A stretch of 64,000 nucleotides of DNA from Buxus sempervirens. Its lineage: Eukaryota > Streptophyta > Magnoliopsida > Buxales > Buxaceae. Location: positions 40,124,602 to 40,188,601 of the forward strand of contig OX387185.1 in the NCBI GenBank assembly GCA_947561395.2. Direction: 5' to 3'. The notes below the pieces were generated by a model. It saw only the letters and a program-made list of their open reading frames with translations, made no database searches and had not been told where the DNA came from. The translations under genes were made by a program, and so were the position numbers. Below are positions 1-64,000 of this stretch, piece after piece (position 1 is the first letter of the stretch; every line of letters starts with the position of its first letter).

Positions 1-2166
1 CGAGAAGGTCATTTGTGGTTGCTATTTCTGGGATTTCTTTACTACTTTTGTAATTACACAAATCTCCCTTGAGATTTTGGAAAATTTTGAATTTCCCCCT
101 TAATGTTTACAAATAACAGTTATCTCCATTTACAATTTAAAGAGGGAAATTAAGTTTTAATAATACCTTTTCAAAATAATTAAAATTCAGTTAGCAAACT
201 TTTAGGTTTCAACCTTTAGGAAAACTTTATTGACATAATTAAATTTTAGTGATATTTTACAATTACATCCAAATTCTTTCAGGGATGCCCTTAAGTATAA
301 TGAGAATATGCCATCTTGGAAAGCGTGCCAAGCAAAATGTGCAGCTTTCCAAAATAGCTCTTATACACTTATTGAGAAGATTTATTAATTTAAGGCACAA
401 TGGTTAACTGCTTCAATTTTTTCACAACTTACAATCATTTTTTCAACTGTTCCCTCTCATGTATTCTCCCTCCATCCCTTCCTTTTTGTACATGTGCAGT
501 ACTGTACATGCACTTTGCTGGTATCACTTAATCAACCAACTTGTACAAATTATTACAACTGTTGATAAAAGGTACAAGTCGTTTGATCGATTGGTTAGGG
601 GCATTTGGTGTGTAATAGTGAAATGTCACTAAAATTTAATTATTTTCATAAAAGTTTCCTAAAACCCAATAACTTTGTTGACTGAATTTTAATTGATGGC
701 TGCTTCGCTTCAAGAAATCAGTTTAGGGCAATCTGTGATTGCAAGTAAAATGTTGTTAAAAGGATAGTGTTCATTAAGTATTACAAATTTTTTTAACCTC
801 AACCTCACAGTGGTAAGAACTGGATTATGATGATGATGATGATGAACTTCCAACCTCATGAATACCAGCTTTCCAGCGCGGCCTCTTTGTTCATATCCTT
901 GCCCCTGGTCTCTCCTCCCATATGAGTCTTTGCATCAACCTCCTTTGTGGTATTGGTATCCTCCAATTCTCATTAATCCTGTTAATGTCAGGATTTGTGT
1001 GTTCTTTGAGAATTATGACTAGCATATGTCAAAACTTCATATATATTAGCTATTAGTATTACTGGCTGGTACTTACCAATATTTTATATATCCAGTGGTA
1101 CCAACATATTTTTGCAGGGGTAGACTGTAGAGAGCTACATAGTGCTCAAGGTTGGATACCTAAAATTACAAAAACTTCACAAGTCTACATATAATAAATT
1201 GTCTCCGATTTTTAAATTTCCCATCCACTATCTCAATTCTCACAATTGGTCTATTTAAGCTGTTTCTTAGTGGTGATCTACTCGTTAAATGACAAGCTTG
1301 TAGGAGTTTGATGGGGTGTTGTCTATCATTGAATTCTAGCACAAGCATTCTCCGTTTCTCTACATCTATTCAACAGTCACAGAAAAGAGATTAGAAAAAT
1401 AGAGAAAAGCTTTTAAGTTCCACTACCAAGAATACTCAAGTGCACTTTTAGTTTTTCCTTTTTCCTTGCTTTTAGTTGTATCAACTATTTACTTTGATCA
1501 GTCAGTGGAAAACTATGATCAGGATCATTTAAATGAAAATCCTAGCTACACCATCATATTACGGTATTGAGCTGTATTGGTCATATGACTCTGTATTAGC
1601 CTAGACTTAAAACTATGCTTTGGTCTCTCCATTGCTTAAAAATAAAATTCGTTGAACGAAGACTAGGTCCCCATTTTCTGATGACCTTGAGCTTGGGCCT
1701 AACTAATATTAACATTTCAATTCATTTGTAAACCTAATTAAGAGTCAAAATTTTCAGCGCTTACAATTTCTTACTTACAATCATTGACTTAACTGAATCC
1801 ACTTGCCTTTTTTTTTTAAGGTTTTAATAGATCATATGGCATGAGGTATTAATAACCTTAGATTATATAATAATAAAAGTAATGATTCAACTTAGCATAC
1901 GCTACATCAAGCAGAATAATAAAAGAAGTAATGATTCAACTTATATAAAGCACGAAATTTAAAAATTTGTAATCGGGATAGACTATCATGTAGTTAAACT
2001 ACTAAATAAGGATAAAATAATATAAAATTAATTTACCTAATCTACTAACTTAATAGGGATAAAATGATAAAAAAAAATTAGTTAAATTCATCGTGTTAAC
2101 CACATTGTTACTTGTTGAGAGCGTGGTAAATTTTACAACCAACCAAAAGGAGGTATATATATTAAT
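1..2166. other. Intergenic DNA, no gene recognised
   Basis: AT-rich sequence with no open frame that resembles a known protein. It contains the fold-back repeat at 178-694, a short (ATG)n run at about 827-844, and two near-identical AT-rich stretches around 1870-1950 that share AGTAATGATTCAACTTA. It could include the end of a gene lying to the left, but nothing in it supports that. Confidence 0.6.
178..694. repeat. Fold-back repeat with ~95-bp inverted arms
   Basis: The left arm (178-275) and right arm (601-694) are imperfect reverse complements. Their outer ends read AATTAAAATTCAG and CTGAATTTTAATT, and both carry TAATTAAATTTTAGTGA or its complement. About 325 bp of AT-rich sequence separates them. 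This is the shape of a MITE or fold-back element. No clean target duplication was found, so the superfamily is left open. Confidence 0.6.
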
Positions 2167-2174
2167 GTTATTAG

Positions 2175-2507
2175 TAGAGCAGTAAATCTAACTTGGATCG
2201 CACAAAGCTCACCCAATAACTCGAATAAGAGCCAAAATTGAGCATTGAGTTTGAGATTGGGTTTGGGTGGGGTTTCATTTCTAACACGAAGTTGAGTTTG
2301 AGTTGGTTTTAGGCTCATGCTATACAACTCGAAAAGCCTGAAGTTGAGAATGCACAAACTCATTCATATATGTATATTTATGTTTGTATATGTACCACAA
2401 TTGTTTTTTTTCCTTTCACATTTTTTAATTATGTAATTAATTATACAACAAAAAATTATTAATATGTGATAACAGATTTGTGAATTTGTTTTCAAATGAG
2501 TAATTTA

Positions 2508-2540
<33 letters not shown>

Positions 2541-2982
2541 TAAATATACAGATATATACTATAATGAATATGATATTTGAACACACATCCTCTGAAACAA
2601 GTATTGTGCAACCATAAATACAACGAGTTTGTGATTGACTCATTATATTTTAAAAATACTTTTCTTATGAAATAAAATAATTAAAATTCCAAAATTCAAA
2701 TGACCAATGAGGAGGTCGTTGTATGGTTCTAAACGATTTCAATTTAGTGATATTCTGACATTTGTATTCATAGAAAAAATGAAATAAAAATTTCAAATAT
2801 TTAAATATTATTTGGGCCAACTCGAACGCACCCTGAACTCATATAATAATGTTTGGGCTAGGGTTAAGTTTAATGAGTTTGGGTTAGGGTGGGCTAATGA
2901 TGAGTTTGGGCTAGTAAATCTTAGATTGTGCTTAGCTCAAACTCCCCATAACCTGACCCAAACTGCCCTACTTACAGCTCTA
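2175..2982. mobile_element. Non-autonomous hAT element (808 bp)
   Basis: Terminal inverted repeats TAGAGCAGTAA (left) and TAGAGCTGTAA (complement of the right end) match at 10 of 11 positions. They are flanked by 8-bp target duplications GTTATTAG (2167-2174) and GTTATTAA (2983-2990), which differ at one base. An 8-bp duplication is the hAT signature. The subterminal regions hold many GGGTTTGGG/GGGTTAGGG-like motifs in inverted orientation, also typical of plant hATs. No transposase is encoded. A (TA)n(CA)n microsatellite lies inside. Confidence 0.8.
2508..2540. repeat. (TA)n(CA)n microsatellite
   Basis: About 8 TA dinucleotides followed by about 9 CA dinucleotides, inside the non-autonomous hAT. 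The short open frame that reads through it is an artefact of the repeat. Confidence 0.9.
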
Positions 2983-3519
2983 GTTATTAAACCTTACGAG
3001 AACTTTGTGTAATCTAAGATCAGATTTGATGCTTTATTTTGGCTCACACATGGACATAAAGGTAGGGATGCTTATCGGGCTGTGCCGGCCTCTAGTACAC
3101 CTTGGGCGTGCCCGGGTCGGCCCGACACGACACGTGGCTCGACGGGCCTGTCGACATGCCCACCTGGGCCTGCACCTACGCAAGTCGTGCTTGCTGGCCC
3201 GTGTGCCTGCCGTTGGGCCAAGTGGGCCGCCCCGTGCTCTGGCTCGCATGCCTGCCATTGGGCCAAGCGGGTCAGCCAGCGCTCTGGCCCACCGAGAGCT
3301 AGTAATTGGCTAGCTCTCTCTTCCCTCCAAAAAAGTGGGTTTTAACCACTTTTTTGCCCATTTTACCCCCCCAACAACTATATAACAACCATATTTTAGG
3401 GGGGGGGGGTATGGTTGTAATTGATTATTAAAAGACCTTTTCTACCCTTCCAACTGCAAAATAACAGTCATATTGAACAGTCAAAAGGAACTTTAAATAT
3501 TTTTATTTGAGCCTTGACA

Positions 3520-5871
3520 TGTGTCAAACACACAAAAATACTCAAGAATGATGCTAACCACACTGAATATATGGTTTTTGAGAATTTGGTCTCAACCGCC
3601 CTGTATGTACGATTGCAACCGCATACACAGCACGGTTGATGTTCATGCTTCTTGTGTGAGCTGCCACGTGGCTTCTAGAAGTTTTGGCCGTTGGGCCACG
3701 TCGCCAACAATCATGACGAGCATAACTGAATTGGAACCGCCTTGTATGTGCGGTTGAAGTGAATTTGCATGGAAACCGCACATGAAGTGGCAGTTCTGTG
3801 GAAACCGCACTGTGTATGCGGTTTTGGTTATTTCGGGGATTTGCAAAATGGCTCGATCTCTGAGCCTTATTTACGCATATTACCTCTCTCTCAGGGACTT
3901 GAATTCCCTATTTCACCCTCTGAAACATGCGAAATTACTCCAATTCAAGCCTTTAGTGAGAATTGGAATAATCTAGAAGAGTTTTTTTGGCATACCCTTG
4001 GGACTCTTATACCCTTGAGTGTGCCTATAAATAGAGGGGTCCTCCTCTTGCAAATGACTGACAATTTGAAGCATTGAAGCTCTGCAAGAAGAAGGGATAC
4101 TCTGTTGGATTGTCTACTCAAGGCTCAAGCTACCAAGGTAAAGCTCTATTTAGCTTTCTAGTCTTCTTCTTTATAATTCCAACTCCCAACTTCTACCTTT
4201 CTGTAGTATAAGGCCCTGAGTGTTCTCTTTGTAGCCCCAAACCCCATCTAAAGTACCTGGAAATTCTCTCTAGCCGTAAAACGTGAAGAGAGAACTTGGG
4301 GAAAAAGATGGTGGAATGGATCCTCTAGGCTTAGAACCTACAAATGATGAAGAGCATGCTGTTTGAGTTATTTTGAGCCTATGGTTGATTTCTCTGATCT
4401 ATTGTGCATTTGTATTTGGAGAGGGTGTGCGAATCCTTGCTCTCAACAGCAATGGATTCCAGCTTTCTCCTGGAAAATCTGATTTCCATCACCACCAAGC
4501 ACACTTTTCACTATTTTTGCAAAGATAAGCTAGATTTTGGATTTCCATGTTTAATATGGGAAATCTGAGATTATTGGCTTTAGAATGAATTTTAGAACTT
4601 CATGAGATTGTTTTTCTTGATTTCCAAGTGTTTTGGTCGAATTCACTTGCACACATGCACTAGTTTTGGCTTTTTCTTCAAAAATCTTCAAAATAGGGCA
4701 GCATCTGTGGCCTGTCTTAGAATGCTTATAACTTCATCCTCCGGATGAATTTTTGAGTAATTCCAAAGACATGTGATAGATGAGAGTGTCTAATTTGTAT
4801 CTGGAAAGTTTCGTTCATTTTTATGAGGCCATTTTTTGACACCATCTGTTCAAAGTCTGTAAGTCAGTTCAACCCAGATTGCTGAACTTGCCGCTTTGAT
4901 GGTGCACAATTTGCTCAATTTTAATCCGTTTTGAGTGATTTCAGTTTCTGTGTTTTCCTTGAGGAGTCTAATTTCCATTGCAATTGGTTTCAAGAGTTTT
5001 TGATCTAATTTGTGGCTTGTGTGCTTGATTGACTCAGAGTGGTTCTGTAACAGAGTTCTGGGTTAATCTGTGATCCTCTAGGCATGTTCAAGAGGACACA
5101 CAAGTCACAAATGGATTAAGTTTGGTGCAAGGCTTATTTCGTTTGAAAGATGGTACCATATACTTGATCTATGCGAATTTTTATAAATTTATATGAAGCC
5201 AAACTCCACGAATAAGGTTTTGAAAATGCTTACTCACCGCTTTTTTCGAGTTACAACAGCAGATTTCCATAGAGTGTTTCTCTCTTATTTTAAATCGGAT
5301 TGAGCTGGTTTTTTTACTGTACACTCTACATCATACCAGCTTTCAAATGGCTTTGGTTTCATTTGATTTGAATTTAAATTGAGTGATTTGTGGTTAATTG
5401 AAGCTTTCATGTTCTTATAATCTGATTTTTCCATATTTGCCTTGAATTGGTTTTTCTTCAAATTTTAATTGGATTTTCCTTCACTCATGAAGTTCTAAAG
5501 TGATATATCCATGAGGAGAGTCCAAATCCATTGGATTACCCATGTGAAATTATCACATACATTTTGCTTATTTTAAGCATCCTTTGTTTATTTTTTTGAT
5601 TAGCAAACAATCCTTATCATGAGCAAACATATGGCAACCATCTTAGACGGATGAGTGGGGGTGCCTAACACCTTCCCCCGCTCATAAATAATTCCTTTTA
5701 CCTGATCTCTGGATTTTTCCTTGTATTAGAGCTACTTTGGTTCTATTTGGCATAGATGAACCCTTTGGTGTCCATTCACACCTTAACTTGGATGGTGGCG
5801 ACTCTTACTTTTATCGATCCCCGCGTGATGATATTAGAAGTCATCTCAGGTGACATTTTCCATGTCTCACA
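3520..5871 (+). mobile_element. Solo LTR nested inside the hAT element
   Basis: This segment is a diverged relative of the solo LTR at 37098-38905, here in + orientation. Shared landmarks, in the same order, are: TATAAATAGAGGG (about 4026); a block reading CTCTCTAGCCGTAAAACGTG (about 4269); GTGCCTAACACCTTC near 5668; a block ending GGTGGCGACTCTT (about 5795); and the terminus CATGTCTCACA at 5871. The right end is well defined. The left end is placed near 3520 only by similarity, because no TSD matching the bases after 5871 was found upstream. Upstream of the TATA box lie repeated AACCGC and GCGGTT motifs (3595-3825). Confidence 0.7.
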
Positions 5872-6275
5872 GTAGAGGTGGTAAAAAGGCACTTTCAATT
5901 TTCTATAAATAGGCTTACCCTTTCCCACTCCAAACCACACCTTTTCTACAATCTCCTACTCTCTTCTAATTGATTATCACGAAATAATTGCTTTGCTAAT
6001 TGTTCTAATTGGAAATTGGACTCTGGAAATTGATGATACTCTCTTCTAATTGTTCAAGCATCAAAAGTGGGAAATTGGACTCTGGAGGTTGAAGGCTTCA
6101 ACTGCAAAGTTCAAGCTTCATTCTAGGTATTCTTCTATTTAATTTTATGATTTTAAAATTAGTATAAATATTATATATACAAGTAAGTCTCTCCTTCTAC
6201 CTTTCTTATAAATTAGTATCACCAAAGATTTATTATTATATTATTTATTAAGAATTGTTTTTCCAAAATTTGATA

Positions 6276-8333
6276 ATGGACCCTAGGCATGCTATGTTCC
6301 TTAACACTGAACAAAGGGAATTTTTTAGACCCTTTTCTGATCCAACCTTTTCTGATGATATAACCCAACCACCATATGGTGACCCTCCTATCCAAGATCA
6401 TGAAAGTGAATTGCCTTCCCAAGAGATTGGATCATCTTCCCTACCACCTAGGAGCACTAAGAGGAGTAGAACCTCTAGTGTTTGGCTCAATTTTACAATT
6501 GAAAATATATGGAGTGAAGAGAGGGCAGTGTGTAACCACTGCAAAAAAAATTTTAGTTGTAAAGGAAAAAGTGGTACATGCCACTTAGGAAGGCATTTGT
6601 AGAAATGCCTTCCAAAACATGGGCAAATAGACCCTAGGCAAACCCAAATTTCCAGCAATAGTGTTAGTATGAGTAATTTTGTTTTTAATCAAAAAGAAAC
6701 TAGGCTTGAAATAATAAAGTGGGTAATACAAGAAGAATTACCTTTTAGATTAATAGAATCTAAAAGATTTAACCGTTTAATAACCAAATATCTAGCACCA
6801 CAATTGAAATCTTTTTCACAACACACTTTAAGAAATGATGCTATAAAATTATACGAAAAATGAAAACCGCATTAATAGAAACTTTTTCAAACAATAACTT
6901 TAAGGTAGTTTTAACCTTAGATATTTGGACAAGTAGACAACAAATAAGTTATTTAGCTATAACTGCACATTTTATAGAAGAAAATTGGAATATGGAAAAA
7001 AGAATTCTACCTTTTGAAGCACTAGATTCTAGCCATTTTGGATTAAATATAGCAAATATTATAGCAAAAAATATAAGAAAATATAAAATATAAAATAAAA
7101 TAATGGCTCTAGCACTTGATAATGCAAGTGCTAATAGTGTTGCAGTAGATATATTAAGACAAAACTTAAACTTAAGTATAGATGGAGTTTATTTCATGTT
7201 AGGTGTACTTGTCACATACTAAATTTAGTTGTGCAGGATGGCTTAAAAATTGTCCAACATCATTTAACAAATATTAGAGATGCAGTAAGATATTTAAAAC
7301 AATCTAGTACAACCGCTAGAGAATTTAAATATTATTGTGAAAGTATAGGAAATCAATCTAAAAAAATTACCCTAGATGTTGAACATAGGTGGAACTTAAC
7401 ATATTTAATGCTAGAAGTTACACCAGCATCAAGACAAAAACTTACAATATTTTATAAAACTAAAGTGCCTGAAAGTGAACTAATAGACCTTGATTGGAAA
7501 TAACAGAAATTTTAAGAGATTTTTTAAAAGTTTTTATGATGCAACAAGATATTTATTAGCGGTTTATTACCCAACATCCCCGAAGTATTGTAACTTGTTT
7601 ATATCAAATAAGTATTTGCTTTAAAAAATATAGAAAAATTCCCATTGCTAAGAATATTTGCTCTGCAATGGAAGCTAAAATTTTAAAATATTTGCAAGAT
7701 ATGTTTAATTTATATTGTTTAGATACTACAATGGACCCTAGGATTAAATTAGAAGTGAAAGACTTAATAGATGGAATAAATGAGAATATGAATTTTACTT
7801 TTCAAATAAATATAAGTAAAATAAGAACCCTATTAGAAAGACTTTTTTGTGAATATGATTTTGGCAGTAGCATACAAGGTCATACTCAAACCCAACAAGC
7901 AGTACCAGATAATTCCCCTTGGAATTTTTTTAAGTGGGAGAAGAAAGGAAAAAAAACCAGTATCTAGTAGTGGGGGATCGTCTGAATTAAGGATTTATTT
8001 AGAAAGCCCCCCAATAAATTTCAATACTATGGAAGAGCATAATTCTTTAAACATTTTGGTATGGTGGAAGCAAAATTAGGTTAGTTATTTTGTGCTCGCC
8101 GCGTGATCTACTAACGGTTCCGGTGTCCACAATTGCATCGGGAATAAGCTTTTAGCGCAGGTGGATGAACCGTGGATGACTACAGGAGCAAATTAACGCC
8201 GGAGATGGTGCAAGTATGTGTCAGTCTTACAAATTGGTTAAAGGCGGAACTGAGAGATTAAGAATATGAAGATGATCAATTTGCTGGAAACTTCGATGAT
8301 TTGAATCTTGATGAATTTAGTCATCCAGATTAG
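6276..8333 (+). pseudogene. hAT transposase, BED zinc finger type, degenerate
   Basis: Pieces of a zinc-finger BED / Ac-like transposase appear in the right order but in several frames. 6276-6602 carries the BED finger, with a CxxC pair (CNHC) followed by HLGRH, and ends in a TAG stop just before a KC pair. 6669-7093 holds the start of the catalytic core (LTLDIWTSRQ at about 6917). Near 7103 comes LDNASANSV, then a frameshift near 7195. The sequence then reads RCTCHILNLVVQDGL into 7231-7503, where VEHRWNLTY is seen. A C-terminal dimerisation (hATC) segment follows at 7980-8333: YLESP...EEHNSLNILVWW, and after another frameshift a recognisable SAFSAGG-like block with one change. Several stops and shifts make it non-functional. 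The chosen start is the ATG that opens MDPRHAM; a weaker upstream codon at 6255 is in frame. Confidence 0.85.
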
Positions 8334-8966
8334 TCTAAGTTTTGTTATATTTTTTGTAATCAAAGTGTAGGAACTTTACTTTCTCTTTTTTTTTTTCTTT
8401 TAAACTACAAATGAAAGATAGATAAGTGGGTGCCAACCTAGTTGGGATGTGCTTATACTATAGTGATGCAGTATTATTTGTTCAAGTGATTATGTATTCT
8501 TTGCAAAGTTGTAATTGTACTTGTGATAATTAATGAATTTATATATTTTTTTTGAGCAAAATCTATCCCAATAAGTGTAAAACAATTTTGTGAATAATAA
8601 AAATATTTAAAAAATTTTTTTTTTGGTGATTTTTTGGGATTTAAAAAAAAAAAAGGGTTTAATACCCCAGGGCCACCAGCCCTGGCGGCAGCCCGCCTGC
8701 TGGGGCGTGCCGTGTCGGGCCAGGGGTCCTGGCTAAACGGCCTGCCAGGGCCGGCCCCAATATCATCCCTACATAAAGGTGATGCTTTGTGATATAAAGT
8801 GGTATTTCCTTTGAAGACGGCTATCAAACCTTTTTGGGTCAGCATCAATGCTTTGTGATAAAAAATGCTTTGTGAAATATATCACGTCCCATAAAAAAGA
8901 AATTGAAATATCGCAAGGGACATGGCAAGCGAACGCGTACATAGCATTACGTGGCTTCGAATATCA

Positions 8967-8976
8967 GCCACGTGGC
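8967..8976. promoter_or_regulatory. G-box / ABRE-like site GCCACGTGGC
   Basis: A perfect 10-bp palindrome containing CACGTG with flanking GC, about 350 bp upstream of the start codon. This core binds plant bZIP (ABF/AREB) and bHLH factors in general. Abscisic-acid or light control of this gene is an inference from the motif only. The duplicated copy 74 bp downstream has mutated to CACGCGGC. Confidence 0.55.
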
Positions 8977-9116
8977 AATTACAAGGTGTTCATTCTGAAT
9001 TGCTTATCCACATTCATCACTAGGCGGTTGGATTTTTTTATCCACGCGGCAATCACAAGTCGTTCAGTCTAAATTGCTTATCGCATTCATCACTAGGCGA
9101 ATCAGAATGCTTGCGC
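8969..9116. repeat. 74-bp imperfect tandem duplication in promoter
   Basis: Copy 1 (8969-9042) begins CACGTGGCAATTACAAG and copy 2 (9043-9116) begins CACGCGGCAATCACAAG. Both continue with GTTCA..CT.AATTGCTTATC and CATTCATCACTAGGCG. The offset is 74 bp. Confidence 0.85.
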
Positions 9117-9325
9117 CATGAGCAAAGTATGGAATACCAGTTGCTAACGAACGATCAAGATGAAACCAGGTGTCTACTACGATCTGCAACTTCCTCGCTA
9201 ATGGCAAAATCAGGAGCTATTACATCAGGGATCGTTGCTTCTGGTAGAAATTTAAGCTCCTATACTGTCAGGCTCTCGAAAGAGCGAGAGGTTGTCCAGC
9301 CGAATGTTCATTTGCGTTGACAGTA

Positions 9326-12300
9326 ATGGCGGACACCGATGAAATGGATCGGAAGCCAGATGGCGAGCTTCCTGCAGAAAACAATGTGGGAGATAGAAAA
9401 AGCCTACGATATATTGAGATTGAGAGCGCGACGAGTCGGAAACCAGAGACGTTTTATGATGTTTTCAATCGTATATTCTCTGAGATTTTCTTCGCTGATC
9501 CCAACAGCGGCTACGCTTCTGCTACTCTAGTCGAGAGGATTAAAATATCTGTCTGCGAAAATGGTCCTCTGTTTCGAGAAGCTTATGGGGATTGCAGTAG
9601 GAAGCTTCTTCTCTGGACACGCCAAGGCAGTCCCCTTCGTGCTCTTCTCGTTATCGCTGTGAGTATTGCTGATCATCAAAACTTAAAATGAATTTCTAAC
9701 ATGAATTAACCAAAGAATGTTTTGATTTCTTATGTTTTGGAGACTAATTTTTGTGGGGTTTCACAAATTTCGTGTGCTCTTTGTATTTTTCCTACTTGTA
9801 TCTAAGCAATTCCAACCTAAATTTCTTGGATTTTTCTGTGATTAGCTTTTTTTTTAGTCTTTTTTTTTTGTCTGTGGAATTTCAGTTAATTTCTCAGGAT
9901 ATACATTGCACTCTTAATTGGCGGTGCTGGGTTTTTGAGTTGGGAAGTTTTTGGATATTGCATTCTAGTATGGAATCAAAGGCCACGGTTTTAACGAACT
10001 GGTTTAAGAATTCTGTAGTTTCGTTCATTAAAAAAAAAAGGGAAAAATCAAGAACAAGTTGAAAAACTCAGTTAATGTTATTCAGTTACGGTGAAATTGA
10101 AGAAGGCTAAAAATGTCCTGTGGAAGGGGTCACAGATTGATGATTAATTAAAGAAGGCTAAAAATGTCCTGTGGAAGGGGTCACAGATTGATGATTTATT
10201 GAATAGCTAAGGGATTCTAAATCTTAAATGCATAATGCACAGGCCTCATTATTTTCCTCACTGGTATTTTGAATCACACATGGTATGCAGGGCTAACTTG
10301 TTAAAAAATATTTATTCTGTAATTCCATAATTGCAACTAGCTTTTTGTTTTATGCATTCTGGATACCATATGAAACATTGCAAACTGCCTTTTGTTTCAT
10401 GAATTCTCAAATAAACAGATGAGAGAAATGATATTATTATTTGCTTAGAAAATATTGGAGAAGTTTAGAGAGATGTGCGGAATCTTTCACATAATTTTTA
10501 TTGATTTAGAGAAAAGCATGTGATGAAGTTCTAAGAAAGTTTATCTGGTGGATTTGGGCTGAAAAACAAAAAAGTTTTCCAATAAGATATATTGAAGGAA
10601 GATGTATAAGGAAATGTTAATTGGGGTTGCATGGAATGCAAGAAAAATGAGTTCTCAGTAAAGATAGTATTACTTTAAGAGTCAGCTATGAGTCCTTACC
10701 ATTTTTTTTGGATCAATTGAAGAGGAGGTACCTTGGTATATGATATTTTCGGATAATTTGGTTTTTGTGGATTAAATTAGAGAGAGTAAATACAAAATTA
10801 GAGTTCCCCGTACACTGTGTGCTAAATAAAGCTAGAAAACACATTTAACAGCTTCTGAGTTAGGTTTGGTGTGATTTGGATCCAATATAGGAAAAAAGAT
10901 CAGAACAGCTTCTGAGTCAGGTTAACAGCTTCAGAGTCAGGTTTGATGTGATTTGAATCGAAGATATCATAGTTATTAAAGGCGGTCGCCTAGGCCTTAG
11001 AGTCAGGTTTGATGTGATTTGAATCGAAGATATCATAGTTATTAAAGGCGGTTGCCTAGGCGCCTAGGCGACTAGATGTTCCAACAAGGTCTAGGTGTGG
11101 TGTCGCCTAGGTGACCTGTGCCTAGGCTACCTAGGCGATAGCCTGGTCAAGAAGGTGACTGCTTGTTCGCCTGGGCGAGCAAACATGAAGATAAAAAAAA
11201 AAAAGTGTTTCCCTCAACGCATGTCTTCGTCGAGCTTCATCAACATACAAGAGACAGGCTTCGTCGAGCTTCTCCTCCATCGTCTTCGTCAAGCTTCATC
11301 AACGCAAGCCGCAAGCAAGGTATGTCTTCCGACAACTTCTCCTCTTCTTCTTCGTCGAACTTCGTCATTGTTGTTTTTTTTTCTCGTCTTCTCCAACGAA
11401 ACTTTCTCGCTCTCGCTCTATCTTTCTCCTCTATCTCTGTTTCTCGCTCTCGCTCTTTCTCCTCTGTCTCTCTTTCTCTCTTCTCCTCTCCTCTCCTCTC
11501 CTCTATCTCTCTGCCGCTCTCTCTCTTTCTCTTCTTCTTCTCCAGTTGCTCATTCTTTTTTTTTTCTCCTTTCTTTTTTTCTCTTCTTCGTCGAGCTTCG
11601 GTCCAGTCGCTTAGTTCTTCTCCAACGAACTGAGCGACTGGACCGACTCTCCTCTCTCACTCTCTCTCGCTCTTTCTTTGTCCTAGCAAATTTGAGTGGT
11701 TACATGAGAACAAGGAAACAGGGCCTATATTTTTATTAGTTGTTATTGTTCTTTTTTAAAATGCACAATATTTAGGTCTTTTTAATACTTCCATCTACAA
11801 TGGATGATGAACATATTTTGATTATTTTAAAATGAAAAAATTGTCGCCTAGGCTATAGGTAGGTCTATTGCCTGGCATCGCCTAGGCGTTTTCACAACTA
11901 TGGAAGATATTAACGAAGGAAAGATGTATGATGAGGAATTGGAAAAGAAGATTGCTTGACAGATGGCAGTTGAATTGGAGAATTTTAATTGCAAAGTATG
12001 CGATTGATGTATGCTTCCTATACAACACTAGACCCAATATGTTTGGAACTTTATAGAGAATTGTTGTCCATTTATCTAAACAAAGTACTGATTCTTTCAT
12101 TCAGTAGCTCGATTTTATTGTGGAGCACTTGGACATGAGCTTCAATGAATAACACTAGGATTTAGTAATAGATATATGGCAAAGATAAGAGAAGAGGAGA
12201 AAATGAAGAGAAGAAGAAATAGAATGGAATAGGCAGCTGGTAGAATTTAGCCAACAGCCCCATTTGCTTGTTTAAGTAAACAAAAAAGGTACAAGTAAAA

Positions 12301-15300
12301 ATTATATAAATTCCGGTTGACTAAAGAAATAGTTTGTTTACTTTATTCAGGGGCAGCTTGTTACACCATATGCTTGGAGGATGATTGGATGGCAATAGGC
12401 TTTCACAGGTTACTAGATGCTCCTTCATTCTTTGTTGGTGACAAAATGCATTTTTGCATTTCTAATAGTGCTTCCCCCTCGATAATTGTTTTGCTTCTTC
12501 TCCATATTGGTTGGATGATGTTTCACTGTTGGTGCTATGATTGACTTCAATTTCTTACCTTTCTCATTTCAATGTTTTCCATATTAGGGGCTTGGATTCC
12601 CCTCTGTGTGGATCACGAATTCCTGGTCTTTAATCTCTAATAAATTAGCTTACCAACTTGTGGACTGACTTTATTGTTTTATTTGAATCAATGTTTTAAA
12701 TTTTGAAGGCATGTTACTGAAATTTCATTTTTTTCCTCTCTAGTGGCATAAAATTTGGTGGGAAATATGGATTTGGGGAATTTTGCATAATGCCACAAAA
12801 GTTCACTATTATGACATAAAATGTCATCAAAAAGGGAATATTGTAGAAATGAAAGGGAAATATCAGAATTTTAAATTAGAACTTTCTGGGAGTTCAAGTG
12901 AGAGTCAAATTCACTTGAAAGACTGCAAATAATTTTAAAAAAAATATGCATACATATATACTTCCAGAAGCAAATGTGGCAAATATAACTATATATTCCA
13001 CAAGGAAGATATAAATACGTTATGCTTAAATGATTGAATTATAGTGTGAACTTATATGAAGTCTAAATAAGAATACTGACATGGAAATAAACCAAAAAAA
13101 TGATTAAATGGATCATATGGCATGAACTTAGGCTAACATGGCAATACTGCCATTAAGATCAGTAAAAATTGAAATAAGAGTGGAAATCAAATTGCTCCAT
13201 AAAAAATAAAAAAAATAAAAAAAATAAAAAAAAAACCATAAAATTCAATTAAAATGAGGTGTTGTAATATAACATGCATAAAGAGTTCCTAGATTGTCTT
13301 AAAGTTGTTGCTGTTATCCCCACGTGCAGCTAATCATAAAGGACCACTAATCAATTTTGGTCTTGCTGAATCAGGGTCCTGGGAGGGGGAAACTGTGAAC
13401 AGACCTAAACTTTGCCATTGTCTACTAAGTGGCTGTGGTCAAACTCATATTTGAGTTCTCACATTCTAGGTGTATTTTACTCTCATGTAAACCCTGTAGA
13501 GAAAAATATTTAATTTAAAATCTTAAAATTTTTCTTATAGGTCTTAGAAATTGCCCTTTTTTGCGAAACTTTATGCCATGTTGCAGAAATTTTGCTAGGT
13601 CTCTCTTGTCAAATGCTTGGTGAAACCAAAATTGAGAACCTTTGATTAGAAGTCTCTTTGATGTGTGTCTACTGATATGAAACATGGGAAACCAGGTATG
13701 GGCAAAATATGATTATCCCAACTCTGCATGTGACCCCCTAGCGAAAGCCGCAATTTCAGGATAAGAAACGCTTATTTCGTCAACCCTGCATGAGGTGAAA
13801 TTTGAATCTCTGTTAAAATCAGGATATGAACCTAGAATCAGAAATGATTGTTTGGTTAAACAGCATGGATCAGAATTTGGATCTCTGTCAAAATTAGGAT
13901 ACCCCACATCTACGCTATTAGTCTGCATATGATGATTGTTCCATGTTGAGACTCCTAACTTTTGCCCACGCTTTGACCATATACTTCCTTCTTCATCTGC
14001 ACTTGAGGCTGGAGTTTGTTGCATCCTTTCATATTTCAGATTTTATTAGGAGCTTCTTCAGACAAATATCTGTCAATCCAGTGGATTCAAAGGACTATTA
14101 GAATACAAAACCACCTCTATCTGAACTCCAAATCGTTCAATTAAATGAGCTTGACATTAGGCTTAGGTTTAATTCACAAGCCACTTGTTTGATCTTAGGA
14201 TTGATTTTAAATGAGGTCATCACTTAAAGAAGCCCAGCAAGCTCAATCCCCTGACTGTTCCATACTATGTTAATAATAGTTGCTTTGTCATTATTCTTTC
14301 AGTTCTACTGCCCAATAAATTCTTGCACTATTAGTTCTGAAACTTGAAAAAAGCATTTCTTAGAGGGAGGTCATGTTATTTCAGATTTCCTCTTAAAAAT
14401 TAGCATGTGAAAATCTGGTGATGAATACGAATGAAATTTTAAGTCTAAACCGAAAATGATACTTACGCATAGCTAGTCCGTTGTGTTTACACTTGCTTAA
14501 AATTAGAATGCTATTATTGTTTGAATTTTGAGCATGATATAAAGAAGTATCCACAGATTTAACCTGGTCTCCCATAGGATAAAAGGAGTTTGTGTGTCAT
14601 TACTGAGCTCAAAAGTCAGCTGAAGTACAAAAACTATTCAAGTCTGATTATATAAGTTCCTTGTTAGCTAGATTTGGAAACTTTAACATTGTATTTTTTG
14701 AGGGATTAATTTCTGGTAATTTCAGATAACATGAGTGCTTTAAATAACATGTGGCATTTTTTTTTCCTTGTTGAATTTTAGGTGTGGATCCTCTTGATTC
14801 TATGGTTGTGTTGGAAATGAAATATTCTGAAGCAGTCAATAAAATATTTGTATTTGTTGTTGGAGCATATATCTAATGTGCCACATTCCTGTGATGGTAA
14901 ATTGCATGGCAATGAGACTTTGTGCTTATTTAACATTGATGCATTTTTTTTCAAGTAGTAGAATAATTGCTTTCTGTTTTTATATTTTTGTTTATCTAGA
15001 TCCTTTTGATTTTTCTTCCTATAATGTTACAGGTTGGAACAATCATCCTTGTTGCCTCAAGTGGATTGCTAGTCTTTATGCTTTTCTTTCTAGCGGCAAC
15101 TATAAATGCAGTTATTATTTCGCTTTTGGTGTCTTTAGCTGCTGCAGGAGGCTTCTTGGCTCTTTCTTTTGCTTGCATAACAGCCATATATATTGGAGCA
15201 TTATCAGTATCTCTATTTGTTATTTCCAGTGCTACAGTGTTGACAATCATAGCCTTACTCATAGCTACAGGTTCAGTCTCACTGCATTGTTTTTCTTAAG

Positions 15301-15778
15301 TTGCTTTCTCACATTTGATGCATCCTTTTAGTAGCAATTTCGAGGTTCCTTTGAGTTGACCATCTACCATTCAAAATCTTGGGTCGAGCAGTTGCCTGAC
15401 CTCAGGAGCCTATTTGCTTCATTCTTTATTGCAGCTATATAATAAGTGAAATATGCATTTAAATTTGGAGGATACTCAGATCCAAGTCTCTAGCATGGTC
15501 ACAAAGAGACCCATCTATCAAACTTGCATGCAACTTCATTTATGGTATTTTTGAACCATAAAATCTAGCAGAAACCTTAACTTAGATAAACATTTTGTGC
15601 AGGTTGGATTGGATTCTTCTGGGCTGTGTGGTTGGTGACAAAGAAAAGTATGGGCCTTGCAAGTCACACTATGAATGTGGCTGGATCAGCACTTTCATCC
15701 TACTCATCTGCTGGAAAAGCACATCACTGTCAAGCAAAGAAACTTACAGATGGAGCCAAATGGGTAGAAAGAATGTGA
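9326..15778 (+). CDS. Membrane-hairpin protein, LDIP-like (lipid droplet) candidate
   Basis: Three exons join in frame: 9326-9658, 15033-15270 and 15603-15778, giving 248 residues. The donors GTGAGT (9659) and GTTCAG (15271) and both CAG acceptors fit. The start is the first ATG in a good plant context (AATGGCG); the frame continues a few codons upstream without another ATG. The N-terminal third is polar and contains FYDVFNRIFSEIFF and LLLWTRQGSPLRALLVIAV. Residues of about 105-195 are almost uninterrupted hydrophobic sequence rich in Ala, Ile, Leu and Gly, enough for two to four membrane segments or a long hairpin. Then come GWIGFFWAVWLVTKKS and a short polar tail. From memory this layout and the RGSPLRALLVI and WIGFFW motifs match the plant LDAP-interacting protein family (LDIP, Arabidopsis At5g16550), which works with LDAP and SEIPIN on lipid droplets. 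That assignment is not verified here. The gene model is more certain than the function. Confidence 0.78.
10101..10202. repeat. 51-bp tandem duplication
   Basis: Two near-perfect copies beginning AGAAGGCTAAAAATGTCC, at 10101 and 10152, the second diverging only at its end. Inside intron 1 of the LDIP-like gene. Confidence 0.9.
10420..10830 (+). pseudogene. LINE reverse transcriptase relic
   Basis: Translated fragments in shifting frames match a plant LINE reverse transcriptase. HIIFIDLEKS (about 10490) corresponds to the first catalytic block, which normally reads FIDLEKAYD; here the aspartate region is lost to stops. FPIRYIEG (about 10576) and IEEEVPWYMIFSDNLVFVD (about 10717) follow. The last corresponds to the block that normally contains the FADD catalytic pair, here changed to FSDN. 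Several stops and frameshifts are present. It is a dead fragment in the intron, in the same orientation as the host gene. Confidence 0.65.
10933..11064. repeat. 66-bp tandem duplication spanning a MITE end
   Basis: Two copies (from 10933 and 10999) each contain AGAGTCAGGTTTGATGTG, the MITE target site GAAGATAT, and the first bases of the MITE (CATAGTTATTAAAGGCGG). The duplication therefore arose after insertion of the MITE and copied its left end with its flank. Confidence 0.85.
11034..11902. mobile_element. hAT-type MITE (869 bp) in intron 1
   Basis: The 8-bp duplication GAAGATAT lies at 11026-11033 and 11903-11910. The terminal inverted repeats are CATAGTTATTAAAGGCGG (left) and CATAGTTGTGAAAACGCC (complement of the right end). 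Both subterminal regions repeat GCCTAGGCG-type motifs many times. The middle (11220-11690) is CT-rich and gives long meaningless open frames. No transposase. Confidence 0.85.
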
Positions 15779-16163
15779 TATATGTTGAGTCTTAGATGCT
15801 TTGAATAGTTGTAAATTTTTAGCTCTGCATATTCCTTGAGATGATGGCACAAGTTTTGTCAGTGATTCTAACCACCTCGTTTAATATCTACTTTAGAGAT
15901 AGCTGTACACCGTGAATTTACTTTTCTAGTGCAAAAATGGATTGAAGAACCGAATGCAGGAGTTCCAGCCAGACAAAATTGAACGATTCCACTTCGAAAT
16001 CCTCATATCCAGAAAATCTGTCAATGTTCTGTCATAACTAATGTGATCAACTCCTTAATTGTAGTAAGAATCACTAGTGCCCCAACTTTTGAATGCAAGC
16101 TATGAATAATTAGTCTCTTCTTTGTTCATGCATCTGTTGTTACGGTAGTGACAGATTTCTGAT

Positions 16164-16417
16164 AGTATGTGTATCTTTCAACCTTCCCCCGGTCAGCTTG
16201 GGATATGGCATGGGGTACTATTATCTGAAGTTGAAATTAATGGTGTTTTGCAGACTGAAAAATATTAGTTTTTCTGTTGTTTGATTTGACAGTATGTGTG
16301 TATCTATCAACCCTTCTCCTAATCATCTTCGAATCTAGAATGGGCTACTCTGATCTCAAGTTGAACTAAATGGTGTTTTGCAGACTGAAAACATATTAGT
16401 CATTCTGTTGTTTGGTT
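16164..16417. repeat. 127-bp imperfect tandem duplication
   Basis: Copies starting AGTATGTGTATC at 16164 and AGTATGTGTGTATC at 16291. Both contain AATGGTGTTTTGCAGACTGA and end with TTCTGTTGTTTG. It lies about 400 bp past the stop codon of the LDIP-like gene, possibly in its 3' UTR. Confidence 0.8.
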
Positions 16418-17382
16418 TCTGTGTATATAAATCTAAATTGTCTGATGCTTAGACAAATTGAGGCAGGAAAAGGAGGAAAAATAATTTACTGTAATGATAT
16501 AATTACTGGAAAATTATAGCTGGAATTACTGAATGTGGATGCTAAAGCTCAACTCTATTTGCTCATGTCTCTTTTCGGTTTGAATCTTAACAAAATTTTT
16601 TCTGTTCTTCCTTTCTATTCTCACTAGCAATTATTTGTCTTTTGCCCTTTCCAGTCTCACATCTTCAGCCACTTCCCCCATTACTACAATTGCTTCTTGA
16701 TTGCTCTCATGTCCTCTATTTTTGTCAGTTCCCTTGTCTTTGTGCCTTCCACAATCTCCACTTCTGTTCTGTTTACAAATTCTACAACTCATTCCACTAT
16801 AGATAGCCATCAAAGAAAGTCTCATGTGATCCCAGTGAAACTATTTTGTTGATTCTAATAGCTACTCTAAACACCAATACTATCACCTTCACATCTTTAA
16901 TTATCTAGCCACCCCACTATTTTCATTGAAAAAACTTAATGATGATAAATATTTATTTATTTATTGGAACAATTACGTCTTGGTCTTGCATTTACCCTGA
17001 AATTTTTTTTTTCCTATCTATTGAACAGTTAGGCCTGATATTGACCCTTCACTTGTCTTTCCTTCCCTATTTTTTCATTTTGAACAAAACATGTTCAAAA
17101 ATGAGGGGAAAAAGGGTTCCCTTTTCAGTTCTTTATATCCTTGATCTCATTGTCTTGTGAACCAAATGGATTGTAGCTTATTAGGCTGTGTTCTTGATGA
17201 AAATGAGAATAAATGTTTCTTGTCACCTTACTGTGTAGGGTCTTCTGAACATTGCTTGGTCTAACTGGGCTTGTCACTCACTAATGAGAGAATTCACAGA
17301 TCTTGATTAAGCTTAGCCAAAGATAAAGTTGCTCTCCTGTGCTGCTTGTAATGCAAAGTTGTGCTTGGTTATAATCTCTGAA

Positions 17383-17670
17383 TACGGGGTGGGTTAAACG
17401 GATAACCAGCACCTAAGGGGATGGGTTTGGTATTGTCAAACTCGGGTTAGGGTTTAGCCCAACTTGTTGACATTGACTCCAACTTAATTTATTTTTAAAT
17501 TTTAACAATATTATTTATAAAAATTACATATTTTATTAATTATTATACTATTAACTTATAAGTAATCGGGGCAACCCTGACCTGCCCCGTTACCGACCCG
17601 ATAGGAGCGAGTAGGGTTTGGCATCACCTAAACCCTTGACGACTCCCCCCGTTGGGCCGTTGCCATCCTA
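17383..17670. mobile_element. Possible degenerate hAT-type MITE
   Basis: The right end reads CGTTGCCATCCTA and the left TACGGGGTGGGTTAAACGG. Plant hAT MITEs commonly have TAGGGGTGGCAACGGG-type ends, and the interior is rich in GGGTT/AACCC and GACCTGCCCCG motifs. No 8-bp duplication was found, so the borders are tentative. Confidence 0.35.
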
Positions 17671-19362
17671 AATGCTTGTCAGGCTTGGTTCATCCCACAT
17701 AGCACGAACCGGATGGGTTCTGGGCTTGCCACAGTAGAATTGTTAACAGCTACTGGATCTTCGGCCTGGCCTCGAACTGTTTAGGCCCGACGTTGAGTTC
17801 AGCCCGATGATGTTGAACCTTTACATGAACATTTGTAAAAAAACTATTAAGTTGATTTCCACAACAAATACATTGGGCCAGCCCAAATCCATGTTCGAAT
17901 ACGATGATAAATCCGAAATTCAATTAAAACGGTTTTTTCTTGTCATAAATCTACAATAGCACAACAATTCAATTAGGGTTTCTTAAAGAACTTATCATCC
18001 TTCAACATGTTTGAAAATTACAAGCATAAATACATCTTAATTTGAAAATATATATCTTAATCAGATTTAGATCTTAATCGATCAAATAAGCGTCGAGTCT
18101 GAATCCGAATCCAATTATATACAGATCTATTTTTCAAATCTCAAACTGATTTGATGAACATTTGATTGGATAATTTAATCAGCTTTCGTCGAATAATTCA
18201 TGACTAGCATTTCCCTGAATGTTCTCATTTTCATTTTAGGACTCTAAAAGGAATTGTCTTTCAAAAAAATCTTAAAATTTGAACCTGGTAATTAACCAGA
18301 CAATTGATTGGTAGTTACCAGGGAATTTGGGGGATCCTTTGGAAGGGAAGCAGAGGCAGAGGCTTCCATATACTTGGGAATGAGCGCGGTTTCCCAGGCA
18401 TCACTCTTAAGTCTTAACCTCTATTTGAGTATAAACATGTACAGTTTCTAATACATGTTAGTCTAATGAGGTGACAAGAGAAGCTTGAGGTTAGCAGATT
18501 ACAAAGCACATGCACTTTGAAAATGAAAAAAGCAACTCCTAAAGCTAATATGATGTTCATGGAGGCGGGGCCTTGAATTTTTGGTGTCATTTCATCGAAT
18601 ACTTTATCTTTTATCATATCATTGTCTTTGAATATTTGATTTCAAACAGTTTAATTGATTCATCCTGTCTCACAAATGATTGCAGTAAAGGGACACAATA
18701 TCCATATTTTTTTTTATTCTATATTAAAATCAAATGCTACCCAATTGACAAATCAGAAAGTTGATGTCTTAATCCCAAAGAGAGGAACAACATTGTACAT
18801 GAATTATTCTACAGATTGGATTTCCATATGATCGAATGCACTGATTAATTCTTCTTGTCTTTACATCTGCTTTTCTCCTTTTTCTTCCCTCTCAAAAGCT
18901 TTTGTGGGGTCATATCAGAGCCCAAATGACATATTAACTAGTGACATAAAGAGACCCTAGAGTCAAGCTTTCACACTCTTAGTTCAAAAGCCTCCCAAAA
19001 AGAATAATAGAATGAAGGATATTGTCACAAGAAAAAGGAAAGGGGAATACCGACCAAATAATGCAAGATTAAGGCTTTGATTCCTTTCCACCCCATCCTC
19101 CATTGTTTCTTCTTTTTCTTCTAACATGACTCACATATATGGGATAATATCTAGACTGAACTGATGCTTTAGCCACTTTCAATATCCAGAAGGTTTCCTC
19201 TTTGATATAACTGAGACAGTCTCACTGTATTACAAAGAGAATATGGTTTCTTCTTGCTCTCCACCATCACTTGTGTATACATATATATTTATATGCCTTT
19301 CTCATCCTGGAACATACTAAAACAATTCAGGAATGCTAACTTAGGACATATATCTTAGTAAA

Positions 19363-22300
19363 TTAATCCTGCTCCTTGCCATGCCAGTCTGGTCTGCCTA
19401 ATGTAAACTCCAAGCTGGGATTCTTGAGATCCATATTCCAACAACCCCTTGATTGAATAGAATCATTTTCCTGTAATGACCATGGTTTTTGGTTATGCAT
19501 GCATTCATAGCATGTATCATTGCATAATTATGCATATGGATGAGGTATTGGATAAATATAAACAGGAATACATTGTAAAATATATCTCCTTGAGTCTGAA
19601 ATTTAGTGACTACCTCGATTTGATGCCTGGGCTCTTGCTGATATGAGAAGGCTGCAGGTCTAAAGCCATCGATGTCTGTTGAGTTAGTTTTCAGCCAAGC
19701 CCCTCTGCTACTGTGAATTTCCAAAAAATTATAGAATTAGTCTCCAATTACTTCAGTTATCGAATATATATCAGTGTGATAGATGCCAGCTTTCACAAAT
19801 AGTCTTAACATTATATTTTGGTTAAGAAGAAAGGCATACGGATCCCATATAGGCATTTCTTCAACATAGTTTTCATACAAGAAAATTATCGAAATACTAT
19901 CTCAATCTTTCTCTCTCTGTTCTTTTTTCTTTCTTTTGGCAATGCAAAAACATGTGCAGAAGCACATGAATTTATAATTAAACAAGAAAAGCACACGAGA
20001 TACCTCCCTCCCTCTCTTATCCTCCCCCTTCTCTTTCCTAGTTTTGGCACAACTATTAATACAATACACTTAGCAGATATTATTATTTATATTTATCCCA
20101 TCTAGTGTCACATGAAAAGCAACTTAGGATTAGGTTATAGTTTAATTGAAATATATGTTAATTTGTAAAACTAAATCAGCAAATGTATATTAAACTATTA
20201 TTTTTTACTCACAGGTTGTGATTGCATGGAAGAAGTGTCATATAAAATAATGTTGAATAACGAGCCAATGAAAACAGGAGAAAGTAATAGCTGATTTTTG
20301 TAGTAAAAGATTTCTATACTTTAGATATTTTAGTCTTCTTGGTTGTAGTAATAGAGCTCTTGATTGTGATAATATGTAATAAATGGCAAATAATTTTGGT
20401 GCCCTTCAATTCTTACTACAAATGCACAAATTAGTAGACTTTGTTCACTGTGCTCTTAATGGTGATGCAATTTAAGAAAGTGCAGTTATCGATCAAAATG
20501 TAACTAAAATGTAATTTTTTATAAGGTACCTTTCTATTGGCTGAAATCTGTTGATTTGAATTAGAAAGGATTCAACTTATGTTGCTCAAAATTATTCTTG
20601 AATGCAGCATTAGTATTGGCTCTAAATCATATTTATACAGTAAAAATCTGAAATGATTAGTAGTTATTTAAGAACAAAAATTTGTGAGGGCATTCTAGCT
20701 ATATCACTATTTTTAGTATGTGATCTCGAAAAATAAAGAGTGAGCCGTATCAGAACCATCAAATGATCCTCCAAGGGAGATTACCCAAGTATATCAACCT
20801 ATTACCTCAATCCAAAAAGGATAATTGTATTATTTCATAACATATCTACAGCTGACATCTATATGCATTATAAATATATGGTTGTCAAACAAGAAACCAA
20901 GATTGTCTTTGCATTATAAAGAGTAGACATTAATTGCATACATTTTCTTCATCACATGATTGTTGAAAAGAAATTTTATCAAGAGAAACTTTGTTGAATG
21001 AAAACTATTAATTCACATGGTTAATAGATGACTATGTCATAATTGATCAGTTTAATTCTCAATTTCAGTCAGGCATAGCAATTTCTAGCTAAGATGTGTT
21101 ATATATATATATATATTTCTCTTGATGCTTGTGATACACTTTTAATTGTTTCCTTGTAACAAAGTAAAATGAGAGCAGATATTAGCAAAATGAACATGGA
21201 CACGTTAACTAAAAAAAAAAAATGAAAATTCTTTGGTACTTAATTCTCTCTTTTACAATCTTCTTTAAAGGGATCTTTGAGTGAAGCTAGTCTATATATG
21301 TTAAATGGCTTGAATGTAAAATCAGTATTTCTATTGTTGAGGATACATTTTCCCTATTTTCTTTTCATTTTACACATTATATATGAGGCTGCTAAGAAAG
21401 AACGCCATTCATTGATGATTTTATTTTTCTCAACAGTGAAGATGCTAAAATCTATTCTCCATCTAATAGTGACTTCGTTTTCCATGGTCTACCTGTGGGA
21501 GTTGTTTAAACATGCTCTAAAGAATAACACAAAAGCTTTTTATGTACGGGTTTAATTTAAATGTAAATTAAGGATGAGAATTGGCATTGCTCAATAAGAT
21601 GTGTCCACCTTCAAGTTAAGAATCTTAATAAAATCTAATTCTTTATATATGCAGCTATATTTCTCCACAATATCAACATTAATTGAAAGCTGCAAAACAT
21701 TATTGTTTCATTCTCATATAAGCTATGGTACATGTTTCGTATTTACTAGTAGTTTTGATTTGATTATGGTTTAAAGATTTCCAAAAAGTTTAGCAATCAA
21801 ATAATTAATAAATGTCTTGAGTACATTGAGGCCGGCCCAATTAAATATAGTGACTAATTAATGCATATCATTGTACATAATTACATATCCATGCATATCT
21901 AAAAGGCCACAGATGAGCTTGCCCCAGTTATCATTCAACATAGCCAGTAATTTAGTGGTAAATTACTTCACTTAACACATAAGAAGACAGATGAAGGTCA
22001 AAAGTATAAAACAGAAAAAAAAAAAAAGAAAAGAAAAGAAAAAGAAAAGTGTATTAGGTGCTTAAGATATAAGGACAAGAATTCCAGTATCTGCACCCCA
22101 CTATCTTTCTCAGTATATGATATTATAAAAAGGAAGAAAACAAAGAAGCCATGACAAGAGGGAAGAAAAGAAACACTAGAACTGGACATTTTACATACTA
22201 ATATGAATATAAGAATAATAAGCATTGAAAAGCGAGCACTAAAGTCAAGGAAGCAGTCTTTTCTGTCATATATGCAATCTCCTCGTGAATAGAAAGAACT

Positions 22301-23115
22301 GTGTTTGATTATGAGAATGGTATTAAGAAATAGTTATTTATACAAGAAAAAGTATATGATGAAAAGGGTATCAGTGGTTTCTTTCTTTTATCCTCTACTC
22401 ACTGTTTTATTGTGTTTACACATATTTGGTTTAAATCCATTGAGTTAAAGAAAAAATCTCCCAAAAGAAAAGGAGCAGAAAAAAAAGAAGAGAAAGCAAA
22501 AGCTGCAAGAAGATCCCTTTTATTCTTCTAAAAGAAAATAAAGGACGTGGGTTTTCAATTCCTAACTTCAGCTATCCATGCAAAAGGGAAACTGACAAAG
22601 GGAACCATTATTTCTCTGTCTAAGGTTCCAGGCTTGGCCAGGAAGAGAGAGAGATACCTTGAAGAGTTACTCCATGAAGTACTAGAAGGGTACTCCGTGT
22701 CTTGTTGCACAGATCTATCTGATGATCCCCTTTGATCAATGAGTCGGCGAAAATCTTTTGCAGTGGCTGCAGGGGAGCTATCTTCTTCTCCTGAACCATC
22801 TGATTGTCCTTCAAAGATGGAAGAAGGGATAAAAAAAAAATTTCAAAATTAATGTGAATACATCTAGAAGTTGTACATATACAATGTACGTATGTACGTA
22901 TTTATGTAGGTGTAATTAGTTTGAGCTGAGAAGAGGATGAAGAGTGACAGATAGTATCCAAAATGTGTAGCGAAAAAAGAGGAAATAAAGCGAGATAAAG
23001 CTGCTAAAATAAAGCTGGAAGCTAAGCAATACGAATTACCTGAGGAAGCTGCAGGTTTGTCAGTGGTCTTAACAGTTCGATACATCTGCGAAGGCAAAGC
23101 GAAGGAAAGATAAGT

Positions 23116-23183
<68 letters not shown>

Positions 23184-24767
23184 AGGAAATTAAAGTAAAC
23201 CGATGAACAAAACCATGTGCAGCTCCCAAAAGGAAAACTAATTAAAATATATTCAAATATCACATTAGATGGTTCTCTTTCTGGGTTTCTTTCGGTTTCT
23301 TCATTAACCACGAGGTTGATGTTTGGTAAGGTCAGTAATGGCCAGTATTATTGAGAAATGATGACAACTTTTTCACTTATCATTCCTGTGCTCTCTCTCT
23401 CTCTCTCAGTGTCTCTCTCTGCAAGCAGAAGCTGTCTCCGTCTCAGAAGATCAGACTCGTCTACTGATTCATTCATTCATTCATTCACTGCGATCATCGG
23501 CTACTGTGCCGGAGGGGATGGACCAAGTCGTGACCAACAGAAGGGGAAATAGAGAAGAGAAAGGGAGGGCGGGGGTGGGGGTGGGGGGAGAGAGAGAGAG
23601 AGAGAGAAGAGAAGAGGGAGGGGGGGAAATGAGACATCCGTTCAGCCATACCTGCAAATGGCTCTTTACATGAGCTAGTGTGAGGTCTTTGACATCCATG
23701 AGCTCAAGAACTGACTTCGGAGTAGCCCCTAAAATCAAACATAAAAAAAGAGATTTGAAAAAAGAAAAAACGAAAAAAAAAATTTCAAACTCAAGAGCCC
23801 AGATCTAATTATGTACTGATTTTAATTATGAAACAGAAAAAAAGGTAAATTGATCAGAGAGAAAGAGAAAGGGAAGCAAGGAGTAAAGAGGAAAAACTTT
23901 ACTTTCATGACCACCAAGGAGCTCTACAGCATGAACAAAGCGGGCATGGAGAGTGCTGGTCCAACGCATCCTAGGAGCTCTCATACTCCTTTTAGTTTGA
24001 AGCCTGGGCATGAATCTTGATCTCATCAACCCATGAGAAGCTTCTGAAGATCCGATTCCATAGTGGTGATGGTGATGGTGAAGCTGGTGGGACTTAAATG
24101 TATCAGATGAGATCCCATTAAATCTCGTTGCAGCTGCTAACCGATAAGCCGCCATGGAAGAAGAGCTAGAACCTGAATGTAAGATTGACATGGGGTCCAA
24201 ACCCCCTCCCACATAAGGTGCACCAGAAAGGGAAGCTGAAGATGAACACGAAGAAGGCCAAGAGGGACAAGACTTCTGGTAGAAGCACATCTTAAGGTCC
24301 TTCTCTCTTGAATGCTCGAAGGGAAATGAACGATTGTGATAAATGGGTATTCCCTTTATTGGCTTTAATCTGTCGGAGACATCGAGGAGTGAGACCCCAT
24401 GATTTAACTGATTCACTCTGCTGCTATTCATGTGGTGGAGCTGATGATGATACTGACTGTGATGTGGTTCCTCGCCTCCTCCTCCTCCTCCTCTGAAGGT
24501 TCTCCGCCACCAGCTCTCAGCCTCCGTAGCGTTCGCAGGGTTCGCAAGTGAGAGCTCGGTATAAGCTTTTGAGTCGGTCCTCACAGTGCCATCGCCGTTG
24601 GATTTTGGATCTTCACTTCGTCGCCGAAGATTAAAGCTTGTATATGTATCAGCTTCGTTAATTTCGTGGCAGATAGGTGAAGGTGCACTGTTAGGAGGGC
24701 TTATGTGTAGAGACAGATCTGGAACTGGGGTTGAAGAGGATTCAATGAAGATCCCTTCTAAGGGCAT
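19363..24767 (-). CDS. KAN1: KANADI1-like GARP transcription factor
   Basis: Six exons on - join in frame: 24767-23903, 23728-23652, 23085-23040, 22808-22658, 19704-19614 and 19470-19363 (stop TAA), 445 residues. All introns are GT..AG. The GARP DNA-binding domain spans residues of about 259-320 (KRSMRAPRMRWTSTLHARF ... HVKSHLQMYRTVKTT), encoded across exons 1-3. Near the N-terminus PDLSLHI resembles an EAR repression motif. A serine/histidine-rich middle includes IPIYHNRSFPFEH. After the GARP domain come DGSGEED, WSNSSR and the C-terminal PSLEFTLGRPDWH. Those later motifs fit KAN1 better than KAN2 or KAN3, as I recall them. KANADIs are nuclear factors that specify abaxial (lower-side) organ identity and repress adaxial and auxin-related genes. 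The first in-frame ATG is at 24767; the codon at 24773 is GTG. Product length is close to Arabidopsis KAN1 (about 400). Exon 6 uses the acceptor at 19471; a nearer AG would drop 17 codons. Confidence 0.93.
19705..22657 (-). other. Intron 4 of the KANADI gene (2.95 kb)
   Basis: The longest intron of the gene, AT-rich, with several short open frames that look like chance. No mobile element borders were recognised. Long introns after the GARP exons are plausible regulatory territory, but no specific motif is claimed. Confidence 0.6.
23119..23178. repeat. (GA)30 microsatellite in KANADI intron 2
   Basis: About 60 bp of uninterrupted GA on +, hence TC on the coding strand. It starts 33 bp upstream of the acceptor of exon 3 (exon begins at 23085), so it extends that intron's pyrimidine tract. 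A second GA/GAA-rich patch lies at 23589-23622, near the donor of exon 2. Confidence 0.95.
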
Positions 24768-25460
24768 TTTCACTTCGTATACCTAATGATATGCCGGCGA
24801 TTCTCCTGCACAAAGAACTCAGTTACCCTTCACCGAATTTGGTATCAAAAACCCCAAAAGAGAGCTTCACTGTTTCAAGTGGGACTTATTTATCTTCTTC
24901 TCGGAGAATTGGAAGAAAGAAATTTGTGATCGAGTTAGAAGAAGAGAACAACTTGGTGTAATAAAGTCATTGATGGGTCATCCTAAAGAGGACTAAATGA
25001 AGGAAAGACCTCTCTTTTGCTCACCCTAACAGATATGCTCTAGCGAGTTTGAGAGAGAGAGAAGCGAAATAGTGGATATGTTTGTTTGTTACGCAATGCA
25101 GAAACCATATAAAATTTCAGAAAGGCATGGAAAGGAGAGGGATTTGGGTCTGTGTTTCCTTGAGAGTATATATCAGAAAATGACACTTGAACAAGCCATC
25201 TCTCTCTCTCTCTCTCTCTCTATCTCCTTCTCCTTCTCTCTCTAGTCTAGTCAAAACAGGAAAAAATGGGCACTTCGATTTCCTTCCCCGGAGAGGACGG
25301 GTTAAAAATAAAGGAGAGAGAATGAAAGCCTCATGTGTGATTCCTTTTCCCCCACCCTCTTCGCCTCTTGTCTCTCTCTCTAGCTATCTTTCTCTCTCTC
25401 TCTCCAATAAATTGCTAGACATTTGGAGACCATTCATTCTGATAACTAGGACACACTAAT
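24768..25460 (-). promoter_or_regulatory. KANADI 5' UTR and promoter region
   Basis: A TATATAT run at 25167-25173, about 400 bp before the start codon, is a possible TATA box for the minus-strand gene. Just upstream (25201-25223) and at about 25371-25403 are CT tracts on +, i.e. GA repeats on the coding strand, which are common in plant core promoters. The transcription start was not determined. Confidence 0.35.
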
Positions 25461-26619
25461 AAGTAACTTAAGGAGAACTTTTTCCTAGAAAAAAAGCTTT
25501 ACCGTTGTCACGTTTACCAAAGTTAAGGGTGCCCAGATCACTAACCTCAACGATAAACAAGAAAAATTGATGGGTAGGCATTATGGTTAAAAGGAATTGG
25601 ACGAAATTCTCACGAGATGTTCAGAGATCTATCTAGTACATACCCATTGACTTGTGTGAGAGAGCCATAAAGGGGTGTTTGTTTGCTTTCTTGTTGTTAT
25701 CATCGTAACCCTAATTCCACATACCTTCTAATTCCCCTTCATATTCCCAAATATTCCATTCTTATATGGCTACCATCATAGCCTCATTATGTCATCCCTA
25801 TCCTTCACATTACATTCAACCCGCCATCTCCTACCATTGACTATACCCCATGAAATTAATAAATTTCATATACTTATTTCAAAACCCTAGGCTGCATCTA
25901 ACTTGTCACCTTTTCAATGGTAGTATTGGGAAGTACCAACTTTTCCATTAATGCTTTCTGAGGACACAATAAACATGCTCTCCGGCAGGGTACAACACCC
26001 AAGTATTATTGGTTCATTATATAATATAGATGCTCGGACGGTGAAACCCTAGTAAAAAACCTAAGCCATGGTTGAGTACTGTTTGTTAATAACCAAGTTT
26101 AGTTCTCACCAGGGCATGGTGAAATTAAATTTAAAAAGGTTTAAGGAATTCTATATCATTGTCTTGGATTGTTTAGTTGGTATTATTTGTAGAAGTGGAA
26201 GTTTTCAGAATTACTTTACAAAATTTGCATTGAGAGATACCTTTATATATGCAATTAATATTTTTTAACAAATTTACTATGACACCATATTTTCAGATCC
26301 TCCGCCAAATGAGAAATCGATATACTCAAAAAGCATAATTTCATCCAACAAAATATTCTCAAAAAATTTAATGATCTACTTTGGGGGTAGCATTTAAGCA
26401 AAGCTAGGCATGCACCCAAAACTAGCAGGCCCTCTTGTGCGTAGGTTCAATAGCTTAGCATAATCTTGTAATAGGCTCATGTTTAGGTATATTCTTTCCT
26501 TCTTTTGTCACTATGGACGAACCTCTAAATGGTGCTTGTCGATAATCAACACTGGTTGCCATATCAGCAATAATCATTTCATTTTCTTCAGTCTCCCTCA
26601 TCGTCTATAATAGATGATG

Positions 26620-26769
26620 CTGCTTGAGTGAGATGGAACATCTTAGGGTTAAATTTGTGATGTTTTGTTTTTGGTCTTTTTTTTTAGTTGAAGAAGTGAA
26701 AAAACTTTTGTTATTTCACAAACAGTAAAATCGTGAGAGACTACACACGGCATCATCTCACTCAAGTAG
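26620..26769. repeat. Inverted repeat, CTGCTTGAGTGAGATG arms
   Basis: The arm CTGCTTGAGTGAGATG (26620-26635) is matched 15 of 16 by the complement of CATCTCACTCAAGTAG (26754-26769). The right half (about 26695-26769) resembles 34868-34940, which has its own GTGAGATGCT hairpin, so both may belong to one dispersed family. Confidence 0.55.
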
Positions 26770-27292
26770 GGTTGTTTGTTGTAGGAGGAAACAACAGGTG
26801 ATGTTGTTGAATATTTTTTTCTTTTTTTCTTTATTTCTACTAATTGCTAACGTGGCAACCAATTATTGATTATGGGTGAGGACCTTTAAAGGCTCCTTAG
26901 TAGAGCATTTGAATCCCATTGGCAACTTTGGCAATTAAATGTGTATTCAGAATTTTACTTCAAATTAAGATGTGTACTAAGGTATAGAAGATGGGCACTA
27001 GACAATTTTGTACTAAGTAATTTTTTATGGGCACTAGGGAATTTTGCACTAGTTAATTTTTATTTAATTATATAATTACTTACTACTAATGAGGCAATGG
27101 GTATAATTTTTATTTAAGCCTCTTCTATACATTCGTAAAGGTAGAATTCTGTTTTTCTTTGGGTTGTCCCAAGGACTTGGAGCAAGTAATCTTTGATTGC
27201 TTGCAATTAGATGTGTTAGGAAGATAAAGAGACACATATACCCTAGTTTGTTTTTCAACCTATTAATTATAATTTTTAGTCCAAATTAATAA

Positions 27293-27396
27293 GAGGATAT
27301 TTGATATAATTTTTCAGAGTTACTTTTCACCTTTTCAAAGTAGAAAAAAAATTAAAAAAATTCTACTTTGAAAAGTTATACCAATTAAACAACCTC
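27293..27396. mobile_element. Tourist-like MITE (104 bp)
   Basis: Fold-back element flanked by the 3-bp duplication TAA (27290-27292 and 27397-27399), as expected for PIF/Harbinger-derived Tourist MITEs. The ends are GAGGATATTTGAT (left) and GAGGTTGTTTAATT (complement of the right). A perfect inverted repeat CTTTTCAAAGTAGAA / TTCTACTTTGAAAAG surrounds an A/T-rich loop near the centre. Confidence 0.6.
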
Positions 27397-27452
27397 TAAG
27401 GCAACCAGTTTAAAAGTTATACCAATTAAACAACCTCTAAGGCAACCAGTTT
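27371..27452. repeat. 41-bp tandem duplication of the MITE right end
   Basis: The unit AAAAGTTATACCAATTAAAC plus 21 more bases occurs at 27371 and again at 27412. It covers the right arm of the MITE and its flank. Confidence 0.9.
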
Positions 27453-29210
27453 CAATTAAACCAACAGATGATAGTTGCGCAACACTGTCTTGTCCTCTTA
27501 AGCAAGCCTCAAATTACTTAGATTTGCTTGACAACTTTGAATTTGATTTTAACTTCATGATTGAGAAGAAGGGAGGTTAAGACGAGAATTTTACAAAGAT
27601 GCAAGTCCTGAACCACTAAGTATTGCATATTATTCCATTTCAGTACTCCACCCACCAACTTGGTCATAACTCATAAGTGGCAACAAGGTAATAGTAGTAT
27701 TTGTAACACTATGGAAAAAATTGGGTGTGAAACCATCTTTCACAATTTAGGAGCCGGCTCCATCCATGAATCATCAAAACACAATATATATAACATTCAA
27801 TGATAAGAATGAATTAAGCACTAATCAAACCAAAGATCTATGGGAGAGGGAGATATAATGCACCCTCTCATCTATCTGAAGATGGTTGCTTTTCACCATA
27901 TCATTTGTTGATTTCATGAAATAAATAAATCAAAATAAAAATGCATGTTATTTAAATAGAGAACATCCTATAGATTATGTTGTGATTAGATTTAGCTAGC
28001 AAGAGTCTTACACCGGCTGCTAACTTGACTCAACCCTCCTCCTTTCTCTTGGCTTGGGACTGGCAGTGCATAAAAGATATAACAATAAAAGCAAACATTG
28101 GTGGAGTTTAATTTGAAAAATTAAGAACTATTAATAAGGATGGTTAATTGATGTTGTAGTCTGCTATTGAAGAGTGCAGTTTCAATCAAGCACCTAAATC
28201 TCATTTTAAATTACTTCTAAAACAAATGCAAATGAAACAAAGTTTTTAAAAGTCTTTTCTTATGATAGATTTTGGAAACTCCAGCCACAAGTATTTAAAT
28301 TTTTTTTTTTTGGCTTCAGCCAAACATATATGAATAAATATTGGCTTCATAAAATTTTTTTAAATCTGGTATGTCTAAAATAGAGGAGTGAAAATCATTT
28401 AAAATCTATGACAAATTTTTGCAGATTTTGAAAATAATTTAAAATCTTCAATAAAACTTTGGAACAATATTCTTAAAACAAGGCAATTAGGATACGAATC
28501 ACCTAGAATCAAATTTGGCAATGTAAGAAAATGATTTTGTCCAAAATCTTATATGGAATGAGGATTTCTGAGCATAAATTGATTTCAATTCATTTTTGCA
28601 TCCATAAGATTTGGATTGAAATAAAGCCATAAAAATTATTCTCTCTTCAATGATCTGCTTTTGAAAACTTCTCAGAGGGTCTAAGATATTGATCTAAGAC
28701 CAAATGGACTAATCTACCTATATTAAGCACAGCCAATTAAAAATTTAGTCCAAAACCTAAGAACACCAATAACATAAATTGCATGTTGTGAATATGTGCT
28801 TGGTAAGATGCATGATCAAATATTAGAAAATTAAAAATGTAGGGAAAACTTTGAATCATAAGCCATCGAATTGGGCCAGAGCAACCATTGCCTTCCTAAT
28901 TTGAAGAAAATTAATATGAGAATGTATCGAAGTAGTAAACAAGCAAAATTACAACTACATAGATTCCAAACCTAATTATAAGGTGCCATCCCTATATAAT
29001 TTCACCTAGTTTCTCTTCCTCACATTTAACAGCTAGCAATGAAAGTTTACTAAGGTACTTGGAGCAAGATAGGTAGAAGCTAACTATGGCTCTATCCTAC
29101 GGAAAAAAGGAGTAGAAGAAGAGAATTGCATAATTAAAAAATATTTGGAGAAAATCAAAAGGGAATACACTTATGGAGGTCTTATTCCTTCAAGCAAGTG
29201 AGCAAGAGAA

Positions 29211-29326
29211 TCCCAGGTTCTTCAGCTTAGAGTGACCATGGGTCTCTGTATGAGATTGTAATGTTTTGTATAGCTTGTATATTCTCATTAATACAAATAC
29301 TTACTTACTTTTCAAAAAAAAAAAAA
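29211..29326 (+). mobile_element. Severely 5'-truncated LINE tail (~116 bp)
   Basis: The segment ends in a poly(A) run and is flanked by the 14-bp duplication AGTGAGCAAGAGAA (29197-29210 and 29327-29340). Its interior, including TTGTATATTCTCATTAATAC and CTTACTTACTTTTC before the A run, looks like the 3' end of a LINE. Long duplications and a poly(A) tail indicate target-primed reverse transcription. Confidence 0.85.
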
Positions 29327-29709
29327 AGTGAGCAAGAGAACAAGTCTCCAAAGTAGCAAAGTTCTCTCTAATCCAACTTTCCTATTAATCCTTTTTTCTA
29401 TGGGGGCCTCAATTTATGGGCAACTATTGAGTAGGATAAGCTAATTGTTTTTTTTTTTTTTTGAAAGGTAATTCAAAAATTTGTATTGATAAAGAGGAAT
29501 ATGTACAATGAGTAGATCAACACAAGAACGTAACTATCAGAGGTAGTTAGCTATAGAAAAAACATCTACAAGAGGGTCCTCTAATCAAAGATCAAGGATA
29601 CAAGAAGAGGTGGTTCTTTATATGGACGTGTATGCACACAATCTATATTTGAAACTTCCATTAAAGGTTCCAATTGTTTGCTATGCAGCGATTCCTAGCT
29701 GTGTCAGAA

Positions 29710-32700
29710 ACCCGAATATCCTTGTCCCAAAATTTTGATCTCGTATCCATTATAACAAATCCGGTTACAGATTCTGCAGGTAAGTAGTAGTTTCTAAACG
29801 TCCTTCTGTTTCTTTCCAACTAGATATGGTAAATTGAAGCAGCAAAGGAAACTTTAACAATAGCAACAGTGGGCAGCTTACCAATAAGTCTTGTTTCTGC
29901 CCATGCAACAAGTGGATCCCATGCCAAGTCAATGAAGGGGATGCAATTTAATCTCAAAATGGCCTTCCAGATCTTCTTTGATATATTCACAGTCAAAGAA
30001 CAGGTGCTGTTGGCTCTCAACATTAGCTCTACATAAGATGCAAGGTTGCTGTTGGATAATACCCCATCTAGCAAGTCGCTCCTTGGTAAACAACTTCTTC
30101 TTTAAAGCCATCCATAGAATAAATGAATGACGAGGAATGCAATGAGAAAACCACATAAGATGGTACCAGGTGGCTTGCTGCGAATTCTCTCCAATAGCGC
30201 CATAAGCAGAAGCAACACTAAATGAACCTGGATTTGGGCACCATACAGCTTTGTCTTCTTGGGAGCTGTCCAGAGGTGGGAGTTGGTGAAGTTCGGTCCA
30301 AATTTGTTGTAGATCCATAGAGGTAGGCAATGGAGCATTCCAATTTCTTTCAAGGACAATTTTATTTACACAATCTGAACGCCGAAGCCCCGAGTGATGG
30401 ATTATTCTAGCTCCATAACTTGAGACGAGAGGGCCCCTGGGATGCCAATTATCAAACCAGATGGAAGTCCTTCTTCCATTATACACCCTCATCTTAATAA
30501 GAGGAGCTGCCACATCTCTCAATTTAAGGATTTTTCTCCAAGACCACGAGCACCCACTAGGAATATTCATTGACCAAAAGTTCCTATCCTTGATGAGGTA
30601 GTTTTGAACCCATTGCAACCATAAACTTGGGGACCCTGCAGATCTGTTAACAATTGACCATATGAACTTAATGATCACACTTCTATTCCATCGATGAAGG
30701 TTGAACAGTCCAAGGCCACCCTCGGTTTTCGGTGTACATGCTTCCTTCCAACTGATGGGAGTGATCTTTTTAAACTTTAAATCAGGTCCAGACAAGAGGA
30801 ATTTTCTGCATATATTATCCAATTCTTGTAGCACCTTCTTTGGTAGGATGAACGTGGACAACCATTGCACTTTAATGGAGAAGAGAACAGCCTTGACTAG
30901 CACCAATCTTCCTGCATATGATAGATGACTAACTTTCCATGATTGAGCTCGTGACTTTACTCTCCAGATAAGATGCTCATAGTCCCTTAAAGTTAACTTC
31001 GTGGTTATCAAGGGAAGTCCAAGGTATTTCACTGGTAGTTGAGCAATGGAAAATTCTGAAATCAACGCCAGATTAGTTGCAACATTTTCAGCAACTCCAC
31101 TCAAGAACATTAGGCTTTTCTGCTTGTTCACGTGGAGCCCTGACACTTGCTTGAATTTCTCTAATGCATTAATAAGGCACTTAACAGAGCTGGTGTCTGC
31201 ATGAGAGAAAAGAAATAGGTCGTCAGCAAAGCATATCAACTTCAAGTTAGGGTCCTTGCATCTAAAGTGGTGCTTGAAACCCACAGCTGTGCTATCTTCC
31301 AGGATGTTGTAAAATAATTCCATGATAAGGACAAACAAGTAAGGAGAGATTGGGTCTCCTTGACGAATTCCCCTAGAGCTATTGAAAAAACCTTCCAAGC
31401 TTCCATTTATCACCAGCGAGAATGCTGGAGTACTTACACATTCCATTATCCACCCTATCATCCTTGGAGGAAAGTTCATACCCATCAAAGTTTTGGAGAT
31501 AGCTGGCCATGCAACGGAGTCGACTCAAAGGCTTTTTGCAGGTCCACTTTCAATGCACATCTTGGTTGCTTTCCATTCAAATGGTATTTGTGGAAAATTT
31601 CATGTGTCAATAACACATTGTCAGATATACACCAACCCGGGATGAAGGCAGATTGCCACCAACTAAATCACCCACTACCATCTTCAATCTGTTAGCTAAG
31701 ATCTTGGATATGCACTTATAAATGGTGTTTACACAGGAAATAGGTCTATAATCTGCAACTTTGGAAGGGTTGATACCTTTTGGAACCAAGGAGATAGCAG
31801 TGCAATTTAGTTGCTTGAGTAGTGTACTAGAGAGAAAGAAACTTTGAATAGCAGCAGTACACTCTTCTCCAATGATATGCCAAGCCTTTTGAAGAATAGA
31901 GGTGTGAACCCATTTGGCCCAGGTGCTTTGTCATCCTTATCAAGTAACTCCCACTGCTCAGGGTTCAGCTTTCTTCTAAAGTGGGGTAAAGAAATATCAG
32001 CTGTAGAGTTGCCTTCAGATAGAACACTCTTGAAGTGGTTAACAAAAAGAAGCTTAATCCTGTCAACATCAGTAATTTTCTCTCCTTGCTCAGTGCAAAT
32101 ACTCAAGATGTTATTACGTGCTCTTCTTTCCATGATAGAACTATAGAAAAAGGCAGAATTGGAGTCACCCTCCTTTAACCACTGGATTCTGGATTTTTGT
32201 CTTAGCTGAGATTCTTCATCCTTGACCAAATTTTATAAGGAGATCCCTTAGATGAGTTTCTTTACTTGCTAAGGAGGCGTCAAAGGGGCTATGCTGCAAT
32301 TTCTCTTGGCATTCCTTCAAATTTGCACAAGTTTTATTTACTGTTCTAGTCAGCTCCTCAAACTTTTTCTTACAACTACATTCTTTGAGCTTAGACTTCA
32401 CAATTCTCAGCTTCTTTATGACCTTGAACATTAAAGAACCCTTGATATCTGTTGCCCATGCATCAGCCACAATTGGGAGAAATTCTTCATGATAGACCCA
32501 GAAGTTGAAGAATTTGAATGACCCTCTCGAACCACCATCGGGGGGGGGGGGGGGGTGGGAGGAAGAAGAGAGTGACAATAATAGGACTGTGATCCTGTGA
32601 TCAGAGATGCCTGCATTTAAGAACTCAGCTTCAGAGGAATTAAATTTAGTGAGCCATCCAAGGTTGACTAGTGCTCGGTCAAGTTTACACCCAATTCTTC

Positions 32701-33274
32701 TGTTACCAGCACTTTTATTACTCCAGGATTGAAGCATTCCTTTAAACTTTAAGTCAAAACAACCACATGCTTCAATACAATCATTGAACTCTTCTGTGCT
32801 TCTTCGCTTTATGTCTTTACCACCAATTTTTTCTGATGATCTTCTAACACAGTTAAAGTCACCAATGATTAGCCATGGCTGATCAGTCATGAAGGCTTTA
32901 AGATCACTCCAAAGCTCCTTTCTCCATATACTGTCATTGTCGCCATATACACAAGACATGAAACATGATTTATGATTTCCAACCATCTCCAGGTGGCAGT
33001 GAATGACCTGATTAGTTGCAGCCAACTTTATAACAAAAACTTTAGCTGAGTCATAAAGAATCCATATGTGGCCTTTTAGAGCCATATTATAGTTTGCTAT
33101 CATGGCCCAAGATGGGCAAATTAGATTCTTGATATACAGGGCACTAACCTTTCTCACTTTTGTTTCAACAATACTTATAACACTTACCTTATGATCCTGA
33201 ATCAAACTCCTTACTTCACTTTGTTTCGCTGGGTCGTTGAGACCCCTAATGTTCCATGATGCAACTTTAAACAT
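29710..33274 (-). pseudogene. LINE ORF2: endonuclease / reverse transcriptase, broken
   Basis: The start ATG at 33274 opens MFKVASWNIRGLND, the first endonuclease block. GDFNCVRR (about 32860) and SDHRITVLL (about 32600) are the later endonuclease motifs. A frameshift near 32225 leads into WLKEGDSNSAFFY. APGPNGFTPLFFK follows near 31920, where about 20 residues seem deleted upstream. Frames at 31789-31607 (YRPISCVNTIYKCISKILANR) and 31488-29929 (GIRQGDPISP, then FADDLFLFSH) hold the reverse-transcriptase core, with the catalytic DD pair still present. The zf-RVT region (WCPNPGSFSVASAYG ... CILCRANVES.QHLFFDC) follows. The C-terminal part continues in another frame down to about 29710. At least three frameshifts make it inactive. 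A run of 17 G on + at about 32540 sits inside the endonuclease. Confidence 0.88.
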
Positions 33275-34705
33275 GAGAAGGATGAGTTGAGGGTAGAGCT
33301 GTGGCATTCTCTGCACCACTAATTAATGCCAATGTTTTAGCTTGTTTCATGGCAATCTCATCCACAAGGATAGCTTTTCTAGACTTCTTCTTATGCTTTC
33401 TTCGAGATGATGACACTTCCTTTGCTGGAATTTGTTCTTCTTTTTGTGGAATTGAAACTTCTTTCACTAAAGGATCCGATGCCAAGAGCTGAGACCTGTT
33501 CTGACTTGTAGTAGTTACACAATCAGCTTCACAAATTGGTGTCAGGTCTAGCTCCACAAAAACATCAATTGCATTCTGATCTGCTTGTTCAGTAGTACAG
33601 GTGGCATTGAGATTAGGATTATTGAAGGGTTCATTGGGCTCAGTCAAACTTGTAATCATTTGGTTTGCTCCACTACATTCTGCACTGCATGATATAGGTC
33701 TAACAATTGGAGGGGTAGACTCATCAAAGTCTGGACCAATGCACCCCACAGAGGGAGATTCAATGACCTGCTTACCCTTGGTAATAGTGGTCCAAGGTTG
33801 CTCTGGATGTACTGCATGATGGGGAAGCTCCTTACCAATCACCACCGAGGGGTTCAAGCTCACATTGGCTTGAGGATTTACAATTTGATTTGCTGAAAAA
33901 TCATTTTTCTGAGTTTGAGTATTTTCTTCCACAGCCACTTGGATTATCCTTCCAGTTGGAATCCATGCCTTAGCCGGAGCTTGAGGGCATTTGAGATCCG
34001 AGTGCCCAAACAATTTACAATGGGAACATTTGATCGGTTTCCATTCATATTCGACCTCAATTTCATGTATCATTTCCACTTCACCATTTAAATCTGGGAC
34101 ATTCAAGAATACATTCTTTGGGTAGCAGCATTTTGAATCAACCTCAACACAAACTCAAGCAAAATTTAATTTTAATCTTCTTTCTGTAGCATCATCCAAG
34201 TATAGTGGTTTCCCCACTCCACTTGCCAGGAAGCTAAGGCCTGCCGGTGTCCAATACTCCATTGGAACATTGAAAAGTTTAATCCAAATAGGCAATTTTG
34301 ATAATGAGGCCTTCTGCATCTGCATATTTGGTTGCCACTCTTGCAAAACCATAAGCCTTCCAGCAAAGTGCCAAGGAGCTTGGTGAAGAACTTTATCCCT
34401 AGCTTCAGGATTAACAAATCTAAAGATAAAGAAATCTTTCCCTGCAACTAAGACTTGAACACCACCATGCTTGCCCCACATTTTTTCAGCCAAGCTCTTC
34501 ACAACTGCAATTGGTAATTTTTTGTCTAGGAAATGCCCAATCAGGCTTCCCTGCCAGAGTTTAACGCCCTCCTCAGCTACATTCGGAGGTGGAGTGACCA
34601 CAATTCTACCTTCAACAAGGGATGGAGGGTAGTAGTGTAGTTTACATCTTGAAGAAGCATGCTCTCCAAACAACAAAGCCCATGGCTTAGCTCCCTTTAG
34701 GGGAC
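33267..34705 (-). pseudogene. LINE ORF1: DUF4283-type RNA-binding protein, broken
   Basis: The first part carries a DUF4283 domain as seen in plant L1 ORF1 proteins (GSLIGHFLDKKLPIAVVKSL, then FFIFRFVNPEARDKVL, then WIKLFNVPMEYWTPAGLSFL). A single TGA at 34152-34154 interrupts the frame just before VCVEVD. The sequence then continues in frame to a CCHC zinc knuckle (CSHCKLFGHSDLKC, about 34035) and a polar tail that stops at 33267. Usual ORF1s have an arginine before VCVE, so the stop is readily explained by CGA to TGA. The N-terminus is missing: upstream codons belong to flanking DNA. Confidence 0.85.
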
Positions 34706-34717
34706 AAGCTAATTGTT

Positions 34718-35012
34718 GGGATTCTAGAAAGTCCAAAATGGTTCAAGGCATGGGCTTAGGATAATTCTCAATAATTTTAAGGTCAAATTGGGCAGAACAG
34801 AGCCTCTAGTGACATAATTCAGTAAAATGTGGGATGTACTCATTTAGAGTATTTTTAACTGAGGAAAACCTTTTTCACATTTTTTAAAGCCAAAACTGTC
34901 TTAACCGTGAGATGCTCCATGTGACAGCATCTCACTCACACTTCATAGTTTGTTGTAAGAGGAAGTAGCAAACGATTTCAAACCATTAGGTATGGCTGAA
35001 TTTTGGTGTAAG
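34718..35012. other. Spacer between LINE and solo LTR
   Basis: No gene seen. It contains a perfect hairpin at 34907-34935 (GTGAGATGCT, 9-base loop, AGCATCTCAC). Similar sequence occurs near 26700-26769 and a weaker version near 51866-51892. Confidence 0.6.
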
Positions 35013-36449
35013 ATCTGTGTAAGACCTCGAAATTTTCAAAAATTTTAATTAAATAATATCTAAATATTTACATGTGATTCTTAGAAAAATTTGCGAATGA
35101 ATTTATATAGGTGATTGCATGGATGAAGGAGATCTAGAGTATGAAGCAGATCCAAATGTTGGATCATGAGATATAGGGGTGAGTATAGTTTCAAGAGTTA
35201 TTTTAAGTATTATTGGGCAAATGTATAGTAACCGGTAGAGATGGGATGCATGGGATAACTCATAATAAAATAGGGTTTTCTCTCTCTTAAGGAATCTTAT
35301 ACCCCAATCTTATGTACTGATTGTCTCTAGCGGTTGAAGAAGGAGAAGGCAGTGCGAGGGAGAGTTTCTGGCTGGAGAGTTTCTGTATGCTAGAAGGAGC
35401 TCTGTTTTACTAAAAGGGGAGAGATCAGATCCGAAGTTAAGGAAACAGTAAGGGAAAGAAGGAGAGGCGGCATTCTTCGAGTAATCAAGAAGTAGGTAGC
35501 ACACTGATTTGTTGTTAAATGTTGTTTATTGTTGTTTTGATCGAATAGTATGTTTTGGAGTGTTATATATATAATTTTAGATGTTTTTAGAGATGATTAT
35601 TATGGACAGAATAGGGTTTATTGTACAGAACACATGTTTGGGATTTTCAGAAATAGCTGCTGTTAGACGAGAGCTCGACCTGATCGCTTGAGCGATCCTG
35701 TTAAGCGTCTCGCCTATAAATCTTATCTTATCGATCGCTTAACACATTGCTTAAGCGATGGAGGTTGAGCGCTAGTTCAAACCTTCTTAAAATAACTAGG
35801 TCGCCCAACATGATCACTTGAGCGCCTGTGTGATTTTCTGATCTAAACTTTAATATCGAGATCGCCCAACCACTTCGCTCGAGCGCGTGGGTCGAGTGAT
35901 CAACACGGAACTCTGAATTTTGAGAAAAATTTCATATTAAAATGATTTCTAAAAATATTAAACCTTTGTACCAACAAACACTAAGTGTTTACAAACTGTT
36001 TTCACTAATTTTTTGATTACAAATAATTTAATAAGTGTTTTGGGTACGTTTTACTAAAATATGTCCTACTTTGAGTATACATGGATTTTGGCTATTCCAA
36101 AAATTGATTTGAGTCGAATGGGATCAATCTTAGTCTGTATAAGTATATTTTAAAAATATTTTGAGTACTGGAATTTGTTAGAAAGGCTTTACACCAGATT
36201 TGGGTATGTTAAGTTACTTGTTGGATAGTGAATAAGCTTTGAAAACCCTATATGCCATTAGGCACTATTTCTGATTTGCATTGATATTGAGTGAGTTATA
36301 GCTATTGGTGTCTAGTGGGCACAGCTGCATATGGATCCATAGAGTTAAGCTAGAGAGTTAAGAGGTCTGTCTTTGGTTAGTTACTACGAGTTTGCGTTTG
36401 CGCTTCCTTTGCAAGTTAGTTTGCACTGGTGGTCCTCATGTACAATAGG

Positions 36450-36660
36450 GTCTCATTTCAGATACCAGTTGCTGGTGAGGTGCCCTGTATGTGTTGATTA
36501 GTGGCCATCCCCATGTTCAGGTACCAGTGGCTGCATGCTTGGGTGGTACATGTCGAATTCCGTATTTCAGATACTAGTTGTTGGTGCATGAGTTTCGTGC
36601 GCAATAAGTTGATGTCTAGGCCCTATATTTCAGATTTCAATTGCTGGTATGAGGGTTGTG
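36450..36660. repeat. Four imperfect repeats of a CAGTTGCTGGT motif
   Basis: TTTCAGATACCAGTTGCTGG (about 36457) recurs as TTCAGGTACCAGTGGCTG (about 36519), TTTCAGATACTAGTTGTTGG (about 36564) and TTTCAGATTTCAATTGCTGG (about 36629). The spacing is 45-65 bp. All lie inside the outer solo LTR. Confidence 0.75.
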
Positions 36661-37097
36661 ATTACTAGCTTCGCTCATAAGTCGCATGATGGCGTAGTGA
36701 ATGGAGAGTATCTTTTCAAAGGCTTACTTTTTTTTCATGAGTCCTACAAGATTCTGTGATGATTGAGTTTCGAGTATTGTTTGTGCACTTTGGGATATAT
36801 GGTTGACATTTCATATAAAATGATTGATTTGATTTATATGTGAGTATTACATTAATGGGATAGTTTTTGTGATTATAATGGCCGGCAATATCCTCAGTTC
36901 AGAGATAGTACTTACTTGGTGAATTGTTTTATTTTGGGTATTGATTTAATGTTGAGATTGCATCGTGATTACTCGTTTGTCTTATTGAGCATGAAGCATG
37001 TTATTTTCTTTATATATAAACTGTTTATTCATGCATAGTGTTACCTACTGGGATATTTGTATCTCATCTGTGTTTTGTTTTGCTTTGTTTTCCAACT

Positions 37098-38905
37098 TGT
37101 GAGACATGGGAAAAAATCAAATTTCCATTGACTTCCTCTATCATCACACGGGATTAAATAAAACAAAGAGTCGCCACCATTCAATTTAGATGTGAATGGA
37201 CACCAAAATATCAAATAAGCACAAAAGGCAATTTTAGGGTAAAAATAACCCTCCTAAAAAAAACAACCAGAGATGGGTAAGGGGATTAGGTTATGAACAG
37301 GAGAAGGTGTTAGGCACCCCTATTCATCCACACAAGGTGGTTGTCAGGTATTGTTCATGTTTTTCAAAGGAAAAAAGGCTTGCTATAAAATTCATGAAAA
37401 ATCACAAAAAAGACAAAAATATATGGTTTTTTCATATGAATAGTCTGATTGATCCAGAACTTTCAAATATGATCATACCATTCCTAGGGTTTCATGATCA
37501 AAATAAAATTAAGATAAAATCAAATAAAATCAATTTAAAGTGAAAAATCCAAAAATCTGGCTTCAAGCTAAATTCTAGAAATCTAGAAAAATATGATTTT
37601 TATAAAATATTTCAAAATTGAACTTGAACATTCCAGGACATAGATATAGCCCAAATTTCACGTTAAATCAAAAAATAAAAACCAAAAATACCCACGTTGA
37701 TGAAAAACATCAAAAGGGGAGAACTTAGACCGTAAGGTCTTCTCTCAATAATGAAAAACGATTTAAAAACAACTTCATGAAACTCTAGAATTTACTTTCA
37801 GGCTTCTGGATCCAGATCTACCATATTGATCATGATAAATCCAGGACCCTAGCCTAAAATCACAAAAATCACGAAAACAGTGCTGTAGGTGCAAAAGTGG
37901 TGAAAACCAAATTTTATAAAAAAAGTGGGGATCTCATGCTATAAACATCATGGATTCATGTATTCATTCAGATTCATCATAAAAACCATTAAAACATGAT
38001 CAGGATATTTAAAGCAGCCACATCTCACAGATTAGAGCACATGAGGGCCTACCCTACGGATCCACCTGTTCTCTTTTCCCCTAGCTCTCTCTTCACATTT
38101 TACGGCTAGAGAGGATTCTTGAGGTACTTGGAGATAGGTTTGGTTATACAAACACAATCATAGGCTTTATTCTAGAAAAAAGGAGAAAAACAGATATGGG
38201 GTTCTATTCTAGGGATCCACCTGTTCTCTTTTCCCCTAGCTCTCTCTTCACGTTTTACGGCTAGAGAGACTCTTGAGGTACTTAGAGACAAGTTTAGGAA
38301 TACAAATATAAAAGATGGCCTTATTCTACAGCAATAGAGAAGATCCTATTACTTCTAGAATTGAAGACAAAAAATAAAAGGGAAAGGGGACTTACCTGGA
38401 TTGAGCAAGCAAGGCAGCAGGGATTCCTCTCTTCTCTTGGAGCTCCTTGGACTTCAAATTTTCGTGGCCTTTTGCTTGAGGAAAGGCCCTCTATTTATAG
38501 GCAAACCCAGGGGTGTGGTTGGTCCAAGGTTTGGCAAGATAGAGTTTCAGTTTGAGTTAAACACAAGATCATGCCCATCCTTTATCCACAAAGATATTTT
38601 GCACGAATAAAATATATAATTCGCTCATTTAAAGGGATATTGAACTAAAGATAAGGCTTAGAAATCGAGAGAAGAACAAAACTCGCACGAGTCTGATTTG
38701 CCCGTAAATGATTTACGGTCCCACGATGACCGTATATTTATTACGGGCGCTGCGTGCCCGTATATAAAATTCGGGCGCGCTTAGCCCGTAGATACAATAC
38801 GGTCCAGGCTTAAATTATTCATTTTCATGCCTTTTTGGCTTGTTTTAAATTCCAATTAATGTTTTTATTATTTTCTCATTTTTAGTGCAATTTGGGGTGT
38901 CTACA
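37098..38905 (-). mobile_element. Solo LTR (1,808 bp) nested in the outer solo LTR
   Basis: On + it reads TGTGAGACATGGG ... GGGGTGTCTACA; on -, its likely sense strand, TGTAGACACCCC ... CATGTCTCACA. The 5-bp duplication CAACT flanks it exactly (37093-37097 and 38906-38910). A TATAAATAGAGGG box on - lies at about 38488-38500. About 200-300 bp upstream of it are alternating CCCGTA and TACGGG motifs (38700-38810). It is related to the LTR inside the hAT element at 3520-5871. Confidence 0.92.
38058..38367. repeat. 155-bp tandem duplication within the inner LTR
   Basis: GGATCCACCTGTTCTCTTTT followed by CCCCTAGCTCTCTC starts at 38058 and again at 38213. Both copies run on through ACGGCTAGAGAG and CTTGAGGTACTT. 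The related LTR at 3520-5871 has one copy of this block. Confidence 0.85.
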
Positions 38906-39274
38906 CAACTAATCCACGTGAGGGTGACTTGGGGGTTGGTACTCAGGGAGAGATAGTTGATTTTCCCCCAAAGGATTATTATTACCCCGATTAGACTTTT
39001 CTTTGGATGTTGTTACATATGATACTTTCTATTATTACTTTATAATTTGGATGACTATGAGAGTGAGAGTGATAAAAACCCATTTTACCAGACTTATGAC
39101 TTTATTTTTGATGAGATGGTTTGAATGATGTATTTATCCACGCGTATTGGTTATATTGATGTTTATCTTCCGCACTCTAATATTAATTGGTAATTATTAT
39201 GAATTTAAATGTCTGGTATTTAGTTGCTTTGGTGCTTGTTTTGCATAGACCCAGGTTTGGGGCGTTACAATCTG

Positions 39275-39769
39275 CCCCTTTTGGGACCTATACTCAAATC
39301 CTCATGGTACAAATATACATCATTATAAAGAATGAAAGGCTATCACAGCAAGGATTCCTTCACATGTACTCGTTGGAATGTTGAAACTAAATCTTGTCAC
39401 ATCTCATGCGATGGCAGACTGATTCCTTTCACACATTTGGATAATTTTCATCAAATAATCAATTTATTTTGTTAAAGGTTAAGGATCACATCTTCCCTTT
39501 CAAATGTAAAAGCTCTATTCTACTAATAAAATCATTAATACCCACCAAACTAGTGCCGGTAAAGGAGTGCTTTTTCCTAGCACTCCCCTTTTCAAATTTA
39601 ACGAGATAAATGAAACTAAATTAAATCCATTAGTGGATTACAAAAATAAAAGCATCTTATTCAAGTAACATCTCTTAAATTTTAATTTGATTGACTAAAA
39701 CTAATTATTTATTGATTTATGTCTCTAAACCATACCTAATTACGTATATATATTTTTAATAGGGGATAA
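39275..39769. other. Spacer before the second LINE
   Basis: AT-rich, no gene seen. It includes a small inverted pair GGAGTGCT / AGCACTCC at about 39567-39589 that may be the remnant end of a MITE. Confidence 0.55.
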
Positions 39770-39804
39770 TTACGCGCTATGCGCATAGCAAACGAATTAG
39801 ATAT

Positions 39805-39889
39805 GTGTAGAGTTAGGGCGATTTGTTTGTAAGTGTAGAGTTAGGGCGATTTTTAATGGGTGTCTCTCGGAGTTAGGGCGATTTGTTTA
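39805..39889. repeat. 5' UTR repeats of the LINE (AGTTAGGGCGATTT)
   Basis: GTGTAGAGTTAGGGCGATTT occurs at 39805 and 39833 (28-bp step). A third, GGAGTTAGGGCGATTTG, begins at 39869. Related GGGCGATTTGGG words continue to about 39975. Repeated 5' units in LINEs can carry promoter activity; that role is inferred. Confidence 0.75.
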
Positions 39890-40005
39890 GGCCCTTGTAA
39901 GTCTTCCTTATCTTGGAGGAGACTCTCGGCGACAGGGCGAATCGGGCGATTTGGGCGTTTTGGGTGATTTGGGTTTGTAAGTGTAGGGTCTGCAGATTTG
40001 CGCCA

Positions 40006-41517
40006 ATGGCTATTACCATCCAAGGTGGGTCTTCTTCGCTCCCTCCGGACAAGCCACGATCTTTTGCTGCTGTCGTCTCTGGTTCAGTGTTTGCTGTTGA
40101 AGACATCCAGGTTCCAAGGAAACCGGTTACAAGCTATCATGGATTCCCTGCGGTTGAATTTTCAGATGTTGAAATTAAGAAATCCATCAGCCCCTTTTCT
40201 TTCTCCTTGGTTGCAAAATTTGTTAATGGGAGGCCGTCTGTGGATGTGGTTCGAGAAGCCATTCAAAAAACATGGGCACTCCAAGGCAGCTTCCATGTTG
40301 GAGTTTTGGATAATCGGCATTTACTATTTCGGTTCAGAGAAGAAACAGATTTTATAAAAGCATGGACGAGAGAAAACTTATCGATCAAAGGGTTTCATTT
40401 TCGCCTCTTCCAATGGAACATGCGTTTTGATCCCACTAAAGAGTCTTTGCTGGTGCCAGTGTGGATTTCGTTGCCCAACCTCCCCATTAACTTATTCCCA
40501 GAATCCTTTATCTTTTCTATAGCTGGAGCAGTTGGTAAACCCCTTACTCTTGATGCTCCCACAAAAAACATTTCAAGACCTAGCTTGGCAAGGGTATGTG
40601 TTCTATTGGATTTGCTCAAGGTTCATCCTGATAGAGTGTGGGTTCGTATGGGTTCAGAATATGGAAGATGGCAACGTATAATCTATGAAAAAGTTCCCTC
40701 TTACTGCACCGGTTGTTTCCATCGAGGGCATGATATCTCCTCCTGTCGTGTAGCATCGAAGAAGAAGAACCCAGAAGCTCAGAAACAGCAATACAAACGG
40801 GTAGGAGTTTTTGATTCTTATCCAACTTTAGAGAACTCATTTGAAGTCCTACCTCCTGAGAAAGAAAGTGCTTCTGATCACGGGATAAACAAGGAGTTGA
40901 ACAATTCTCATCGGGTTGTGGAAGACCTGCAGCACCAAGATCAGTTAGGACAAAAGACATTGCAAGAGAATCTGGAAGAGGTTGTACCTTTTGAGAAGAA
41001 TGGATCACAACAGGATTATGATAGTGCCCAAGGCAGTCAGGGCCAAAATATTGATCAATCTCAAGGTGAAGATGAAATTTTAGAAGCTAGCCACATTGAT
41101 TCAGAGGATGGTAATCTTAATCTTTTTAGAAGGAAACATCGAATCCTTTCTAAGTCACACGTTCTCCATCAGATCAATTTAGAACCTAATCGTCCAGCTG
41201 ATATGCAAACTCCCAAGCAATCGGGCCCCACCATCCAAGCTCTCTCATTGGGATCATGCAAAACCGATTCCTTGAAGGATTATTCATCGTTGAATGAAGC
41301 CAAGGAAGCACTCCTACAAGATCAGGCTATTTTAGCAAAAAGAATGGAGTTAACTTTATATAATCTGGAAGGACAGTGGGATCAATCTCAAGGTGAAGTC
41401 TCTAAGTTGGTTTTATCATCTCAGAACACCAAGAAGAAGAGCAACAAATTTCCATCAAGAAGTTCCACAAGGTCAAAGGTAAAGACCTCTTCTAAACTCA
41501 ATCAATTTATTTTTTAA
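40006..41517 (+). CDS. LINE ORF1: DUF4283 / zinc-knuckle RNA-binding protein
   Basis: An intact frame of 503 residues from the first ATG (MAITIQGG). The frame is open further upstream but has no earlier ATG. Residues of about 55-190 form a DUF4283-type domain (LVAKFVNGRPSVDVVREAI, then LLFRFREETDFIKAW, then VPVWISLPNLPINLF). LARVCVLLDL follows, and a CCHC knuckle CTGCFHRGHDISSC near residue 237. The C-terminal half is polar, glutamine- and serine-rich and ends in a basic stretch. Family knowledge: this protein coats LINE RNA. Its stop codon overlaps the ORF2 start (TAATG), suggesting coupled translation. The same arginine-valine-cysteine motif is interrupted by a stop in the other LINE of the window. 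Confidence 0.88.
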   Translation: MAITIQGGSSSLPPDKPRSFAAVVSGSVFAVEDIQVPRKPVTSYHGFPAVEFSDVEIKKSISPFSFSLVAKFVNGRPSVDVVREAIQKTWALQGSFHVGVLDNRHLLFRFREETDFIKAWTRENLSIKGFHFRLFQWNMRFDPTKESLLVPVWISLPNLPINLFPESFIFSIAGAVGKPLTLDAPTKNISRPSLARVCVLLDLLKVHPDRVWVRMGSEYGRWQRIIYEKVPSYCTGCFHRGHDISSCRVASKKKNPEAQKQQYKRVGVFDSYPTLENSFEVLPPEKESASDHGINKELNNSHRVVEDLQHQDQLGQKTLQENLEEVVPFEKNGSQQDYDSAQGSQGQNIDQSQGEDEILEASHIDSEDGNLNLFRRKHRILSKSHVLHQINLEPNRPADMQTPKQSGPTIQALSLGSCKTDSLKDYSSLNEAKEALLQDQAILAKRMELTLYNLEGQWDQSQGEVSKLVLSSQNTKKKSNKFPSRSSTRSKVKTSSKLNQFIF

Positions 41518-44500
41518 TGATTCCTACAATGATATGGAATATAAGAGGAGTGGCTAACCCTGATTCTGTTAACATGCTTAAGTCTCATATTGTTTGTCAC
41601 AAGATTCAATTACTTGCTGTTCTAGAGCCTATGTGTAATGAAGTCAGATGCAAAAAGGTTGCCAGGAGAATCAAAATGAAGAATTATTTTTGCAACCAAG
41701 ATCAAAACAGTAAAATCTGGGTTTTTTGGACTGATTTATTGAGGTTGGACTTCATTGCCGTTTCAGATCAATATGTTACAGCTCTGGTAAGTTCAGGGAA
41801 CAACAGTTCCTTCTCTCCTTATTTAATATCCTTTATTTATGCCAAGTGTGACGTGCTGGACAGAAGACATCTTTGGAATGATTTGCTGGGCTTTTCAAGT
41901 TCTGTGAACTACCCTTGGATCTTAGGAGGGGATTTTAATGCAATTCTTGCCGTGGAAGAGAAACATGGGGGCAGAAGTCCGGACAATAGATCAATGCATG
42001 AATTTCAGGACTTTATACAATGTGCAGGCTTAAAAGACCTTGGGTTCAATGGAGATAAATTCACTTGGTGTAATGAGCAGGTTGGGCAACGTCGTATTTG
42101 GGCTAGGCTGGATAGGTTACTCATAAACCATCAGGGGTTGCATCTTGTTGCTTCAATCAAGGTTCTGCATTTACCTCGGGTATGCTCAGATCACTGCCCT
42201 ATTGTGTTATCAGTGTTGCAGGCTTCAAGGAATCCAGTTTTTTCTACTTTCAAATTTCAGAAGATGTGGTTATCTCACCAAGGGTTTTTGGATGTCGTTA
42301 AGAGTACATGGAATACTAATATGATGGGTTCGGCTTCTCACTTGGTGGTTTTTTCAAGAAAATTAAAGCAATTAAGAGCTGTCCTTAGAAAGTGGAATTG
42401 GGAAGTTTTTGGAGATGTGCATACTCGTATTAAGAATCTTTCTTCAAAAATTTCTGAATTGGAAAATTGTCTTCAGCTTCAATGGAATCAACATAATGCC
42501 GATATCCTTCATCTCAATAAAAAGGAGCTTGCAAACCCAAACATCATTGAGGAAGCTGTTGGTTTTTTCTCTAATTGTTTCTCTTCTAATCATCATCTCT
42601 TAAACAATAGTGTGGAATTCATTCCTAAAATTCTGGATGAAAACACAAATGAGATGCTGGTGGCTCCTCCTTCCTTGGATGAAATTAAACGAGCTGTTTT
42701 TGAGCTTGATCCAGATAGTGCCCCAGGTCCAGATGGCTTCACAGGTTGGTTCTTCCAAAGTTGTTGGGATATTATTGCTGTTGATTTAGAGGCTGCTATT
42801 GTTGAATTCTTTTCTGGAAGTTCTCTTCCTACCTCTTTTACGGCTTCTCATATTGCCCTAATTCCTAAGGTCGCCCAGCCTGGATCTTTTTCAGACTTTC
42901 GTCCGATAAGTCTTTGTAATTTCTCATACAAGATCATTTCCAAGATTCTTGCTTCTAGGCTCTCCTCTATCCTCCCTCAAATCATTAGCAGGGAGCAGAG
43001 CGCTTTTGTTAAAGGGAGATGCATATCTGATAGCATATCATTAGCTCATGAGTTGTGTCAGGATATAAACAGAAAATGCTTGGGGAGTAATATTATCATT
43101 AAGCTTGACATGGCCAAGGCTTTTGACAGAATGGAGTGGGATTTCCTCCTTGAGGTTTGTAGACGATTTGGTTTTTCAGATTCCTGGTGCAATCTTATTA
43201 TTCGGTGTTTAAACAACTGCTGGTTCAGTGTTCTTCTTCAAGGTTCTGCTTGTGGTTTCTTCAAATCTTCTAGAGGGCTTCGTCAAGGAGACCCTCTCTC
43301 TCCTTTGTTATTCATTATTGCTGAAGAGGTCCTTAGTAGAGGATTGACCTCTCTGGTTCAGGATGGCTCTCTGGGTTATTACCATACAGGCAGAATACCT
43401 CTTAAAGTGTCCCATCTGCTCTTTACGGATGATATTCTTATCTTTTCGAATGGTAAGAGATCTTCTCTGGTTAATCTCCTGAATTTTATCAAGTCTTATG
43501 AGGAAGCTTCAGGCCAACAGGTGAATAACTCAAAAAGTTGTTTAATTGCATCTTCTAAAATCTCTCCATCGAGATTGGATATGATTCAGTCTTTGTCTGG
43601 ATTCAGCAAGGTTAGTTTGCCTATCAAATATTTGGGAGTTCCTTTATTTCATGGTCGTGCTTCTTTGCCCATGTTTGCTGAAATCTTAGAAAAGATACAG
43701 AAACGAATCAGTGGTTGGAAATCAAAACTTCTGTCTCATGGGGGGAAAGTTACTTTAATTCAAAGTGTACTCTCAAGCATACCCATCCATTCTCTTTCAG
43801 ATATCCCTTTCCCTAAAGTTGTCTTGAAAAGAATTGAAGCCTGCTTTGCTAATTTCTTTTGGGGAGAAAGCTCCGATCATGGATCCAAAAAGCATTGGTT
43901 AAGATGGGATACAATCGCCCTACCTAAATCTGAAGGTGGCTTGGATATAAAGTCAGTTGCAGACGTTATGAAAAGTCTGCAAATAAAAATGGGATGGAAG
44001 GCCTTGTATGGGGATAGTTTATGGTCAGATTATATGTGGGCTAAGTACTGTGCATCGGGGCAATTCCAAAATCTTCAAGATAGGAGTGGAAGTTCAAAGA
44101 TATGGAAGGCAATTCTGAAGGTTAAAGAGGTCATACTCGATAACACTGTTTGGTCTGTTGAAGAAGGTAATTTAAGCTTTTGGTTTGATCATTGGTCTCA
44201 TCTTGGCAAGCTGGCAGATTATGTTCAAGATGAGGATATACCATACCCAGATTTAAAGGTGATTGACTTTATTAATCCCAATGGCTCATGGAATATTGAC
44301 CTGCTTAATGAAGTTCTTCCTCAAGATGTGAATGCTCAAATCATTGAAATTAATTACCAGCCTTCTCATCTCAAGGACAAACCTCTTTGGAAAGCAGATT
44401 CTTCAGGTAATTTCTCCACTTTCTCAGCTTGGAACATAATCAGAAAACGTGGTAATACCTATCCTTGGAGCAAGAACATTTGGGTTAATTTTATACCGAA

Positions 44501-45518
44501 TAAAATTGCTGTGTTTTTCTGGAAAGTTTTGAAGGGTGCGCTACCTACTGATGATCGGGTTCAAAGTTGTGGAATTCAGATGTGTTCCCAATGCAATTGC
44601 TGCTCAAATTGGAAAATTGAGACTTTGAACCATCTCTTTTCTTTTGGAGGAATTGCTCGTTCAGTTTGGGAGCATTTTGCTAATCGTTTTAAATGCCAAT
44701 TTCATGCTCTTCACGATTTGGCATCTAAGGTTTCTTTCTGGTTTAGCGAGTACTCTAATGATCAGTATGGTTTACTATTCAAATCAATTCCTCTTTTAAT
44801 CTGTTGGGAGATATGGTTATCTAGATGCAAGAGCAGATTTGAAGAAATTCCGATGTCTTCAAGCCAAATCATCAGCAATATCCGTTATTGGCTTCAAGAA
44901 ATTTCATATCTTACCAAGCCGTCCAGAAATTGTAAATCTCTTGGAGCTTTGGTTTTAGAACAGATGCAGTTATTCACTCCATTCATTAGAATTCCTAAAA
45001 CACATTTCGTTCGTTGGTTAAGACAAAGAAATTCCCCTCTAATTTTGAATGTGGATGGAGCTTCAAAAGGAAACCCAGGAACTTCAGGAGGGGGAGGAAT
45101 TATTCGAAACTCTGCAGGTTTGTTTATTGTTGCTTTTTCATCTCATTATGGAATTCAATCAAATCTTATGGCAGAACTTTTTGCTTTAAGGGACGGACTT
45201 CGTATGGCAGATAGTTATGGTTTCCAGCACCTGATTATTGAGTCTGACTCTAAGATTCTTGTTGACATTATAAATGGCGTGGCTTCAGCCCCTTGGAAAT
45301 TTTTACTTTGGTGGAAAGAGATCAAAGGAAGGATTAGCCCTCATAATCGTTTGGTTCAGCATGTTTACAGGGAAGCTAACACTGTAGCTGATGCTCTGGC
45401 TAATGAAGGTTGCGTTCATTCATCAAAGAAGTTTTATGAGTCTCTTAATGATATTTCTTCACATGTTAGAAATTGTTTGTTTCAGGATAGAACTGGTTTG
45501 TATGCCCTTAGGCATTAG
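41517..45518 (+). CDS. LINE ORF2: endonuclease, reverse transcriptase, RNase H
   Basis: An uninterrupted frame of 1,333 residues. An AP-type endonuclease occupies residues of about 1-230, with WNIRG, LAVLEPM, GGDFNAIL and SDHCPIVL holding the expected Asn, Glu, Asp/Asn and Asp/His residues. The reverse transcriptase runs from about 390 (APGPDGF) through IIKLDMAKAFD and GLRQGDPLSPLLF to FTDD near 636; the usual FADD has Ala replaced by Thr, and both catalytic Asp remain. A zf-RVT region lies at about 970-1050. An RNase H domain follows at about 1176-1305 (NVDGASKGNPG, AELFALRDG, ESDSKILV, ANTVADALA), with its acidic residues kept. Between KKELA and NPNIIEEA (about residue 343), roughly 90 residues usual in this family, including the WLKDGDRNTKFFH-type block, are missing in frame. 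Activity is therefore uncertain. Confidence 0.9.
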   Translation: MIPTMIWNIRGVANPDSVNMLKSHIVCHKIQLLAVLEPMCNEVRCKKVARRIKMKNYFCNQDQNSKIWVFWTDLLRLDFIAVSDQYVTALVSSGNNSSFSPYLISFIYAKCDVLDRRHLWNDLLGFSSSVNYPWILGGDFNAILAVEEKHGGRSPDNRSMHEFQDFIQCAGLKDLGFNGDKFTWCNEQVGQRRIWARLDRLLINHQGLHLVASIKVLHLPRVCSDHCPIVLSVLQASRNPVFSTFKFQKMWLSHQGFLDVVKSTWNTNMMGSASHLVVFSRKLKQLRAVLRKWNWEVFGDVHTRIKNLSSKISELENCLQLQWNQHNADILHLNKKELANPNIIEEAVGFFSNCFSSNHHLLNNSVEFIPKILDENTNEMLVAPPSLDEIKRAVFELDPDSAPGPDGFTGWFFQSCWDIIAVDLEAAIVEFFSGSSLPTSFTASHIALIPKVAQPGSFSDFRPISLCNFSYKIISKILASRLSSILPQIISREQSAFVKGRCISDSISLAHELCQDINRKCLGSNIIIKLDMAKAFDRMEWDFLLEVCRRFGFSDSWCNLIIRCLNNCWFSVLLQGSACGFFKSSRGLRQGDPLSPLLFIIAEEVLSRGLTSLVQDGSLGYYHTGRIPLKVSHLLFTDDILIFSNGKRSSLVNLLNFIKSYEEASGQQVNNSKSCLIASSKISPSRLDMIQSLSGFSKVSLPIKYLGVPLFHGRASLPMFAEILEKIQKRISGWKSKLLSHGGKVTLIQSVLSSIPIHSLSDIPFPKVVLKRIEACFANFFWGESSDHGSKKHWLRWDTIALPKSEGGLDIKSVADVMKSLQIKMGWKALYGDSLWSDYMWAKYCASGQFQNLQDRSGSSKIWKAILKVKEVILDNTVWSVEEGNLSFWFDHWSHLGKLADYVQDEDIPYPDLKVIDFINPNGSWNIDLLNEVLPQDVNAQIIEINYQPSHLKDKPLWKADSSGNFSTFSAWNIIRKRGNTYPWSKNIWVNFIPNKIAVFFWKVLKGALPTDDRVQSCGIQMCSQCNCCSNWKIETLNHLFSFGGIARSVWEHFANRFKCQFHALHDLASKVSFWFSEYSNDQYGLLFKSIPLLICWEIWLSRCKSRFEEIPMSSSQIISNIRYWLQEISYLTKPSRNCKSLGALVLEQMQLFTPFIRIPKTHFVRWLRQRNSPLILNVDGASKGNPGTSGGGGIIRNSAGLFIVAFSSHYGIQSNLMAELFALRDGLRMADSYGFQHLIIESDSKILVDIINGVASAPWKFLLWWKEIKGRISPHNRLVQHVYREANTVADALANEGCVHSSKKFYESLNDISSHVRNCLFQDRTGLYALRH

Positions 45519-45642
45519 AATTGTCACATTCTTGATTTATCGGGGTAAGGTTTTATGTCCCCCCCATTTTGGTGTATCCCTTTTTTTTGGAGTTAATATA
45601 CAGGTCAGGGTCTGCCTCAACCCTCCTCCCACCGCTGGAGTG

Positions 45643-45668
45643 CCACTAAGGTTATTTCTGCCTTAGTG

Positions 45669-45669
<1 letters not shown>
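45643..45669 (+). other. Perfect 3' stem-loop next to the LINE poly(A)
   Basis: CCACTAAGG, a 9-base loop (TTATTTCTG), then CCTTAGTGG, three bases before the poly(A). A 9-bp perfect stem at this place resembles the 3' hairpins that reverse transcriptases of some LINEs recognise. Confidence 0.8.
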
Positions 45670-45715
<46 letters not shown>

Positions 45716-45718
<3 letters not shown>

Positions 45719-47440
45719 ATAAAAACCCAAAAAAATGGTAAAAAGGAAGGGCATTTTGGGCAATAATAGGTAGTTATATGTGAAAGGAGATAAAATTAAA
45801 TAGAAGTAAAAGTCAAGGTCATTTTGAACCTAATTATATGTGTAAGCGAACCTAATTATATGTGTAAGCGATTAACTGGGAGATAAAGGTAAATAGGATA
45901 AAAAGTGAGATGTAATTTGGGGATCAAATCTCAGTATAGAGTGTGTTCTCATTATATATCATAACATTGATTGATACACATCATTATTAATTAACTAATT
46001 AAAATACTAAAGAAGTGATAAATAGCTCATTTTCCAACTTGTAACTTATAGGAATGTATATTATTTCAATCATCTCTCTGTGCGACAATATAGGTTCTTG
46101 AAGATAAGTTTAAGCAATCGTATCACATGATAAAACTATGAATGCCCATTGGCTTTTTATAGAGTAAAATCGGAAGGAAAAGCCTCATTCATTATTGAAT
46201 GCTCTTCTTTTGTTCCTTGATGAGATTTAAAACTTCTCCAACTACCAAAATATTATGGCTCAGAAAGGTAAGGCATTAATGCGTTTGCGTTTGGAGATGA
46301 ATAATACATTGTTTTAATGAATGCTTGTGGAACCCATTTTACTTATATGGCAGCTAATGTAACACATCGAGTTACGGCGTAGGAAAGCTTGAGATTTAGA
46401 ATTCAATTTTGGGAAAGAGTGACATTTGTTTTGGTCAAATCAATTTTTCCTTGAGTAACAATCATTAAGTTCGGTAAAGTAACTTTTGGTTTCCTAGTGG
46501 GGGAGAACTGAAGAAAAAAGTGTGGAGAAGCATTAATGGAAGATACCAAACATGTCCTTAAGTATAATAACACTCATTGGTTGGTGCTAAGAACAAGAAA
46601 AGTGAGAAAGTAGCTTTCCTTCTTTGAATTATGACAATTACTTTGGTTGACAATCAAAAATGGGTGTTGGTACATATAAATCACACGCGATTTGATAATG
46701 ACAGGCTCCAACTCCAAAATTGTGTGACTTTCAATATGATTAAGGACGGCTACTAGCTTGGTTTTCTTGCGAGCTAGTATTACTTAGGGGTGTTTAGTGG
46801 GGATTTTGGATTCAAGTTATAATATTAATTAGTCTCAAAATCCAAATTCTAGGTTTTCATTTTTAAAATTCAAAATTCTGTTCGGATATATATACATTGG
46901 ATTATAGAATTAACTATGCCAACTAAAGTTTAGAATCTCATTTTGTCGGCATCGATCATTGTGAAATTTCTATAGCTTCTTTTAATATATAGTTACATAA
47001 GTAAAATAATATGATCAAATCATCAACTCCTAGTTTCATATATACCTAAAATCAAATTGAAAACTAGATTAGGATTAGCTTTATTAACATGCCTAGCCTA
47101 AGCTTTATCTTGATTATTTGAAGCATTATAAAAAGTGTGCAGAACAAAGTCGTGGGCTTGGAAAAATAGGCTAGGCTCATCTAACCTTGTTGACCAAACC
47201 TAAAATTAGGATTCAAATCCTCTATGCCCAAGCTTGTAGAAGTGTTTTGTCATACATGCCCAACAGATGGTTGTTACATCAGCAATCATCTGCACAAAAA
47301 ATAAAATAAAATAAAAACGCAGCACATAGAGAGAAGATTTATAGCTTTTGCTAATAAGACAACCGGCTGTTAGACATGGCAGAGCACCTTTTATGGGCTC
47401 ATCCATACAAGATTTAATTCCCTAAAATTTCCACTTCTAC
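45716..47440. other. Intergenic DNA, no gene recognised
   Basis: AT-rich. It holds a 22-bp tandem duplication (AACCTAATTATATGTGTAAG plus two bases, about 45828-45871). No protein-like frame is convincing. Confidence 0.6.
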
Positions 47441-47449
47441 TTATATTTA

Positions 47450-47976
47450 GGGCCTTTTGCATACATTATGAGATATTTACATCTATATCCTCTTGTTTTT
47501 AGTATTTGTAATTATAGCCTCCTTTTAGCATAATTATTGCAATTGTACCCTTAATTTAAATTTCATTAAGTTTTATTGTTCATTTTTATTAAATGACTAA
47601 ATTAATCTTCTATAAGATCAAAAACAATATTAAGTAGCTAGCCAAATGACTATGTGGCTAGGTGGAATTCCAATGAAAAATTATTAATTGATCAAGTTAT
47701 TATCAATGGCTTAAAGCGTATATGTAATAAATATAAACATATAAGGATATAAATGAAAATATAAGATAATATACGAGATAAATACAAAATATTTTTATTG
47801 TATAGAAGGTTACTTTAATCATTTAATAAAAATAAACAAAAAAGTTAACGAACTTTAACGACGAGGATACGACTACAACGATTATGCAAAATAGAAGGGT
47901 ATAAATAAAAATATTAAAAACAAGAGGATATAGATGCAAATATAGCATAATACAAGGATATGGATGCAAAAAGCCC
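47450..47976. mobile_element. MULE-type MITE (527 bp) with long inverted arms
   Basis: The exact 9-bp duplication TTATATTTA (47441-47449 and 47977-47985) is the Mutator-like signature. Ends are GGGCCTTTTGCATACAT (left) and GGGCTTTTTGCATCCAT (complement of the right). The arms stay similar for well over 100 bp; for example CATCTATATCCTCTTGTTTT occurs in the left arm and, complemented, in the right. No transposase. Confidence 0.88.
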
Positions 47977-48585
47977 TTATATTTATACCATCCCTTAGCA
48001 AGGGCAATGGACCTTGAGGTATAACTTGTCTCATTCAGTCATGCAATTATAATTGTAACTTTGCCCCATCAACCTGAAGCCTTCCCAACTAAACTCGGAT
48101 ATAATTTTCAAAATCCTAAGTTAAGTTGTTGGCATTAGGCTAGGTGTTTACTTAGGCTATAAATAAGCTACAACGGGCTTGTGATTAAGGAAACCATCTT
48201 GGCAATATCATTTCCCTATATTCCCTTTATTTTTCATTATAAATAATAAATAGATGATCCATCATGGTTTCCAATTGTCAAGGTATCTAACGTGTAAAGG
48301 GAAGTGTTTGAAAGAAGTTCTGGAAAAGAGTTCCTCTTTTGTGTACGCAAAGCTAGTGCATGCATGCATAGGGTAGACTAAGAAAAAGGAGAAAAACAAG
48401 AGCAAAAGAGAAAGGTGACTTGGTTGCAAAAAGCAACCAAAAAGAAGCTAGACTCTGTGCGGGTGTGAACTGAAATAGCCAATTACAGTATTCCACATGT
48501 TCCCAGAATCCTTATGCAGACTTTGGCTCATAATTATTGGAGTAATGATGGTAGTGGGGAGTCAAAAACTGTTGGGATTTGAAAT

Positions 48586-48632
<47 letters not shown>
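48586..48632. repeat. (GA)n microsatellite
   Basis: About 47 bp of GA with one interruption (GAAAGA). Open frames reading Glu-Arg or Leu-Ser repeats across it are artefacts. Confidence 0.95.
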
Positions 48633-50910
48633 GGTTCTGTGAGTTTGAAGAAAGGAATGTGAGAGAAGAAAAAGGGTTTTGGTTGAGTACCCAGGATGGT
48701 TGTTTTCTGAGTTAATCTCAAGATTGAGCAGCTAGATTCCCGGACCATGTGAGACAAATTAAGATGCTCCCACATGACCTTTCTTCTCTATGATCTCTAA
48801 CCTTATCTTGCATAAATATATAAATATTGGGTCATCTTAAGCTTAAACAATGCAGTGTTGATCTCCTCTACTATATACTTAATAATCGTGTAAATCTACA
48901 TACCCATTAATCTAAAGAATCCAAAAAATTCAAAACATTGATCTGAGGGTTGGACTCACTTGAGTTTGGATTATCTAATTCACACTGGACATTTCATTAG
49001 CATTGTATTCTGGGGATCAGCAATACAAAAAAAAGCCTTCAATTTTTTTATTGGAAGGTGTAAGTAAATACTTACCTGAGAATATATTGGAGAATGAAAG
49101 GCTCCGTTGATTCTGCCCATCTTTTGACACACACACTCTCCCTCTCTCCCTTCAATATTAATGCTGCAACATTCTTAGTGGACCCAACCAGGCATCCACG
49201 GTCTGCCCAGATGTCCCTCTCAATCCTCTCGTGAATAAAAGAGCTTTTTGTTTTGGGTCCACCTCTATCCTGTTGGTTATGCAAGATGCGACACCCTCTC
49301 CTCTTTCTCTTTCTGGGATAGATGGAGCCAGAGAGAGCGATTAGCAAATCACCTTTCTCGATTCCCAATACACAAAGGAGTCTTTTAGGAAGCTCTCAGC
49401 TGTCTTATTTCCTTTTGTCACTTGTAATGCTTTCTTCCTTTCTATCTCATCAAATTCAAAGTTGACGACAGTACATGCAATGCAAAGCCAATGCCTTTCA
49501 TTGCACCAAGCAATTCATTTCTCTCTCTCTCTCTAATCTTTTTAGCTTTTGCATGGAGGAATATTTCAAATTCCTGCATGTCTTTTTCTCTTTTGTTTGG
49601 AAAAGCAAATGCTACACACCATATCAAGAAAAGAATTATAAAACCCACCTTGTTTAGATGCAAAAACAAAAATACTTTTTTCATTGTAAATTGAAAGGAA
49701 CTGCTTGGAATTCTGGTCCTCTTCTCCATGGTCCACCAAAAAGGGCTAAGGAATTTTAAGATATATATCCTTTCTTTCACACTTGTGCAGTGTCTCACAT
49801 AAATCTTTTTCATTCTTTAGCATCCCATCTAACATTTATAAAATTATATGATGATCATGGGATAGGGCCTGATCTGAACACAGTTTAAAGCACTATCTTA
49901 GCCCTAATTGAACTAAGAAAAAAAAAGGGTTCAATCCAATTTTTGTGTGCAGTTTCATGCAAGTTTGAATGCTTTTGTTTATTAACAAAATTTTAAATAT
50001 ATATATTTAATTATTTGCATATAGCTTGTTACAATTTTCTTTCTAATAATTTATTGATAAGCGTCTAATTGTGCTTTCCTCAACTCATCCATTTTTCATT
50101 TTAAAAATTCTTTTGTTTATTCTTTTTTATCACATTTTATTTACTGAAGATTAAACTTAAACACATTAGCTTAGTTAATATATTTTTAGTATATATATTA
50201 AAGAATTTACTTTATCTAAGTCTATCTATATGGTGAATTTTAAGAACAAGAAATGGGTAAAAGGATTTATTTAAGAAGGGGGGAGTTTGGGCACTTATAT
50301 TCTCAAAACTAAATTTCAGCAACCTTGCAAACACTCATCATTGCCTATGTCTCTTAACAAGCTTTAACCAACTGGGGAGCCATGGATTTTTCCACTCATA
50401 TGGGAGTAATGAATGTAGTATTTTTTCCTAGAACAAATCATATATATACAATATAAATGTGTTTAATTTTTCAAGGCCCTATTTACCACATGAAATTTCT
50501 ACTTCTCAATCCATGCCATATTTAGGCTCAACTGCAATATTAAACTTGATTTCAAGCTCAGTTTGAGCACAAAATGTGGAACCATAGAAGGCATGGTAAG
50601 GTCCTCTATATTTATTTATCATGCTACATATATAATATGTCATTATATATATTTATTTAATAAGCATATGACTACATGTTTATAATCACACCAATATGTG
50701 TGGGTTTTAAATGCTAAGTTTATATCAAAAATTTTAAAATCAGTACAGGGAATGCTCTAGTCAAGCCTCCAACCTTCCCTTTTGAATAAAAAAAAAAGTT
50801 GAGGGGGGCCCCTAGAAAAGAAAAAAGTTAACCCTGACCAGAAGATGTGTCTTTGTTCAAGCCTTAGAATTGAACCCAGCAAAATGTTTGGAGACTAGCT
50901 AGCCTATTCT

Positions 50911-50939
50911 TTTTTTTTTTTTTTTTTTTTTGGGTAAGG
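50911..50939 (-). mobile_element. 29-bp retro-insertion: almost only poly(A)
   Basis: The 18-bp sequence GACTAGCTAGCCTATTCT occurs at 50893-50910 and again, perfectly, at 50940-50957. Between them lie 21 T and GGGTAAGG. On - this is CCTTACCC followed by a poly(A), the product of a LINE or SINE insertion that stopped after copying only 8 bases beyond the tail. Confidence 0.85.
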
Positions 50940-52084
50940 GACTAGCTAGCCTATTCTATCCTCAGTTTAATTAACCCAAAACATTTACAACCCAAATTTC
51001 TTGGGGAGGTCAACCCTGTTGAGATTGTGTGATTTTATGGCAGTGTGATGGGCTAATTTAGCATGGACTTACTAGGTAACGTTATGCTTGCAATAGAAAT
51101 CTAGGAGACAAGTGCCACACATAGAGGGTCAAAATTTTAAAATAAACAAATAAAAGTAGAGTTGTGTCCCATTGTCAAAAGAATATATGTCATCACCTCC
51201 TTTCATGCCATACCCAAGATGTCCCACAAAACGAAAAGATAAATAATAAATGTCACTGTATAGAGAGAGAGAGAGAGAGGGGCCTTCTTAAAAGGAATGA
51301 GAGAGAAGGGAAAGAAATGATTTTGTAATCCATTGCTTTATGATTGAAGGAGAGAGAAAAAAGAAAAATAAAAGAAGATAGAGAGAGAGAGAGAGATTTG
51401 AAGGTTTTTGTCTGATAGAGTGAAAAGGAGGGGTCTCAGGCTATGATGACCTTATGATGGGTTTTTGCCTGCTGTTTGGGATTTGAGTTGATTTGTTTGT
51501 CGGCGCTGCCCGAGGTAGTGACTGACGGTCAGAGGTCCAGTGCGGGTGGCACTGTTTGCGGGATAGAACTTTCACATCACCTTCCTGTGTGAAAGAGAGA
51601 GAGAAAGAAACATTTCCTTCTCTCTTGCCCCGAGAAGGAAAAAGAGTCCGACTACTGTTGCCCGGCATTTAAGGTGTGTAGAGAGGATTTGGAATTTAGG
51701 ACTGGGAGCAACGACTCAGTGCACAGAGATGCTCACAAGAAAGGCTTGTATGTTCATGTGAATTGGCTCCTGCTTTGTATGTTGCCATATGGAGCATCTT
51801 GATGGTCAAAATTTTTTCATATGAGCCCCACTTACAAATACACAACAATTAAAAATACTTATCATTGAGATGCTCTAGATGCCAACATCTCACAACCAAA
51901 GCAAGCGCCAATTCACGCAAAAGAGGAGATTTCACCGGCCAAGAAACTATACAAAGAGATTGTAAGAAAATCATTTTCTTTGCATGTGATGAGCTACTAG
52001 TGTAATCCTTAGTGATTAGAAAGTAGTGATAATTTTTGAAATAATTTTGGAAACAATTTGATTCTTATAAGCTTTTAACAAAGG

Positions 52085-52152
52085 TTTTTTTTTTAGAACT
52101 CAGGGTATCCAGGCCCGTTTACGCTCAACCAACTAATCCCTGAGGGCCCATG
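52085..52152 (-). mobile_element. Short SINE-like insertion (~68 bp)
   Basis: Flanked by GCTTTTAACAAAG (52072-52084) and GCTTTTAACGAAG (52153-52165), 12 of 13 identical. On - it reads ATGGGCCCTCAGGGATTAGT ... GGATACCCTGAGTTCT and then a poly(A). GATTAGTTGGTTGAGCG resembles a tRNA-type A box, which suggests a tRNA-derived SINE or a fragment of one. Confidence 0.65.
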
Positions 52153-52229
52153 CTTTTAACGAAGTTGACAAGTCTTTTAAGGGTATTTTGATTCTCAAAT
52201 TTTAAAAAAAAAAAATATCACTACTTTCC

Positions 52230-52482
52230 AATTACCAAGAATTAGGTGATTGAATCTAGATTACGATGGTCTCCGCTTGCCAAGGGACTTCAATATACCT
52301 TTAACTCTTTCGATCACCTACGCATCCCTAGCCTTCAACAATAACATTCAGACTACGGTGACTACCCATATTATAAGCTAATTTAAGTCTTTCAAGTAAT
52401 GCAATAAGTTCAACAATATAAATAGACATAGCAGATATTCTTTAGCAAAGGCCAAAATGCGAAGCCCTTTTTCATTCCTCAA
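52230..52482 (-). pseudogene. RNase H-like (RVT_3) relic, C-terminal piece
   Basis: This continues the relic whose N-terminal piece lies at 63455-63760, separated by the Copia insertion. On - it reads RNEKGLRILAFAKEY, then after a frameshift YIVELIALLERLKLAYNMG and LNVIVEG, then after another shift VIERVKGILKSLGKRR. These correspond to the second and third acidic blocks of plant retroelement RNase H domains. Stops and frameshifts show it is dead. Confidence 0.65.
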
Positions 52483-53764
52483 TGAAAAACACAGTTTAGA
52501 CTCTAAAACACCTAGAGGGGGGTGAATAGGTGAAACCGATTGCGGAATAAAATATCAATCAATTAAAAACAGGTTCTTAATTAATTGGCATGCACAAGTC
52601 TGAACACATATCAATTCATCACACACAATTGCAAAATAAGTAAGAGACAACACAAGCAATTTGGTGACGAAGGGAAAACTCTAAGAGAACTCTCAAAGAG
52701 AAAAACCCTCCGGGCTACGAGGTGCCACCTCTGGAAATCACTATAAGAAGAAGACTTACAATAGTGGTTCAGACGACCCAACAATGACTCTGACTCACAA
52801 TGTAAATATCTGAAGAACTCTTCAGATTTGCATCCTTGCAACGATTCAGAACTCTGAATATCTCCTTAGTGAAGTGCCGAACGAACTCGCTCAGCAACAG
52901 TAGGAACTCCCACGAGCAAACTCTTCAACCCGGAACTCCAAGGTAGAAAAGAAAAGAAGAAGACTGGTTTTGATGGCTCAAAGAAGAAGAGAAAAGAGGA
53001 AGAAGGTCTCTCACTCTTGCACACGTTTTAGGGTTCTCAAAAACGTATTGGGTAACCCTCACAATAGGCTAGACACTCCTTAAATAGGTTAGGAGAAAGA
53101 AAGGAACGAAAAGGAAACAAATCAGAAAAGATCGGATTTCTAAAAAAGAAGTTTGTTAACGAACGTTCGAACGCTCAGCGAACGCGGCTCGAACGTTCGA
53201 TAAAACAACTCACTTTTCTTCTTCTCGTTCGAACGACCAGCGAACGTTCAGCGAACGTTACTCTCTGTTTTCTCTGTGGAACCTAAACGGTCGAACGTTC
53301 AACGAACGTGAGGCGAACGCTGCTCTCTGGATTCTCTGTGGAACACCAACGGTCGAACGTTCAGCGAACGTGAGGCGAACGCTGCTCTCGGGATTCTCTG
53401 TGGAACACCAACGGTCGAACGTTCAGCGAACGTGAGGCGAACGCTGCTCTCGGGTTTGTCTGTGGAACACCAACGGTCGAACGTTCAGCGAACGTGAGGC
53501 GAACGCTGCTCTCGGGTTTGTCTGTGGACATCAACGGTCGAACGTTCAGAGAACGAGAGGCGAACGCTGCTCTCTGGATTCTCTGTGGACCCTCAACGGT
53601 CGAACGACCGGCGAACGTTCATCGAACGTTTGATGAATCTTTACCAATATGACTCCGTTCAAGACCCCGTTTGAACCACACAACCTATACCCTATCCCAA
53701 ATACATTGACAACATTAAACGACCTTTTTGACACGGAATTGAAGCCAATAACTTAAACCTTACA
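52483..53764 (-). repeat. 3' LTR of the Sirevirus-like element
   Basis: On + it runs TGAAAAACACAG ... AACCTTACA, i.e. TG..CA on -. It is the same as 62173-63454 in every segment compared. The open frames at 52611-52841 and 53546-53734 are not genes: they recur unchanged in the other LTR. Confidence 0.95.
53287..53640. repeat. Six ~62-bp tandem units in the 3' LTR
   Basis: ACGGTCGAACG starts at 53287, 53349, 53411, 53473, 53534 and 53596. Each unit contains GAACGTTC and a GGCGAACG word and ends with TCTCTGTGGA or TGTCTGTGGA. More GAACGTTCG words precede the array (53160-53260). Confidence 0.92.
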
Positions 53765-53778
53765 AACTCCCCCTTTGG
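53765..53778 (-). other. Polypurine tract of the Sirevirus-like element
   Basis: On - CCAAAGGGGGAGTT abuts the TGTAAGG start of the 3' LTR. This is the plus-strand priming site in Copia elements. The same AGGGGGAG core recurs three more times upstream on -. Confidence 0.8.
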
Positions 53779-54247
53779 CTATTCCGTGACAAAACAAACA
53801 AGGCTTATTCTAATTGTTGTGAACCACCAAGCAACAATTTGAACAAGTACAAAAACAAAAAAAATTGACATGATCTCCCCCTAAATCTATTAACCCCAAA
53901 AATAATCACCTGTACCTGAAACATCAAAAATTGAAACTACCAAGTGAAAAGCAATGATAATAGAACAACTAATAAGAAATTTAATGAGCTCAAAATTTTC
54001 ACAAACAAAATAAATTTCTCATTCAGTTTCTTTGAGCAATATACATTTGGACATTCATGAGCAATTAACCATAATATTCAACACAAAATACATCAACATA
54101 AATTCATGATAACCAACACATAACCATATGAACTTCCACAGAAAATACAACCATCATCCACTCCAAGTTTATACAACCACAAAAAAATTACAGACTTGAC
54201 TACGACACTACTCCCCCTTTTTGTCACCGGAAAACAAAGGGAGCACA

Positions 54248-55399
54248 CTAAGAATGTGATGGCCCAGCACCATCATCCACTCCACTGCCACCACCTCCAC
54301 TCGAACCCGGAGCCGCAGGAGCAGGAGCAGGAGCTTCATCATCCTCTTCTTCCTCCGCATCCTCTTGACGAAAATAACCTTCAAGAGCAGATTCGAGCGT
54401 GCCAAACGAAGTTTGTAACGAAGATTGCTTAAGCTCAAGGCGCTCAAACCGAAGAACCACGTCCTTATGATGCCTCTGCAAATAAGAAAGAATCTCGGAG
54501 TTTTGTTCTCGGAGAGACACAATTTCCTCATGCAAGGAAGAAGGAGGCTGAGCCTCAGGGGGATCATCAGGAGCAGGAGCCCGGGTGGAAGAAAGATGAG
54601 CCCGGCTTTGCTTAAGAGTTGATTCAGAAATAGGATTAGAAGCTTTACACAACTCTAAAGAAGGAAAAGGAATGTTCAAGGCACAAACCAAACGGGCAAT
54701 CAAGCACCCGTAAGGAAGACCATAGGTCTTCTTGGAGTTAAAGAAAACATCCAGGATTTTTGAGCAAATGACAGAGGGTAAATCAATGGTATGATGTTTT
54801 TTCAAGGCATACAAAAACAGGCATTTATCAAACGGGACAGAAGACTTGTGAGCAACAGGAAACAGGTTATGGCTTTGGATACGAAAGATAACAATGGTTT
54901 CGGCCGTAAAAAACTTTACCTGTAAAGCACCACCCCTATACACCCAATTCCCCCTACCATTATGGAACAAGGTATCAACCACTTCATTTTGAAAATCCGG
55001 AGTGGGGGGAGGATAAGGAAACTGAGGATCCGTAACCCTAGGAAGCCCAAACACTGAGGCAATCACCGAGGGTCCAACCCGAAAAGGAGTGCCACGAAGA
55101 AATGTAGAGAATTCAGAATTTTCCAGATCAATATCATGGATGTTGGTGAAAAACTCTCTAACCAACTCAACAGAAGGAAGAACAAAATTCCCAAACATGG
55201 GATCCCAACCCCTATCTTGAAAACAATCTGAGACCTCATCAGGAAGGGTGGAAAACTTCACTTCTCTCTCTATAATAACCGATCTCTCACAAAAAAATTC
55301 CTCAAAATTTTTTGCAGCCCTTTTATCAACAAAAAGGGACTCATCATACCTAGGTTTCTTATTTGAAGTTTTGGTACCCAGTGATTTCTTCCTAGGCAT
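54248..55399 (-). CDS. Extra frame after pol in Sirevirus-like element, 383 residues
   Basis: An intact frame starting MPRKKSLG, between pol and the 3' LTR. Residues of about 35-250 include CERSVIIEREVKF, GWDPMF, LVREFFTNIHD, FLRGTPFRVGPSVIASVFGL and YGLPYGCLIARL. From memory this pattern matches the 'putative plant transposon protein' domain (Transposase_32-like) found in many plant retroelements; that is not verified here. Residues of about 290-350 are heptad-like (SLHEEIVSLREQNSEILSYL ...), a likely coiled coil. The tail is acidic, then Pro/Ala/Gly-rich. There is no signal peptide and no membrane segment, so although it sits where an env-like gene would, it does not look like an envelope protein. 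Expression would need a spliced or internal-start mRNA. The role is unknown. Confidence 0.82.
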   Translation of the reverse strand: MPRKKSLGTKTSNKKPRYDESLFVDKRAAKNFEEFFCERSVIIEREVKFSTLPDEVSDCFQDRGWDPMFGNFVLPSVELVREFFTNIHDIDLENSEFSTFLRGTPFRVGPSVIASVFGLPRVTDPQFPYPPPTPDFQNEVVDTLFHNGRGNWVYRGGALQVKFFTAETIVIFRIQSHNLFPVAHKSSVPFDKCLFLYALKKHHTIDLPSVICSKILDVFFNSKKTYGLPYGCLIARLVCALNIPFPSLELCKASNPISESTLKQSRAHLSSTRAPAPDDPPEAQPPSSLHEEIVSLREQNSEILSYLQRHHKDVVLRFERLELKQSSLQTSFGTLESALEGYFRQEDAEEEEDDEAPAPAPAAPGSSGGGGSGVDDGAGPSHS

Positions 55400-57047
55400 C
55401 TAAGAAGGAATAGAAGCAAGAAGAAAAAAAAAAAAAAATAAAAAAATAAAACAAGCACATGTTAGACAAGAACTGGAGACAAGATGCACTAAAGAAATTA
55501 CATGCTAAAAAAAATGCATGGAACAAACACGGTTGATCAAACCACAGAAAAACAGAGAACAGTCGAGCAACGTTCGACCGTTCGGCGAACGTTGAAGAAT
55601 CGAACCCAGATTTGGGGATTTTGACCAAAATCATCAACTTTAACAAACCAAGCTAATTAAGGACTCGAAATCAACAACAAAACATGAATACAACCTTTTA
55701 AAACTGATTTGAACAACGATAAACCATAAAGCACGAAGAAATCAAAGATGTAAGATGAAAAACCCTAGAAAAACCCTAGACGAAGATGAATAGTGAGAGA
55801 AAACTAAAAAGAATGAACGACAACAAATAACCTTACCTTGGATCACGATTTGAAAGCACGAATCGAAGAGAAATCTCGCTGAAAATCGGAAGCCCTAAAA
55901 TCGCCAGACGTTCGAACGACGAACTTGAAGAACATAAAAACCCTAGGTTTTGTCGCACGCGACCTTTTAAAAAAAAACAGGTTTTTAATTGAACGTTCGA
56001 ACGTTCGGCGAACACGGGGCGAACGTTAAACAAGAAATTTGTTTTTTAAAACCAACGTTCGACACGCGTTCGCAGTACGGGGAGGAAAGACCCAACGTTT
56101 GCTTAACGTTCGATAGACCGTTCGAACGTTCATCAAAAGTTCAGAAAAAATTTCCAGATTTCAGCAAGAAGACTGATTTCTTTTCAACCAAAAACACTTC
56201 AAACATATGTAAAAACTTGCAAGACATACCAACAACTATAAATCAAGTATAAACTCTTGAAAACTCAAATTTTGACCTATTTTGAGAACCATTTTGCTCT
56301 AAAAATCAGATTTGATCAAATTTAACTTCAAAACTCCCAAATAATTACACAACAACTCAACCAAATTTCCAATTGTGTTTGTGTGCATGTGCAAAACCAA
56401 ATACAACAAGTTTTGCCTATATGAGAACTTGGTGAAGAGGAGTTGGCCATTTATCAAGAAATCCAATATTACCCAAGTCTCTCCAAACATTGAAAAGAGC
56501 CCTTGCATGACCTAAGCATCAAGATTTTGAAATTTTCTCCCCCTGTTTCTTACAATTCTTTTTGCACAAAGAGTAGTGTTCCTTAGAATATCTGAGTTTA
56601 CAGTTTATGCCATGGTTATACTCCTTGTGATTTTCTCTCTTTTTGAACTCAATTTTGCTGGGGTTTACATTTCATCCCAGAGTTCTTTTCATATAACTTT
56701 TTCTTTTTAAACAAGAGGGAGAGATCTCTTTGTAAACACAAGATCAAATGCTAGGGTCTTTTCAACTTAAGATAGACAAGAGTAAACTCAGGATTGCCTA
56801 TCCACACAACACCGAAAATAAAAAATAGGCTTCCTCAATTGTATTTGGATGTGTATGTGATATACAAACCACAAATAGAGTTTAGCATGATGATTGTGAG
56901 ATTATTAGAAACTGTTGAAATCACATTTGAGAAATCATTTTTGAAAAGTTTGTAGGTTCTCAAAATATACCCAAAAGATATATATTTTCACAACCTTATA
57001 CTTATCCTATAGTTGACACATGTCAAGACAAGAATACATATAAAAAC

Positions 57048-57083
<36 letters not shown>

Positions 57084-57185
57084 GAAAGAAAAAACAAATA
57101 CAAAAACAAAATACAAAAACACGTAAGCATGCTAAAGAAAAGAAAAAATGCATGAAACACCCTAAAGCATGCTACAAAGTCCTTC
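55400..57185 (-). other. Non-coding spacer between pol and the extra frame
   Basis: No long frame. It holds A-rich runs (55424-55450; 57049-57081), a further purine tract (about 56537) and scattered copies of the LTR words GAACGTTCGAACG and GGCGAACG (55565-55595, 55905-56125). It may include the leader and splice acceptor of an mRNA for the extra frame. Confidence 0.65.
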
Positions 57186-60100
57186 TTAATGAAGAGGACC
57201 AACACCAATAGCTTTCCTAAGAAACTCAAACCTAAGAGCATCTAAAGGTTTGGTAAAGAGGTCAGCTAGTTGATTTTCAGATGGGATGTGTTCAAGAGAT
57301 ATCACATGATCTTCTACCAACTCTCGAATAAAATGATGTCGTATATCAATGTGCTTGGTTCGAGAGTGCTGAACAGGGTTTTTGGAAATATTAATAGCAC
57401 TTGTATTATCACAATACAAGACAATAGTTCCTTGTTCAATCCCATAATCACTCAACATTTGCTTCATCCAAAGCAATTGAGTGCAACCACTCCCAGCGGC
57501 TATATACTCCGCTTCAGCTGTGGACAAGGAAATAGAGTTTTGCTTCTTGCTCATCCATGCCACAAGATTGTTCCCAACATAGAAACAACCTCCAGTTGTG
57601 CTCTTCCTATCATCTGCATTTCCAGCCCAGTCGGCATCAGAATAGCCTGCTAGAATTGCAGAAGTGTCTCTAGAAAACCATATACCATGATCAACAGTAC
57701 CGTTAACATATCGTATGACACGTTTGACGGCAGATAAGTGAGATTCTCTAGGATTTGCTTGGAACCTAGCACACACACCTACACTAAAGGCTATATCAGG
57801 CCTACTAGCTGTAAGATACAAGAGACTACCTATCATGCTTCTATAAAGAGTGTTATCTACACTCTTTCCAGATAAATCAGAATCAAGTTTCAAGGTAGTA
57901 CTCATAGGGGTTCTAGTGTGTTTCTTGCTGTCCAACCCAAATCTTTTCACAAGGTCTTTAGCATATTTAGATTGAGATATGAAAATCCCATCTGTAGATT
58001 GAGAAATCTGAAGACCTAGGAAGAAATTTAACTCACCAACCATACTCATCTCAAATTCTTGTTGCATAGCTTTGGCAAAATTTAAAGCAAGAGAGTCAAT
58101 TGGAGAACCAAAGACAATATCATCCACATAAATTTGAGCAACAGTGAAACTGCTCTTATCTTTTCTAATGAACAAGGTTCTATCAACTCCTCCTCTTGTG
58201 AACTTGTGATCTAAGAGATAAGCAGTAAGTCTCTCATACCAAGCTCTAGGAGCTTGTTTTAACCCATACAAGGCTTTCTTAAGCCTAAACACATGATGTG
58301 GGAACTTTGGATCAACAAACCCCTTGGGTTGTTCAACATATACTTCTTCATTTAGAATCCCATTCAGAAAAGCACTTTTTACATCCATTTGATGCAATTT
58401 AAAACCCAAGTGGCAAGCTACAGCAAGTAAAATTCTTATAGATTCAAGTCTAGCTACAGGGGCAAATGTTTCATCAAAATCAATACCCTCAACTTGAGTA
58501 TAACCTTGTGCAACCAACCTAGCCTTATTTCTCACTACAGTGCCATGTTCATCTGACTTATTCTTGAAAATCCATTTGGTTCCAATAACATTATAATTTT
58601 CAGGTCTAGGAACAAGATACCACACATCATTCCTAATGAATTGATTTAATTCTTCATGCATGGCATTAGTCCAACACTCATCAGTAAGTGCTTCTTCTAC
58701 CTTCTTAGGTTCAAGAGTTGAGACATAAGATGCAAATGACATCTGATTTAGGACTTTCCTACGAAGTCTCATCCCTTCATTTAAATCACCAATTAATAAC
58801 TCTTTGGGATGATTTAACTTTACTCTAGAGGAAGGTTCTTTTGTAGGACCTGAAGTTGAAGAAAGACCCTCTTCAGAAGTTGAAGAAGATGACTCAGAAT
58901 TTTGACTTTCAACAACCAAGTCATTTTCTCCTACTTCCAGACTAGTCTCCCCCTCAACTTGAGACTTATCAACCCCTTCATCCACAACAACATTTATGGA
59001 TTCCATGACAGTATGTGTACGTAAGTTATACACACGGTAAGCCCTGCTATTCTTAGAGTAACCTAGGAAGATTCCTTCATCACTCTTGGCATCAAACTTA
59101 GCCAAATTTTCCCTATCTCTCAAAATAAAGCATTTGCTTCCAAAAACACGAAAGTATTTGACAGTGGGCTTTTTACCATGCCAAATTTCATAAGGAGTCT
59201 CATTACTCCCAGGCCTCAAATACACCCTATTTATCACATGGCAAGCCGTGTTAATGGCTTCTCCCCAGAAATACATGGCCACACCCTTGGCATGTATCAT
59301 GACTCTTGCCATCTCTTGAAGAACCCTGTTTTTCCTCTCTACTACTCCATTTTGCTGTGGAGTAATCGGAGCAGAGAACTCACGATGAATTCCCTCTTTT
59401 ATACAAAAATTTTCAAGGATTGAGTTCTCGAACTCTTTCCCATGGTCACTCCTCATCCTAACAACCTTAGACTCTTTTTCATTTGAGAGTCTTCGACACA
59501 AAGACATAATCAATTCACTTGCTTCAGATTTTTCTCTTAATAGCTCAACCCAAGTAAATCTGGAAAAATCATCTACAATAACCAAAATGTACCTCCTACC
59601 ACCAAGACTTTCAGTCCTAGAAGGACCCATAAGGTCCATATGCAACAATTCAAGAGGTTTGTGGGTTAGACACTCAGTGATCTTTTTGTGACTAGATCTC
59701 GTTTGCTTTCCCAACTGACATGGCCCACACACATTTGGTTCTACTTTGGCAAGCTTAGGAAGGTCTCGAACAAAATCATGTTTTGACAATTCATTCATGT
59801 TTTTAAAGTTCAAGTGACCAAGTCTTTGATGCCACAATTCATGCATATCAACTTTGGAAGAGTTACACACAGCATTAGAATTAGGAATCACACCATAACA
59901 ATTATCCGGAGTTCTTTCTCCTTGAAGCACACACACACCATTTGCATCAAAAACAGAGCACATATGTTTAGCAAATTTAACTTCCATGTTTGAGTCACAC
60001 AATTGACTTATACTAATCAAGTTAGCTTTCAAGCCATCAACAAATAGTACTTCACTCAAAATAGGCATACCAGAGATTTCAATAACACCCTTACCTACAA

Positions 60101-62129
60101 TAGGTGCTTTGCTTCCATCACCAAAAGTAACAGTGCCACAAGAATAATCCTCAAAAGATTTAAACAAAGATTTGTCACCACACATGTGACGAGAGCAAGC
60201 ACTATCAAGATACCACATAAGACTATTTCTAGCCTTCAAAGCAACATGAACTACATGACAAGTTAATTCACTTCTTTTAACCCAGATTTGCTTCGGCTCA
60301 GTGGTTTTCTTGGTCATTGAAGCTAATTGTTGACTTAAGAGCTTTGTCTGATTTGAAAGTTCTTTCACTTGTTTAGACAAATTCTCTTGAGGTTTTCTAG
60401 GTGAGGATCTCCTAGAGTTTTGGTTCAAATCCCAACACTTTGGTCTGATATGTCCAGAAATACCACAATAATGACAAATAGGGATAAAGTTCTGAGATTG
60501 GGAACTCTTGGTTGGAACACCCCTAGGTTTTGACCAATTAGACTTTTGACCACGATTTCTACCTTGGTTTGTCTTTCTCTTGGAAGAATTGGATCTATTC
60601 TTTCCTTTGGTATTCACAACTTGGGTCTTAGAAGATGATGGATTATCATTTGAGACTTCCTGGAATCCTAAACCCCTTTTATCAGTTCCTAATTGACTCA
60701 TCCCTAGCATATTTTCCAAATTTGCTGTACCTGTAGAAAACTTCTGGAATTGAATTTTAGATTTTTCAAGCTCTTCCTTAAGAGACTTATTCTCAGATTC
60801 TAGGGATTCAATCTTCAATTTGTATTCACCTAGACGAGAAGTAGACTCTTCAAATTTTGCTTGAAGATCTTCTTTCTTGTGCTCTACCTCATTTAGCCTT
60901 TTGAGATTGGATTTTAATTGTTTCTTTGCTTTTAAGCACTCCCTAAACAATTTATCATAAGCATCTTGAAGGCTTTCCTCATCATCACCAGACTCATCAT
61001 GAGAACCAATTGCATTCTCACTTGGTGGAAAGTCTTCATAGTTACTAGAGTCACCACTCCCAACAATAGAGGTGAAAGCCATGTAGTTTTGACTTTCCTC
61101 TATTTTGGAGTCCTCACTATCCCTATCAGAAGCACTCTCATCAGAAAGAGTGGCATTCATGGCTTTCCCTTGAAGCTTCTTAAATGTGGGACACTCCGAC
61201 CTAATATGACCAAAACCCTGACACTCATGACATCTGATTTGTTGAAGTTTTTGCAACCTAGAGTCCTTAGGATGTTTGGACTCCCTAGATTCAGATTTGA
61301 TTCTTGGCTTTTGATCTCTACCACTAGAACTCCCCTTGGATTTATACCTCTCATTTTCACTCCTTGGTTTCCTCCTTCTAAACATTTTCCTAAAGTTCTT
61401 TACCAAAAGAGCAATATCTTCATCTCCCATGGATTCCTCACTAGAATCATTATAAGCCTTTTCTTTACTAGATTTGAGAGCTATAGACTTATTTTTCTTA
61501 GTAGGAGGCAGAGTGAGTTCATAGGTTTGAATTGATCCTATGAGATCTTCAACCCTAATACCATTAATATCCTTACTTTCTTCTATAGCAGTCACTTTGG
61601 GTCTATATTTTTCAGGAAGAGACCTAAGGATTTTTCTAACCACTCTATTAGGAGGAATTCTTTCACCAAGATTAAAACTAGAGTTCACTATATCACTTAG
61701 TTTAGCATAGAAGGAATCAAAGGATTCATCCTCTCCCATTTTTAGTTCTTCAAACCTAGTGATAAGCATTTGTAATTTTGAGTTCTTCACAAGGATAGTT
61801 CCCTCATGAGTGGTTTGGAAAATTTCCCAAATTTCTTTGCTGGTTTGACAAGTAGACACCCGTTTGAATTCATCAGCAGAGATTGCACTAAAAAGTGCAT
61901 TGACACCCTTAGAGTTGTAGTTAACATCAATTAACTCTTCTCTAGTATAGCTATCTGGGTCTTTGGGTTTTGTCTCACCATCTATAATCACAGTTGGAGG
62001 ATTCCATCCTCTCTCAACACTTCCCCAAACTTTTTCATCTATAGCCTTCAGATAGGCTCTCATTCTAACTTTCCAGTAGGCATAATTGCTGCCATCAAAG
62101 AAGGGTGGGGCAGTGGAGGACTTGTCCAT
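57186..62129 (-). CDS. Copia Gag-Pol polyprotein (Sirevirus-like)
   Basis: One uninterrupted frame of 1,647 residues. The first ATG is at 62129 ([20 protein letters not shown]); the frame is open upstream through the primer-binding site without an ATG. In order: Gag with a UBN2-type domain (about 10-220); a zinc knuckle [14 protein letters not shown] (about 300); a charged coiled coil (about 383-470), typical of Sirevirus Gag; a second knuckle [14 protein letters not shown] (about 555); an aspartic protease with LDSACSRHM (about 641); an integrase with HQRLGH (about 770) and a D,D-35-E core ([25 protein letters not shown], about 832-925); a reverse transcriptase with YVDDIVFG (about 1337); and RNase H ([17 protein letters not shown] about 1496, then TAEAEYIA and ADLFTKPL). 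All catalytic residues I can check are present. It could be functional. Confidence 0.96.
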
Positions 62130-62158
62130 GACTAACCGAGTCAAGGATCTGGTTACCC

Positions 62159-62171
62159 GCTCCGATACCAA
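62159..62171 (-). other. Primer-binding site, initiator-Met type
   Basis: On - TTGGTATCGGAGC lies one base after the 5' LTR. The usual plant Copia site is TGGTATCAGAGC, complementary to the 3' end of initiator Met tRNA; this copy differs by one A-to-G change. Confidence 0.85.
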
Positions 62172-62767
62172 TTGAAAAACACAGTTTAGACTCTAAAACA
62201 CCTAGAGGGGGGTGAATAGGTGAAACCGATTGCGGAATAAAATATCAATCAATTAAAAACAGGTTCTTAATTAATTGGCATGCACAAGTCTGAACACATA
62301 TCAATTCATCACACACAATTGCAAAATAAGTAAGAGACAACACAAGCAATTTGGTGACGAAGGGAAAACTCTAAGAGAACTCTCAAAGAGAAAAACCCTC
62401 CGGGCTACGAGGTGCCACCTCTGGAAATCACTATAAGAAGAAGACTTACAATAGTGGTTCAGACGACCCAACAATGACTCTGACTCACAATGTAAATATC
62501 TGAAGAACTCTTCAGATTTGCATCCTTGCAACGATTCAGAACTCTGAATATCTCCTTAGTGAAGTGCCGAACGAACTCGCTCAGCAACAGTAGGAACTCC
62601 CACGAGCAAACTCTTCAACCCGGAACTCCAAGGTAGAAAAGAAAAGAAGAAGACTGGTTTTGATGGCTCAAAGAAGAAGAGAAAAGAGGAAGAAGGTCTC
62701 TCACTCTTGCACACGTTTTAGGGTTCTCAAAAACGTATTGGGTAACCCTCACAATAGGCTAGACACT

Positions 62768-62777
62768 CCTTAAATAG
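62768..62777 (-). promoter_or_regulatory. TATA-like box of the 5' LTR
   Basis: On - CTATTTAAGG, about 200 bp downstream of the repeat array. It is the best TATA candidate in the LTR; transcription would start near 62740. Confidence 0.5.
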
Positions 62778-62976
62778 GTTAGGAGAAAGAAAGGAACGAA
62801 AAGGAAACAAATCAGAAAAGATCGGATTTCTAAAAAAGAAGTTTGTTAACGAACGTTCGAACGCTCAGCGAACGCGGCTCGAACGTTCGATAAAACAACT
62901 CACTTTTCTTCTTCTCGTTCGAACGACCAGCGAACGTTCAGCGAACGTTACTCTCTGTTTTCTCTGTGGAACCTAA

Positions 62977-63330
62977 ACGGTCGAACGTTCAACGAACGTG
63001 AGGCGAACGCTGCTCTCTGGATTCTCTGTGGAACACCAACGGTCGAACGTTCAGCGAACGTGAGGCGAACGCTGCTCTCGGGATTCTCTGTGGAACACCA
63101 ACGGTCGAACGTTCAGCGAACGTGAGGCGAACGCTGCTCTCGGGTTTGTCTGTGGAACACCAACGGTCGAACGTTCAGCGAACGTGAGGCGAACGCTGCT
63201 CTCGGGTTTGTCTGTGGACATCAACGGTCGAACGTTCAGAGAACGAGAGGCGAACGCTGCTCTCTGGATTCTCTGTGGACCCTCAACGGTCGAACGACCG
63301 GCGAACGTTCATCGAACGTTTGATGAATCT
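62977..63330. repeat. Six ~62-bp tandem units in the 5' LTR U3
   Basis: The same array as in the 3' LTR, offset 9,690. It lies upstream of the TATA-like box, so it is placed to act as an enhancer or as a CpG-rich silencing target. Confidence 0.92.
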
Positions 63331-63454
63331 TTACCAATATGACTCCGTTCAAGACCCCGTTTGAACCACACAACCTATACCCTATCCCAAATACATTGAC
63401 AACATTAAACGACCTTTTTGACACGGAATTGAAGCCAATAACTTAAACCTTACA

Positions 63455-63760
63455 CTCAAGATGCCTCCTATCACTGCCTGTTGCTCTTCACAGGCTCATC
63501 GAAGTTAAACTTCATCCATCTAAGGCAGTTGCCACTCCATTAATCTTGAATTGTTTTCTCCTCTTTCATCACTCTTCTTGCCATTTGCAAACAAAAAGGG
63601 TATTAGTATTATTTGCTTCCTTATAAAATACAATAATATTCCTTGGTATTGTCTCAATTGCATAATTAGGATGTATTTCAAACATTGACCTCCATATTGC
63701 TCTACATATACAGAGAAATTTTTCCAGTAAGTCTAAATGTTTAGTTGCCACCTCATTAAT
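63455..63760 (-). pseudogene. RNase H-like (RVT_3) relic, N-terminal piece
   Basis: On - an open stretch includes FLCICRAIWRS and FYKEANNTNTLFVCKWQEE. It is followed by WMKFNFDEPVKSN and, after a frameshift, GGILRNEKG, which crosses the Copia target site into 52482. This matches the region before and including the first acidic block of LINE-type RNase H domains. The two pieces were one relic before the insertion. Confidence 0.65.
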
Positions 63761-64000
63761 TCACATACTTTGGTTTTAATTATTTGTTTAATTATTTCAA
63801 TATCTTGTTAAGACACCATCAACCATATAATAATTTATAATCATGAGCATACACAGAAATTAGTATAATTCAGCAAATTAAGTGTTGAATATATTTTTCT
63901 TATTAACAGACAAAGACATCTAATTATAATTTTTTTGTCATAAAGAATTTCAAATTACATCTTTTGAGGTATGACTAGTATTTTCATTTAAAAAAAAAAG
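63761..64000. other. AT-rich flank, nothing recognised
   Basis: 240 bp of AT-rich sequence without a gene, ending in an A run at the window edge. Confidence 0.6.

What the first reader, a model, noticed from the sequence alone, without database searches (positions are those of the whole stretch)
54248..55399. Sirevirus-like element carries an intact non-envelope frame after pol
Seen: an uninterrupted 383-residue frame with its own ATG, between pol and the 3' LTR, with a conserved-looking globular part, a coiled coil and an acidic Pro/Ala/Gly tail but no signal peptide or membrane segment. Known: some Sireviruses have an env-like gene here. Inference: this copy instead encodes a soluble protein of the plant transposon-associated domain family, perhaps captured, and kept open in a young element. 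Its function is not known to me.
Basis: partly seen in the sequence, partly recalled or inferred. Interest (0 to 1): 0.75.

Follow-up and report, generated by a model that had tools for sequence, protein, structure and literature searches.

The report
Sirevirus accessory gene with own intron
A young plant jumping element carries, behind its replication genes, a third gene that natural selection keeps intact across copies, that looks like a soluble, perhaps nuclear protein rather than an envelope, and that appears to have its own promoter and its own small intron.

Summary
The frame is real: 383 aa, window 54248-55399, minus strand, inside an intact Sirevirus (52483-63454; 1282-bp LTRs identical, 5-bp duplication). 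It matches Transposase_32 (PF20167, E 4.4e-23) and has a basic N-terminus, heptad stretch, acidic tail and no membrane segment by hydropathy. It is not peculiar to this copy: it sits in the Sirevirus "ENV-like" slot, and 30 of 40 aligned copies, window included, are open. Pooled dN/dS is 0.154 (27 distinct copies), against 0.18 for the pol tail and 1.07 and 2.61 in the wrong frames. Nonsynonymous variants become rarer as variants become more widely shared. New point: the element's top-scoring donor and its best acceptor of 246 bound a 437-nt T-rich leader intron ending at the ATG; donor GT, CTAAC and AG stay conserved while the intron diverges about 20%. No intronless copy was found, against 63 matches to the intron-bearing acceptor. 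Most likely it is a selected accessory gene expressed from an internal promoter as a spliced mRNA. Transcription, splicing, localisation and function are inferred.

The parts
52478..52482 (.). Target-site duplication, 3' side of the element (CTCAA on the + strand)
   Evidence: the same 5 bases on both flanks
52483..53764 (-). 3' LTR, 1282 bp
   Evidence: no mismatch to the 5' LTR over 1282 bases
53767..53774 (-). Terminal polypurine tract AGGGGGAG, first base 10 bp before the 3' LTR, bordered by an inverted repeat
53875..53882 (-). Extra PPT octamer after the accessory gene
54211..54218 (-). Extra PPT octamer after the accessory gene
54248..55399 (-). Accessory gene, 383 aa, Transposase_32 (PF20167) protein
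   Evidence: selection
54671..55216 (-). Transposase_32 core, residues 62-243
   Evidence: E 4.4e-23, profile 2-176 of 177
54365..54529 (-). Coiled-coil-like stretch, residues about 291-345
   Evidence: heptad score; helix in a low-confidence model
54251..54364 (-). Acidic and Pro/Ala/Gly/Ser tail, residues 346-383, pI 4.05
55346..55399 (-). Basic N-terminus MPRKKSLGTKTSNKKPRY, bipartite nuclear-localisation-like (motif recalled)
   Evidence: 7 K/R in the first 20 residues; the N-terminal 61 codons have the lowest dN/dS, 0.097
55400..55836 (-). Predicted 437-nt leader intron (GTAAGG ... CTAAC ... TTCTTAG), 50% T, ending at the base before the ATG
55837..55938 (-). Predicted 5' UTR exon ending CCAAG at the donor; its 5' end is a guess
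   Evidence: sequence; transcription start not shown
55963..55970 (-). TATA-like run (TTAAAAGG), weak, not kept in every copy
55910..56130 (-). CpG-rich cluster of CGTTCG/CGAACG palindromes (11 hexamers) like those of the LTR; 3 more hexamers lie in the intron near 55570-55595
   Evidence: 14 hexamers in the 1786-nt linker before the gene against 0.45 expected; 0 in gag-pol, 0 in the gene, 0 between gene and 3' LTR
56537..56544 (-). PPT octamer before the accessory gene
57186..62129 (-). gag-pol, one frame from the first ATG (gag, zinc knuckles, integrase, copia-type RT RVT_2)
62158..62172 (-). 5' LTR/primer-binding-site junction (ATTGGTATCGGAGC; initiator-Met tRNA type, recalled)
62173..63454 (-). 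5' LTR, 1282 bp, with 62-bp tandem units and palindromes
63455..63459 (.). Target-site duplication, 5' side of the element

Best explanation
The frame is the third gene of a Sirevirus (SIRE lineage, Ty1/copia), in the place usually called ENV-like or eORF-3'F. Shown: it encodes a Transposase_32 protein without a membrane segment (hydropathy), with a basic N-terminus, heptad stretch and acidic tail, and it is under purifying selection of about the strength seen in pol. Strongly suggested: it is a transcription unit of its own, with a CpG-rich palindrome cluster and core promoter about 570 nt upstream, a short 5' UTR, a 437-nt leader intron and translation from the ATG at the splice junction. 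Such an mRNA lacks the primer-binding site and 5' LTR end, so it would make protein without becoming a template for retrotransposition, while the full-length RNA keeps the intron. Inferred: the protein enters the nucleus, oligomerises through the coiled coil, and helps mainly its own element in a nuclear step such as protection from silencing, chromatin tethering or import of the integration complex. I cannot separate these; countering host silencing is my first guess (about 0.25).
For: Family and element: PF20167 E 4.4e-23; Sirevirus PPT, inverted repeat and palindrome layout. Selection: pooled dN/dS 0.157 over 29 distinct sequences, 0.145 over 20 intact ones; 0.154 against pol tail 0.180 and wrong frames 1.07 and 2.61 over 27 distinct copies. 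Nonsynonymous:synonymous variants are 71:41 when carried by 1 of 29 distinct sequences, 15:22 by 2-4, 11:39 by 5 or more, the kind of decline PMC9073684 reports for Sirevirus gag/pol. Intron: top-scoring donor of the 10,972-nt sense strand and rank 1 of 246 YAG acceptors (by pyrimidine content), the latter abutting the ATG; GT in 39 of 39 and AG in 37 of 39 copies; six more distant relatives keep the GT donor (4 GTAAG, 2 GTATG), and in 11 aligned sequences (window, 4 chosen copies, 6 relatives) CTAAC is kept in 11 and AG|ATG in 10; the signals diverge 0.030 against 0.197 for the intron interior, matched by 15 of 5000 random block sets; 62 of 63 genome matches to the acceptor pattern keep AG. 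Promoter: hexamer cluster 14 against 0.45 expected; in the second family a TATA box lies 294-315 nt before the ATG in 28 of 30 loci. No match to the spliced junction. Similar layout in Carya and Morella proteins.
Against: No RNA data: neither a transcription start nor splicing was observed. The TATA-like run of this family is weak and variable. The absence of intronless copies fits 'never spliced' as well. The donor matrix was written from recall. The second family's start is not at a splice acceptor. Nuclear localisation rests on a recalled motif and composition; both structure models are unusable (mean pLDDT 37.8 and 38.2) and no solved structure matches convincingly. dN/dS was pooled over non-independent pairs; the copies are recombinant mosaics. 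The pol comparison rests on 103 codons with 28 variable sites, not concentrated at third positions (6/11/11). 10 of 40 copies are broken.
Confidence: 0.68

Rival explanations
1. Retrovirus-like expression: the ATG-abutting acceptor is used, but with a donor in the LTR leader or gag, giving a spliced subgenomic RNA from the LTR promoter, as reported for BAGY2 and predicted for Athila.
For: The acceptor is strong and conserved; spliced or splice-predicted env-like RNAs are reported for other plant elements (PMC2829016, PMC7264820; sections or passages read).
Against: None of the 15 best-scoring donors lies in the 5' LTR or leader; the first one downstream is a weaker one inside gag (6.7 against 10.3). 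It does not explain why the donor 437 nt upstream keeps its GT in all 38 other copies counted and all 6 relatives, nor the palindrome cluster upstream.
Confidence: 0.15
2. A true envelope-like membrane protein for particle movement between cells.
For: Position and flanking motifs are those of Sirevirus ENV-like genes; the coiled coil is a feature quoted for them (PMC3414828, passages).
Against: No signal peptide or membrane segment by hydropathy (KD19 maximum 1.48), basic N-terminus and acidic tail; Pfam's only match above cut-off is Transposase_32. Three second-family frames checked peak at 1.56. No dedicated membrane predictor was available.
Confidence: 0.05
3. A recently captured host gene carried as a passenger and not yet decayed.
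For: The unit looks gene-like (leader, intron-like stretch, ATG context). Capture by LTR elements is known in general (recalled).
Against: Purifying selection across copies; a 27%-identical version in another family of the genome, followed by PPT octamers in 30 of 30 loci; related proteins in Carya and Morella. Capture, if any, was not recent.
Confidence: 0.07
4. The intron is not real; the gene is translated from an unspliced internal or LTR transcript, and the splice-like motifs are promoter or leader elements kept for other reasons.
For: No copy matching the spliced junction was found and no RNA was available; T-rich leaders are common in plants (recalled).
Against: Donor, branch point and acceptor are jointly conserved; the acceptor and the donor are each the best-scoring of the element.
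Confidence: 0.15

Closest known systems
Sirevirus ENV-like gene / SIRE eORF-3'F (PMC2829016, passages and two sections; PMC3414828 and PMC6317226, passages)
   Same: Position between pol and 3' LTR, sense strand; palindromic repeats before it and PPT octamers after it; coiled coil; PMC6317226 finds such a frame in 74% of SIRE elements.
   Different: No membrane segment by hydropathy; a named domain (PF20167); measured purifying selection; a conserved intron-like leader ending at the ATG. PMC2829016 says no internal promoter could be conclusively identified; PMC6317226 asks whether such frames have any function.
Athila 3' aORF with Transposase_32 (sunflower Athila 14, 487 aa; PMC11728184, passages)
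   Same: Same Pfam domain, same place after pol in sense orientation, predicted nuclear signal.
   Different: Ty3/gypsy element; no intron or selection test for this ORF was seen in the passages.
Grande gene23 (maize Ty3/gypsy; PMC7264820 and PMC11963269 passages; the 2013 paper seen only as a reference title)
   Different: Antisense to gag-pol; another superfamily; no PF20167 mentioned in the passages.
Retand Transposase_28 (PF04195) aORF (PMC11963269, passages)
   Same: Plant transposon-associated domain of unknown role in a 3' accessory frame.
   Different: Antisense; a different Pfam family; no relation tested here.

Membership tests
Sirevirus | Copia-type pol (integrase before RVT_2) with a long gag-pol | tested here: met
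   rve at 837-938, RVT_2 at 1181-1423, E 2.3e-73
Sirevirus | PPT octamer AGGGGGAG 10 bp before the 3' LTR | tested here: met
   octamer at element 9681, LTR at 9691
Sirevirus | Several identical PPT octamers in the linker, mostly after ENV | tested here: met
   four in the linker, 1 before and 3 after the gene; one more inside pol
Sirevirus | Inverted repeat bordering the terminal PPT and reaching into the LTR | tested here: met
   19 of 20 aligned bases, one 3-nt gap
Sirevirus | Palindromic repeated motif in the LTR and, with ENV, in the linker before ENV | tested here: met
   28 hexamers per LTR, 14 in the linker before the gene, 0 after it
Sirevirus | CGG-CCG core of that motif | tested here: not met
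   core is CGTTCG/CGAACG; one CGGTCGTTCGACCG in the LTR. One of the 13 published motifs (Tnd-1) also lacks the core, so it is not a strict requirement
Sirevirus | PolyC-rich integrase signal near the LTR 3' end | tested here: inconclusive
   CACCCCCC at element 1241-1248, 34-41 nt before the LTR end; not compared with the published signal
Sirevirus ENV-like gene | Transmembrane domain | tested here: not met
   KD19 maximum 1.48; hydropathy only
Sirevirus ENV-like gene | Coiled coil | tested here: met
   10 of 500 shuffles reach the heptad score; no dedicated predictor
Sirevirus ENV-like gene | Sequence match to the published eudicot ENV-like core | not testable with these tools
   no SIRE1 or MASiVEdb protein was at hand
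Transposase_32 (PF20167) | Full-length profile match above the curated cut-off | tested here: met
   82.5 bits, cut-off 45, profile 2-176 of 177
Nuclear accessory gene with own promoter (Grande gene23 kind) | Own promoter shown by transcripts | not testable with these tools
   no RNA data
Nuclear accessory gene with own promoter (Grande gene23 kind) | Nuclear localisation | tested here: inconclusive
   basic N-terminus; motif recalled

The most novel reading that the evidence does not exclude
Sirevirus 'envelope-like' genes of the Transposase_32 kind are not envelopes. They are self-contained, intron-bearing nuclear genes that ride inside the retrotransposon. The leader intron and internal promoter separate the protein-making mRNA from the RNA genome, and selection among copies shows that the product mostly serves the copy that made it.
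Probability: 0.35. Interest if true: 0.72.

Novelty: new variant of a known kind. Interest (0 to 1): 0.55.

Why it matters
Whether the extra gene of Sireviruses does anything, and how it is expressed, is called unproven, controversial or open in the passages read of PMC2829016 (2010), PMC3414828 (2012) and PMC6317226 (2019). Here the first question gets a direct answer for one family: selection of about the strength seen in pol. The second gets a concrete hypothesis that one RNA experiment can decide: a defined donor, branch point and acceptor. If right, the word envelope should be dropped for these genes, and they join the Athila and Grande accessory genes as candidate nuclear helpers of plant retrotransposons, which bears on how such elements keep spreading despite silencing.

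Tried and rejected
Chance open frame: rejected (frame-specific selection). Recent capture and envelope: see rivals. Fold: two AlphaFold jobs, alone and with three plant relatives, mean pLDDT 37.8 and 38.2, so no fold search was run. Solved structures by sequence and by profile: nothing convincing. Protein search with the frame alone: no hit at E 0.001; with profiles, the same three plant proteins twice. Viral contigs and prokaryote genome contigs: no relative. Whether Athila-type PF03078 loci overlap PF20167 loci in this genome: not completed. The second family's class as a Sirevirus rests on PPT octamers after the frame in 30 of 30 loci (counted from the first in-frame stop, which is early in broken copies) and on a gag-pol match inside the 1.5-kb flank in only 2 of 30 loci, one of which (L060) may be rearranged. 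Age comparison between regions was spoiled by recombination. The distances of the second family's TATA box were measured from a fixed position; one search remeasured them from each ATG.

Rows dropped: L031 from splice-site counts (its match begins downstream of the ATG); L028 and L031 from the pol-tail/frame comparison (upstream part does not align). Of 18 divergent copies only 4 (L039, L041, L044, L047) were put in the 11-sequence leader alignment; six relatives were fetched out of the 107 protein matches. Only 40 of 222, 150 of 2050 and 107 of 2090 first-look candidates were scored by the tool, so copy numbers are lower bounds and biased to the best matches. The 63 acceptor matches were chosen by likeness to the pattern.

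Full report
What is there. The finding's interval holds a 383-codon frame on the minus strand. It belongs to an LTR element at 52483-63454, also on the minus strand: two 1282-bp LTRs with no mismatch, a 5-bp target duplication, and gag-pol in one frame with copia-type domains. Published hallmarks of Sireviruses (PMC2829016, passages and two sections read) were checked. The terminal octamer AGGGGGAG starts exactly 10 bp before the 3' LTR; the linker has four such octamers, one before and three after the accessory frame, and one more lies inside pol. The octamer is bordered by an inverted repeat. CGTTCG/CGAACG palindromes fill the LTR (28 hexamers) and recur in the linker only before the frame: 14 against 0.45 expected, none in gag-pol, in the frame or between frame and 3' LTR, and 5 in the 52,482 window bases left of the element. 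One published feature is not met: the palindrome core is not CGG-CCG. The element is a Sirevirus, and the frame occupies its ENV-like slot.

What the protein is. Pfam gives one family above its cut-off, Transposase_32 (PF20167), over nearly the whole profile. The first 20 residues hold 7 K/R, residues around 291-345 have heptad periodicity (10 of 500 shuffles as high), and the tail is acidic. Hydropathy shows no signal peptide or membrane span. The frame alone found no relative among public proteins; a profile made with a second family of the genome found three plant proteins, one of Carya illinoinensis and two of Morella rubra. By eye they repeat the layout: basic start, domain, helix-prone stretch, acidic end. 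The host plant is not named, so one of the two genera could be its own. No structure could be modelled with confidence.

It is under selection. The host genome (676 Mb, 247 contigs) gave 40 scored close copies of 222 candidates and 107 scored protein matches of 2090 candidates at 83-100% identity. Of the 40 copies aligned, window included, 30 are open from ATG to stop. Pooled dN/dS is 0.157 over 29 distinct sequences. Over 27 distinct copies it is 0.154 for the frame, 0.180 for the last 103 pol codons (28 variable sites, so rough), and 1.07 and 2.61 when the frame is read in the two wrong registers. The N-terminal 61 codons are the most constrained (0.097), the core intermediate (0.150), the C-terminal part the least (0.207). 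Nonsynonymous to synonymous variants are 71:41 when carried by one of the 29 distinct sequences, 15:22 when carried by two to four and 11:39 when carried by five or more, with 6 stop variants set aside. A published study of Sirevirus gag/pol (PMC9073684, passages) reports the same kind of decline, an end value near 0.15 by a somewhat different count, and argues that it arises only if gene products preferentially help their own copy; the word envelope does not occur in its main text. By that reasoning this protein acts mostly in cis, which is an inference.

The gene has an intron-like leader. The base before the ATG ends a long pyrimidine tract and TTCTTAG. Scored without regard to the gene, this is the best of 246 YAG acceptors in the element by pyrimidine content, and the best donor of the whole sense strand, CCAAG|GTAAGG, lies 437 nt upstream (donor weights written from recall). 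The stretch between is 50% T and has a CTAAC branch-point match 62 nt from its end. Among the window and 38 copies (one truncated copy left out) GT is kept in 39 of 39 and AG in 37 of 39. Six more distant relatives (85-90% protein identity) keep the GT donor, four as GTAAG and two as GTATG; in an alignment of 11 sequences CTAAC is kept in 11 and AG|ATG in 10. These signals diverge by 0.030 while the intron interior diverges by 0.197; 15 of 5000 random block sets were as conserved. Intron haplotypes about 20% apart, brought onto the same linker by recombination, still keep the signals in the copies examined, apart from the two acceptor losses noted. A genome search for the spliced junction with up to 3 mismatches found nothing, while the unspliced acceptor gave 63 matches, 62 with AG at its place. 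So the spliced RNA, if made, has left no detected copy.

A candidate internal promoter. Upstream of the donor lie a CpG-rich leader, a weak TATA-like run that is not in every copy, and the palindrome cluster. The second family (PF20167; 150 of 2050 candidates scored, all above the cut-off; 30 loci examined; 27-28% identity to the window frame in the five aligned) has a clearer layout: a TATA box 294-315 nt before its ATG in 28 of 30 loci, CACC (19), CATC (8) or TACC (3) before the ATG, and a donor-like CAGGTAAA in 26 of 30 loci (CAAGTAAA in 2, neither in 2). PPT octamers follow that frame in 30 of 30 loci and none precede it within the flank. Its ATG is not at a splice acceptor, so the ATG-abutting acceptor is special to the first family. 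PMC2829016 (section read) states that an internal promoter had been hypothesised but not conclusively identified. In the listings of the paper searches made and the passages read I saw no report of a leader intron in a Sirevirus accessory gene; many subscription papers are not in that library.

How it most likely works. An internal promoter makes a short mRNA; the leader intron is removed, which places the ATG next to the exon; the protein goes to the nucleus and, as an oligomer, helps its own element. The first two steps are suggested by sequence and conservation; the last two are inference from composition and selection. The nearest functional parallels are Grande gene23, a nuclear accessory protein with its own promoter (PMC7264820, PMC11963269 passages), and the Transposase_32 accessory frame of Athila (PMC11728184 passages).

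Verdict. The intron-bearing internal gene is the part worth a specialist's attention.

Noticed in passing
L040, L042, L044, L045 (genome copies), leader and intron against linker: Copies are mosaics: L040 and L045 have nearly the same leader and intron (0.013 apart) but differ 0.21-0.22 from L042/L044, whose linker they share at 0.012-0.020. The leader-intron block moves between lineages.
   Followed up: partly
L039-L047: Synonymous divergence from the window copy is 0.12-0.17 in the accessory gene but 0.015-0.06 in the last 103 pol codons of the same elements, as if gene and pol had different ages.
   Followed up: partly
window 39913-45518: Two adjacent open frames of a non-LTR (LINE-type) element, 534 aa (DUF4283) and 1333 aa (RVT_1, zf-RVT, RNase H), both uninterrupted.
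   Followed up: partly
window 29929-34736, minus strand: Separate frames that look like pieces of another LINE-type element; the one scanned (29929-31488) has RVT_1 and zf-RVT.
   Followed up: partly
window 23826-24773, minus strand: Frame resembling an exon of a KANADI-type transcription factor (recalled likeness; Pfam gave no match).
   Followed up: partly
L060: A second-family accessory frame with a gag-like match directly upstream (42% identity), suggesting a deleted or rearranged element.
   Followed up: no
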